Shown piece by piece: positions 1 to 46,413 of a stretch of DNA of 46,413 bases. The DNA comes from Lysobacterales bacterium RIFOXYA1_FULL_69_10 (GTDB taxonomy: Bacteria > Pseudomonadota > Gammaproteobacteria > Xanthomonadales > Xanthomonadaceae), in assembly GCA_001830245.1 (NCBI GenBank), contig MIDV01000039.1, positions 1 through 46,413 on the forward strand, in the 5' to 3' direction. Under the pieces are notes generated by a model. That model had not been told where the DNA came from. It did not search any database and worked only from the letters and a program-made list of their open reading frames with translations. The position numbers were made by a program, and so were the translations under genes. Within the stretch, counting starts at the first letter, position 1; every line of letters begins with the position of its first letter.

Positions 1-284
1 AGCCGGTGCAGGTCGTTCTCGCCGGGCGGCAACCGGATCACGCGCGTGGTGTCGCTCTCGCCGGGCGGCCGCTGCGGGTCGCTGAAGGTCAGGATCATGC
101 CGGTCGGGTTCGACCACGGCTCGCACTCGAGCTTGAGCTTCTGGGCCACCGAGGTGATCGCCGCCTCGAGGCGCTGCGACGTCGTGCCGTAGGCGTGCAG
201 CCGTTCGGCCAGCTCGATCACGAAATGGATGCGCGCGGCGTAGGTCGCGTTGCTCAGGGGGGCGGGCGTCATGCGCGGAAGCAT
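1..284 (-). CDS. ThrE-like threonine/serine exporter family protein, N-terminal fragment
   Basis: The reverse strand is open from an ATG at 284 (or in-frame ATG at 272) to the window edge, giving about 94 residues. The pattern YAARIHFVIELAERLHAYG, then a TTSQRLE segment and WSNPTGMILTF resembles the soluble N-terminal domain of the ThrE/YjjP (DUF1212) family, inner-membrane exporters of threonine and serine. The membrane domain would lie outside the window, so the full architecture cannot be checked. It is transcribed away from the mla-like operon, with a shared 99-bp gap. Family recognition is by motif only; the start is uncertain because neither ATG has a clear ribosome-binding site. Confidence 0.6.
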   Translation of the reverse strand, partial: MLPRMTPAPLSNATYAARIHFVIELAERLHAYGTTSQRLEAAITSVAQKLKLECEPWSNPTGMILTFSDPQRPPGESDTTRVIRLPPGENDLHR

Positions 285-383
285 GGCACGGCGATGTGGC
301 CCGTTGTCATGCGGCCGTTGCACGAAACACATGCACCGCCCCTCACGCCCCGTACGCGCCCCTGTGTATCCTCGCCCGGACCC

Positions 384-1502
384 ATGACCGCACCCCACGC
401 GCACACGCCGACCGCCAGCCACGAGGGCGACACGCCGGACGCCGCGCGGCTGTCCGGTCGCTGGACGTTGCGCCATGCCACCGCGATCAGCCAGGCGCTG
501 ACCGGGCTGCCCGAATCGGTGCGCTCCCTGGATGTCCGGGGCGTCGACCGGATCGACTCGCTGGGCGTGCTGCAGCTGATCCGCTACGCACGCCGGCGCG
601 ACCTGCCGTTCGAGGACTTCGTGTTCGACGAACGCCACCGCGCGCTGGTGGCCGCCATCGAGGATGTCGCCGACGACCGACCCAAGCGCAAGCGCGAATA
701 TGGCGTGGCCGCCGCGCTGGCCCGCCTGGGCTTCGCCGTGACGGACAACTGGAAGGAAGTGCTGGCGCTGATCGCCTTCTTCGGCGAGGCGCTGCTCAAG
801 CTGCTGCGCATGGTGCGCGACCCGCGCCGGTTCCGCGCCACCGCCACCGTCCACCACATGGAGCAGGTCGGCCTGGACGCGGTGCCGCTGGTGGCGTTGC
901 TGTGTTACCTGGTCGGCGCGGTCATCGCGTTCCTGGGCTCGACCATTCTCAAGGATTTCGGTGCGGTCATCTTCGTGGTCGAACTGGTCAGCATCGCGTT
1001 TCTGCGCGAGTTCGGCGTGCTGCTGACCGCGATCCTGCTGGCCGGTCGCACCGCGAGTGCCTTCACCGCGCAGATCGGCGCGATGGTCAGCCGCGAGGAG
1101 GTCGACGCGATCCGCACGCTGGGTCTGGACCCCGTCGACCTGCTGGTGATCCCGCGCGTGCTGGCGCTGCTGGTGATGCTGCCGCTGCTGACGTTCGTGG
1201 CGATGATCGCCGGCCTGCTCGGCGGCCTGACGGTCGGCGCCTACGGCCTGGACATCCCACCGCAGGCCTACCTGGCGCGGATGCAGGACACGATGGAGCT
1301 GCGCCACTTCCTGGTCGGCCTGGTCAAGGCACCGGTGTTCGCGATGGTGATCGCGCTGATTGGCTGCCTGGAGGGCCTGCAGGTCAAGGGCACGGCGCAG
1401 TCCGTAGGCGAGCGCACCACCTCCAGCGTGGTGCAGGCGATTTCGCTGGTGATCGTGATCGATGCGTTCGCCGCGATCTGGTTCATGGAGATGGGCTGGT
1501 GA
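384..1502 (+). CDS. mlaE: MlaE-family lipid ABC transporter permease with N-terminal STAS-like domain
   Basis: Predicted inner-membrane permease of an MCE-type lipid transporter moving phospholipid between the inner and outer membranes. From the ATG at 384 the product is 372 residues. Residues about 24-100 look like a STAS domain (the role of separate MlaB in E. coli). The rest is a typical MlaE domain with several hydrophobic segments and the conserved region ending LAGRTASAFTAQIGAM followed by EEVDAIRTLGLDP. The open frame extends upstream to the window edge, but that part is low-complexity shadow of the opposite-strand gene, so I chose the ATG just before the STAS-like region. Its TGA overlaps the next start by 4 bp, implying one operon with mlaF, mlaD and the lipoprotein gene. 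Confidence 0.88.
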   Translation: MTAPHAHTPTASHEGDTPDAARLSGRWTLRHATAISQALTGLPESVRSLDVRGVDRIDSLGVLQLIRYARRRDLPFEDFVFDERHRALVAAIEDVADDRPKRKREYGVAAALARLGFAVTDNWKEVLALIAFFGEALLKLLRMVRDPRRFRATATVHHMEQVGLDAVPLVALLCYLVGAVIAFLGSTILKDFGAVIFVVELVSIAFLREFGVLLTAILLAGRTASAFTAQIGAMVSREEVDAIRTLGLDPVDLLVIPRVLALLVMLPLLTFVAMIAGLLGGLTVGAYGLDIPPQAYLARMQDTMELRHFLVGLVKAPVFAMVIALIGCLEGLQVKGTAQSVGERTTSSVVQAISLVIVIDAFAAIWFMEMGW

Positions 1503-2320
1503 GCGACGCGCCCGCCCCCATCCTCGGCTCGCATCCGGCCGACGCCCCCATCATCCGCGTGCGCGGCCTGGTGAACCGGTTCGGCGAGCAGGTCGTGCAC
1601 GACGGCCTGGACCTGGACGTGATGCCCGGCGAGATCCTCGGCGTGGTCGGCGGCTCGGGCACCGGCAAGTCGGTGCTGATGCGATCGATCCTGGGCCTGC
1701 GCGTGCCCAACGAGGGCGAGATCGAAGTGCGCGGCATCGACGCGCGCAGCGACGACCCGGAACTGCGCCGGCAGATCGAGCGCAGCACCGGCGTGCTGTT
1801 CCAGGACGGGGCGCTGTTCTCCTCCCTCACCGTCGGCGAGAACGTGCAGGTGCCGCTCAAGGAGCACCACCCCGAGCTGCCCGATTCGCTGCGCTACGAG
1901 CTGGCGCTGCTCAAGGTGAAGCTGGCCGGCCTGCCGGCGGACGCGCTCGACAAGCTGCCCTCGCAACTCTCCGGCGGCATGCGCAAGCGCGCCGGCCTGG
2001 CGCGCGCGCTGGCACTGGATCCGCCCCTGCTGTTCCTGGACGAGCCCACGGCCGGGCTGGACCCGATCGGCGCTGCCGCGTTTGACCGCCTGATCCGCAC
2101 CCTGCAGGAAGCGTTGGGCCTGACGGTGTTCCTCATCACACACGACCTCGACACCCTTTACGCTATCTGCGACCGCATCGCGGTGATCGCCGACCGCAAG
2201 GTGATCGCATGCGCCCCACGCGAGGAGATCGAAAAGATCGACCACCCGTGGGTGCAGGACTATTTCCATGGACCGCGCGCACGCGCGGCACAACGGGCCC
2301 ACGCGGCCCAGGGCGGTTGA
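1499..2320 (+). CDS. mlaF: MlaF-family ABC transporter ATP-binding protein
   Basis: Cytoplasmic ATPase that powers the MlaE permease. The 273-residue product starts at a GTG overlapping the mlaE stop (GTGA). Visible motifs are Walker A GGSGTGKS (about residues 51-58), a Q-loop near VLFQDGALF, the ABC signature LSGGMRKR, Walker B LLFLDEPTAGLDP and the switch histidine in LITHDLD. The VLFQDGALFSSLTVGENV segment is characteristic of the Mla/Ttg2A branch. The next gene starts one base after its stop. Assignment to the MCE-transporter branch is firm; the transported lipid is inferred from the family. Confidence 0.93.
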   Translation: MSDAPAPILGSHPADAPIIRVRGLVNRFGEQVVHDGLDLDVMPGEILGVVGGSGTGKSVLMRSILGLRVPNEGEIEVRGIDARSDDPELRRQIERSTGVLFQDGALFSSLTVGENVQVPLKEHHPELPDSLRYELALLKVKLAGLPADALDKLPSQLSGGMRKRAGLARALALDPPLLFLDEPTAGLDPIGAAAFDRLIRTLQEALGLTVFLITHDLDTLYAICDRIAVIADRKVIACAPREEIEKIDHPWVQDYFHGPRARAAQRAHAAQGG

Positions 2321-2321
2321 G

Positions 2322-3248
2322 ATGGAAACACGCGCCAACTACGTGCTGATCGGCGCTTTCACGATCATCGTGTCGCTGTTCCTGCTGCTGTTCGCGCTGT
2401 GGGCGGCCAAGTACTCGTCCGAGAAAAGCTGGCGGGAATACGACGTGATCTTCAACGAGCCGGTCACCGGCCTGTCGGAGGGCAGTACCGTCCAGTACAA
2501 CGGCATCTCGGTCGGCACGGTCGACGCGCTGAGCCTGGCGCCGGACGACCCGCGCCAGGTGATCGCGCGCCTGCGCGTGCAGGCCGATGCGCCGATCAAG
2601 GCCGACACCCGCGCCAAGATGTCGATGACCGGCATCACCGGCAGCCCGATCATCCAGCTCACCGGCGGCACGCCCGGCAGCCCGGCGCTGGCGGACGTGG
2701 ACGACCGCGAGGTCCCGGTGATCCTGACCGAACCGTCCGCGCTGCAGAACATTGCCGACACCGCCAACCGGCTGGTGGCGCGGCTGGACCAGGTGCTGAG
2801 CGAGGAGAACGTCGAACGCGTCGCCAACACGCTGGAGAACATCGAGACGATGACGGGCACCGTCGCCGAACAGCGCGAGGAACTGCGCGCCATGATCGTG
2901 AACGCGCGCCAGGCCAGCGAGCAGCTCAACGCCACCCTGGCCACCACCAACCAGGCGGTGCAGGACATCGACCGCGAACTGGTGGACAAGCTGCCCGCGC
3001 TGGTGTCCAAGCTCGACAACACACTGGCCAACCTCGACCGCACCGCGCTCAGCGCCAACGGCATCCTCAACGAGAACCGCGCCGCGATCAGCAGCTTCGC
3101 CAACGACGGCCTGGCCCAGCTCGGCCCGACACTGGGCGAGCTGCGCGGGCTGGTACGCGACCTGCGCCGCATCAGCGACCGCCTCGACAACAACCCCGCC
3201 GGCTACCTGCTCGGCCGCGACGCGCCCAAGGAGTTCGAACCCGAATGA
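2322..3248 (+). CDS. mlaD: MlaD-like MCE-domain protein with long C-terminal helical region
   Basis: Substrate-binding MCE protein anchored in the inner membrane and projecting into the periplasm. From the ATG at 2322 it has 308 residues: one N-terminal membrane helix (about 9-28), an MCE domain (about 38-115, with GLSEGSTVQYNGISVGTV), then a long stretch rich in N, Q, E, A and L (about 145-290) that looks alpha-helical. E. coli MlaD is only about 183 residues and lacks such an extension. ATG was preferred over an upstream in-frame ATG at 2268 because it begins the canonical METRANYVLIG. Its stop overlaps the lipoprotein start (ATGA). Confidence 0.9.
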   Translation: METRANYVLIGAFTIIVSLFLLLFALWAAKYSSEKSWREYDVIFNEPVTGLSEGSTVQYNGISVGTVDALSLAPDDPRQVIARLRVQADAPIKADTRAKMSMTGITGSPIIQLTGGTPGSPALADVDDREVPVILTEPSALQNIADTANRLVARLDQVLSEENVERVANTLENIETMTGTVAEQREELRAMIVNARQASEQLNATLATTNQAVQDIDRELVDKLPALVSKLDNTLANLDRTALSANGILNENRAAISSFANDGLAQLGPTLGELRGLVRDLRRISDRLDNNPAGYLLGRDAPKEFEPE

Positions 3249-3901
3249 GCGCCCTGTCCCCCTCCGTTCGTGCGCCCGTGCGCGCCCTCGTCGCCTTCGC
3301 ACTGCTGGCGGCGCTGACCGGCTGCGGCCTGCTCGGCGGCGGCAAGCGCGACCGGATCACCATCTACTCGCCCGACCCGCGCGTGCAGGCCGACCCCTCA
3401 TGGCCCGCGGTGGACTGGCAGCTGTCGCTGACCAGCCCGGACGCGGAGCGGATGATCGACAGCCTGCGCATCGCCGTGCGCCCGAGCCCCGCGGAGCTGC
3501 AGGTCTACAAGGGCGCAAACTGGGCCAAGCGCCCCAGCGACATGCTGCAGGACACGCTGCTGCGCGCCCTGGAGGACTCCGGCAGGATCCCGGCCGTGGC
3601 GCGGCAGGGCAGCGGTATCAGTGCCGACTACAAGCTGGTGCTGGACATGCGCCGCTTCGAGGCCGATTACCCGCAGCCCGGTGGACTGCCGGCCGCGACG
3701 ATCGAGGTCAATGCCAAGCTGCTGCATGCGCAGGACCAGCGGGTGGTGGCGGCCCGCACGTTCCTGCACGCCGAGGCGGCGTCGACCGCGGCAATTCCGG
3801 ACGTGGTTGCGGCGTTCGACAGCGCGCTGTCCACGCTGGGCCGCGATATGACCGGCTGGATCCTGACAACGGGGCAGCAGCACGAGGTCGGGGCGCACTA
3901 G
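3245..3901 (+). CDS. PqiC-like ABC-type transport auxiliary lipoprotein
   Basis: The 218-residue product begins with a short positive segment and a hydrophobic stretch ending ALLAALTGC, a lipobox, so it should be a lipoprotein acylated at Cys27 or nearby. The mature part (IYSPDPRVQADPSWPAVDWQ onward, then LRIAVRPSPAELQVYKG and a WAKRPSDMLQDTLLRAL segment) fits the PqiC/YmbA auxiliary family (DUF330-like), outer-membrane partners of MCE proteins. It closes the four-gene operon in the position where E. coli mla has mlaC and mlaB. No MlaC-like shuttle protein is present here, which suggests this lipoprotein docks with the long MlaD-like protein at the outer membrane. Confidence 0.82.
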   Translation: MSALSPSVRAPVRALVAFALLAALTGCGLLGGGKRDRITIYSPDPRVQADPSWPAVDWQLSLTSPDAERMIDSLRIAVRPSPAELQVYKGANWAKRPSDMLQDTLLRALEDSGRIPAVARQGSGISADYKLVLDMRRFEADYPQPGGLPAATIEVNAKLLHAQDQRVVAARTFLHAEAASTAAIPDVVAAFDSALSTLGRDMTGWILTTGQQHEVGAH

Positions 3902-3907
3902 CTGCGC

Positions 3908-4045
3908 AGGGGCTAGGGGCTAGGGGCTGGCGAAAGAGGCCTCGTTGCCCGTAGAGATGCACGGGTCGTCTTGGTGGCTTTGGTGCATCGCCAAGTTCGA
4001 GTAACCGTGCCCGCTAGCCCCTAGCCTCCAGTCCCTAGCCCCTTA
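3908..4045. repeat. Inverted repeat element built from CTAGGGG units
   Basis: The left arm (3908-3930) is AGGGGCT repeated three times and ending GG. The right arm (4013-4045) is a reverse-complement version, AGGGGCTAGGGACTGGAGGC then another TAGGGGCTAG. About 80 bp separate the arms. The element fills the gap between the convergent lipoprotein and alkB genes. Its right arm contains the alkB stop codon and its last few codons. It resembles short dispersed intergenic repeats, but copy number elsewhere cannot be seen here. Confidence 0.6.
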
Positions 4046-4623
4046 ACAAACCGGAACGTGAGGTTGATGCGCTCGCCGACCGGACGCGCCGTGCGCGGCA
4101 GGGCGTGGCGATAGTGCTGCTGCGAGCCCTCGCCCATCACCAGCAGGCTGCCGGACACCAGATCCAGCGTGGCCTTCGTGTCGGGCCGCTCCACGTGCTT
4201 GAGCGCGAACCGCCGCGTTGCCCCCAGGCTCACCGATGCGATGACGGGTGAAGGGCCCAGGTCACGCTCATCGTCGCGATGCCAGCCCATGCAGTCGCGC
4301 CCGTCGCGGTAACGGTTGGCGAGCACGCTGTTGAACGGGACGCCGAGCTCGCGCGCCAGACGCTCCCGGATCGGGACCAGCACCGACGGCCACGGGTGCG
4401 GCACGTGGCGCGTGCCCGAGTAGCGGTAATGCGCGTCGGCATCGCCGATCCAGCAGCTCAGTCGCGGGGCGTCGTGCTCGCGGCCAAACAGCCGGACGCG
4501 GTGGACCTCCCACGGCACCTGCTCGATCAGCGCACGCAGGAGTGCGTCGGCCTCCCCGACCGCCAGCCAGTGCCGGTCGAGGGCGACCCGCGCATCCGGC
4601 AGAGGTATGGTTTCGAAGGCCAT
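4021..4623 (-). CDS. alkB: AlkB-like alpha-ketoglutarate/Fe(II)-dependent DNA repair dioxygenase
   Basis: Oxidatively removes alkyl lesions from nucleic-acid bases. The 200-residue protein from the ATG at 4623 carries the fold's key residues: H115 and D117 in GWHRDDERDLGP (HxD), H173 in QHYRHALP, and R185/R191 in RINLTFR for 2-oxoglutarate binding. NRYRDGRDCMGWHRDDE resembles the ALKBH2/ALKBH3-like subgroup rather than E. coli AlkB. The upstream extension (start at 4680) was rejected because the conserved part begins after MAFETIPLPD. The last residues KGLGTGG are encoded by the inverted repeat. It is divergent from the ETF-QO gene across 71 bp. Confidence 0.9.
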   Translation of the reverse strand: MAFETIPLPDARVALDRHWLAVGEADALLRALIEQVPWEVHRVRLFGREHDAPRLSCWIGDADAHYRYSGTRHVPHPWPSVLVPIRERLARELGVPFNSVLANRYRDGRDCMGWHRDDERDLGPSPVIASVSLGATRRFALKHVERPDTKATLDLVSGSLLVMGEGSQQHYRHALPRTARPVGERINLTFRFVKGLGTGG

Positions 4624-4694
4624 GCACCACGCTAGCACGGTGGATTTGCGACAATCCCGGCCCTTCCCGCGAGCCGCCACACGGAGCAGCCAGC

Positions 4695-6329
4695 ATGAGC
4701 GAGACGACCCCCGACACCGAACGCGACGTCATGGAGTACGACGTCGTCACCGTCGGCGCCGGCCCGGCCGGGCTCTCGTTCGCCATCCGCCTCAAGCAAC
4801 TCAATCCGGAGATCTCGGTCTGCGTGATCGAGAAGTCCTCCACCATCGGCGCGCACATCCTGTCCGGCGCGGTGATCGAAACCGGGCCGCTCGACGCGCT
4901 GCTGCCGGACTGGCGCGACAACCCGCCGCCGATCTGCGTGCCGGCGACCGACGACGAATTCTGGCTGCTGAGCAAGGACGGCGGCCGCAAGCTGCCGGTG
5001 CCGCCGGGCATGAACAACCACGGCAACGTGATCGTCAGCCTGGGCGCCATGTGCGCGTGGCTGGCGCCGCAGGCCGAGGCGCTGGGCGTGGAGATCTACC
5101 CCGGCTTCGCCGCCGCCGAGACTTTGCATGACGACGCTGGCGCGGTGGTCGGCGTGCGCATCGGCGACATGGGCGTGGCCCGCGACGGTTCGCACAAGCC
5201 CGGCTACACGGCCGGCATCGACATCCGCGCGAAGGTCACGGTGCTCGCTGAAGGCGCGCGCGGCCACCTGACCAAGCGGCTGGTGAAGCGGTTCAAGCTC
5301 GATGCGATGAGCGACCCGCAGGGCTACTCGATCGGTATCAAGGAACTGTGGCAGGTGCCAGAAGGACGCACCTCGCCCGGCAAGATCGTCCACAGCTTCG
5401 GCTGGCCGGCCGACACCGCGACGTACGGCGGCAGCTTCCTGTACCACCTGGACAACAACCGCATCGCGCTGGGCTTCGTCAGCGGCCTGGACTACAAGGA
5501 TCCGAACTATCGGCCGTGGGAGGCCTTCCAGCAGTGGAAGAACCACCCGATGGTCAAGCCGCTGCTGGACGGCGGCACGATCGAATCCGCCGGCGCGCGC
5601 GCCATCGTCACCGGTGGCTGGCAGTCCCTGCCGAAGGTCGAGATGCCGGGCGCGCTGCTGATCGGCGACACCGCCGGCCTGCTCAACGTGCCCAAGGTCA
5701 AGGGCACCCACCAGGCGATCCGCAGCGGCATGCTGGCGGCCGAACACCTGGCGGCCGGCGCGCTGTCGCCCGATGGTTTCGACGCCAAGCTGCGCGATTC
5801 CGAGGCGATGGCCGAGCTGCGCCGTGTCCGCAACATCAAGCCCGGCTTCAAGCGCGGGCTGTGGTTCGGCCTGCTCAACGCCGCATGGGAAACCGTCACC
5901 GGCGGCCGTTCGCCGTGGACGCTGAAGAACACCGCCGACTGGTCGGCGCTTGAGAAGCTCGAGGACTACCACGCGCCCGACCGCGGCTGGGGCGAGCGCG
6001 AACTGCCCCCGCGCGACCGCCTGGCCGGCGTCTACTTCGCCGCCACCGAGCACGACGAGGACCAGCCGGTCCACCTGCGCGTGCTCGACCCCAGTATCTG
6101 CGTCACCCGCTGCACGCTGGAATACGGCAACCCCTGCACCCGCTTCTGCCCCGCGGCCGTCTACGAGATCGTCGACGACCCCGACGGCCCCGCCGGCACC
6201 GGCAAGCGCCTGCAGATCAACGCCGCCAACTGCGTCCACTGCAAGACCTGCGACATCAAGGACCCGTACGAAATCATCGACTGGGTGACGCCGGAGGGCG
6301 GGTCCGGGCCGAATTACCGGAATCTTTGA
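4695..6329 (+). CDS. Electron-transfer flavoprotein:ubiquinone oxidoreductase
   Basis: Inner-membrane-associated enzyme that passes electrons from reduced ETF to ubiquinone, linking acyl-CoA and amino-acid dehydrogenation to respiration. The 544-residue length matches the family. An FAD dinucleotide-binding motif VGAGPAGLSFAIRL lies at about 17-30. The C-terminal 4Fe-4S ligands are seen as CPAAVYE (C485) and CVHCKTC (C513, C516, C519), followed by the family ending DWVTPEGGSGPNYRNL. The start at 4695 is the first ATG before the conserved region; an internal in-frame ATG beginning MEYDVV is also possible. Its likely partner ETF is encoded in the same window (etfB/etfA, 14.8-16.6 kb). Confidence 0.95.
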   Translation: MSETTPDTERDVMEYDVVTVGAGPAGLSFAIRLKQLNPEISVCVIEKSSTIGAHILSGAVIETGPLDALLPDWRDNPPPICVPATDDEFWLLSKDGGRKLPVPPGMNNHGNVIVSLGAMCAWLAPQAEALGVEIYPGFAAAETLHDDAGAVVGVRIGDMGVARDGSHKPGYTAGIDIRAKVTVLAEGARGHLTKRLVKRFKLDAMSDPQGYSIGIKELWQVPEGRTSPGKIVHSFGWPADTATYGGSFLYHLDNNRIALGFVSGLDYKDPNYRPWEAFQQWKNHPMVKPLLDGGTIESAGARAIVTGGWQSLPKVEMPGALLIGDTAGLLNVPKVKGTHQAIRSGMLAAEHLAAGALSPDGFDAKLRDSEAMAELRRVRNIKPGFKRGLWFGLLNAAWETVTGGRSPWTLKNTADWSALEKLEDYHAPDRGWGERELPPRDRLAGVYFAATEHDEDQPVHLRVLDPSICVTRCTLEYGNPCTRFCPAAVYEIVDDPDGPAGTGKRLQINAANCVHCKTCDIKDPYEIIDWVTPEGGSGPNYRNL

Positions 6330-6371
6330 GCACGATACCGCTCAGGATGGTCTGGCCGCTTGGGATCCCGG

Positions 6372-8705
6372 TTAGTCGTAGACTCTCCATGAGCCATCAG
6401 TCACGGTGGCTACCGCGATCTGCCTGCTGCTGTCTGCAGAAGACCAGATAGCATTTGTACCCCGCGAGGCGTGCCGCCAGAACAGGTCGGAATTCCCGTC
6501 ACCATCGAAGTCGCCGACGGCGCTGATTCGCCACCCCGCGTCCCCGACCGTGGCGACGCTCAAGCGAGTAGAAGCATCTGCCGATCGCCAGATCGTATTG
6601 GCGCCGGTACTGCGGTTTCGCCATACAACGTCCGACTCGCCATCGCCGTCGAAGTCACCGGTGCCGACCACCTGCCAGGATGAGCCCGATACCTTTGCGA
6701 CGGCGGTCTGGTCGGAGTAGCGCGCAGCCGACCAGAAGACGTTCGATCCGGTTTCGAAGTTTCTCCAGAACAGATCGTCGCGACCGTCACCGTTGAAATC
6801 ACCGACTGCGGCGACACGCCATGCCAAGTCGCGAATCGTGGTTACCGCCTGCTGCGTGCTGTAGTTCGCTGAAAGCCATATACCGCCCTGACCGTTGCTC
6901 GTGTTGTACCAGGCAATGTCATCAATGCCATCGCCGTTGAAGTCGCCGATCCCACTAACCCGCCATGCGAGGTTGGTAACAGACTGCACCGACTGCTGGG
7001 TCCTGTAGTCCCCGCTCAGCCAGATCGTGTTGGCGCCGGTCCTGGCATTCCTCCAGAGCACGTCGGATTGTCCATCGCCATTGAAGTCGCCCACACCCGC
7101 GATGTCCCAGGCGGTATCGTTGACCGTCGTCATGGATTGTTGTTCGGCCGAATTGCCCTCAAGCCATACCGTGTTACGCCCATTTCCGATGTGGTGCCAA
7201 AGCAGGTCTCCAATGGCGTTGCCGTCGACATCAAACCCGGGGGCGGCATTGCCGGAATCGGTCACCGTCGTCGCTCGGAAGGACGCGATGGTTGGCGCCG
7301 TCTGCCTCAGGCTCCTCGCGTTGTCCGCCGAACTGGTGCCACATGGACGGTCACAATAGGTGGAATCCGGACTTGAGAAGACCTGGAACTCACCTTGCCC
7401 CGAATCACCGTAGGCCATGACGGTGTAGAAATTGCCACTCGACGCATCCGTCTTGTAACCGAATGAGTAGTCGTAGACGCCAAAGCTGTCGCCTGCTGTG
7501 GCCTTGTCATGCTGGGAGCCCATGTTGTGCCCGATCTCATGGACCAACGTCGTGTCTCGACAGAAGTACTCTTTACCGCTCTTGGTTTCGCGCCCATCGC
7601 TCACGACCGAGTAACCGAAGAACTCGTCACTCTGACTTATTCCGGAGCGGTCGCCACCGATCAGCCATGCAATTCCACAGCCTTCGTTTTCTTGCTCGTG
7701 AAAGCGGCGAACAAGGACGACGAGGTCGGCTCCGTACTCGTCACGAGCCGAGCGAAGTGCGTTGAATTCCGGAGCTGGCGTCGTGGAGGTCGAGGGCGCC
7801 TTAAAGCCGGTCAGTTCCTCAAGTGCCGTCTTGTTGTTCGTGGCATCGGGATAATTGACCTGCATTGCGTGGACCAGGCGCAACTGCACGCCCGTGTTCG
7901 AATTCGCGAAAGCGCTGTTGGCAACCTCCACGATTTCATGGATGCGTGTTCTGGCCTCCGAGTCCCCTTCCCTGTAGGACGCATAGCCGTCGGTGTAGCC
8001 CACTAGGATGTCCACCGTAGTGGTCGCGTCCGAAGCCGACTGCGCCGACGAAGCGGCCATGGCAATCCGGGACGAAGCAGCCGACATGTTGCCCTGCTTG
8101 GGGGGCACGAGGTAATCCGGGCCCTCGGGGTGCGTCGCCGAGTTACGGACCTTGGCAAGCTCGCGGGGATCCGTCGCTACAATCCAGCCCCTACCGTCGG
8201 CCATCGTCACACGAAGCGAAGGCAGGCCGCGACCCTGCGGCACCGAGCCGAATACCGCATCGGGGCCGAAAGTAATCAACGCATCCTGACCCGGCGCCTG
8301 CGGGTTGCGCCCCACCCATGTCCAGTTGCCGTCGGCATGCTCTACGTGCCGCACGTACTCCAGGTCAATCGGGGTGCCGTCCGGGGAGGTCACCCGCATA
8401 CGGCCCGTCGCGATCGCGCGCAATGCATGTTGCTCGCTGAGTCCGACGGAATGCCAAGTGTACGCACCAGTGCGGCGAATGACACGCTCAGCTGGATACC
8501 GCAACAGGTCTCCGCGATCCGGCTCGTTTGCAAAGCCAATGCTGTCCGTCGGTTCTGCGCCGTTCTCGCGCGGACCTGAAGCTCTGTTGGCCGCAGACGC
8601 CGCAGCCCCATGTCCCGAGTCAGGGACGCCGAGCCCTGTCGACCATTCGTTAGAGCAGCCGGCCAGAACGGCCGCTGCCAGCACCCATGCAAATCTGGTG
8701 TTCAT
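6372..8705 (-). CDS. Secreted lipoprotein zinc metalloprotease (reprolysin-like) with six FG-GAP/VCBS-like repeats
   Basis: The 777-residue product starts at the ATG at 8705, giving a signal ending AAVLAGC (lipobox, Cys17). A putative pro-region (about 20-225) precedes a metzincin domain with the zinc motif VHEIGHNMGSQHD (H389, E390, H393, H399) and a Met-turn at VMAYG (M430). Six roughly 48-residue repeats from about 490 to the end contain DFNGDGQSDVLWRN or DFDGDGNSDLFWRH, typical calcium-binding FG-GAP/VCBS blades. Secreted proteases with this layout are common in predatory or lytic Lysobacter-type bacteria. The open frame extends 34 codons upstream, but only the chosen ATG gives a signal sequence. 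The substrate is unknown. Confidence 0.88.
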   Translation of the reverse strand: MNTRFAWVLAAAVLAGCSNEWSTGLGVPDSGHGAAASAANRASGPRENGAEPTDSIGFANEPDRGDLLRYPAERVIRRTGAYTWHSVGLSEQHALRAIATGRMRVTSPDGTPIDLEYVRHVEHADGNWTWVGRNPQAPGQDALITFGPDAVFGSVPQGRGLPSLRVTMADGRGWIVATDPRELAKVRNSATHPEGPDYLVPPKQGNMSAASSRIAMAASSAQSASDATTTVDILVGYTDGYASYREGDSEARTRIHEIVEVANSAFANSNTGVQLRLVHAMQVNYPDATNNKTALEELTGFKAPSTSTTPAPEFNALRSARDEYGADLVVLVRRFHEQENEGCGIAWLIGGDRSGISQSDEFFGYSVVSDGRETKSGKEYFCRDTTLVHEIGHNMGSQHDKATAGDSFGVYDYSFGYKTDASSGNFYTVMAYGDSGQGEFQVFSSPDSTYCDRPCGTSSADNARSLRQTAPTIASFRATTVTDSGNAAPGFDVDGNAIGDLLWHHIGNGRNTVWLEGNSAEQQSMTTVNDTAWDIAGVGDFNGDGQSDVLWRNARTGANTIWLSGDYRTQQSVQSVTNLAWRVSGIGDFNGDGIDDIAWYNTSNGQGGIWLSANYSTQQAVTTIRDLAWRVAAVGDFNGDGRDDLFWRNFETGSNVFWSAARYSDQTAVAKVSGSSWQVVGTGDFDGDGESDVVWRNRSTGANTIWRSADASTRLSVATVGDAGWRISAVGDFDGDGNSDLFWRHASRGTNAIWSSADSSRQIAVATVTDGSWRVYD

Positions 8706-8854
8706 CGGCAAACCCTGTGGTGGAAGCGAGTGCCGGCGATGCCGGCCGAGGGCCATCCCCTGACCCTCGAGCCCGGAGTCTACGCGGCCTTCACACAACG
8801 ACACCAAGTACGCCGTCCCGAACCGGCCAGATTCACCGGTTCAGGTTGCTGCTG

Positions 8855-8872
8855 GTTCAGAACAAACTGAAC
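8855..8872 (-). terminator. Weak hairpin just after scoB
   Basis: GTTCAG at 8855-8860 and CTGAAC at 8867-8872 form a 6-bp stem with a 6-nt loop, starting 4 bp beyond the scoB stop in the direction of transcription. Further GGTTCAG copies lie nearby. There is no U-run, so termination here is only a possibility. The rest of the 8706-8875 gap should hold the metalloprotease promoter, but no convincing box is visible. Confidence 0.2.
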
Positions 8873-8875
8873 GAG

Positions 8876-9502
8876 TCAGCTGAACGGGCAGCCCGTTTTC
8901 GCCTTGAGTTCGTCCGCATCAACGCCGGGCGCCGTCTCGACCAGCACCAGCCCGCTGTCGGTCACGTCGAACACCGCCAGGTCGGTGATGATCCGGTCCA
9001 CCACGCCCACGCCGGTCAGCGGCAGCGTGCATTCGGGCAGGATCTTGTGGCTGCCGTCCTTCGCGGTGTGCTCCATCAGCACGACCACGCGCTTGACGCC
9101 GGCCACCAGGTCCATCGCGCCGCCCATGCCCTTGACCATCTTGCCCGGCACCATCCAGTTGGCGAGGTCGCCCTGGTCGGTCACCTGCATTGCACCGAGG
9201 ATCGCCAGGTCGATGTGGCCGCCGCGGATCATGGCGAACGAGTCGTGGCTGCCGAAGTAGCTGGCGCCCTTGCGCGCGGTCACCGTCTGCTTGCCGGCGT
9301 TGATCAGGTCGGCGTCGACCTCGTCCTCGGTGGGGAACGGGCCGATGCCCAGCAGGCCGTTCTCGCTCTGCAGCCAGACGTCCACGCCCTCGGGGATGTG
9401 GTTGGCCACCAGCGTCGGCAGGCCGATGCCGAGGTTCACGTAGGCACCGTCGGTCAGCTCGCGCGCGGCACGCTGCGCCATCTCGTCACGGGTCCAGGCC
9501 AT
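8876..9502 (-). CDS. scoB: 3-oxoacid CoA-transferase subunit B
   Basis: Beta subunit of succinyl-CoA:3-ketoacid (or acetate:acetoacetate) CoA-transferase, which activates acetoacetate for ketone-body use. The 208-residue protein contains [14 protein letters not shown] and the catalytic-glutamate motif [13 protein letters not shown] (E47). The C-terminal [12 protein letters not shown] segment is typical of ScoB/AtoA proteins. Its ATG shares one base with the scoA stop (TAATG), so the two subunits should be translationally coupled. Either CoA donor is possible from sequence alone; a SCOT-type enzyme is the usual assignment for this pair. Confidence 0.93.
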
Positions 9503-10248
9503 TACTTCGCTCCTCGCACGGTGCGCTGCTCGATGCGCTTCTCGGGGGTCGGGTTGTGCACGATGCGGTCGACGTAGATGCCGGGCAGGTGCACGTGGTC
9601 GGGGTCGATCTCGCCGACCTCCACCACCTCCTCGACCTCGGCCACGCACACCCTGCCGGCCATCGCGCAAGCCGGGTTGAAGTTGCGCGCGGTCTTTCGG
9701 AACACCAGGTTGCCGGCCTTGTCGGCCTTCCACGCCTTGACCAGGGAAACATCGGCGGTCAGCGCGGTCTCCAGCACGTAGTGCTTGCCGTCGAACTCGC
9801 GCGTTTCCTTGCCCTCGGCCACGACCGTGCCGTAGCCGGTGGCGGTGAAGAACGCCGGGATGCCGGCGCCGCCGGCGCGCAGCCGCTCGGCCAGCGTGCC
9901 CTGCGGGTTGAATTCCAGCTCCAGCTCGCCGGCCAGGAACTGCCGCTCGAACTCCTTGTTCTCGCCCACGTAGGACGAAATCATCTTGCGGATCTGGCGG
10001 GTCTCCAGCAGCAGGCCGAGGCCGAAGCCGTCCACGCCGGCGTTGTTGGAGATCGCGGTCAGGCCCTTGGCGCCGGAATCACGCAGCGCGGCGATCAGCG
10101 CCTCGGGGATGCCGCACAGGCCGAAGCCGCCGACGGCGAGCGTCAAGTTGTCGGCCACCAGACCCGCGAGCGCGGAAGCTGCATCAGCGTAGACCTTGCC
10201 GCGTTCGCCGACGGACTGACTTTTCCCTTTCGCGTCCATCTCACTCAT
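9502..10248 (-). CDS. scoA: 3-oxoacid CoA-transferase subunit A
   Basis: Alpha subunit partner of ScoB. The 248-residue product has the family CoA-binding pattern [15 protein letters not shown] and [16 protein letters not shown] followed by [17 protein letters not shown]. The ATG at 10248 is favoured over later in-frame ATGs because AGGAG lies 7 bp upstream. A longer open frame reaching 10371 has no family similarity at its N-terminus and was rejected. With scoB it forms a two-gene operon; an unrelated lipoprotein gene lies 49 bp upstream on the same strand. Confidence 0.93.
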
Positions 10249-10297
10249 ACCAACACTCCTCTCAAGGCAGGCGCAGGCGGGCGCCGGCGCGACCGGG

Positions 10298-10807
10298 TTA
10301 CTGCGCGGAAGTCTGCTCTGCAGCTGGCGACCTGGGCATTGGCCAATCGAGCAACACCCGGCCGACCCCATCCTCGTGGTAGGTCTTTCCCTCTCCCGGG
10401 GGCGTGACCGTCACGATCACCGTACCAACGCCCTTCTTCGCGTACTTGACGCGAATATTGTCGCCCTGCGAACTGCTCCGGTCGCGCTCGGCGAACCCTG
10501 CCGAAACCAGCGATCCATCGATCGATTCGAATACCGACTGCTGATCGCCTTCTAGATACTCAAGGCCGACGCGGCGGCGTGCTGGACGATCGGGACGCTC
10601 CAGCACCTCGTCATTGCGCAGGTGGTACCGAAAGCCGAGTTCAACGCCCTCAGGCAGTGGCTGCTCCAGCTGGCGTGCACGTGCAGGCCGATCGCCCCCC
10701 GCAGTTGCGGAATCCGTATTGGGTACTTGGACGGCGTCTGGTGCATCGCGCTCCCCGCAAGCTGCGACGAGCGTTACGAGGGCGACGGCAAGGAATGTCT
10801 TCTTCAT
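10298..10807 (-). CDS. Hypothetical lipoprotein
   Basis: The 169-residue product opens [17 protein letters not shown], a clear lipoprotein signal with the acylated cysteine at position 17. The mature part starts with a low-complexity, polar linker (about 18-50), then a compact region including [19 protein letters not shown] and [19 protein letters not shown] do not recognise a family. It lies between cysNC and scoA on the same strand, 41 bp after the cysNC stop, with no sign of a functional link to either. Coding quality looks normal for the region. Confidence 0.75.
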
Positions 10808-10848
10808 GGGGGTACCCGCGGTTGATCTTGTCTGAAGATGGAGGAGGC

Positions 10849-12732
10849 TTATACGACGGCGTTCACGATGGCGGTCGCCAGTGCTTCCGGATCGTGGTTG
10901 ACCGTATCCAGCTCGATCTCGGCCGCCTCCGGCCGCTCGTAGTCTGAGTCGATGCCCGTGAAGTTCTTGATCTCGCCGGCGCGCGCCCTCGCATAGAGGC
11001 CCTTCACGTCACGCTTCTCGGCAACCTCGAGCGGAGTGTCCACGAAGACTTCTATGAACTCCCCATCGGCGAACATCTCCCGCGCCATTCGCCGCTCGGC
11101 GCGGAACGGGGATATGAAACTGACGAGGACGATCAGACCCGCATCGGCCATCAGCCTGGCGACCTCCGCCACGCGGCGGATGTTCTCGACCCGGTCTTCG
11201 TCAGTGAAGCCCAGATCCTTGTTCAGCCCGTGACGGACGTTGTCGCCGTCAAGTATGTAGGTGTGGTGGCCCATCGCCAGCAGCTTTTTCTCCACGAGGT
11301 TGGCGATGGTGGACTTGCCGGAGCCGGACAGGCCGGTGAACCAGACGCAGCGTGGCGTCTGGTGCTTGATCCGCGCGCGCGCAGCCTTGTCGACGTCGAC
11401 ATGCTGCCAGTGGATGTTGCCCGCCCGGCGCAGGGCGAAGTCCAGGGTGCCCGCCGCGACCGTGCCGTTGGTCTGCCGGTCGATGAGGATGAAGGCGCCG
11501 AGGTGGCGGTTGTCTGCATACGCTTCGAAGGCGACGGGCTGGTCCAGGTACAGGTTGACCTGCGCGACTTCGTTGAGCTCCAGATGCTTGGCTGCCAACT
11601 GATCCTGCGTATTGACGTTGACCTTGTGCTTGATCTCGGTGACCTGCGCACTGACGGTACGGCTGCCGATCTTCAGCCAGTAGGGCCGCCCCGGCAGCAG
11701 CGGTTGCTCGCCGAGCCACAGCATGTGGGCGGCGAACTGGTCTGCCACCTCCGACGGGTCGCGGGCGGCGGCAATGACGTCACCGCGGCTGGCATCCACC
11801 TCATCTTTCAGGGTGAGGGTGACGGCCTGGCCCTCGATCGCGTGGTCCAGGTCGCCATCGGCGGTGACGATGGCCGCGACCATCGAACGCTGGCCCGATG
11901 GCAGCACCGCCACCTCGTCGCCGAGCGACACGCTGCCGCCGACGATCGTGCCGGCGAATCCGCGGAAGTTCTGGTTCGGCCTGCACACCCACTGGACCGG
12001 CAGGCGGAATCCGCGGTCCCGGGAGGTCCGGGTGACCTCTACTGTTTCCAGGTGTTCAAGCAGGCTGGGGCCGTCGTACCACGGCGTGGCCTCGGACAGG
12101 CCCAGCATGTTGTCACCCCTGAGCGCCGACAGCGGGATGGCAGTGACATGCTCGATACCCAGCTGTCCGGCCAGTTCAGCGTAGCCGGCACTGATGGCGT
12201 CGAATACGGCCCGGTCATGGTTCACCAGATCCATCTTGTTGACCGCCAGCACCACGTGCTTGATGCCCAAGAGCGACACGATGTAGCTATGCCGGCGGGT
12301 CTGAGTGAGAAGGCCCTTGCGAGCGTCAACCAGCACGATCGCCAGGTCCGCGGTTGACGCGCCCGTGGCCATGTTGCGGGTGTACTGCTCGTGGCCGGGG
12401 CAGTCGGCGACGATGAACTTGCGCTTGTCGGTACCGAAAAAGCGGTAGGCCACGTCGATGGTGATGCCCTGTTCGCGCTCGGCGGCCAGGCCGTCCACCA
12501 GCAGTGCGAAGTCGATTTCGCCGTTCTGGGTGCCGTGCCGCTTGCTGTCGGACTCGAGCGCGGCCAACTGGTCGTCCAGCAACAGCTTGGTGTCATGCAG
12601 CAGCCGGCCGATGAGGGTGCTCTTGCCGTCATCGACGCTGCCACAGGTGATGAAGCGCAGAAGGCTCTTGGTTTCGTGCTGCTGCAGGTATGCGGCCACG
12701 GCCGCTCGCGCGCTGGTGCTCGTGGCGTCCAT
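10849..12732 (-). CDS. cysNC: Bifunctional sulfate adenylyltransferase subunit 1 / adenylylsulfate kinase
   Basis: Fusion of the GTPase subunit of ATP sulfurylase (CysN) with APS kinase (CysC), 627 residues, making PAPS from sulfate with CysD. The N-terminal GTPase shows [10 protein letters not shown] (about 31-40), the DCPGHEQ motif and NKMD. Beta-barrel domains follow. The C-terminal kinase begins near residue 457 with the P-loop [11 protein letters not shown], then [17 protein letters not shown] and [10 protein letters not shown]. The ATG shares one base with the cysD stop (TGATG). Such fusions are usual in xanthomonads and in rhizobial NodQ. No PAPS reductase gene is next to it in this window; a sulfotransferase gene is. 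Confidence 0.96.
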
Positions 12733-13643
12733 CAGAAGTAGCCCTCCTGCTTCTTCTTTTCCATGGAGGCCGTGGGGTCCTGGTCGATTACGCGGCCCTG
12801 TCGTTCAGAGGTGGTGGACACCAGCATCTCGGCAATGATGGCCTCGAGGTTGTCGGCATCGGACTCGATCGCCCCGGTCAGCGGATAGCAGCCCAGGGTA
12901 CGGAACCGGACCTTCTTCATCTGCGGCTTCTCCCCTTTGCGGAGAGGCAGGCGCTCATCGTCGACCATGATCAGCGCGCCATCACGCTCGACGACCGGAC
13001 GCGGCTTGGCGAAGTACAGCGAGGGCACCGGTATGTTCTCGCGGAAGATGTAGAGCCACACGTCCAGCTCGGTCCAGTTGGAAATCGGGAACACCCGCAC
13101 CGACTCGCCCTTGTGGATCCGCGTGTTGTAGAGGTTCCACAGTTCGGGACGCTGGTTCTTGGGGTCCCACCGATGCTGGGCATTGCGGAAACTGAAGATC
13201 CGCTCCTTGGCCCGCGACTTCTCCTCGTCGCGGCGGGCACCACCGATGGCGGCATCGAAGCCCCACTTGTCCAGGGCCTGCTTCAGGGCCTGGGTCTTCA
13301 TCACGTCGGTATGAACCGTGGCGCCATGGCTGATCGGGCCGATCCCCTGCGCCAGGCCATCCGGGTTGGTGTGGGTGCGAAGCTCGACACCTGTTTCCTG
13401 CGCACGCTGGTCGCGGAACGCGATCATCTCGCCGAACTTCCAGCCCGTGTCCACGTGCAACATGGGAATCGGCGGGCGGGCGGGATAGAACGCCTTGACG
13501 AGCAGATGCAGCAGCACCGAGCTGTCCTTGCCCACGGAGTACATCATCACCGGGTTCTGGAACCCGGCGGCCACCTCGCGAAGGATATGGATGCTCTCGG
13601 CCTCGAGGCGGTCGAGGTGGGAAAGAGGGGGTAGATCCGACAT
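12732..13643 (-). CDS. cysD: Sulfate adenylyltransferase subunit 2
   Basis: Catalytic adenylylating subunit of ATP sulfurylase, joining sulfate and ATP to form APS in complex with CysN. The 303-residue length and ending ([10 protein letters not shown]) match CysD. The PP-loop motif is [15 protein letters not shown] (about 33-47), followed by [12 protein letters not shown] and [15 protein letters not shown]. It is the first gene of a cysD-cysNC pair and is divergent from the sulfotransferase gene across 187 bp. A possible -10 (TATTCT, minus strand near 13689-13684) lies in that gap, without a recognisable -35. Confidence 0.96.
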
Positions 13644-13830
13644 GGGGCGCCCTGAAGTGCGGTCGACTCAACTTGACCGCCCAGAATACCGCGTGCCGCA
13701 GCGCTCGAACACATGCTTGAGATGCAGGCATGCCGCCCGGCGGTGACTTTTATTACAATCGCCGCCCGCTGCGGCCTTGCAGCCACACCAGGGACGGCCC
13801 GGCAGCCGTTGCCCCGCGAACGAGACCCCG

Positions 13831-14712
13831 ATGGACTGGACGCAGTCATTCACCCGATACGCCTCCGACCCGTTCTCCGGCTGGCCCGAGGATCGCCCCC
13901 TGCAGGCGCGCAAGCTTGCCGAGTCCTTGGGCCGCTACGCTGCAGCCCGCTCTATGCAGCCCGGTGCTGCAATCAGTGCGGTCATCGCGTCAGCACGCGA
14001 GAGGTCGGCACGGCCGGCGCCCACGCTGTTCCTCATCAACTGCGGCAGCTCCGGCTCCCACTGGGTCGAGGCCATGTTGGCGGCATTGGGGGGCGTGCAT
14101 GCATGCGGCGAGGTCTACCTGCCCCCGGGCATCGATCCTGGCGGATTCGAAACGCAGGACCGGGTGGCGTTCCTCGATGCCCTGCACCAGTTGCACATGG
14201 AACATCCCGCGCCCGTAGAACCGTCCGAGGTACTGATCAATTCGGCCCACAGCTGGGGGCCGCACGACGCGATGGGCGCGTCGGCCATTGCGGTCCTGCT
14301 CGTACGCGACCCCATCGACGTCGTGGCTTCACGGACATTCCGCAAACCGCGTCTGCGCCGCTATCTGACGCCCGACGCCAGCGATTCGGAATACCTCGAC
14401 CGCAACATTGCGTATGTCGAAAAGTTCTACCGCTCGGCCTTGCGCCGCAAGCCGCCGCACGTGGTCCGCTACGAGGATTTCACCTCGCAACCCGTTGAAA
14501 CGCTGGGCCGGCTTGCCACCCTGCTTTCCCGCACCCCGGATCGGGAACGGCTGGACGAGATCGCCCGGACCTACTCTGCCGCGGGCCAGCAGGACAGTGG
14601 CCGCCGCCTGAGCAACGTGTTCCAGGGGTCGCGCGGTACTGCCGACCCTGAGCTGCGTCAGACGCTGGCGATGCGACTCGCCGGGATTCGATCCGACCTC
14701 GGCTACGGGTAG
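13831..14712 (+). CDS. PAPS-dependent sulfotransferase-family protein
   Basis: Predicted to transfer sulfate from PAPS to an acceptor. The 293-residue protein has a 5'-phosphosulfate-binding loop, LINCGSSGSHWVEAML (about 68-83), and a 3'-phosphate-binding motif, LLVRDPIDVVASR (about 163-175), in the spacing usual for the fold. VVRYEDFTSQP further on is also typical. The start at 13831 precedes MDWTQSF; a longer frame from 13777 lacks support. It is divergent from cysD/cysNC, which make its cofactor, and lies just left of etfB and the polysaccharide locus. The acceptor (glycan, lipid, peptide or metabolite) cannot be read from sequence. A possible -10, TACAAT, sits at 13754-13759. Confidence 0.8.
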   Translation: MDWTQSFTRYASDPFSGWPEDRPLQARKLAESLGRYAAARSMQPGAAISAVIASARERSARPAPTLFLINCGSSGSHWVEAMLAALGGVHACGEVYLPPGIDPGGFETQDRVAFLDALHQLHMEHPAPVEPSEVLINSAHSWGPHDAMGASAIAVLLVRDPIDVVASRTFRKPRLRRYLTPDASDSEYLDRNIAYVEKFYRSALRRKPPHVVRYEDFTSQPVETLGRLATLLSRTPDRERLDEIARTYSAAGQQDSGRRLSNVFQGSRGTADPELRQTLAMRLAGIRSDLGYG

Positions 14713-14753
14713 ACGCCAGGCTCCCCACGAATGCCCGGCGTGCCGGTCCCGGT

Positions 14754-14759
14754 TAGAAT
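14754..14759 (+). promoter_or_regulatory. Possible -10 box (TAGAAT) upstream of etfB
   Basis: The sequence GGTTAGAATTGG lies 80 bp upstream of the etfB start in a 126-bp gap. The same TTAGAAT core occurs upstream of metB and of the cystathionine beta-synthase gene. No TTGACA-like -35 is visible at 16-18 bp. If active, this promoter could drive etfBA and the plus-strand half of the polysaccharide locus. Confidence 0.35.
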
Positions 14760-14838
14760 TGGCGCTTTCCATTCCCGCGCAATGCATGCCCGTGGCCGCG
14801 TTGCACAAATCCAGAACTGCTGAAGGAACCCCCGCACG

Positions 14839-15585
14839 ATGAAGATCCTCGTCGGCTACAAGCGCGTGGTGGACTACAACGTCCGCATCCAGGTCAAGCC
14901 GGACGGCTCCGGCGTGGTCACCGACGGCGTGAAGCTGTCGGCCAACCCGTTCGACGAGATCGCGCTGGAAGAGGCGCTGCGGCTGCGTGACAAGGGCATC
15001 GCCACCGAGGTCGTGGTCGCCACCATCGCCCCGGCCGACGCCCAGGCCCACCTGCGCAACGGCCTGGCCATGGGTGCCAACCGCGCCATCCACGTGGTCG
15101 CCGACAAGCCGATCCAGTCGCTGACCGCGGCGCGCACGTTCCTGAAGCTGATCGAGAAGGAGCAGCCGGACCTGGTGATCCTGGGCAAGCAGGCCATCGA
15201 CGACGACGCCAGCCAGACCGGCCAGATGCTGGCCACGCTGTGGGGCCGTCCGCAGGCGACGTTCGCGTCCAAGGTGGAAGTGGCCGACGGCAAGGCGACC
15301 GTGACCCGCGAGGTCGACGCCGGGCTGGAAACGCTCGAGGTCGACCTGCCCGCCGTGGTCACCACCGACCTGCGCCTGAACGAGCCGCGCTTCATCAAGC
15401 TGCCCGACATCATGAAGGCCAAGAGCAAGCCGCTCGAGACCATCGCCTTTGATGAGCTGGGCGTGGACGTGGGCGACACCCTCAAGACGCTCTCGCACGC
15501 CGCCCCGCCCAAGCGTGGCAAGGGCGTGATGGTGAAGGACGCCGCCGAACTGGTGGCCGCGCTCAAGCAGAAGGGACTGCTCTGA
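14839..15585 (+). CDS. etfB: Electron transfer flavoprotein beta subunit
   Basis: Small subunit of ETF, which collects electrons from acyl-CoA and related dehydrogenases. The 248-residue length is standard. MKILVGYKRVVDYNVRIQVK opens the protein, and the conserved LGKQAIDDDASQTGQMLA and LPAVVTTDLRLNEPRFIKLP segments are present. A GAAGGAA ribosome-binding site lies at 14822-14828. It is followed 97 bp later by etfA. In xanthomonads this pair marks the left border of the variable LPS locus. Confidence 0.96.
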   Translation: MKILVGYKRVVDYNVRIQVKPDGSGVVTDGVKLSANPFDEIALEEALRLRDKGIATEVVVATIAPADAQAHLRNGLAMGANRAIHVVADKPIQSLTAARTFLKLIEKEQPDLVILGKQAIDDDASQTGQMLATLWGRPQATFASKVEVADGKATVTREVDAGLETLEVDLPAVVTTDLRLNEPRFIKLPDIMKAKSKPLETIAFDELGVDVGDTLKTLSHAAPPKRGKGVMVKDAAELVAALKQKGLL

Positions 15586-15640
15586 CGCCGGCACATCGTC
15601 CAACGATGCGCGCGTAGCAGCCCTTACCCACCGCCATTCG

Positions 15641-15660
15641 ATTCCCGCAGCAGCGGGAAT
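15641..15660. repeat. REP-like palindrome between etfB and etfA
   Basis: ATTCCCGC (15641-15648) and GCGGGAAT (15653-15660) form a perfect 8-bp stem with a 4-nt loop, followed by GACGG. The sequence resembles the dispersed CATTCCCGC...GCGGGAATGACG palindromes common in proteobacterial intergenic regions. It lies 23 bp before the etfA start inside the operon. Confidence 0.55.
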
Positions 15661-15682
15661 GACGGAACAGGAACCACCCGCC

Positions 15683-16624
15683 ATGTCCAAAGTCCTCATC
15701 ATCGCCGAGCACCTCAACGGCCAGCTCAACGGCTCCACCGCCAAGTGCGTGACCGCCGCGCAGGCGCTGTCGCCGGAGACCATCGACGTGGTCGTGCTGG
15801 CCGCCGACCCGGCCGACGTCGCCTCGCAGGCCGCAAAGCTGGACGGCGTGGCCCGCGTGATTGCCGTGGCCAACCCCGCCAACGAGCACGCCATCGCCCA
15901 GGTGCTGGCGCCGCAGGTGGCCAAGCTGGCCGACGGCTACAGCCACGTGTTCGGCCCCTCCACCACGTTCGGCAAGGACCTGATGCCCTGCGTCGCCGCG
16001 CTGCTGGGCGTGGCCCAGGTATCGGACGTGATGGCCGTCGAGGGCAGCCACACCTTCAAGCGCCCGATCTATGCCGGCAACGCCATCGTCACCGTCGAGG
16101 CGCCGGCCGACCACACCGTCGTCGCCACCGTGCGCACCGCGTCGTGGTCCGAGGCCGGCCAGGGCGGCAGCGCCGCGGTCGAGAACGCCTCGGTCGATGC
16201 CGAGCTGCCGACGCACACCCGGTTCATCGGCCTGGCGGCAGGTGAGTCCGACCGCCCCGACCTGCAGAGCGCCAAGCGTGTCGTTTCTGGCGGCCGCGGC
16301 GTCGGTTCGGCCGAGAACTTCAAGATCATCTACGACTTCGCCGACAGGATCGGCGCCGCCGTGGGCGCCTCGCGCGCCGCGGTTGATGCAGGCTACGTGC
16401 CGAACGAGATGCAGGTCGGCCAGACCGGCAAGATCATCGCCCCGGAGCTCTACATCGCCGTCGGCATCTCCGGCGCGATCCAGCACCTGACGGGCATCAA
16501 GGACGCCGGCACCATCGTGGCGATCAACAAGGACGCGGACTCGGCCATCTTCGAAATCGCCGACATCGGCCTGGTGGGCGACCTGTTCAAGGTGCTGCCG
16601 GAGCTTGAAGCGGCACTGGGCTGA
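15683..16624 (+). CDS. etfA: Electron transfer flavoprotein alpha subunit
   Basis: FAD-binding subunit of ETF; 313 residues from the ATG at 15683 (an upstream GTG/ATG at 15659 would only add residues from the palindrome region). The C-terminal FAD domain signature is clear: VSGGRGVGSAENF, GAAVGASRAAVDAGYVP, QVGQTGKIIAPELYIAVGIS and QHLTGIKDAGTIVAINKD. ETF formed with EtfB should donate electrons to the ETF-QO encoded at 4.7-6.3 kb. The following wecB gene begins only 6 bp after the stop, so the polysaccharide genes appear to be hooked onto this operon. Confidence 0.96.
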   Translation: MSKVLIIAEHLNGQLNGSTAKCVTAAQALSPETIDVVVLAADPADVASQAAKLDGVARVIAVANPANEHAIAQVLAPQVAKLADGYSHVFGPSTTFGKDLMPCVAALLGVAQVSDVMAVEGSHTFKRPIYAGNAIVTVEAPADHTVVATVRTASWSEAGQGGSAAVENASVDAELPTHTRFIGLAAGESDRPDLQSAKRVVSGGRGVGSAENFKIIYDFADRIGAAVGASRAAVDAGYVPNEMQVGQTGKIIAPELYIAVGISGAIQHLTGIKDAGTIVAINKDADSAIFEIADIGLVGDLFKVLPELEAALG

Positions 16625-16630
16625 CCCGGG

Positions 16631-17806
16631 GTGCAGGGCGTGGACAAGAAGGTGATGGTGGTTTTCGGCACCCGGCCGGAAGCCATCAAGATGGCGCCGG
16701 TAGTGACGGCGCTCCAGGCGATGGATGGGGTCGAGACGCTTGTCGCGGTCACCGCCCAGCACCGGCAGATGCTGGATCAGGTCTTGGACCTGTTCGACAT
16801 CTCGCCCGATGACGACCTGGATGTAATGGAGCCCGGACAGACACTCCCAGGCGCCTTTTCCAAGATCCTCCTCGGAATGGGCCGCGTGCTCGAGTCCAGG
16901 CGCCCGGACCTGGTGCTGGTCCACGGCGATACCAGCACGACACTGGCCACCGCCCTCGCGGCGTTCTACGCAAAGGTGCCCGTGGGCCACGTCGAGGCCG
17001 GTCTGCGCACCGGCAACATGCAGGCACCGTGGCCCGAGGAAGCGAATCGGCGTTTGACCGCTCCGCTGACCTCGCTCCATTTCGCACCGACCACCCGGTC
17101 CCGCGACAACCTGCTTGCCGAGGGCATGCACGGTGAACATGTGCATGTCACCGGCAACACCGTTATCGATGCCCTGCTTGCGGTGGCGGCGCGGATCAAA
17201 TCGGACGACCAACTCAAGAAATCCCTCGCCGCGAAGTTCCCCTTCATCGACGGGTCGAAGCGACTTGTTCTCGTGACCGGACATCGCCGCGAAAACTTCG
17301 GAGACGGCTTCGAACAGATGTGCGCGGCCCTTGCCGACCTTGCGGATCGCGGGGACGTGCAGGTGGTCTACCCCGTGCACCTCAATCCCAACGTCCAGGA
17401 GCCGGTCAATCGCATCCTGGGCAACCGGCCGGGCATCGTCCTCATCGAGCCGCAGGAGTACCTGCCCTTAGTCTATCTGATGACGCGCTCGCACCTGATC
17501 CTTACCGACTCGGGAGGCGTGCAGGAAGAGGCGCCTTCGCTGGGCAAGCCGGTGCTGGTGATGCGCGAGACGACCGAGCGCCCCGAAGCCGTAGAGGCCG
17601 GTACCGTCCGCCTTGTCGGCACCAACCGGGACAGGATCGTCGCGGAAACCGGGCGCCTGCTGGACGACCCTGATGCGTACGACGCCATGTCGCGAGCGCA
17701 CAATCCTTACGGCGACGGCCATGCCGCGTCGCGTATTGCCGCCTTGATTGCCGGACGCAACGATGTCGCTCCGTTCGTGACGCCACAGACAGAGGCCGTG
17801 CCATGA
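16631..17806 (+). CDS. wecB: UDP-N-acetylglucosamine 2-epimerase (non-hydrolysing)
   Basis: Converts UDP-GlcNAc to UDP-ManNAc, the precursor that WecC (39.1-40.4 kb) oxidises to UDP-ManNAcA. The product is 391 residues if it starts at GTG 16631; GTG 16640 and ATG 16655 are alternatives, and no strong ribosome-binding site decides. Family motifs are [49 protein letters not shown] and [18 protein letters not shown]. It is the first gene of the plus-strand glycan train. Its stop overlaps manC (ATGA). Confidence 0.94.
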
Positions 17807-19215
17807 CCGTCATCCAGCCCGTGATCCTGTCAGGCGGCTCCGGCACCCGGCTCTGGCCGTTGTCGCGCTCCGCGCATCCGAAACAGTTCCTGCCCCTCGA
17901 CGGCGACCGGTCGATGCTCCAGGACACCTGGGGTCGCGTTGCACCGATCGCGGGTGCCCCGGCGCTCGTGGTGGCAAACGAAGAGCACCGGTTCATGGTC
18001 GCCGAACAGCTGCGCCAGACGGGCTGCGGGGATGCCACCATCCTGTTGGAGCCGGTGGGTCGCAACACGGCCCCTGCGATCGCGGTCGCAGCGCTCGAGG
18101 CCCAGGCCAGCGGCCAAGACCCGCTCCTGCTGGTATTGCCCTCCGACCATCTCGTCCGGGATGAGGCCGCCTTCCGGGAAGCGGTCGTTACGGCGGCAAC
18201 TGCCGCCGAAGCAGGGCACCTGGTCACCTTCGGGATCGTTCCGACCGGGCCGGAAACCGGCTACGGCTATATCAGGGCGGGCGAGGGAACGGACACTGCG
18301 AGGCCCGTCGCGTCGTTCGTCGAGAAGCCCGACCATGAAACGGCGGCTAGCTATGTAGCATCCGGCCAGTACTACTGGAACAGCGGGATGTTCATGTTCC
18401 GCGCGTCGCGCTACATCGCCGAACTCCAACGCAGCCAGCCGGACATGGTCGCCGCCGCCCGCACGGCCCTGGAACGCGCACGCCGCGACGCTGACTTCGT
18501 GCGTCTCGACCCCGAGGCCTTCGCTGCATCGCCGTCCGATTCGATCGACTACGCGGTCATGGAGAAGACGGCGGACGCGGTGGTGGTCCCGATGGCGGCC
18601 GGCTGGAACGATGTCGGCTCCTGGGCCGCCCTTTGGCAGATCGCCGAGCAGGACGGCGATGGCAACGCCCACCACGGCGATGTCCTTGCCAGCGACTGCC
18701 GCAACTCGCTGGCGTGGGCCGACGGCCGCCTGGTCGCGCTGCTGGGGCTGGACGATGTCATCGTCGTCGACACGGCCGATGCACTCCTGGTCGCCCACAG
18801 GACCAAGGCCCAGGGCGTCAAGGACATCGTCGAGGCGCTCAAGCGGGCCGGACGCCCTGAAGCCAGTTGGCACCGGAAGGTGTACCGGCCCTGGGGCGCC
18901 TACGACTCCATCGACCTGGGCGAGCGCTTCCAGGTCAAGCGCATCACCGTCAAGCCCGGAGCGACACTCAGCCTGCAGATGCACCACCATCGCGCCGAGC
19001 ACTGGATCGTCGTCAGCGGCACGGCCCGGGTCACGCGCGGCGAGGACACGTTCCTGCTGACCGAGAACCAGAGCACCTACATCCCGATTGGGGTCACGCA
19101 CCGGCTTGAAAATCCCGGACAGCTTCCGCTCGAGCTCATCGAAGTGCAGTCGGGCAGCTACCTGGGTGAAGACGACATCGTCCGCTTCGACGACGTCTAC
19201 GGCCGTACCGGCTGA
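17803..19215 (+). CDS. manC: Mannose-1-phosphate guanylyltransferase / mannose-6-phosphate isomerase
   Basis: Bifunctional type II enzyme (called XanB in xanthomonads) producing GDP-mannose. The 470-residue length is typical. The N-terminal nucleotidyltransferase has [15 protein letters not shown] and HPKQFLPL at the start and VLPSDHLV and [10 protein letters not shown] later. The C-terminal cupin-type isomerase has [20 protein letters not shown] and [18 protein letters not shown]. No phosphomannomutase or GDP-mannose-modifying gene is in the window, so mannose or an elsewhere-made GDP-sugar is the likely product. It overlaps wecB by 4 bp and is followed by a GT2 gene 33 bp on. Confidence 0.95.
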
Positions 19216-19248
19216 CCCGTCACACGCAAGCAACAACAGGAGAAAGCA

Positions 19249-20127
19249 TTGGCCAGCACCCCCCGGGTCAGCGTCCTCGTACCGTGTTTCAACGAGGAGA
19301 ACGCGGTCGACGAGACCATCCACAAACTCGACGCCGCGCTGTCGCCGCTGGGTGACTTCGAAATCGTCGCCATCGACGATGGGTCCGTCGACCGGACACT
19401 CGAACGCCTCAATGCGCTGGCAACCCGCTACTCACGGCTCCGGATCGTCGAGCACGACCGGAATCGCGGCTATGGCGCCGCGCTGAAGACCGGCATGCGG
19501 CACGCGGCGTCCGACATGATCGCGATCACCGATGCCGACGGCACCTACCCGGTCGAGGACCTTCCCCGCCTGGTCGAGCTCTCAGCCAACTACGACATGG
19601 TTGTCGGCGCACGCACGGGAAGCGACGTCACGTACTCGAAGATCCGCAAGATCCCGAAGTACTTCCTGCATCGCTGGGTGAACTGGATCGTCAACCTCAA
19701 GGTGCCCGACATCAACTCCGGCATGCGCGTGTTCCGCAAGGACATGGCGCAGAAGTTCGTCCGCATCCTGCCGAATGGTTTCAGCTTCACCATCACGATC
19801 ACCATTTCCTCGCTGCGCAACAACTATCGCGTCCGCTACGAGCCGATCAACTACTACCAGCGCACCGGCAAGTCGAAGATCCATCCGATCAAGGACACGC
19901 TGCGCTTCCTGCAGATCATCGGCCGCACCGGGATGTACTTCGCGCCGCTGCGCATCCTTGCGCCGATCGTGGTCCTGCTTGGGCTGGCGACAACGGCCAG
20001 CCTCGCGCACGACCTGTTCGTATTGCGCGACCTCACCGAGAAGTCGCTGCTGCTGCTGGTCTCGACGTTCAACGTCGGGATGTTCGCGATGCTTGCCGAC
20101 ATGATCGATAAACGCAGCCAGGTATGA
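19249..20127 (+). CDS. GtrB/DPM1-like GT2 glycosyltransferase with two C-terminal membrane helices
   Basis: Probable polyprenyl-phosphate glycosyltransferase. It starts at TTG 19249, supported by AGGAG 6 bp upstream; no ATG fits. The 292-residue protein has a GT-A fold with VSVLVPCFNEENAV at the start, DDGS (43-46) and the metal-binding DAD in ITDADGTYP (95-97). DINSGMRVFRKD is typical of the DPM1/GtrB group. Two hydrophobic segments (about 222-245 and 256-275) end the protein. With the GtrA-like protein and the GT-C-like membrane protein downstream it would make a complete Gtr-type module: sugar loading on lipid carrier, flipping and transfer. The sugar is unknown. Confidence 0.85.
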   Translation: MASTPRVSVLVPCFNEENAVDETIHKLDAALSPLGDFEIVAIDDGSVDRTLERLNALATRYSRLRIVEHDRNRGYGAALKTGMRHAASDMIAITDADGTYPVEDLPRLVELSANYDMVVGARTGSDVTYSKIRKIPKYFLHRWVNWIVNLKVPDINSGMRVFRKDMAQKFVRILPNGFSFTITITISSLRNNYRVRYEPINYYQRTGKSKIHPIKDTLRFLQIIGRTGMYFAPLRILAPIVVLLGLATTASLAHDLFVLRDLTEKSLLLLVSTFNVGMFAMLADMIDKRSQV

Positions 20128-20873
20128 GCCGACAGGACGCCCCGGGCTTCGAGTACCGCGACAACGCCGAGCACCACGAGGCGCAGGCCCGGCTTGGGAA
20201 TTTGACGGCGTACTACGCCTGGACGCTGGACCTCTTCGGCCGGGCCTTCGATGGACCGGCCGCCGATGCGGGTGCCGGCTCGGGGCATTTTTCCTCGTTG
20301 CTGGCCGATCGCGTCGATCGCCTCGTGCTGCTGGAGGGTGGCGTCCAGAACCTGGAAGCGCTGAGGCACCGGTTCGCGTCGAGGGGGAACATCTCCGTCG
20401 AGGATTGCGACCTGACCTCCTGCGAGGAGACCCTGCGCCGACACGGCGTGCGCAGCATCTTCACCCTGGACGTGCTCGAGCACCTCCCCGATGACCTTGC
20501 GGTACTTCGCCAGTTCCATTCCGCACTTCCTCCGGGCGGCCGGCTGTTCATCAAGGTGCCCGCCCTCCAGTGGCTCTACGGCCCCGTGGATGAGGCCTCC
20601 GGCCACTACCGTAGATACAGCCGACGCGGCCTGGGCCGCGTCGTGCAGGCCGCGGGCTTCGACATCGATCGCTGCCACTACATGAACATTGCCGGGGTGG
20701 CGCCCTACTTCCTGAAATCACGCGTTCTCAAACGCCAGGAAAACTTCTCGCGCACGTTCACCCCCAAGCAGATCCGCCGGATCCAGCAGGTCATGCCGTA
20801 CCTCAGGGTCATTGATCGGATTACAGGCCCGTTCCTCGGCCTTTCCGTGGTGTGCGTAGCCACCCGCCGCTGA
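20124..20873 (+). CDS. Class I SAM-dependent methyltransferase
   Basis: The 249-residue protein has the SAM-binding motif I AADAGAGSGHFSSLL (about 46-60), an acidic post-I residue in LLEGGVQNLEAL, motif II IFTLDVLEHLPDD and motif III ALPPGGRLFIKVPAL. This is a Methyltransf_11/23-type fold acting on small or glycan substrates. The C-terminal half (YGPVDEASGHYRRYSRRGL) matches methyltransferases often found in polysaccharide clusters, sometimes beside GtrB-like genes. It overlaps the GT2 by 4 bp (ATGA) and ends one base before the acyltransferase start. Its acceptor, presumably a sugar or lipid-linked sugar, is inferred from context. Confidence 0.85.
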   Translation: MSRQDAPGFEYRDNAEHHEAQARLGNLTAYYAWTLDLFGRAFDGPAADAGAGSGHFSSLLADRVDRLVLLEGGVQNLEALRHRFASRGNISVEDCDLTSCEETLRRHGVRSIFTLDVLEHLPDDLAVLRQFHSALPPGGRLFIKVPALQWLYGPVDEASGHYRRYSRRGLGRVVQAAGFDIDRCHYMNIAGVAPYFLKSRVLKRQENFSRTFTPKQIRRIQQVMPYLRVIDRITGPFLGLSVVCVATRR

Positions 20874-20874
20874 C

Positions 20875-21411
20875 ATGCGCTACCCGCTTGCCACCTATCT
20901 GCGGGCGGGACTTTTTTTCACCGTCTATGGGCTGGTGAAGTACCTGCCGCCGCCCATCGGGGATGTGTGCCGATACGCCGTGCTCAAGCTGTTTGTCGCG
21001 GAGCTGCGCAGCTGGAAGATCAAGGACGGCGTGACGGTCTGGTTTCCGGAGGGCGTGCGGATCGGCCGCCACGTCACCATCAACGAGAACGTATTCCTGG
21101 ACGGCTATGGCGGCCTTGAGATCGGCGATCACTGCCGGATTGCCCATGGCTGCTCCTTCATCAGCGAGGACCACGTGTTCGATGATCCCGACACGCCCAT
21201 CTGGCAGCAGGGCAAGCGCGGCGCGCCGATCAAGCTGGGGCAGGACGTCTGGCTCGGCTGTGGCGTGCGGGTGATGCGGGGCGTGACGATCGGACACGGA
21301 TCCGTCGTCGGGGCAGGCGCCGTCGTGACGCGCGACCTGCCCGATGGGGTGATCGCGGTGGGCGTACCTGCACGTGTCGTGGGGCGGAGGGGCGCAGATG
21401 CGACCCCGTGA
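20875..21411 (+). CDS. Left-handed beta-helix (hexapeptide-repeat) acyltransferase
   Basis: A 178-residue protein with hexapeptide-type repeats from about 55 to 165: VRIGRHVTINENVFLDG, LEIGDHCRIAHGCSFI, then IKLGQDVWLGCGVRVMRG and VTIGHGSVVGAGAVVTRDL, ending in the usual VGVPARVVGRR. The histidine in ISEDHVF may be catalytic, as in the NodL/WbbJ/CatB-like O-acetyltransferases. It is thus a candidate for sugar O-acetylation in the cytoplasm. An N-terminal hydrophobic stretch (about 8-28) could associate with the membrane. It overlaps the gtrA-like gene by 14 bp. Acetyl is the most likely acyl group but is not proven. Confidence 0.85.
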   Translation: MRYPLATYLRAGLFFTVYGLVKYLPPPIGDVCRYAVLKLFVAELRSWKIKDGVTVWFPEGVRIGRHVTINENVFLDGYGGLEIGDHCRIAHGCSFISEDHVFDDPDTPIWQQGKRGAPIKLGQDVWLGCGVRVMRGVTIGHGSVVGAGAVVTRDLPDGVIAVGVPARVVGRRGADATP

Positions 21412-21817
21412 GCACGCCCGGGGCCTGGCGGGCGAAGGCTTGCGGATGGTTGCGTTGTCGGGTGCCAGCCTGGCACTGGGATACGCGCTGACGTTTGCGC
21501 TGACCGAGTGGGTCGGTTTTGACGCGCGGATTTCGTACACCGCCGCGCTGGTCGTCTGCTCGATTGCCAACTTCTTCGCATGCAGGCACTGGGTATTCCG
21601 TGGCCTCGCCGGCCCGCTGTGGGCGGAAGCACTGCGCTTCTTTCCATCGGTGCTCGCGTTCAGGGCATTCGAGGTGTTCCTGTTCTCGTGGCTGCTCGGC
21701 GCATTGCCGAACTACCACGCAACATATTTCGTAACCGCAGCCATCGCCATGGCAGGCAAACTGCTCGTCTCCAAGCTCTTCATTTTCCGGCGCCCACCAC
21801 AGACGCCGTTGGCATGA
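21398..21817 (+). CDS. GtrA-family membrane protein
   Basis: A small membrane protein (139 residues) with four predicted helices and the family pattern FALTEWVGFDARISYTAALV then SIANFFACRHWVFRG, ending VTAAIAMAGKLLVSKLFIFR. GtrA-type proteins are proposed to flip polyprenyl-phosphate sugars made by a GtrB enzyme. The start at 21398 has GGAGG about 9 bp upstream; an in-frame ATG at 21374 gives a poorer match. It overlaps the acyltransferase gene and lies 10 bp before the epimerase gene. The genetic context (GtrB-like GT2 and GT-C-like protein in the same train) supports the role. Confidence 0.85.
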   Translation: MRPREHARGLAGEGLRMVALSGASLALGYALTFALTEWVGFDARISYTAALVVCSIANFFACRHWVFRGLAGPLWAEALRFFPSVLAFRAFEVFLFSWLLGALPNYHATYFVTAAIAMAGKLLVSKLFIFRRPPQTPLA

Positions 21818-21827
21818 ACGCGAATCC

Positions 21828-22793
21828 ATGACCATCCTTGTCACCGGCGCGGCCGGCTTCATCGGTGCCTATACGTTCCGCGCCCTGCAGGCGCGCGGTG
21901 ATCGCGTGGTGGGGATCGACAACTTCAACGATTACTACGACCCGCGTTTGAAGCGGGACCGGGTGGCCGCACTTTGCCCGGGATTGGAACTGATTGAGGC
22001 CGACATCGCCGACCTGGACGCCCTCCAGCGGACATTCGAGTCCGTCAAGCCAAGCCGTGTGGTCCACCTCGCCGCGCAGGCCGGCGTACGCTACTCGTTG
22101 ACTCACCCGCATGCCTACGTGCGGAGCAACCTGGACGGCTTCGTCAACGTGCTGGAGCAGTGCCGGCATGGAGGCGTGGAGCATCTTGTCTATGCCAGCT
22201 CGTCGTCGGTCTATGGCGACTCTGCAACGCCGCCGTTCAGCGAGGACCAGCGCATCGACCGGCCTCGCTCCCTGTACGCGGCTACCAAGGCGGCCAACGA
22301 GTTGATGGCGCACACGTACGCCCATCTCTACGGACTGGCTGCGACCGGCTTGCGCTTCTTCACCGTGTACGGCCCATGGGGCCGTCCGGACATGGCACCG
22401 GTACTGTTCTCCCGTGCGGTGTTGGCAGGCCGACCGATCCAGGTGTTCAACCACGGGGAGATGCGGCGCGACTTCACGCACGTCGATGACATCGTGCGGG
22501 GCGTGGTCGCGGCGTTGGACTGCCCTTCGGACGGTGCGCCGCCACACCGCGTCTTCAACCTCGGCAACCACGCGCCGGTTGAGCTCGAACACTTCATCGA
22601 CGTCATCGCGGCGGCCGCCGGCCGGCCCGCGGAGCGCCAGTACCGCCCCATGCAACCCGGGGACATGGTGGAAACGATGGCTGAAACCAGCCGGGCTGCG
22701 GACGCCCTCGGCTTCCTGCCCTCCACGCCCATCGAGACAGGCCTGCCACCCGTGGTGCGGTGGTGCGCCGACTACTTCGGCGACGACGTCTAA
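21828..22793 (+). CDS. NAD-dependent nucleotide-sugar epimerase, UDP-glucuronate 4-epimerase-like
   Basis: A 321-residue extended short-chain dehydrogenase. The Rossmann motif GAAGFIG (7-13), the DNFNDYYDPRLKR segment typical of UDP-GlcA/UDP-GalA epimerases, SSS (124-126) and the catalytic YAATK (Y150, K154) are visible. FTVYGPWGRPDMA and MRRDFTHVDDIV complete the family pattern. DNFNDYYD favours UDP-glucuronate 4-epimerase (GalA formation) over GalE, but UDP-GlcNAc/GlcNAcA epimerases share much of it. If correct, the glycan could contain a second uronic acid besides ManNAcA. It is followed by a 77-bp gap. Confidence 0.85.
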   Translation: MTILVTGAAGFIGAYTFRALQARGDRVVGIDNFNDYYDPRLKRDRVAALCPGLELIEADIADLDALQRTFESVKPSRVVHLAAQAGVRYSLTHPHAYVRSNLDGFVNVLEQCRHGGVEHLVYASSSSVYGDSATPPFSEDQRIDRPRSLYAATKAANELMAHTYAHLYGLAATGLRFFTVYGPWGRPDMAPVLFSRAVLAGRPIQVFNHGEMRRDFTHVDDIVRGVVAALDCPSDGAPPHRVFNLGNHAPVELEHFIDVIAAAAGRPAERQYRPMQPGDMVETMAETSRAADALGFLPSTPIETGLPPVVRWCADYFGDDV

Positions 22794-22870
22794 CCTTCGT
22801 CGCCCGCGCCCTGACCCATGGGCGCTCTTCGCCGCTGCCGTATCCCTGACGGCCCAACCCGACCTCGCAC

Positions 22871-24316
22871 ATGACACAGCCACGCGCCCAGCCAGCCCGA
22901 CCCGCACCCTTGCCAGACGACAACCGGCCCGCGGGTGGCCAACCCGCGCGGCTGACCTGGGCCTGGCTGCCGGTGGCCGCAGTCATCGTGGCCATGTTCT
23001 ACCCGGGCATCATGTCCAACGACAGCCATGCCTCGCTGGAACAGGCACGCACGCTGCAGTTCACCAGCTGGCACCCGCCCATCATGGCGCTGGTATGGGC
23101 CGTGTTGGACCGCATCGTGGAGGGCCCGGCACTGATGCTGGTCGCGCAGGCCGTGCTGTACGCGACCGCCTGTGCCCGGCTCTGCATGGAAGCCCTTCCA
23201 CGGCTGGTTGAACGCTGGTCCGCCTGGGTCGTGGTGCCGCTGTTCGGCCTGTTCCCGCCCGCCATGACCTTGAACGGCATGATCTGGAAGGACGTGTGGA
23301 TGTCAGGCCTGCTGCTGTTCGCCGTGGCCTACCTGTTCCGGATGGCCAACACCACGCAACAGCACGTGCGCGTGCGCGCCTTTGCGATCCTCCTGCTGTG
23401 CTGCCTACTGGCCACGGCGTTCCGGCACAACGCCATCGCCGCCACGGCGGGCCTGCTCGCCGGTGGCGTGTACTACCTGTGGCCCCATCGCCACCGCGGC
23501 TGGCAGTTGCTGCGTGCCTGCATTGGCGGCGTAGTGCTGGCCGTGGTCCTGCTGGTCCCGGTGACCGCCCTTAACCGGCTGGTGGCCAAACCCGCCCACG
23601 TGACGACGCCGATCCTGATGCACGACATCGCCGGCATCATCGTCAACGCCGATGAGCCCTGGCGCGCGGCGCGCCTGGCCCTGTCCGCTGCGCCCAACCT
23701 TACCGACCAGTCCGCGCGCGAATTCACGCGCGGCATCAAGAAGCACTACTCGCCTGCCGCCGCTGCCCGCATGGTCCGTACCACACGTCGACCTGACGCA
23801 CCGTTCGCGATCAACGTCTACAAGCTGGACCACGATGCGGAGTCGGTGAAGCGGGCCTGGCAGACCTTGTTGCGGCGCTATCCACGCGCATACCTCACGC
23901 ATCGACTCGACACATTTGCCTGCCTAATGCAGCTTTGCGAAATGGAGCAATGGAAGATCCACAGCTACGTGCTAAATAAAGAGTATGTCGCCGTCACAGC
24001 CGATGGTTGGCTCCAACCCGCCCTCCGCCGCACATTTGGTAGTGAGATGTTCGCGCGCGCCTACATACCGGCAGGATGGCTGCTTTTTCTAGTTTTGTTA
24101 GCTGCCACCGACACCTTGATGCGCCGCAAAAACACCATAACTCTGTTTCTTGCGCTTAGCGGAGTGGGGCTCGCCTCATCGCTCTTGCTGACATCGCCTA
24201 TTGAAAGCTATCGATATGTACATTGGGCAGTCCTGATCGCTTGGAGCAGTTTGGCCCTTGTGATCGAGCGACGCTATGTCAGTCCTGCACATATCACGAA
24301 AAGAGCGCAAACCTAG
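22871..24316 (+). CDS. Multi-pass membrane protein, GT-C-type glycosyltransferase-like
   Basis: A 481-residue integral membrane protein with about ten hydrophobic segments separated by short loops. The first outside loop has a conserved-looking acidic/His motif, NDSHASLEQARTLQF followed by SWHPPIMALVW, as in GT-C enzymes that use polyprenyl-phosphate sugars. It would be the GtrC-like transferase of the Gtr module, but I recognise no named family. The first about 1,050 bp are high-GC like the neighbours; the last about 400 bp use AT-rich codons (for example CTAAATAAAGAG near 23972). Its TAG shares CTAG with the stop of the convergent CheR-like gene. Confidence 0.75.
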   Translation: MTQPRAQPARPAPLPDDNRPAGGQPARLTWAWLPVAAVIVAMFYPGIMSNDSHASLEQARTLQFTSWHPPIMALVWAVLDRIVEGPALMLVAQAVLYATACARLCMEALPRLVERWSAWVVVPLFGLFPPAMTLNGMIWKDVWMSGLLLFAVAYLFRMANTTQQHVRVRAFAILLLCCLLATAFRHNAIAATAGLLAGGVYYLWPHRHRGWQLLRACIGGVVLAVVLLVPVTALNRLVAKPAHVTTPILMHDIAGIIVNADEPWRAARLALSAAPNLTDQSAREFTRGIKKHYSPAAAARMVRTTRRPDAPFAINVYKLDHDAESVKRAWQTLLRRYPRAYLTHRLDTFACLMQLCEMEQWKIHSYVLNKEYVAVTADGWLQPALRRTFGSEMFARAYIPAGWLLFLVLLAATDTLMRRKNTITLFLALSGVGLASSLLLTSPIESYRYVHWAVLIAWSSLALVIERRYVSPAHITKRAQT

Positions 24317-25614
24317 GCTTGACGCCCAATCCTGTTCGCCAACTCCTCGTTTAGCCTGTCGGCGATCCCGACGTCAGGCGAGAAGAGCGAAGCACGTCGC
24401 CATGTGGCATTGTCGAAATGACGAGCAGGAGGAAGTGCCCAGTATGGGCGGGGATACGAGTACCAGGCTCTACGCTGTAGATGCCAAGCATCAAAAATCG
24501 CGGCCGAGCAATTTGAAATGGCGAACAGGCTACCGACCACCAGATAGCGCTCGATCTCACCCTGCACACCACCACCGATGCAAAGCACTCCATCGCCCTC
24601 CGTCAGCCCCACGAGGTTGGCCAAAATAATCGCTGCCGATACCGCTTCGAAGTGCACAAGGAGATTGTTTGCCACTATAACGTCGTAACGCCCTCCATTT
24701 TCTACTTTAGAGGACAGGTCACGAACCGAGAATTCCGCGCGACCAAGAAGCCCCTGAATAAGTCTGAATCGTCCATCACGCTGCTCGACAAAATACTTAT
24801 CCAGCACGTCTTGCGGCACCTGCTCGGCGCTTCGCCGCTCGATAACGCCTGTCCTGGCTCTACGCACACAAGACGGCTGGACGTCTGAGGCAGACAACTC
24901 GACGTTCTCCAAAATGCCCCGTTGGTGCAGCACGGTTAGCAGTGAATAAACCTCCTCGCCTGTGCTACATGCACCAATGTGGACACGCACGACTCCTTTA
25001 CGCTCGACTATCAGTGAGATCGCCGAGCACAGAGCCTCGATCAGCGGCCTATTTCGAAACATCAGCGTGCTGGTCGTTGGGACCGGCTGTGCAGCAACAC
25101 CTATGCCCATCCATTCGGCGTCCAATGACATCAGGTCAGCCAGCTCGTAGGCAGCACTGCGCTCATGCAGTTCAGCGCGCAACAGCAATGCTGCTGCCAA
25201 CCGGGGGTGTTTGAATCCCATACGTCTTGCGGACAGGAGCGGCCCATCAAGATCAAGTGAAGTATCGCGGGTCAACCGCAGCATCCGCTCGGGGCTTCCC
25301 TCTCCAACCGCAATCAGAACCGCCGGCACCAGTGGGTTCTGGCGCGCTACTAGGTACTTCAGTAGAGATTTTTGACTATTTGCGGATAGGCTCGCTACTC
25401 GCAACGCGAGCATCGGAAGCGCGTCAGACTGCTCAGACAGCCTGCCGAGGATTTCACACAGCTCTGCCAAGGGTCTCCAGGCAGCAGGCCTCAAGTCAGC
25501 AGCCCGCTCGGCCAGACGCAGTGCCGCTGAATTAAACCCGCTTCCAACGAGAATTCGAGCGATGCGACTAAGCGTTCGCTCGTCATCTGGTAACTCAAAC
25601 TCGGGCATCAGCAT
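24313..25614 (-). CDS. CheR-like SAM methyltransferase with N-terminal helical domain
   Basis: 433 residues. Residues 1-165 are Leu/Ala-rich helices resembling TPR-like repeats (SGFNSAALRLAERAADLRP), not the usual CheR N-terminal domain. From about 205 the CheR catalytic pattern appears: VRVHIGACSTGEEVYSL (motif I), ELSASDVQPSCVRRARTGVI, DVLDKYFVEQRDGRFRL and YDVIVANNLLVHF. Chemotaxis CheR methylates glutamates of receptors, but here no chemotaxis gene is near, and the C-terminal part (SYPRPYWALPPARHF) is unfamiliar. In this context it may methylate a glycan or glycosylated protein. It starts directly after the fusion gene's stop (TAG|ATG), with an AGGGG upstream. Confidence 0.75.
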   Translation of the reverse strand: MLMPEFELPDDERTLSRIARILVGSGFNSAALRLAERAADLRPAAWRPLAELCEILGRLSEQSDALPMLALRVASLSANSQKSLLKYLVARQNPLVPAVLIAVGEGSPERMLRLTRDTSLDLDGPLLSARRMGFKHPRLAAALLLRAELHERSAAYELADLMSLDAEWMGIGVAAQPVPTTSTLMFRNRPLIEALCSAISLIVERKGVVRVHIGACSTGEEVYSLLTVLHQRGILENVELSASDVQPSCVRRARTGVIERRSAEQVPQDVLDKYFVEQRDGRFRLIQGLLGRAEFSVRDLSSKVENGGRYDVIVANNLLVHFEAVSAAIILANLVGLTEGDGVLCIGGGVQGEIERYLVVGSLFAISNCSAAIFDAWHLQRRAWYSYPRPYWALPPARHFDNATWRRASLFSPDVGIADRLNEELANRIGRQA

Positions 25615-28506
25615 CTATCCCCTGAGGTTCGCGGATGGCTCCAGGCGCCGAATCGATCCTCGACTGGTTGTCAGCTGCAAACGTACCCCATGTTCGCTGG
25701 CGGCAGCTCCATTCATAACCAAATCGATCTTGCTGAGTCGGGGCCATGCGTTGGATGGGAAACAGTCCCGATCGACGACTACCGCCAGTCTAAAAGGAAT
25801 TTTGATAGGCCCGCGCAGATATGCACGAAACTGCACCGGCGCCGACTTTACTGCCAAATCCTCGACGAACTTCCACTTCTGCCCAAACTCAAATTCATAA
25901 CGAACCCGACCAGTGGCCTTGTCGTTGTGGTAGGGCGCGGCCAGGGACAGAGATACTTCCAAATCCCCTCGCTCATGCACTTCTATAATACCAGCTGCTT
26001 CCATGTAATCGCCCGCAGCAGGCGCAGTGTTTGCCAACCAGACCGAGACAGATTTTGCGCCCTCGCCCAGCGAGGGAGGGTTGCAAGGTGAATTGCACGA
26101 GTAGGAAACATCGGTGAACGACACTCGCGGAGAGACCGAAGTGGCGTTGCGTGGCGCCCCTGCCGCGCCAACGCTGATGCTGGCACTTGACGTAATCTTT
26201 TCTTTCGCGCTTTCTGCCAACCGCGGCACTTCAAAAACGACGGCGCGAGATGGCGCGGCAGCTACCTGTTCCGCCACCTGATCCAGCGCAGCCGCACTCG
26301 CCCGCTCGAGACTTTCCACTATAGAACTCGATTCAGCAGGAAGCTTGTCCGGGTGGTTCAGCAAAATGGCAAGGCTTGAATGAAGCTCCGCGCTACTGAA
26401 TGGCAGATCCACGCAGAAGTCGCCGCGGCCAATCTCTTCGAAATGACTACGGACTTTGGGATCGTAGGCTAGGCCTACGACACGTTTTTGCAATCGGTGT
26501 GCAAGCAGACACGCGTGGAGCCGCATCGAAACCAGGAGGTCGACCTCCTTTAGCGCCCCCACCAGCGACTCGGGTGAAAGCGGAGCGGGAAGCATCACCG
26601 CCGGAACAGTGTCTTTGAGGGAGCGGAACACTTCGGCGATGGCACTTACATCAGTACGAGGTCCAGCCTGCATGGGAACCCCCACGACAGCAATCCGACT
26701 GCGACTCGAGAGCTCATTAAGCACATCAGCCACCGTCAGTGCCAATGCTGCTTGATCGCAGCGCGCCCATGGCCTCAGGTTAAGCCCCACGATCGTGTAT
26801 CCCGCCTCCCTCAATGCGGCAATCTCCAGGTTAGGCTGGCCTGACGGCAGCTCAAGGGCATATACAACGTCAGGCGCTTGGGATGCGTGCACACCGCATT
26901 CTTCAAGCAGCCTCAAGGATTCATCATCACGTACCGTTATTGAATCCGCCTGGTCGGCAACATAACGAACCATCCGCTTAGCATCGAGCGCGCTTAGTGG
27001 TCCCACGCCCAGCCCGACCACATGAAACGGGAGTTCGAACATTTTCCCCATCAAGGGCAGGGCCGCGAATCCTGCGATTGATATTTCAGGGTAACGGAAT
27101 AAGCCGGGAATCCCCCCGGAGCGTTCGAATGTATAGTCATGCCAAAGCCCGCCACCACCCAACACCACGGCACTCGCGCTGCGGACGGCGGATAGCGCAT
27201 GATCAAGTGACTTCCGGGAAAACGCCTGAAGCCCGTGGCTTCGCTCTACCTGGGATGGATTCTCGGCGGCAACCCATACCTGCGTCGCCGGATCAGCATT
27301 CTCTATACGCTGCGCAATGGATCTTAGAATCAACTCGTCGCCCGCATTACTTGCCCCATAAAAGCCAGAAACGATGACATGCCTAGCACGCCCGGACGAT
27401 TCACGAAGAGACTCTCTTATTTCCGCCCCGCGATCGCTACCCAGCCATGCACAGCCGGCCATCTCAAGAACAGCATGCATTTCATCAAACAGTGCCATCC
27501 AGCGATGTTCATACAAGTGATTATCTATTAGACGCTTGAAGGCAGCTTCCGCCATGCGATTGTAGCGTGCAGGATCCGCAAGAAGATCCCCAACTTGCAG
27601 AATAAGATCCTCCGGATCGCTGTATCCAATTATCTCGCTGTCGTAATTGAAGAACTCAGCCATCTCGTCGAACCGTCCCGTAGCGACAACGGCACCACTT
27701 CCGACCGACTCGAAAACACCACATTTAATATTTATGTAACCTGCACGGGTAAGTGGGAAATTGACGTGGACCTTCCCGGATCGGCTGGCCTGGACCATAC
27801 GCCTCCCTTCTACCACCTCACTCCCCGGCAAACTCCAGCCGCGACCGTATGTTCTTACCTGGAGTTCCTCAGCCACCCGGGACATAATACTGTTACGTTC
27901 CGGTCGAGCTGTCGCGTGACCAATGCATACGACATCGGCGGCCAGCTCTGGGGTTTCGCCCACCTCCTGCGTGACAAATCCGCGGTCGATCCCGAAAGGG
28001 AAGTACAGCGTATTTTCAATGCCTGCATCCCTATACATCGCGAGCGCGTGCTTCGCATTGGTCGTATGGAAATCGAACACTGAAATGTGCGGATGTACGG
28101 TTGGAAATACATCCGGATCGCTCAACGTTACGCCAACCAGTACTACACCCTGACTTTTCAACGCGTCTGCGTCCGCAGCGTTGAATGTCAGCCCGCCTGC
28201 GCAACACACAATCAACTGGGGTTTGAACTCGTTAATGAATGGCTGAAGCCCCGTCGCGCTCAGGTACACCGGGCCATTGCCTCCGCGCGCTCCTCCAGGG
28301 TTCTCAACCAAGCCCTTATGTTTTGCAAGATCGATATCAAGAACACGGTGACCGAGATTCCTCAACGAGCGTGACAAGCACGAAACTATGTCGGTGGCCC
28401 CATTTACAGACCTGCCGACGAAAAGAATGCGCCAGTGGAAGCCTTGGTCAAATTGCTTGGTCTTAAGTTCGCGCCTTGCCTTTTCAATAGCTGGATTCGG
28501 GTTCAC
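25615..28506 (-). CDS. Three-part protein: CgeB-like glycosyltransferase + polysaccharide pyruvyltransferase (CsaB-like) + beta-rich C-terminal domain
   Basis: 963 residues from GTG 28506 (AGAGG 6 bp upstream); TTG 28509 is an alternative. Residues about 20-355 match the CgeB-like/GT-B fold, with LYFPFGIDRGFV, VCIGHATARPERN and INIKCGVFESVGSGAVVATG. Residues about 375-720 match the CsaB/WcaK polysaccharide pyruvyltransferase family: VSGFYGASNAGDELILRSI, VVLGGGGLWHDYTFERSGG, GLGVGPLSALDAKRMV, and the C-terminal SMRLHACLLAHRLQKRVVGLAYDPKV. Residues about 790-950 look beta-stranded and may bind carbohydrate. The predicted joint activity would add a sugar and a pyruvate ketal. It overlaps the CgeB-like gene by 23 bp. 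Confidence 0.82.
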   Translation of the reverse strand: MNPNPAIEKARRELKTKQFDQGFHWRILFVGRSVNGATDIVSCLSRSLRNLGHRVLDIDLAKHKGLVENPGGARGGNGPVYLSATGLQPFINEFKPQLIVCCAGGLTFNAADADALKSQGVVLVGVTLSDPDVFPTVHPHISVFDFHTTNAKHALAMYRDAGIENTLYFPFGIDRGFVTQEVGETPELAADVVCIGHATARPERNSIMSRVAEELQVRTYGRGWSLPGSEVVEGRRMVQASRSGKVHVNFPLTRAGYINIKCGVFESVGSGAVVATGRFDEMAEFFNYDSEIIGYSDPEDLILQVGDLLADPARYNRMAEAAFKRLIDNHLYEHRWMALFDEMHAVLEMAGCAWLGSDRGAEIRESLRESSGRARHVIVSGFYGASNAGDELILRSIAQRIENADPATQVWVAAENPSQVERSHGLQAFSRKSLDHALSAVRSASAVVLGGGGLWHDYTFERSGGIPGLFRYPEISIAGFAALPLMGKMFELPFHVVGLGVGPLSALDAKRMVRYVADQADSITVRDDESLRLLEECGVHASQAPDVVYALELPSGQPNLEIAALREAGYTIVGLNLRPWARCDQAALALTVADVLNELSSRSRIAVVGVPMQAGPRTDVSAIAEVFRSLKDTVPAVMLPAPLSPESLVGALKEVDLLVSMRLHACLLAHRLQKRVVGLAYDPKVRSHFEEIGRGDFCVDLPFSSAELHSSLAILLNHPDKLPAESSSIVESLERASAAALDQVAEQVAAAPSRAVVFEVPRLAESAKEKITSSASISVGAAGAPRNATSVSPRVSFTDVSYSCNSPCNPPSLGEGAKSVSVWLANTAPAAGDYMEAAGIIEVHERGDLEVSLSLAAPYHNDKATGRVRYEFEFGQKWKFVEDLAVKSAPVQFRAYLRGPIKIPFRLAVVVDRDCFPSNAWPRLSKIDLVMNGAAASEHGVRLQLTTSRGSIRRLEPSANLRG

Positions 28507-29563
28507 CAATCACCTCTCGATCTTGAAAATCCTGATAAACGAATTCGCGGGCGTTGAGCGATAGTTGCCGGGTCGGTATGCGCCCGGAAACGAGTTCTGA
28601 GAGTAAGCGCGCTCGCGAATCCGAGGAAAAATTGGCCTCTACTGCGAGGCGGGCTGCCCTCCGCACCTCTTCGCGACGGCTGCCAATCTTGAGGCTGTCT
28701 ACAAGAGAAAGAACCTCATTCATGTCCTGAGCGTATAGAGCCCAAGGCGCATGTTGGCTAGGTGGAGCGCGTGTAATGACTGGAAGGCCCACCGCCGCAT
28801 ACTGGATAACGCGACTAGGCAGATCGAACCATCCAAGCTTTGGTAAAGCCTTGAAGTCGTATGCGCTACCTGCGTAATCTGCGAACACTTGTGGAAGGTT
28901 TAGGCCGGCAACAAAATGCGGGAGCACCGCTAATAGTGCCGGCACTCCGTACAGCTCGCCCTTGTGCATGCCGTAAGGATCGTTGAGCACTTTGCCGTAG
29001 ACGCAGATGCGGTCCGAAGCTTGGGACAGCAACTTATACCGATCTTTCTTAGCCGTGGTATGCAGGTTTCCTATAAAAACCAGGTCGCGGCGTGGAGTGC
29101 TAGCTGTAGCTTCACCCGTGTAAGACCAAATATTGGGATCAATCCAAAACGGCATGTTGATGCCGGGCTGGTGTCCTCGTGCCTGATAAAAATCCAGGAC
29201 AGGTGTGCTCCCGCAGTGCAGCACATGGTCATAACAGTCGACGACATGCCTGTAAGTTACTTCATAAAGAACTGGATCGTCGGGCAGCCACACAATGGTT
29301 TGAATCCCTGCCGCTTTAAGCCTGGATATTTGAGCCTCGGAGAGCGCGCTGGCGCGGAAATTCAGAAGTGCGTCCGGACGACCAGCCAAGACAGTTTCCA
29401 CTACTGCATCGATTCGCTCTATGTCGCGAGTCGAAGTCGTAAAGCGATGCCCGTGCCAGACTGGCCCTGTGGATACAACTTCATGCCCCAGAGCGCGGAG
29501 AGAGCCTTCAAGGGCGACGCAGACGTGTCTTTCAACGACCTCATCGAATAGCACAATCTTCAC
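28484..29563 (-). CDS. CgeB-like glycosyltransferase
   Basis: A 359-residue GT-B protein starting at GTG 29563, with GAGGG about 8 bp upstream. The CgeB pattern (spore-maturation protein CgeB family, glycosyltransferases) is visible as ALLNFRASALSEAQI, VWLPDDPVLYEVTYRHVVDC, MPFWIDPNIW, LVFIGNLHTTAKKDRYK and the C-terminal DLPSRVIQYAAVGLPVITR. An open frame continues 35 codons upstream to 29668 but the conserved part begins with VKIVLFDE. It is the first gene of the AT-richer part of the minus-strand train, after a 176-bp gap, so it may have its own promoter. The sugar and acceptor are unknown. Confidence 0.8.
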   Translation of the reverse strand: MKIVLFDEVVERHVCVALEGSLRALGHEVVSTGPVWHGHRFTTSTRDIERIDAVVETVLAGRPDALLNFRASALSEAQISRLKAAGIQTIVWLPDDPVLYEVTYRHVVDCYDHVLHCGSTPVLDFYQARGHQPGINMPFWIDPNIWSYTGEATASTPRRDLVFIGNLHTTAKKDRYKLLSQASDRICVYGKVLNDPYGMHKGELYGVPALLAVLPHFVAGLNLPQVFADYAGSAYDFKALPKLGWFDLPSRVIQYAAVGLPVITRAPPSQHAPWALYAQDMNEVLSLVDSLKIGSRREEVRRAARLAVEANFSSDSRARLLSELVSGRIPTRQLSLNAREFVYQDFQDREVIGEPESSY

Positions 29564-29567
29564 TGGG

Positions 29568-29711
29568 TTACCCTCGCTCTCCTGCACCAGATCGACGCCT
29601 GCATAGAGAACAAGCACCGTCGCCGCTTTGCGTGCCCGTTCCGTGCAAAGCTTCGCGCGAAAGCGCACCCGGACGGTGCAACGCGTTCACACGTCGCTTG
29701 AGAGATTTCAT
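29568..29711 (-). other. Small open frame upstream of the CgeB-like gene, possible frameshifted leader
   Basis: An ATG at 29711 opens a 47-codon frame (MKSLKRRVNALHRPGALSREA...) that ends at TAA 29568, just before the GTG start. A second frame from 29668 runs through TERARKAATVLVLYAGVDLV into the CgeB-like gene. Read together across a single frameshift they would form a longer, basic then hydrophobic N-terminus. It may also be a chance frame. Confidence 0.25.
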
Positions 29712-29739
29712 TCTGAATCTCGCCTAATTGCTGGGCAAA

Positions 29740-31155
29740 TCAAAACTGGAAATAGATGAAGCTCTTGACGGCCAGGGGCATGCTGGCAAGTGCCAATGCG
29801 GCAATGCCGCCAAGCACGAACGCAGCCACCTGGGGCTTGAGCGTGGGCAGGCGCGACGCCAATCGCAAGCGCGCCGAGCTGACACCGATCATCAATGTAT
29901 CGATGAAGAGCGGCAGAAGAACCGCCAGATAGGGAATCGCCGCCCGCGTGTCACCCGCGCTTACGCCGACGAACGCCTGCAGTACGTCGACGGTATCGCC
30001 GAAGTCCTGCGCACGGAACGGGATCCACGTGAGAAGCACAAACAGCTGTGTGACCGCCCAGGCCGCTGCACCCCATAGAACGGCGACCATCGCCGGGCGC
30101 GGGATGGCGCCGGTGAGCCCCGCCCAAGCCTTGTGGACCGAAAGTGCCAAACCATGCAACGCACCCCACAGGACGAAGTTCCAGCTGGCGCCGTGCCACA
30201 GGCCGCCCAGCAGCATGGTGATCATCAGGTTGCGCTGGCGCTTGGCTTCGCCTCCCCGGTTGCCTCCCAAGGGGATGTACAGGTAGTCGCGCAGCCACGT
30301 GGACAACGAAATGTGCCAGCGCCGCCAGAACTCGGTGATGCTGGTCGAGATGTAGGGATACGCGAAGTTGCGCATCAGCTCGAAGCCCAGCATCCGCGCG
30401 ACGCCGATGCCCATCATTGAGTATCCGGCAAAGTCGAAGTAGATCTGGCCGTAGAACCCGACAGTGGCCATGACCTTGGTGTGCGCATCGAACTGGCCGA
30501 CATCCGCGAACACCTGATCGACGAACGGGGAGATCGAGTCCGAGAACACGGACTTGTAGATGAATCCAACGAGGAACAGCTTCATGCCCACCAGGAACTG
30601 CGTGGAGTCGAAAACCTTCTCGGTCCTCAGCTGGGGCAGGAAGTCCGACGCCCTCACGATGGGGCCGGCCACGAGCTGCGGGAAGAATGAAATGTAGAGG
30701 CCGGTGTGGACGATGTCGCGCTCGGCGGGAATGACGCCCTTGCGTACATCCAGCACGTAGCTGATTGCCTGGAAGGTAAAGAAGCTGATGCCCACCGGCA
30801 GCAGGATCTCCAGTGTGGGCGTGGACAGCGTCACGCCAACCGACGACGCCAGTCCCAGGAGCGACTCGCTGAAGAAGTCGAAGTACTTGAAGACCGCGAG
30901 CACGCCCAACATCAGCACGACGGCCGTGATCGTGACGGCCTTCGGCGCGATGTTCTTCTCGATCATCCGCCCCGCGGCATGGCAGACAACGATCGCGAAC
31001 CACATGAGCGCAAGGAAGCGGTAGTCCCACCAGCCGTAGAACACCTGGCTTGCGACAAGAAGCAACAGGATGCGCGCCCGGGCCGAGCGCAGCGACCAGA
31101 ACGCGCAGAAGACAATGGCGAAGAAAATCAGGAACGGTACGGACGAGAAAATCAT
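29740..31155 (-). CDS. MBOAT-family membrane O-acyltransferase (AlgI-like)
   Basis: A 471-residue polytopic membrane protein that should pass acetyl groups from the cytoplasm to a periplasmic partner for glycan O-acetylation. The AlgI/DltB signature is clear: EFWRRWHISLSTWLRDYLYI (His281 region) and the catalytic-type LLGGLWHGASWNFVLWG (H321), with GISFFTFQAISYVLDV and YFDFAGYSMMGIG earlier. It overlaps the SGNH-like gene by 4 bp, matching AlgI-AlgJ/AlgX, PatA-PatB and related pairs. It is high-GC, unlike the genes just downstream. Alginate itself is unlikely because no alginate polymerase genes are here. Confidence 0.93.
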   Translation of the reverse strand: MIFSSVPFLIFFAIVFCAFWSLRSARARILLLLVASQVFYGWWDYRFLALMWFAIVVCHAAGRMIEKNIAPKAVTITAVVLMLGVLAVFKYFDFFSESLLGLASSVGVTLSTPTLEILLPVGISFFTFQAISYVLDVRKGVIPAERDIVHTGLYISFFPQLVAGPIVRASDFLPQLRTEKVFDSTQFLVGMKLFLVGFIYKSVFSDSISPFVDQVFADVGQFDAHTKVMATVGFYGQIYFDFAGYSMMGIGVARMLGFELMRNFAYPYISTSITEFWRRWHISLSTWLRDYLYIPLGGNRGGEAKRQRNLMITMLLGGLWHGASWNFVLWGALHGLALSVHKAWAGLTGAIPRPAMVAVLWGAAAWAVTQLFVLLTWIPFRAQDFGDTVDVLQAFVGVSAGDTRAAIPYLAVLLPLFIDTLMIGVSSARLRLASRLPTLKPQVAAFVLGGIAALALASMPLAVKSFIYFQF

Positions 31156-32270
31156 GGCTGCGTGCTTCCCGAATCATTCAATGCGCCTTTGAGGCGCTGT
31201 GCGAGCCAGCGCGTGTAGATGCGCGCGCCAGGCTTCATGAGGTGGCCGTCGTCGTACCAGAACCGCCTGTGGTCGAGCCTGCGCAACAGCCCCCGGTGCG
31301 CATGGACAATGCAGGCATCCTCCACCGCGGCGCAAAAACCGCGGGCGTAGGCCATGTCGTGGACGCGCGGCGTGGGCACGGAGAAATAGACCGTCTGAAT
31401 CCCAGCGCCGCCCAGTGCATTTTCGAAGCGTTGACGCCGCTGCTGGATGTTTGGCCACGGCAACTCGTCGCTTGCCACCGGCGGCTCATCCAGACTTTTG
31501 ACGGCGCCTCGCGTGCCCTTGAACCGATAGCCCTTGGAGGCACGCGTGAGGGGTGTGAACCCGCCGCTTGATGCGACTTCGTGGGCCGGGATCACCCGGT
31601 GCAGTTCGCCTACGTTGAACAGGTTGATTGCAGCGTGGGAGACGGCGTCGATCCATTGTTGCCTGAGCAGGTCCGGCTTCAAGGCACCGTTCTCGGCGCG
31701 AACAGCGGCCGCCAGGACGTCCGTGTCCAGGTATGCGAACGCCCTGTCCGAATAGCGGTTTCGCCGTAGCTGGACGAGGGGATAGCGGTCGTACTGCGGA
31801 TGGATCTCCAGAAGCAACACCTTCCTCGCCTTCCCGAAAGCGTCCCGCTCCGCGGGCTCCAGGATTGCAAGTGCGCGGTTGAGGACGCTCCAGCGTTCAA
31901 GCTGGTTCCCCCCTGGCAGGGAAAGCGAGACTACCGTCATCGCATGATGGCCTTCGACGGCCAGGTGGCGCTCCAACATGCGCTCGTCCAACCCGCGTGC
32001 GGCGTAACTGCCGCCATCGAGGATCAGGAATCCGTCGTTGTCTGGGTTCGCGAGACCGCTCCGGATCGATTGCGCGGCACGAAATGCCAAGCCCGAGGTA
32101 GAGGCATTGGGAAGGAAGCGAGGGGGTGCCAGCACATAGCCCACCAACGCCACGCCCAGTGCGGCGCCGAGGCAAAAGAGCCCGATCGTGGCACCGAGCC
32201 GCCGTTTGCCGCCCACCCGCAGCAGCTGGAGCATCAACAGCACGATAATTCCGGAAACAATCGCTAGCAC
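31152..32270 (-). CDS. SGNH-like membrane-anchored protein, probable O-acetyltransferase partner of the MBOAT protein
   Basis: A 372-residue protein from GTG 32270, chosen because AAGGA lies 9 bp upstream; TTG 32297 is the upstream alternative. It has an N-terminal membrane helix pair (about 1-55), then a periplasmic domain. GFLILDGGSYAARG could be SGNH block I (a GxS-type nucleophile), and the C-terminal FWYDDGHLMKPGARIYTRWL has the Asp/His arrangement of block V (DxxH). Similarity to AlgJ/AlgX is weak, so the role comes mainly from the 4-bp overlap with the MBOAT gene. Confidence 0.65.
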   Translation of the reverse strand: MLAIVSGIIVLLMLQLLRVGGKRRLGATIGLFCLGAALGVALVGYVLAPPRFLPNASTSGLAFRAAQSIRSGLANPDNDGFLILDGGSYAARGLDERMLERHLAVEGHHAMTVVSLSLPGGNQLERWSVLNRALAILEPAERDAFGKARKVLLLEIHPQYDRYPLVQLRRNRYSDRAFAYLDTDVLAAAVRAENGALKPDLLRQQWIDAVSHAAINLFNVGELHRVIPAHEVASSGGFTPLTRASKGYRFKGTRGAVKSLDEPPVASDELPWPNIQQRRQRFENALGGAGIQTVYFSVPTPRVHDMAYARGFCAAVEDACIVHAHRGLLRRLDHRRFWYDDGHLMKPGARIYTRWLAQRLKGALNDSGSTQP

Positions 32271-32293
32271 TTCTACTGGTCCTTGTACTGATA

Positions 32294-34000
32294 TCAAATG
32301 ACCGGCTCGCCGGGGGCAGCCGCCTCAAAGCGAAACCGCAACAGCGAATGCAGATGGTTGCCGGCCCATTCGAATGCGAGGACCTGCACGGGCTCCAGCG
32401 TGTTGGAGAAGGGCGAGTAGCTCGCACCCTGCTGTCCCGGGATGCCGGGATCGACGAGATGGATCTTGGCGCGGCGCGCAGTCAGGTTTTCGATGACCAG
32501 CCTGGCGCCAGTACGGCGGGAGGTCACGACCACGCACTTCTCTTCGATCCGGATGTCCTTGTCGGCCGGGATGTGCCAAAGGGACAGGTAATTGCGCCGC
32601 ACCGGCGGACCGGATGGGACAAGCGTGTCGACAACGTCGAACGTTCGTCCGGTAGGGCACGCGATGAGATCGCGTGTAGCGACGTGATCAGGATAGGTCC
32701 GGGTGACGGCACGTACTGCGCTAACGCCTTCCGCGCTCGGCAGGCGCAGCATCGGCAGCACCAGCTCCGGCGCAGCCCATTTCCAGCGCAACCGGGGTGG
32801 GGTCCGCACAACCGGGACGTTATGCCCCCACTTGGACCGAACGTAGCGCCTGATCGGATCGTCCTCGGCGTAGCGATATGCACCCGAGTCCACGAGCCAG
32901 TCCTCGCCATCGCAGTACAAAACGATGTTCAGGTCATCGTCGTGGCGGTGGTATGCCGAACGGTAGCCGCAGCGGAGCACCAGATGAAACGCGCTACGCC
33001 CCTCGCCAGGTGGTTGCCATGCGTCCCGGGCGATGAAGTAGCCGGCTTGCGGATACAGCACGGCGGTCTGCGATGGCGGTTGACCCTCTGCACCGTCGGT
33101 CGTCGCATACCGGAGATGCGTGTAGTCGCGCGTCTTGCGATATCGCTTGAAGTAGTTGGGGATCGGATCATTGACGGTATCCCCGATGATCGGGAGGGTC
33201 CCGTCAGGGCGCGTGATGTGCGTCAGGAAACGGATGGCGCGCGGCATCAGTGCGTCGATACGGTCGGCCAGCTCCGCGATCTCCTCGCGGGGAAAGTAGT
33301 CGAGTATCTTCAGGAATGATAGACACACGTAGGCGTGGTAGCCGGGGCTGTTCTCCACGTGCACGCCTTCTTTGGTGAACGCGAAATCCAGCTCATCGCC
33401 CAGCCGGCCCACCGCCAGCGCGAGCCAACCCCGTGCATCGGGATCGGCAACCAGAAAGTCACCGATGACAGCCAGGATGCGTGACTGCTCGATGCCGTGG
33501 TTGGTGTGGCGGGAGTAGAAGTCGTCGATTGAAAGCAGGCGGGCATGGTTGCGTATGGCAACGGCGATCTCGGCCTGGTCCTTCTCGCGAATGCCTTCGC
33601 TGGACAGGTACGCGAGCAGGAAAACGAGGTTTTCCGCCTGGTTGGCGACGGCATGGTCGTTGTGCGCGAACTCGTATTTCCGCAGTGGTCCGGCGACTGC
33701 GCGTTGCCATGTGCGCAGTGCGCTCATCGCCCAGTCCAGTGCCGAGTTGTCTCCGCTCGCGGCGTGGCGCGCGATCAACGCCGGCATGAAGCGGAAGGCA
33801 GCCACGGCCCACTGCCAGCTGCGGCTGCCTAATGGATTGGCTGACCAGTCCTGCTGGATGTCCACGGCCACTTCCGGGTAGCCATTGATGGACACGACGC
33901 CATCGTGGACCAACCTTCGACCGGCCTCGGCAAGTTTCTCGCTGCGCTTGAACCCGGAAACGCGTCCAAGGAGCGCCTTCGGCATGTGCACCTTGGTCAT
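32294..34000 (-). CDS. Heparinase II/III-family polysaccharide lyase
   Basis: A 568-residue protein with the two-domain layout of the family. An alpha/alpha-toroid N-terminal region (about 60-270) includes TNHGIEQS and GVHVENSPGYHAYV; a beta-sandwich region from about 310 on includes SAYHRHDDDLNIVLYC and DWLVDSGAYRY. Tyr221, His222 and His351/His353 are candidate catalytic or binding residues. Such enzymes cleave uronate-containing polymers by beta-elimination. No signal peptide is visible, so location is unclear; similar proteins occur in several polysaccharide export clusters. It overlaps the giant glycosyltransferase gene by 4 bp (ATGA). Confidence 0.88.
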   Translation of the reverse strand: MTKVHMPKALLGRVSGFKRSEKLAEAGRRLVHDGVVSINGYPEVAVDIQQDWSANPLGSRSWQWAVAAFRFMPALIARHAASGDNSALDWAMSALRTWQRAVAGPLRKYEFAHNDHAVANQAENLVFLLAYLSSEGIREKDQAEIAVAIRNHARLLSIDDFYSRHTNHGIEQSRILAVIGDFLVADPDARGWLALAVGRLGDELDFAFTKEGVHVENSPGYHAYVCLSFLKILDYFPREEIAELADRIDALMPRAIRFLTHITRPDGTLPIIGDTVNDPIPNYFKRYRKTRDYTHLRYATTDGAEGQPPSQTAVLYPQAGYFIARDAWQPPGEGRSAFHLVLRCGYRSAYHRHDDDLNIVLYCDGEDWLVDSGAYRYAEDDPIRRYVRSKWGHNVPVVRTPPRLRWKWAAPELVLPMLRLPSAEGVSAVRAVTRTYPDHVATRDLIACPTGRTFDVVDTLVPSGPPVRRNYLSLWHIPADKDIRIEEKCVVVTSRRTGARLVIENLTARRAKIHLVDPGIPGQQGASYSPFSNTLEPVQVLAFEWAGNHLHSLLRFRFEAAAPGEPVI

Positions 34001-37000
34001 TCGAGTTCCGTTCCCGGGACCCGGATGTTTCCTCTCGCTGCGCGCACGGCGTCGATCAGGGGCGCGATGAATCGCTCCCCCACCACAGTGAAGCGGTAAT
34101 CGGCCGCAAGTCGTTGCACTGCCTGTTGCACCTGCTGCAACCGGGTACGATCCCGCGCCATCGCACGCAGGCTTTCAAGGAGCTGCGCGGACGTGGCCAG
34201 AAGTGGATAGTCGTCGCCCAGCACCCTGCGATTGACGGGACCTGGCGCAATCAACGGCGCAACACCCATCGCGGCATACTCGAGCACCTTGGTGGACAGC
34301 TCGAGGGTCCCTTCCTCAAGCGAGGCATGTCGCCATGCCCAGCCCACGTCCATCGTTGCCAGCTGCGCCATCACCCCGCTGCGGTCGCATGCACGGTGCC
34401 AGTTGATTCCATCGCCCGCCTCAAGACGTGCCCGCACTTCGTCACGGAACCCGGGGTCGTCCAACGGATTATGGATCTTGTCACCGAACACGTGCAGTTC
34501 GACCGGGATTCCCTCCGCGCGAAGCTGGTCGAAGGTCGAGAACAGTTCGCGGATGCCCCACTGGGGCGCGAACTTGCCTGCGTAAACAAGCCGCAGGGGG
34601 CCGCTCGTAGAACACCGCGCGCTCCCTTCTCCGCTGGCGGTGTCGGGCACCATCGGCGGCAGCAGCCGCGTCTTCCCGCTGGCCAGCGGGACAAGTCGAA
34701 GTAGGTGCTGTTCCAGCTCCGGCGTCTGGCACAGAACGACCGACGAGCCTGCAACGACCTCCTCGAGGCGAGCGTGCTGGGCCGGGTCGATGTCCGACGA
34801 ATCCTGTGGGATATCGGTGAGGTACACCCAGATCCGATCGTTCAGGGCCACACGGTCGACCGCCTCGCGCGCGAGCACGAATCCGCGTAACACGATGGCG
34901 TCATAGCGTCGGACCGCATGGGCCTGCACGATGGCGTCGAGCGCCTGGCCCGGGGACCGCCGGCCGACGCCAGCATCCGGCTCGATCAACCGGACGTTGA
35001 CCGCACCCAGAAGTTCGCGAATCACGGCGGTCTGGCGGATTGGCGCCTTGAGGAACAAGTCCACGTCGACCTGGTCGCCTTCCGCCAGCACCCGGGCCAG
35101 CGACGCGGCCCAAATGGCCGAACCGTCGATCAGGTTCATGTCCAGATCGCCGTACAGCGCGACCCGCGGTCGTCGTGCGGGGGCCTCGCTGGCCGACGCA
35201 TTGTCGGGACCGGACTCCACCCCGTTGATCAGCGCGACCTCGCGATCCAGCGTTTGCGCACGGCCACTCTGGTCGCGCACCCTTCGCGCCGCTGCTTCCG
35301 ACAGTCGCGTGAAGGTTTCGGGCTCGTCATACAGCGTCCGGATGGCATCGGCCATCCCCTTCCAGTCCTCGGCACCCACGATCAGCGCAGATCGCTCGTC
35401 GACGAACTCCGGGATCGCGGACACCCTGTTGGTGACCGGAACCAGGCCGGATGCCATGGCCTCGTCGCGGGAGACACCCTGCGAGTCGATACGGGTGGGC
35501 GCCAGGAACACGCCGTAGTCGCGATGCATGCCAGCGATCTCGGCTTGGCTGAGGAATCGCTTTTCCAGGACCACGTTCCGCATGCCACGCAGCGGCTCGA
35601 CGGTCTGCTCGAACAGTCGGCCGTCGCCCACCAGCCTGAAGTGCAGTGAAGGGAAGTAGGGCTCGTTCGAGAGGTCGAGGATCGCCTTGACGGTCAGGTC
35701 GTTGGCATACGTGGGACGGGTGTAGGGTCGGATCGACAGGAGCCGCAGTCGCTGGTCGATTGCCTTCGGCCGGTACTCGAACAGATCGCCATCCACGTGG
35801 TTGTGGATGACCGTGTAGCGCGATTCATCGAGTTCGATGCCAACGTCTCGGAATGCTTCGCGTGCGAGGTGTCGCGATACGAACACAAAGGTCACGTTGT
35901 CGGGGGGCGCTGCGAAAAGTTCCCGCCAGAACGCCATGCGCTCGTTACTGCGCTGGATACCGCGCTCGCGATCGCGTTCGTCGAGGAAGCTGAACTCACG
36001 GCGGTACCACGGCTGGATCTCCGCGCCATGGATCCATACAAGGATCCGCCGCTCCGCTGCGTGGGGCTCGAGCACCGACCACAACGCCCGGTCCAGCGAG
36101 TGCGCCATGAGCGTTCGATGGGTGTTGCTGCGGATCATGAGTTCGAGATCGGCCAACTGGCCCGACACGACATCCACGCCCTCGAATTCGTCGAATGCCA
36201 TGTGGTCGTCGACGAGGCGGAACACGTCGACATCCGTCCCTTCCTCGGCATAGCCCAGTACGCGCCTGTGCACGTACGCATAGCTGTAGAGGTTGGTATA
36301 GGCCGGATAGCCGCGGCTGATGAGAAGGTGGCGACCTCGCGCCGGCACACCTGCAGCCGGCGAGGGCACGTGACCCAGCACGAGGCGCCTGAGCAGGGCT
36401 GTCCCGCTTCCCTGTATGCGCAACCCAAGCCGGACCGTGTGGGTTCCTGCAGGCGCAACCAGGCTGAGATTGGAGCTGCACGCGCGGATCGCATGACCGA
36501 TCCGCTCGCCCTTCCCGTCCAGGAAGATCATGACGAAGCTCACCAGCATCTCGGATTCAACGGCCATGTTGAACTTGCCGATGGCGCCGTCGAAGAGATC
36601 CTCCGACGGTACGGGCGAGCTGGCGTACAGGTAGACATGCCTGTCGGACGGCAAGGTGGAACGCAGGCGAAGGCCGGTGGCCTCCTGGTCCAGGCGCACG
36701 GCGCCGTGGGCATGCGACCCGACAGGCAACAGTTCGGCGAGACCGGCGGCGTCGACCGACCGGCTCGTAGACTGCTCGGCCGCAAGCACGTCCGCCGCGG
36801 TCGCGGTCTCGGCCAACCTGTGCAGCCGCTTGAGGGAAATGCCGGTCCACAGATCGGGCAAGTCGTCGACCATCTCCTGCACGTCCTGGCCGGATCCGAC
36901 CATGCAGTAGTTGTATTCGTCGACGGAACAGGCCCCCTCAAGCACTCGATCCGGGGCGTCACGCGCGATATCCAAGGCACTTGCCAAAGGGGCGGAGTGG

Positions 37001-39078
37001 GCCGCAACGATCGCGCGACGCCAAGCCACCGCTTCGTCCTGCCGATACTCCCTGCCGGCACCCTGCAGGCGGACCTGCCCATCCGCCCAAGCGTGGTAGG
37101 CCGCCTTGCCGATCACAGACGCGCTGGCGTACCGCGTCGCCAGCGCGAGATCAAGGAGGTAATTGGGACCGTAGTGATCTTGCGGGCAAAGGCAGGCGAG
37201 CCAGGCATCAGGCCAACGTGCCGCGACATCGATCTGGGCGGCCGCGTGCTCGTCAACCACGGTCAGGCCTGGTCGCAGCGGGACAGGGTCCGACCCCACC
37301 GGCATGACCAGCAGCAGCTCCTTCCGCGCGTGCACCTGCTGCGAAAACGTCGCCCATGCCGCCTCTGCGTGTGCGGCGCCGGACGCCCTTGCGATCGCGA
37401 CCACATGAGGCAGGTCGCCTTCGAGTGGTTTGCCACCGATCTTTTCGAGTACGTAGCGCCAGCGGTCCTGGTACGTGTGTTCGGAAATTACCTTGCGCAG
37501 GCCTGCGAGACGGAACCGGCGATAACGTGTTTCGTCCTCCACCAGCGGGCGGACCCTCTGGTCAAGCTGTCCCGCATCGTCACTCGTGATCACGAGGTCG
37601 CCGAGCAGCATCCTCAAGCCACGGGAGAAATTGCTCACCGTGACGGTGTTGCTCGCAAGCAGGTCGAATGCCCTGCGGGCGAACATGCTCTGGGACTGTT
37701 TGACGGTATTGATGTTGATGCCGAATCGATAGCCCTTGTAGGCCATCGATATCTGATCGTGCGGAAGCGATCCCTGGATCAGTGGCGCGTACTCATCGGG
37801 GAAAAGCAGAGCGGGATCGTTCTTTTCCGCATTGCGGTCGAAGATCTCGACGGGCCGAAGGGCACCCATTGCCTTCACAAGGGTCGCGAAATCCCGTTGG
37901 CGCTCGGGGTACTTCGCATAGAAGGAGCCCGCGAAGCAGAACGCGTCCTTCCGGCGGTACTCCTCCATCGGATTGTGATCAGCCGGCTGGCACGCGAAAG
38001 GCAGCCAATAGACCTGCTCATGGCCGAGCGCCGCCTTGTACGCGCGGACGCAGTCGATATCGGTGGTGAACACGAAATCGAACTGCCGCGCCGTGCGCAT
38101 GAACACGCTGAGGTGAACAGGGTCCTCCTTGTTCCAGAAGGCGGTCGGTATCCCCCGCTCCCGGCACCAGCGGATCAGTTCGACCAGATCCCTGGACAGT
38201 GGATAGACCTTGCGGGCCCAGCTCTCATCAAGACCCTTCCACGCCGACTCCACCAGCAGCATGTGGGGCGAAAAATCTTCGATCTCGTCGCGCCAGCGAT
38301 CGCCATGCAGCTGCCTGAAGTTGCCACAGTGACGGAATGCGGCGAACGAAAATTCGTCCATGACAGTCGCAACGCGCATCGTCGCGGTGTCATCCGGAAG
38401 GCGCGGTGCGGTGGCGGTGCCCAACAGCATGCGGGCAATACTCCTTGCACCGTTATTCTCTTCGGCATCCGCCAGCGCCCGCCCTGCACCCAACGACAGC
38501 TCGGGTCCGAAGTCGGGCCTGTCGGAAGTGCTCGCTCCTCCTCCACGCAGCCGCCTCAGAATCCGGGGCCACAACTCCCTGAACAGCTTCGCCAGCGCCA
38601 CGGGCAGGCGCAGGAGGCTGGACGGCTGACGCACCGCATCAACCAGCAACGAACCAAGCCGGAACGCAAAGGAACTCCGCAACGCCGCCAGTTCTGCCTC
38701 GGCAGCCGACAGCGCGCGACGTTGCTGCACCGCCTGGCGATTGAGTCGCGCCCGATAGGCAAGCTGCTCCTCAAGCTTGGACGCCAGCCTGCGGACTTCT
38801 TCAGCACGTGCGTCCAGCCCGTCCAGCGATATCTCCCTATCGTTGGCCGTCGACGTCGAAATAGTCTCTACGGACTCTTCGACGGCTGTGATCGCACGGG
38901 ACAGCGAATCTGCCGAAACCGGATCCATCCGCCCCTGCTCCAGCGCCATGTCCAGCGCTTCGCGCAGCGCCACGCATGCCTGAACGACAGGCAGCGACTG
39001 TCCGGCACTGTCGGCGCTCCCGGTGTGGGAGGCATGGTCGCCTATGGCGTTGGCTTCGGAGTTGGGCGTGTCGGACAT
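33997..39078 (-). CDS. Giant multi-domain glycosyltransferase, 1,693 residues
   Basis: From the ATG at 39078 the protein reads: a helical, coiled-coil-like segment (about 85-135); a CgeB-like GT domain (about 235-550, with TAFWNKEDPVHLSVFMRTAR and INTVKQSQSMFARRAFDLL); a degenerate GT2-like segment (about 555-750, with CPQDHYGPNYLLDLALATRY); a beta-rich domain (about 780-905); and two GT4-type domains (about 915-1285 with GVSRDEAMASGLVPV; about 1303-1680 with LVYAGKFAPQWGIREL and STKVLEYAAMGVAPLI). No signal peptide or membrane helix is evident, so it should work in the cytoplasm building the glycan before export. The sugars are unknown. It overlaps the lyase gene and follows wecC by 45 bp. 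Confidence 0.85.
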   Translation of the reverse strand: MSDTPNSEANAIGDHASHTGSADSAGQSLPVVQACVALREALDMALEQGRMDPVSADSLSRAITAVEESVETISTSTANDREISLDGLDARAEEVRRLASKLEEQLAYRARLNRQAVQQRRALSAAEAELAALRSSFAFRLGSLLVDAVRQPSSLLRLPVALAKLFRELWPRILRRLRGGGASTSDRPDFGPELSLGAGRALADAEENNGARSIARMLLGTATAPRLPDDTATMRVATVMDEFSFAAFRHCGNFRQLHGDRWRDEIEDFSPHMLLVESAWKGLDESWARKVYPLSRDLVELIRWCRERGIPTAFWNKEDPVHLSVFMRTARQFDFVFTTDIDCVRAYKAALGHEQVYWLPFACQPADHNPMEEYRRKDAFCFAGSFYAKYPERQRDFATLVKAMGALRPVEIFDRNAEKNDPALLFPDEYAPLIQGSLPHDQISMAYKGYRFGININTVKQSQSMFARRAFDLLASNTVTVSNFSRGLRMLLGDLVITSDDAGQLDQRVRPLVEDETRYRRFRLAGLRKVISEHTYQDRWRYVLEKIGGKPLEGDLPHVVAIARASGAAHAEAAWATFSQQVHARKELLLVMPVGSDPVPLRPGLTVVDEHAAAQIDVAARWPDAWLACLCPQDHYGPNYLLDLALATRYASASVIGKAAYHAWADGQVRLQGAGREYRQDEAVAWRRAIVAAHSAPLASALDIARDAPDRVLEGACSVDEYNYCMVGSGQDVQEMVDDLPDLWTGISLKRLHRLAETATAADVLAAEQSTSRSVDAAGLAELLPVGSHAHGAVRLDQEATGLRLRSTLPSDRHVYLYASSPVPSEDLFDGAIGKFNMAVESEMLVSFVMIFLDGKGERIGHAIRACSSNLSLVAPAGTHTVRLGLRIQGSGTALLRRLVLGHVPSPAAGVPARGRHLLISRGYPAYTNLYSYAYVHRRVLGYAEEGTDVDVFRLVDDHMAFDEFEGVDVVSGQLADLELMIRSNTHRTLMAHSLDRALWSVLEPHAAERRILVWIHGAEIQPWYRREFSFLDERDRERGIQRSNERMAFWRELFAAPPDNVTFVFVSRHLAREAFRDVGIELDESRYTVIHNHVDGDLFEYRPKAIDQRLRLLSIRPYTRPTYANDLTVKAILDLSNEPYFPSLHFRLVGDGRLFEQTVEPLRGMRNVVLEKRFLSQAEIAGMHRDYGVFLAPTRIDSQGVSRDEAMASGLVPVTNRVSAIPEFVDERSALIVGAEDWKGMADAIRTLYDEPETFTRLSEAAARRVRDQSGRAQTLDREVALINGVESGPDNASASEAPARRPRVALYGDLDMNLIDGSAIWAASLARVLAEGDQVDVDLFLKAPIRQTAVIRELLGAVNVRLIEPDAGVGRRSPGQALDAIVQAHAVRRYDAIVLRGFVLAREAVDRVALNDRIWVYLTDIPQDSSDIDPAQHARLEEVVAGSSVVLCQTPELEQHLLRLVPLASGKTRLLPPMVPDTASGEGSARCSTSGPLRLVYAGKFAPQWGIRELFSTFDQLRAEGIPVELHVFGDKIHNPLDDPGFRDEVRARLEAGDGINWHRACDRSGVMAQLATMDVGWAWRHASLEEGTLELSTKVLEYAAMGVAPLIAPGPVNRRVLGDDYPLLATSAQLLESLRAMARDRTRLQQVQQAVQRLAADYRFTVVGERFIAPLIDAVRAARGNIRVPGTELE

Positions 39079-39123
39079 GTACAACCAGACTGGCAAGGAT
39101 GAAGCAGCGGGCGCGTACGGGAA

Positions 39124-40395
39124 CTATCGCCAATATCCGACGGTATCCACCAGGTGCTTGCCTTCAGGCCGCGGAAAGGCACGGAAGGCGGTGTGCCCTA
39201 CCAGCAGGACGACAATCCCGGCCTTGGCAAACGCCTCGTCGGCAGCCACCAGGTTGAGGCCCGCACGTTGCCGCATGCTGTCATCCAACGCATCCGCGTA
39301 GGGATCGCTGGAGAGAATGCGATCGCCATACTTTGACGTAAGGGATTCAGCAATCGAGAACGCCGGGCTTTCGCGGAAGTCATCCACGTCGGGCTTGTAC
39401 GTCAGTCCCAGGCAGGCAACCTGTGCTTCGGGCCAGCGCTTCATCGCCTGCTCGACCTGGTCGATGACGAATTGCGTCTTGCCGTCGTTGATCTCGCGTG
39501 TCGCGCGAATCAGGCGCGAACGCTCCGGCGCACTGGCCACGATGAACCACGGGTCGACCGCGATGCAGTGCCCCCCCACACCGGGCCCGGGATTGAGGAT
39601 ATTGACGCGGGGGTGCCGGTTCGCCAGCTCGATGACCTTCCATGCATCCAACGAGAGATCAGAGCAGATCATCGACAACTCGTTGGCGAATGCGATGTTG
39701 ACGTCACGGAACGCGTTCTCGGTCAACTTGACCATCTCGGCGGTCCGGTCGTCAGACAGGTGACAGGTGCCTCGTACGAACGCGCCGTACAAACGCGCAG
39801 CACGCTCGGAGCATCGCGCCGTCATTCCACCAATGATCCGGTCGTTCTCCACCAGCTCCTGGAGCATGCGCCCCGGAATGATGCGCTCAGGGCAGTAGGC
39901 GATGCAGACATCGGCCTCTTCTCCCTTCTGCTGCGGAAAGCTCAAGTCGGGACGCGCGTTGGCGAAAAGCTCGGCCAGCATCCCGGTCGTCCCGACGGGG
40001 GACGTGGACTCGAGGATGACAAGATCACCTTTCTTGAGATGCGGCGCGATCGCCTCGCCCGCGGCACGGACATGCGTAACATCCGGCGTCCGCTCCTGGT
40101 CATGACCCACGGGGGTAGGGACTGCGATGATGAAAGCATCGGCCTGTACCGGAGTCGTGGTCGCGCGAAGCATGCCCGCCTTGACGCAACGCCCCACGAG
40201 TTCATCGAGCTCGCCCTCCTCGATGTGCGCTGTTCCCGCATTCACCGCGGCAACCGCTTTCGGATTGATGTCCACGCCGGTCACATCCACACCCGTCGAC
40301 GCGAACATGGCGGCAGTAGGCAGACCGATGTAACCCAGGCCTATTACCGCCAGTGTCGTGGGGTGGGCTTGCGATGTGTTGTCCGTTTGGTTCAT
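39124..40395 (-). CDS. wecC: UDP-N-acetyl-D-mannosamine dehydrogenase
   Basis: Oxidises UDP-ManNAc (made by WecB, 16.6-17.8 kb) to UDP-ManNAcA in two NAD-dependent steps. The 423-residue protein has LAVIGLGYIGLPTAAMFA (NAD binding), ESTSPVGTTGMLAELF, CPERIIPGRMLQELV, the active-site Lys in MVKLTENAFRDVNIAFANE and the catalytic Cys277 in GVGGHCIAVDPWFI. The pattern favours WecC over the closely related UDP-glucose dehydrogenases. It is separated from wzt by 51 bp and from the giant GT gene by 45 bp. Its partner wecB lies at the opposite end of the locus on the other strand. Confidence 0.93.
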   Translation of the reverse strand: MNQTDNTSQAHPTTLAVIGLGYIGLPTAAMFASTGVDVTGVDINPKAVAAVNAGTAHIEEGELDELVGRCVKAGMLRATTTPVQADAFIIAVPTPVGHDQERTPDVTHVRAAGEAIAPHLKKGDLVILESTSPVGTTGMLAELFANARPDLSFPQQKGEEADVCIAYCPERIIPGRMLQELVENDRIIGGMTARCSERAARLYGAFVRGTCHLSDDRTAEMVKLTENAFRDVNIAFANELSMICSDLSLDAWKVIELANRHPRVNILNPGPGVGGHCIAVDPWFIVASAPERSRLIRATREINDGKTQFVIDQVEQAMKRWPEAQVACLGLTYKPDVDDFRESPAFSIAESLTSKYGDRILSSDPYADALDDSMRQRAGLNLVAADEAFAKAGIVVLLVGHTAFRAFPRPEGKHLVDTVGYWR

Positions 40396-40446
40396 ATCGA
40401 GTGATTCCCGGTAACCGACCCATTCTGATTTCTTTATCGCCCGCCG

Positions 40447-41289
40447 TTATGCGGCCGGCGTCTTACCCCGCTCCCTGGGAGCTGTGGCTTTCCGCTTCTT
40501 CGCTTTCACCGGCCGCTTTTCACGCCGGGGTACGTAACCGGGCAGCGCTTGGTAGATTGCCTTGTACGCATCGATGGCCTGTTCAACAGGGCCAAGGAAC
40601 ACCTGCCTGCCGCCATCGAGGACGAGTCCCCGATTGCAGGTTTTCCTGACCGTCTGCAGGTTGTGGCTGGCCATGATCATGATCCGGCAGCCATCGACAC
40701 GATCGGAAAGCCGTGTGCGTGCCTTGTTTACGAAGCTGGCGTCGCCGGCACCAAACCATTCGTCCATCAGCATGATGTCGTGCTGGACAGCGGTGGAAAT
40801 GGCGAAGCCGAGCCGCATGCGCTGTCCGGATGAAAGTGTCAGCAGGCGATGTTGGGCGACTGCAGACAACCCGGCGAAGTCGAGAATCGCGCCGGCGAGC
40901 TCCGACATGGTGGACAGGGACAACCCCATCGCCGTACCGCGGAGGAAAATGTTTTCCCGTACCGTGGCGTTCTGGTTGAAGCCAAGAGACAGGTTCAGAA
41001 GTGCCTGCCTCGTCCCATTTAGGACGACAGTGCCGCTGGTAGGTTGGAACGCGCCGCTCAAGACCCGTAGGAGCGTCGTCTTGCCCGCCCCGTTGCGACC
41101 CAGGATCGCAACCCTGTCTCCATCATCGAACCTGAAGTCAAGGCCATCGAGGATCGTCCGGTACTCACGCCTTGAGCGTACGAATGCTTCGGAAAGCACT
41201 TCGCGCACCCAGCCTGAAGCCGCCGGAGTCCGTTGGACGAAATTGGGCACCTTGAGCGCAAGGTCGCGCGCTATCACGCTCGCTTTCAT
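40447..41289 (-). CDS. wzt: Polysaccharide ABC exporter ATP-binding protein (Wzt/KpsT-like, no C-terminal glycan-binding domain)
   Basis: ATPase of an O-antigen or capsule-type exporter. From ATG 41289 it has 280 residues: Walker A ILGRNGAGKTT (about 62-72), signature LSSGQRMRL, Walker B IMLMDEWFG and the switch histidine in ASHNLQTV. An N-terminal extension (about 1-45) precedes the nucleotide-binding domain. The protein ends in a Lys/Arg-rich tail (KRPVKAKKRKATAPRERGK) and is too short for the glycan-binding C-terminal domain of E. coli O8/O9a Wzt. A longer frame to 41379 was rejected. It sits 8 bp after wzm. Confidence 0.9.
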   Translation of the reverse strand: MKASVIARDLALKVPNFVQRTPAASGWVREVLSEAFVRSRREYRTILDGLDFRFDDGDRVAILGRNGAGKTTLLRVLSGAFQPTSGTVVLNGTRQALLNLSLGFNQNATVRENIFLRGTAMGLSLSTMSELAGAILDFAGLSAVAQHRLLTLSSGQRMRLGFAISTAVQHDIMLMDEWFGAGDASFVNKARTRLSDRVDGCRIMIMASHNLQTVRKTCNRGLVLDGGRQVFLGPVEQAIDAYKAIYQALPGYVPRREKRPVKAKKRKATAPRERGKTPAA

Positions 41290-41297
41290 GTCCAATG

Positions 41298-42131
41298 TCA
41301 GACCCACAGCGCGACGAAGCGCGCATACCGTCGATAGAGAAGCGCCGCGAGCAGCCAGCCCACTACAGCCATCGCGCAAGCGATGATGATGGAGGCCTGC
41401 TCGGGCGCATGCCCCAGAACGGGTGCACGGACCAGATCCACCAGATGGAATGCCGGATTAAGTCGCGCAAGCATCCCGCGCATCGAGTCCGGTGGGAACC
41501 GATCGATCATCCACAGGATTGGCGTCAGCAGGAACCCGGCCACCAGAATCGTGCCAATTGCATCCTTGGTATCAGGGAACCGCGCGCCGACCAGTCCGAT
41601 GCAGACGGCTACCCAGAACAGGTTGGCCAGCAGGAGCGGCATGGTGATCGCAATCGTCGCGAGCGATGCGACGCCCTCCCATGACTGGTACCAGAGTACG
41701 ACCGCGGCCACCACGACCAGGCCGAACAGCATCTGCAGTCCGGCCTTGGCGAACGAACGCAGGATGAAGTCGGTCAAGCGTACCCGGCCATCCATGATGA
41801 ACGCCTTGTGGGACGCAAATGCGCCCGCGGACTCGTTGATAACCTGGAGCATGAACCGCCAGACCACGTAACCCGTCGCCAGGTACGGCATGTACGTCTC
41901 GATGGGATAGCCCATCAGTCGCGAATACACGTTGCCCAGCAACAGCACGAATATCGCAGTGGGAAGGCACAGCCACGCCAGGCCGAGCAATGAACCACGA
42001 TATCGGGTTACCAGGTCGAGCCAGCTGGAATACATCCAGAAGGACGGCGACCTCAGGCTCTCAATCAGGCTGGCGAAAAGCCCGGCCGGCCGCGCCGACA
42101 GAGTGCCGGTCATGCCGGCAGAAGATGTCAT
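41298..42131 (-). CDS. wzm: Polysaccharide ABC exporter permease (Wzm/KpsM-like)
   Basis: Inner-membrane channel subunit paired with Wzt to export the lipid-linked or lipid-capped glycan. The 277-residue protein fits the ABC-2 family: a cytoplasmic N-terminus ending in SPSFWMYSSWLDLVTRYRGS, six hydrophobic segments, and the conserved cytoplasmic-loop region GARFPDTKDAIGTILVAGFL followed by TPILWMIDRF and LNPAFHLVDLVR. Its ATG overlaps the metB stop (ATGA), so it is probably translated from the metB transcript. No Wzx or Wzy gene is in the locus, consistent with ABC-dependent export. Confidence 0.92.
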   Translation of the reverse strand: MTSSAGMTGTLSARPAGLFASLIESLRSPSFWMYSSWLDLVTRYRGSLLGLAWLCLPTAIFVLLLGNVYSRLMGYPIETYMPYLATGYVVWRFMLQVINESAGAFASHKAFIMDGRVRLTDFILRSFAKAGLQMLFGLVVVAAVVLWYQSWEGVASLATIAITMPLLLANLFWVAVCIGLVGARFPDTKDAIGTILVAGFLLTPILWMIDRFPPDSMRGMLARLNPAFHLVDLVRAPVLGHAPEQASIIIACAMAVVGWLLAALLYRRYARFVALWV

Positions 42132-43315
42132 TGAAGCGACCCCAGTGCTCGCTCAATGTCGGCTCGCAGGTCTTCGCAGCTTTCCACCCCCACCGACAAT
42201 CGAACCAGCGCATCCGACAGCCCCAGCTGCGCCCGTCGTTCGGCCGGCACGGACGCATGCGTCATGATCGCCGGGTGGTTGACCAGGCTTTCCACGCCGC
42301 CGAGGGACTCGGCCAGGGCGAACAGTTCGGTGCGCTCGCAGAAGCGCTTGGCGGCGTCCAGGCCACCCTTGAGCACGATGGAGACCATGCCGCCGAAGCC
42401 GTCCATCTGGCGCTTGGCGAGTCCGTGCTGCGGATGTGATTCCAGCCCGGGGTAGATGACCTTCTCGATCGCCGGGTGGCCTTGCAGCCATTCGGCCAGG
42501 GTCTGGGCATTCTCGCAGTGGGCCTTCATGCGCAGGTGCAGGGTCTTCAGGCCCCGCAGGGCGAGGAAGCTGTCGAACGGGCCCTGCACGCCGCCGATGG
42601 AGTTCTGCAGGAACGCCATCTGCTCGGCCAGCTCGGCATCGTCGCCGACCACCACCATGCCGCCGACCATGTCCGAGTGCCCGTTGAGGTACTTGGTGGC
42701 CGAGTGCATGACGATGTGCGCGCCGTGTTCCTGCGGGCGCTGCAGGATGGGCGAGCTGAAGGTGTTGTCGACCACCACGATGAGGCCGCGCTTGCGGGCG
42801 ATCGCGGCGATCTGGGCGATGTCCACCAGCTTGAGCAGCGGGTTGGTCGGGGTCTCGATCCAGACCATCTTGGTCTCGGGCCGGATCGCCGCTTCGAACG
42901 CGGCCGCGTCCGCCAGGTCGACCCAGCTGAAATCAAGGCCGGCGCTGCGGCGGCGCACGCGCTCGAACAGGCGGTAGGTGCCGCCGTACACGTCGTCCAT
43001 CGCGATCACGTGGCTGCCCGTGTCGAGCATCTCCAGGATCGTCGAGGTCGCGGCCAGCCCGGAGGCGAACGCAAACCCGCGGGTGCCACCTTCCAGCGCG
43101 GCCACGCAACGCTCGTAGGCGAAGCGGGTCGGGTTGTGGCTGCGCGAGTACTCGAAGCCCTGATGCTCGCCCGGGCTGGACTGCACGTAGGTCGAGGTGG
43201 CGTAGATCGGCGTCATCACGGCGCCGGTGCTGGGGTCCGGCGACTGGCCGGCATGGATCGCCAGCGTGCCAAGGCCCTGCTTGTGCGGGCCGCCGCGTGG
43301 GGTGTTATCGCTCAT
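42128..43315 (-). CDS. metB: Cystathionine gamma-synthase/lyase family PLP enzyme (metB)
   Basis: PLP-dependent Cys/Met metabolism enzyme of 395 residues from ATG 43315. The PLP lysine is in HSATKYLNGHSDMVGG (K208); FEYSRSHNPTRFAYERCVA, FASGLAAT, TPTNPLLKLVDI and the C-terminal LVRLSVGVESCEDLRADIE are also present. Sequence alone does not cleanly separate gamma-synthase (MetB) from gamma-lyase, and a cystathionine beta-synthase gene next door makes a lyase role plausible. In xanthomonads metB is the right border of the LPS locus. The upstream open frame to 43405 lacks conservation and was not used. Confidence 0.93.
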   Translation of the reverse strand: MSDNTPRGGPHKQGLGTLAIHAGQSPDPSTGAVMTPIYATSTYVQSSPGEHQGFEYSRSHNPTRFAYERCVAALEGGTRGFAFASGLAATSTILEMLDTGSHVIAMDDVYGGTYRLFERVRRRSAGLDFSWVDLADAAAFEAAIRPETKMVWIETPTNPLLKLVDIAQIAAIARKRGLIVVVDNTFSSPILQRPQEHGAHIVMHSATKYLNGHSDMVGGMVVVGDDAELAEQMAFLQNSIGGVQGPFDSFLALRGLKTLHLRMKAHCENAQTLAEWLQGHPAIEKVIYPGLESHPQHGLAKRQMDGFGGMVSIVLKGGLDAAKRFCERTELFALAESLGGVESLVNHPAIMTHASVPAERRAQLGLSDALVRLSVGVESCEDLRADIERALGSLQ

Positions 43316-43350
43316 CAAGTCCTTCCATCCGCGGCCATGCGCGGTCGCGG

Positions 43351-43356
43351 ATTCTA
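43351..43356 (-). promoter_or_regulatory. Possible -10 box (TAGAAT) upstream of metB
   Basis: GTTAGAATCC on the minus strand lies about 36 bp before the metB ATG, in a 141-bp gap. The same TTAGAAT core precedes the etfB and cystathionine beta-synthase genes. No -35 match was found. It would be the only candidate promoter seen before the roughly 13-kb tightly packed run from metB to the MBOAT gene. Confidence 0.4.
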
Positions 43357-43456
43357 ACATCGGGGCCTGCCCGCCCGGCCTTGGCAGGACCTTGTAACTG
43401 AACAAGGTGAAGGGCCAAGTCGGGCTGGAGTAACGGGTGCGCTTCGCTGACCCGGG

Positions 43457-44833
43457 CTACTGGACGCGCCGCCGCAGGTAGTTCAGCAGGTCGATGCGGG
43501 TGATCAGGCCGAGGAAGCGGTCGCCCTCGCTGACGATGGCCACGTGGCCGCGGTCGAATACCGGCAGCAGCGACTCGATCGGGGCGCGCACGTCGACCTT
43601 GTCCAGCTTGCTCACCATGGCGGTGGACACCGGGTCGCGGAAGCGGTCCTCGTCGCCGTAGACGTGCAGCAGCACGTCGGACTCGTCGACGATGCCGACC
43701 AGCCGGTCGCCGTCCATCACCGGCAACTGGCTGACGTCGTAGAGCTTCATGCGCTGGTATGCCGTGACCAGCAGGTCGGTCGGGGCCACCACGACGGTAT
43801 CGCGCTGGGAGAACGGGCGCAGGATCAGGTCGCGCAGGTCGCCGGTGGGCTCGCGCTCCAGGAAGCCGTTGTCCAGCATCCAGTAGTCGTTGTACATCTT
43901 CGACAGGTACTTGTTGCCGGTGTCGCAGACGAAGACGAGGACCTTCTTCGCCTCGGTCTGTTCGCGGCAGTAGCGCAGAGCCGCCGCCAGCAGCGTGCCG
44001 GTCGAGGAGCCACCGAGGATGCCCTCCTTTTCCAGCAGCTCGCGCGCGGTCAGGAAGCTTTCCTTGTCGCTGATCGCATAGGCCTTCTTCACCCGGGTGA
44101 AGTCGGAGATCGACGGCAGGAAGTCCTCGCCGATGCCCTCCACCATCCAGCTGGCCGACTTGTCGCTGAGCGTGCCCTCGTTGATGTACTCGGTCAGGAT
44201 CGAGCCGACCGGATCGGCCAGGATCAGCTCGGTGTGGGGCGAATGCTCGGCGAAGTGGCGCGACAGGCCGGTCATGGTGCCGGAGCTGCCGCAGCCGAAC
44301 ACGATCGCGTCCAGCCCGCCGACCTCGGCCATCTGCGCCAGGATCTCCGGCCCGGTGCCGTGCTCGTGCGCGGCCGGGTTGTCGGGGTTGCCGAACTGGT
44401 TGATGAAGTAGGCGCCGGGCGTCTCTCGCGCCAGCCGCTCGGCCATGTCCTGGTAGTAGTCCGGGTGGCCCTTGGCGACGTCCGAGCGCGTCAGCACCAC
44501 CTGCGCCCCCATCGCCTTGAGGTTGAAGATCTTCTCCCGGCTCATCTTGTCCGGGACCACCAGCACCAGCTTGTAGCCCTTCTGCTGCGCGACCAGCGCC
44601 AAGCCGATGCCGGTGTTGCCGGCGGTGCCTTCCACCAGCGTGTCGCCGGGCTTGATATCGCCGCGCGCCTCGGCCGCCTCGATCATCTTCAGGCCGATGC
44701 GGTCCTTGATCGACCCGCCGGGGTTCTGCGACTCGAGCTTGAAGTACAGCTCGCAGGGGCCGGTATCGAGATGGCGGGCCTTGACGACCGGGGTCTGGCC
44801 GATCAGGTCGAGTACGGAGGAAGCAATGGGCAT
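43457..44833 (-). CDS. Cystathionine beta-synthase
   Basis: Condenses serine and homocysteine to cystathionine (reverse transsulfuration), or acts as a cysteine synthase. From ATG 44833 it has 458 residues; TTG at 44839 would add two. The PLP-binding lysine is in NPGGSIKDRIGLKM (K43), with EGTAGNTGIGLALVA and FGCGSSGTMTGLSRHF following. Two CBS domains occupy about 337-458 (DVSQLPVMDGDRLVGIVDESD; GHVAIVSEGDRFLGLITRID). There is no N-terminal heme domain. With the next gene (metB-type enzyme) it would complete homocysteine-to-cysteine conversion. Confidence 0.94.
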   Translation of the reverse strand: MPIASSVLDLIGQTPVVKARHLDTGPCELYFKLESQNPGGSIKDRIGLKMIEAAEARGDIKPGDTLVEGTAGNTGIGLALVAQQKGYKLVLVVPDKMSREKIFNLKAMGAQVVLTRSDVAKGHPDYYQDMAERLARETPGAYFINQFGNPDNPAAHEHGTGPEILAQMAEVGGLDAIVFGCGSSGTMTGLSRHFAEHSPHTELILADPVGSILTEYINEGTLSDKSASWMVEGIGEDFLPSISDFTRVKKAYAISDKESFLTARELLEKEGILGGSSTGTLLAAALRYCREQTEAKKVLVFVCDTGNKYLSKMYNDYWMLDNGFLEREPTGDLRDLILRPFSQRDTVVVAPTDLLVTAYQRMKLYDVSQLPVMDGDRLVGIVDESDVLLHVYGDEDRFRDPVSTAMVSKLDKVDVRAPIESLLPVFDRGHVAIVSEGDRFLGLITRIDLLNYLRRRVQ

Positions 44834-44878
44834 GCGCAAGGCAACGGCAGCGCCGCGGACGCCGCGGCAGGCCGGAGG

Positions 44879-44884
44879 ATTCTA
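44879..44884 (-). promoter_or_regulatory. Possible -10 box (TAGAAT) upstream of the cystathionine beta-synthase gene
   Basis: CCCTTAGAATCC on the minus strand lies about 46 bp before the start codon. Its TTAGAATCC is identical to that upstream of metB. No -35 was recognisable, so the call rests on this repeated core and position. Confidence 0.4.
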
Positions 44885-44946
44885 AGGGAGGGGGCGGCCG
44901 CGCGCCTCGCGGGCCGCCGGACAGGGGTGATGCATCGAACCGGACT

Positions 44947-44982
44947 GCCGCCGCGGCTGCCGGTAATGGCAGCCGCGGCGGC
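44947..44982 (-). terminator. Perfect 15-bp stem-loop downstream of ydcH-like gene
   Basis: GCCGCCGCGGCTGCC (44947-44961) pairs perfectly with 44968-44982 across a 6-nt loop (GGTAAT). It begins about 60 bp after the stop of the DUF465 gene on the minus strand and lies before the cystathionine beta-synthase promoter. There is no U-run, but the stem is unusually strong. It probably separates the two transcripts. Confidence 0.5.
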
Positions 44983-45042
44983 TCCGGGGCCGCGATCCGG
45001 GAGGGCCGACGAGGTACCCCGCCCGGGCCGCGACGTCAGGCC

Positions 45043-45258
45043 TCAGTGCTGGGCGTCGTACAAACGGACCAGGCGGTCCTTCGCAGCCAGCTTCTCGCGC
45101 TTCATCTGCCCCAGGGTGAGGTCGTCGATCGGCAGTACGCCCAGTTCGGCGTCCATCACCTTCTTGTCGAGCACCTGGTGGCGCTGGTACAGCTGTTTGA
45201 ATTCGGGGTTGGCCTTGATCAGCGCGTCGATTTCAGGCTGCGGTTGTTCTTCGAACAT
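45043..45258 (-). CDS. DUF465 / YdcH-family small protein
   Basis: A 71-residue, highly charged, probably all-helical protein starting MFEEQPQPEIDALIKANPEF and ending RLVRLYDAQH. The pattern ANPEFKQLYQRHQVLDKKV, then LTLGQMKREKLAAKDRL matches the DUF465/YdcH family of small proteins of unknown function. The ATG at 45258 is preceded by a strong AAGGAGG 5 bp upstream, which decides the start over the much longer open frame. A GC-rich hairpin sits just upstream of the ribosome-binding site. Confidence 0.88.
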   Translation of the reverse strand: MFEEQPQPEIDALIKANPEFKQLYQRHQVLDKKVMDAELGVLPIDDLTLGQMKREKLAAKDRLVRLYDAQH

Positions 45259-45626
45259 GAAAGCCTCCTTCAGCACGAATGCAAACGCCCCGGCCAGGGG
45301 CCAGGGCGTCGCGGGGGGATCGCAGGGGCTGTCGGGCGGATGGCCGGGGCCGGGTTGCACAGGCCGGCCGGACGCTGGTGCACGTCGGCAAGGTCCTGCG
45401 GCAGGGGCGCTTGGGTCATCGGCTCGACTCATCGCCAGGCGGTTGGAAGCCGCCTGGGTATCCGACGCTACTCCTGCATCCGCGGGTCGACAAGCGCAGC
45501 CCGTCGCATCGCCGACGGGCGGGCGCACGCTCGCGGCGCAAGGCCGCTCAACCACGGGACGGCTGCCGCAGTCAGCTTGGTAAGCGGGCCATGAATCCCG
45601 GTTTGCAGGCGTGGCGCCCGCCCCGT
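45259..45626. other. 368-bp intergenic region with three hairpins
   Basis: Besides the hairpin at 45285-45309, two perfect 8-bp inverted repeats lie here: CCAGGCGG at 45435-45442 with CCGCCTGG at 45450-45457, and GCCCGTCG at 45499-45506 with CGACGGGC at 45513-45520. The frames crossing it look non-coding. It should hold the OmpA-like gene's terminator and the DUF465 promoter; a structured small RNA is possible. No clear promoter box was seen. Confidence 0.5.
45285..45309 (-). promoter_or_regulatory. Terminator-like hairpin in the leader of the DUF465 gene
   Basis: ACGCCC (45285-45290) pairs with GGGCGT (45304-45309), and GGCC (45292-45295) with GGCC (45299-45302), leaving a 3-nt loop and one mismatch. 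On the minus strand it is followed by TTTGC and then, about 10 bp later, the AAGGAGG site. It ends only 26 bp before the ATG. It could terminate the upstream OmpA-like transcript or act as an attenuator. Confidence 0.4.
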
Positions 45627-46413
45627 TCAGCCACCGGAGACCAGCACTTCGACCCGCCGGTTTCGGGCCCGGCCCTCGGCGGTGCCGTTGTCGGCGACCG
45701 GCTCGTCGGCGCCGTGGCCCACCGCTCGGATGCGCGAGGCCGGCACGCCCGCGTCGATCAGCGCCTGCCGCACCGCGTCGGCGCGGCGTTGCGACAGCGC
45801 GCGGTTGGCCTCGGGCTGGCCCTGGCTGTCGGTATGGCCGTCGACGCGGATGGACGCATTGCCGCCGGCCTGCAGGTAGACCGCCAGCGTCTGGACGCTG
45901 GCGGCGGCACCGGCAGTGAGCGTCGCCTGGCCCGAGCCGAACGCATCGCCGCCGAGGGTGTAGACCTCGTTGCCGCCACGCTTGCTGGACGGCGGCAGGT
46001 CACCCCCGGCCATCAACGCCGCTTCCTCGCGGGCCAGCGCCGCTTCGCGTTCGCGCGCTGCCTGGAGCCGTGCGCTCTGGGCACCGGCAACGCCCTCCAG
46101 CGCCGCCTCGACGTCCTGCATCGCCACTTCGCTCGACATCGCCTGCTCGCGCAGGCGCGCGGCCTCCTCGGCCTGGATGCGCGCTTCCATGCGCAGGCGC
46201 TCGGCCTCGGCACGGGCCTGGGCCGCGTCCTGGCGGCTGGCTTCGATCAACAGCTCGGCGCGCTCGCGGTCGAGGCGGTCGATCTCGCGCTGGGCGGCCG
46301 CGGTGCCGGCGGCCACCTCGGCGATCCGCACGCGGCGCTCGGCCACGTAGCGGGCGCCTTCGCGCTCACGGCTGCCCGCCTCGGCCAACGCGTCCACCGC
46401 CTGGCGCGCCTGC
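45627..46413 (-). CDS. OmpA-family protein, partial (C-terminal part)
   Basis: The frame is open to the window edge, so the start lies outside. About 260 residues are visible. A long Ala/Glu/Arg-rich helical region (coiled-coil-like, RAELLIEASRQDAAQARAEA) precedes a C-terminal OmpA peptidoglycan-binding domain with IRVDGHTDSQGQPEANRALS, RRADAVRQALIDAGVPASRI and GRARNRRVEVLVSG. The Asp and Arg that bind peptidoglycan (in DGHTD and NRRVEV) are present. The helical part resembles DUF4398-type proteins that often precede OmpA domains. Likely an outer-membrane lipoprotein or periplasmic protein; the signal cannot be seen. Confidence 0.85.
   Translation of the reverse strand, partial: QARQAVDALAEAGSREREGARYVAERRVRIAEVAAGTAAAQREIDRLDRERAELLIEASRQDAAQARAEAERLRMEARIQAEEAARLREQAMSSEVAMQDVEAALEGVAGAQSARLQAAREREAALAREEAALMAGGDLPPSSKRGGNEVYTLGGDAFGSGQATLTAGAAASVQTLAVYLQAGGNASIRVDGHTDSQGQPEANRALSQRRADAVRQALIDAGVPASRIRAVGHGADEPVADNGTAEGRARNRRVEVLVSGG

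Follow-up and report, generated by a model that had tools for sequence, protein, structure and literature searches.

The DNA analysed, called the window here, is a whole stretch of 46,413 nucleotides from Lysobacterales bacterium RIFOXYA1_FULL_69_10 (contig MIDV01000039.1), and it contains a lipopolysaccharide (LPS) locus bounded by etfA (15659-16624) and metB (42128-43405). Besides wecB, manC, wecC and the genes of an ABC exporter, the locus has genes for a GT2 glycosyltransferase (GT), methyltransferases, an epimerase, an MBOAT acyltransferase and a heparinase II/III-like protein. Published xanthomonad LPS loci are likewise placed between etfA and metB, with wzm and wzt at the metB side, in the available excerpts of PMC2238763. 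The gene of a large protein with several GT modules (the multi-GT gene and protein) lies in this LPS locus together with the Wzm/Wzt ABC exporter. The features are as follows, the modules being given from N- to C-terminus.

16631..17806, plus strand: wecB, UDP-GlcNAc 2-epimerase (PF02350, 393 bits)
19249-20127: GT2 of the locus
28484-29668: PF13524-like GT
32294..34000, minus strand: heparinase II/III-like protein (PF07940 and PF16889)
33997..39078, minus strand: multi-GT gene, uninterrupted ORF with ATG start, 1,693 aa
38662..38856, minus strand: heptad-rich stretch, residues 75-139, probable coiled coil (heptad score)
38539..38664, minus strand: amphipathic-looking FRLG...LP segment, about residues 139-180, with the motif at 139-162
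37429..38427, minus strand: CgeB/DUF3880-type GT-B module, residues 218-550 (PF13524), putative uronosyltransferase
36883..37413, minus strand: GT-A fold module without DXD, residues 556-732 (AlphaFold and fold search), proposed pseudo-enzyme
36370..36762, minus strand: CBM-like beta-sandwich, residues 773-903 (AlphaFold and fold search), few conserved columns
35209..36306, minus strand: GT4a, retaining-type GT-B module, residues 925-1290 (PF13692)
34030..35172, minus strand: GT4b, GT-B module, residues 1303-1683 (AlphaFold and fold search)
39124..40395, minus strand: wecC, UDP-ManNAc dehydrogenase, the next gene upstream of the multi-GT gene (NF008286, 576.7 bits, cut-off 459)
40447..41379, minus strand: wzt-like ABC ATPase (PF00005, 75.6 bits), no C-terminal CBM recognised
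41298..42131, minus strand: wzm-like ABC permease, assigned by similarity and position

The permease gave no Pfam family above cut-off, and its similarity to the annotated permease of the Escherichia coli ATCC 8739 capsule locus is 23% identity over 240 aa (E 2e-9). No GT26/WecG-type domain, the type of the known ManNAcA transferase, was found among the window proteins scanned.

Several other genes of the locus were also noted. A second PF13524 (CgeB-like) domain is fused to a CsaB-type pyruvyltransferase at 25615-28509 (minus strand), and a copy 57% identical is present in L023. At 29740-32297 (minus strand) a DltB-like MBOAT acyltransferase (TIGR04091, under cut-off) is paired with a 381-aa partner that has no Pfam or NCBIfam match; L024 has a similar pair. 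The LPS locus also includes, at 24313-25614 (minus strand), a CheR-type methyltransferase that scores 88.6 bits with PF01739 and weakly matches TPR. The GC content of 24001-30000 is 54-58%, against mostly 60-70% in the rest of the window, and this part may be a recently acquired block. The heparinase-like protein at 32294-34000 has no obvious N-terminal signal peptide by eye, and blastp relatives of it occur in nine of 21 compared loci, while an annotated heparinase or alginate-lyase gene is present in L060, L061 and L062. A uronic-acid polymer could be its cytoplasmic substrate, the protein serving as a lyase or as a C5-epimerase, a role for which dermatan sulfate epimerase is the precedent.

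The multi-GT gene is intact. A single protein of 1,693 residues had been called at this position in the first-pass annotation, and it is borne out by an ORF that is uninterrupted and conserved in relatives, the five closest in the family sample showing 45-50% identity over 1,064-1,593 query residues. An alternative TTG start six codons upstream of the ATG would give 1,699 aa, and the last 4 bp of the multi-GT gene are shared with the start of the heparinase-like gene. Long ORFs on the opposite strand (e.g. 35797-39102) were taken as shadow ORFs in a region of 63-66% GC.

The modules of the protein are distinct folds. From the N-terminus they are a heptad-rich part, a CgeB/DUF3880-type GT-B module, a GT-A module without DXD, a CBM-like beta-sandwich and two GT4-type modules, and at least two GT modules are thus joined in one chain as in multi-module O-antigen polymerases. 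The same list and order, apart from the heptad-rich part, had been read from the sequence beforehand, and both were upheld by profile searches and structure prediction, in which the segments came out as separate folds: Pfam profiles support the CgeB module and the first GT4 module, and AlphaFold models with fold searches support GT-A, beta-sandwich and GT4b. Before residue 218 there is only the 65-residue heptad-rich stretch, as seen with a crude home-made score, and no Pfam domain. The FRLG...LP pattern is matched by three of 1,193 ORFs from the loci of relatives, against 0.3 expected from shuffles, and we guess that this segment docks to the membrane or to a partner. Among the relatives, an N-terminal methyltransferase precedes a helical stretch in L026 (FkbM), L033 and L034, and either such a methyltransferase or a long helical N-terminus stands ahead of CgeB in L026, L032, L033, L034 and L037 (L032 and L037 by eye). 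This part is possibly an in-cis ruler and terminator in those five; no terminator domain was recognised in the window protein.

The CgeB-type GT is identified by PF13524 at residues 435-544 (73.4 bits, curated cut-off 25), with DUF3880 (PF12996) at residues 330-381 under its own Pfam cut-off. Across ten relatives this module has 38-62% identity to the window protein. A PDB sequence search with the CgeB profile gave nothing meaningful, and in the literature searched we found no assignment of a donor sugar to the CgeB-type GT group and no report of a CgeB glycosyltransferase in an O-antigen context.

Pfam finds nothing in residues 548-940 of the window protein, and in 11 relatives this region gave two weak and unrelated matches in one member each (YflT, E 0.014; DUF5632, E 0.1); a PDB search with the GT-A/beta profile also gave nothing meaningful. 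The AlphaFold model of these residues, built from an 11-row alignment, has a mean pLDDT of 81.1 and pTM of 0.53 and shows two well-predicted domains. The first (model positions 9-185) has the GT-A fold of active GT2 enzymes, with Z 12.6 to CgT, 12.2 to SpsA and 12.1 to TarP; in the second-look fold search (VIA) this domain fills most rows, which makes absences there uninformative. At both Asp positions of the DXD motif the window protein carries another residue, Cys and Gln, and hence lacks the DXD of an active GT2. Both Asp are missing in 22 of the 24 GT-A modules that come after a CgeB module, the window protein included, a count that omits two of 26 CgeB ORFs (they end right after CgeB) and includes two poorly aligning L037 modules. 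The remaining two, L034 of the same family and L063 of a Citrobacter plasmid, keep both Asp and match PF00535. Their proteins pair in the CgeB tree (98/95) inside a group of degenerate ones, and with seven of the 23 inner forks open the tree leaves the number of GT2 losses unsettled. Identity of the GT-A/beta part among relatives is 24-38%. We propose, from the residues at the motif, that the window GT-A module is a pseudo-enzyme whose ancestor was a GT2 of the kind that some relatives keep intact. The earlier count of four GT-like modules holds; its GT2-like member goes beyond degenerate, and since both DXD Asp are gone, probably three modules and not four are catalytic.

The second domain of the model (positions 226-356) is a beta-sandwich with Z 10.5 to 6oyc_B and 10.2 to 6lnw_C, which are chains of the Gap123 and Asp1/2/3 complexes, and Foldseek also returned CBM6, CBM61 and xylanase CBM structures; the fold is CBM-like. 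The beta-rich, possibly carbohydrate-binding domain of the first reading thus reappears as a predicted CBM-like sandwich. Conservation of this domain among relatives is low, and to judge from the alignment this fits a passive spacer as much as a glycan binder; in the core proteins of L022, L027 (first copy), L029 and L030 it was located by alignment alone.

The first GT4 module, GT4a, has PF13692 at residues 1126-1251 (64.5 bits, Pfam cut-off 27), its profile matches GlgA, BshA and MshA chains, and its identity among relatives is 43-57%. The motif D1198-x7-E1206, in which D replaces the first E of the E-x7-E type, is kept in 11 of 11 sequences. On residues 1290-1693 PF13692 reaches 25.0 bits, below the cut-off of 27, and the AlphaFold model of this part, built from five rows, has pLDDT 85.6 and pTM 0.83. 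It is a complete, full-length GT-B fold of GT4 type, with Z 31.6 to 6kih, 31.4 to MshA (3c4q) and 31.2 to BshA (3mbo) and a Foldseek E-value of 3.3e-14 to GT4 enzymes; the motif E1593-x6-E1600, spaced x6 instead of x7, is kept in 8 of 8. Both modules belong to GT4 by GT-B fold and E-x7-E-type motif, GT4b being placed by fold and GT4a by profile. A recent internal duplication found no support in profile-profile comparisons of two pairs, with probabilities of 1.2 for CgeB against GT4a and 0.9 for GT4b against GT4a, in alignments shallow enough for distant kinship to escape them.

In the family sample 16 of 198 genomes match at E <= 1e-20, a cut-off that, like the other E-value limits, was chosen by the analysts, in a scan limited to two scored candidates per genome, which may have missed some P0001 matches. 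Proteins running from CgeB to GT4b occur in four genomes, the window genome and three of the 197 others (G124, G075 and G122), and in G075 and G122 an extra N-terminal GT4 precedes the four-module order; a further N-terminal GT4 is noted for L024 and L025. The core alone (CgeB, GT-A, beta, GT4a) is present as six proteins in five genomes (L026, L027 twice, L028, L029, L030), and the CgeB and GT-A part without GT4a in seven genomes (L031-L037). GT4b is rare, with five of 198 genomes. The genome G027 has two different core proteins in one locus (L027 3986-7750 and 13531-17022), the first of which groups with TviB-linked ones in the CgeB tree. A genome of the same genus, G021, has no match, and the multi-GT gene is accordingly accessory.

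Outside the family, four of 398 genomes of a phylum-wide sample match at E <= 1e-30 (the counts above include two of these four), and no relative was found among 50,697 phage records at E <= 1e-10. Plasmid p2 of Caballeronia insecticola encodes, immediately after wecB-wecC, a four-module protein with 42% identity across 83% of the query; the three-module core is found on Leisingera plasmids, and Paenibacillus profundus has the core at 38% identity. The Paenibacillus sequence falls within an 11-row, otherwise proteobacterial clade of the CgeB tree (98/93), which points to horizontal transfer. In Cytobacillus spongiae a nucleotide-sugar dehydrogenase gene stands in one row with four adjacent genes (L062 7989-13416), for CgeB/GT-A, a GT4b relative (24%), a further GT4 and a member of the alginate-lyase family; the third of these cluster genes, the further GT4, was tried as a counterpart of GT4a and dropped (hhalign probability 27, 61 columns). 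Relatives of the Citrobacter CgeB-GT2 gene occur in 54 of 5,426 E. coli genomes, at about 70% identity in the 12 rows listed, and in E. coli ATCC 8739 this gene is behind wecB-wecC in a capsule locus. Serotype K7 of E. coli, to which the ATCC 8739-type locus might belong, has a ManNAcA-Glc repeat unit. The exact module order had been described as unfamiliar; no description of it was found in the literature searched, which left most subscription journals outside, and the order itself recurs in C. insecticola and G124 and, with an added GT4, in G075 and G122.

A genetic link exists between the CgeB module and UDP-HexNAc-uronate dehydrogenases. WecC (E <= 1e-80) is present in 14 of the 16 family genomes with a match and in 9 of the 182 without (p 8.8e-14), and by genus in 10 of 11 against 3 of 43 (p 1.2e-7), the scans for the multi-GT match and for WecC being assumed to cover the same 198 genomes (shared handles; unmatched genomes listed in part). 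Among 21 loci compared, 18 have a WecC relative at 42-70% identity, including L064, which has GT4b and no CgeB match; L029 and L030 have one at 33-34%, and in L061 none is in the stretch and wecC is just beyond. The two WecC-less genomes, G048 and G071, encode within the locus an enzyme whose closest match is TviB, a UDP-GlcNAc C-6 dehydrogenase (551 and 543 bits against a cut-off of 592). The argument from these two is weak because a TviB-type enzyme occurs somewhere in all 16 matching genomes, so that a test on TviB does not discriminate. The best equivalog matches of the Paenibacillus, Cytobacillus, G048 and G071 dehydrogenases all fall short of the curated cut-offs. Plasmids matching the CgeB module comprise ten records, nine of them annotated (H7 has no annotation and was dropped), and eight of the nine have a nucleotide-sugar dehydrogenase within 10 kb, a raw count without background control in which H8 and H13 are related loci and from which H9, H10 and H12, matching GT4b only, were excluded. 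Paracoccus albus has the CgeB module and no dehydrogenase within 10 kb. Since nine genomes carry WecC without a CgeB-family protein, other ManNAcA transferases exist, and the linkage is compatible with users of the uronic acid other than CgeB, namely GT4a, the GT2 at 19249-20127 or the GT at 28484-29668. This link is the most useful lead of the analysis and makes the CgeB donor directly testable.

We read the multi-GT protein as a single-chain, probably membrane-docked polymerase of an O-polysaccharide with an N-acetylated uronic acid, most likely ManNAcA, that is exported by the neighbouring ABC transporter, and we give this a probability of roughly 0.55. WecB and WecC would make UDP-ManNAcA and the CgeB module would transfer ManNAcA from it, while GT4a and GT4b would add one sugar each with retained configuration. 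The dead GT-A and CBM-like domains may serve to hold the chain as it grows or to keep the active sites apart, and the N-terminal coiled coil and amphipathic segment may dock the enzyme at a membrane complex. The polymerase reading is favoured by the position in a metB-etfA LPS locus that also has wecB, wecC and wzm/wzt-like genes, by the fold and motif results, and by the precedent of one-chain multi-module polymerases with ABC export in the available part of PMC11231755; ManNAcA transfer is favoured by the co-occurrence of WecC, the plasmid dehydrogenases and the lack of a GT26/WecG-type domain in the window proteins scanned. By analogy, from family knowledge and gene context, it is plausible that the protein makes several linkages, and a function in measuring or holding the chain is a guess from the CBM-like fold and the N-terminal heptad-rich stretch.

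The same modules might also act once each, so that the protein builds one defined oligosaccharide (a repeat unit, an adaptor or a side branch) and a separate enzyme polymerises. The locus does have other GTs, namely the GT2 at 19249-20127, the PF13524-like GT at 28484-29668 and the CgeB-pyruvyltransferase fusion at 25615-28509, and the further N-terminal GT4 of L024 and L025 also suits such a builder. However, the multi-module enzymes of ABC-exported O antigens are polymerases in the available part of PMC11231755, and the window proteins scanned (part of the ORFs) gave no Wzy- or Wzx-type Pfam match, and we hold this explanation to be unlikely. A somewhat better chance, though still on the doubtful side, is given to the idea that CgeB adds a common sugar and that the WecC link reflects a need of the whole enzyme for an acceptor that bears uronic acid and comes from another GT. 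Gene linkage reads the same for donor and acceptor use, and stand-alone CgeB genes stand beside the CgeB-GT2 genes in Citrobacter and E. coli loci; against this, CgeB is the module common to the WecC-linked proteins, with or without GT4a and GT4b. That the fusion is incidental, with modules that are independent enzymes and GT-A and beta domains that are decaying remnants without a role, appears highly improbable. Similar modules are indeed separate adjacent genes in Cytobacillus spongiae, but Xanthomonadaceae, Paenibacillus and Leisingera share one module order, CgeB, GT-A, beta and GT4a, with 38-45% identity, and because of this conserved order (beta by alignment alone in some core relatives) the fusion is taken to be retained.

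Starting from the single-chain polymerase, a wider proposal is offered tentatively, with the odds somewhat against it. The CgeB/DUF3880 modules that go with WecC or TviB may be HexNAc-uronosyltransferases of a family yet to be characterised, and in this lineage a decayed GT2 and a CBM-like domain may have been kept as a chain clamp inside a one-protein polymerase, replacing the second transferase of E. coli and Citrobacter and the CBM of some Wzt ATPases. If this is true, the CgeB-type GT group has its donor in UDP-ManNAcA or some related uronic acid, a catalytic module has become a structural part within a polymerase, and the acidic sugar of the polymer may be predicted from gene neighbourhoods in several phyla, some E. 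coli capsule loci included.

Among known systems, in the available part of PMC11231755 O-antigen polymerases have one GT module per linkage type, coiled-coil proteins serve as rulers and as scaffolds at the membrane, and Klebsiella O7 combines a methyltransferase-kinase, a CBM, a coiled coil and two GT2 modules in a single chain; WbbY (O1) has two modules in the excerpts of PMC10629545. WbdA, WbbB (Klebsiella O12), ORF6 (Klebsiella O7) and WbbY resemble the multi-GT protein in having several GT modules per chain, an LPS locus and an ABC exporter, and ORF6 shares the coiled coil and CBM as well. Their modules are mannosyl, rhamnosyl (GT2) and galactosyl transferases whose GT families and order differ from ours, and none, as described in the excerpts available, combines a CgeB module, a dead GT-A and an internal CBM-like domain. 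By fold, GT4b resembles the retaining GT4 transferases MshA, BshA and sucrose-phosphate synthase (complete GT-B fold, Z 31-32) with 13-15% identity to the top three GT4 structures, and residues 773-903 resemble CBM6-type and accessory-Sec Asp/Gap beta-sandwich domains at 10-16%. An E. coli large capsule protein of more than 1,100 residues has three domains by structure prediction in the excerpt of PMC13171606. E. coli ATCC 8739 and Citrobacter have, behind wecB-wecC, a CgeB-GT2 capsule protein in which the homologous CgeB is followed by GT-A; unlike the multi-GT protein it is without the CBM-like domain, GT4a and GT4b and has an intact GT2, and it would be a simpler form in which this GT2 serves as the second transferase.
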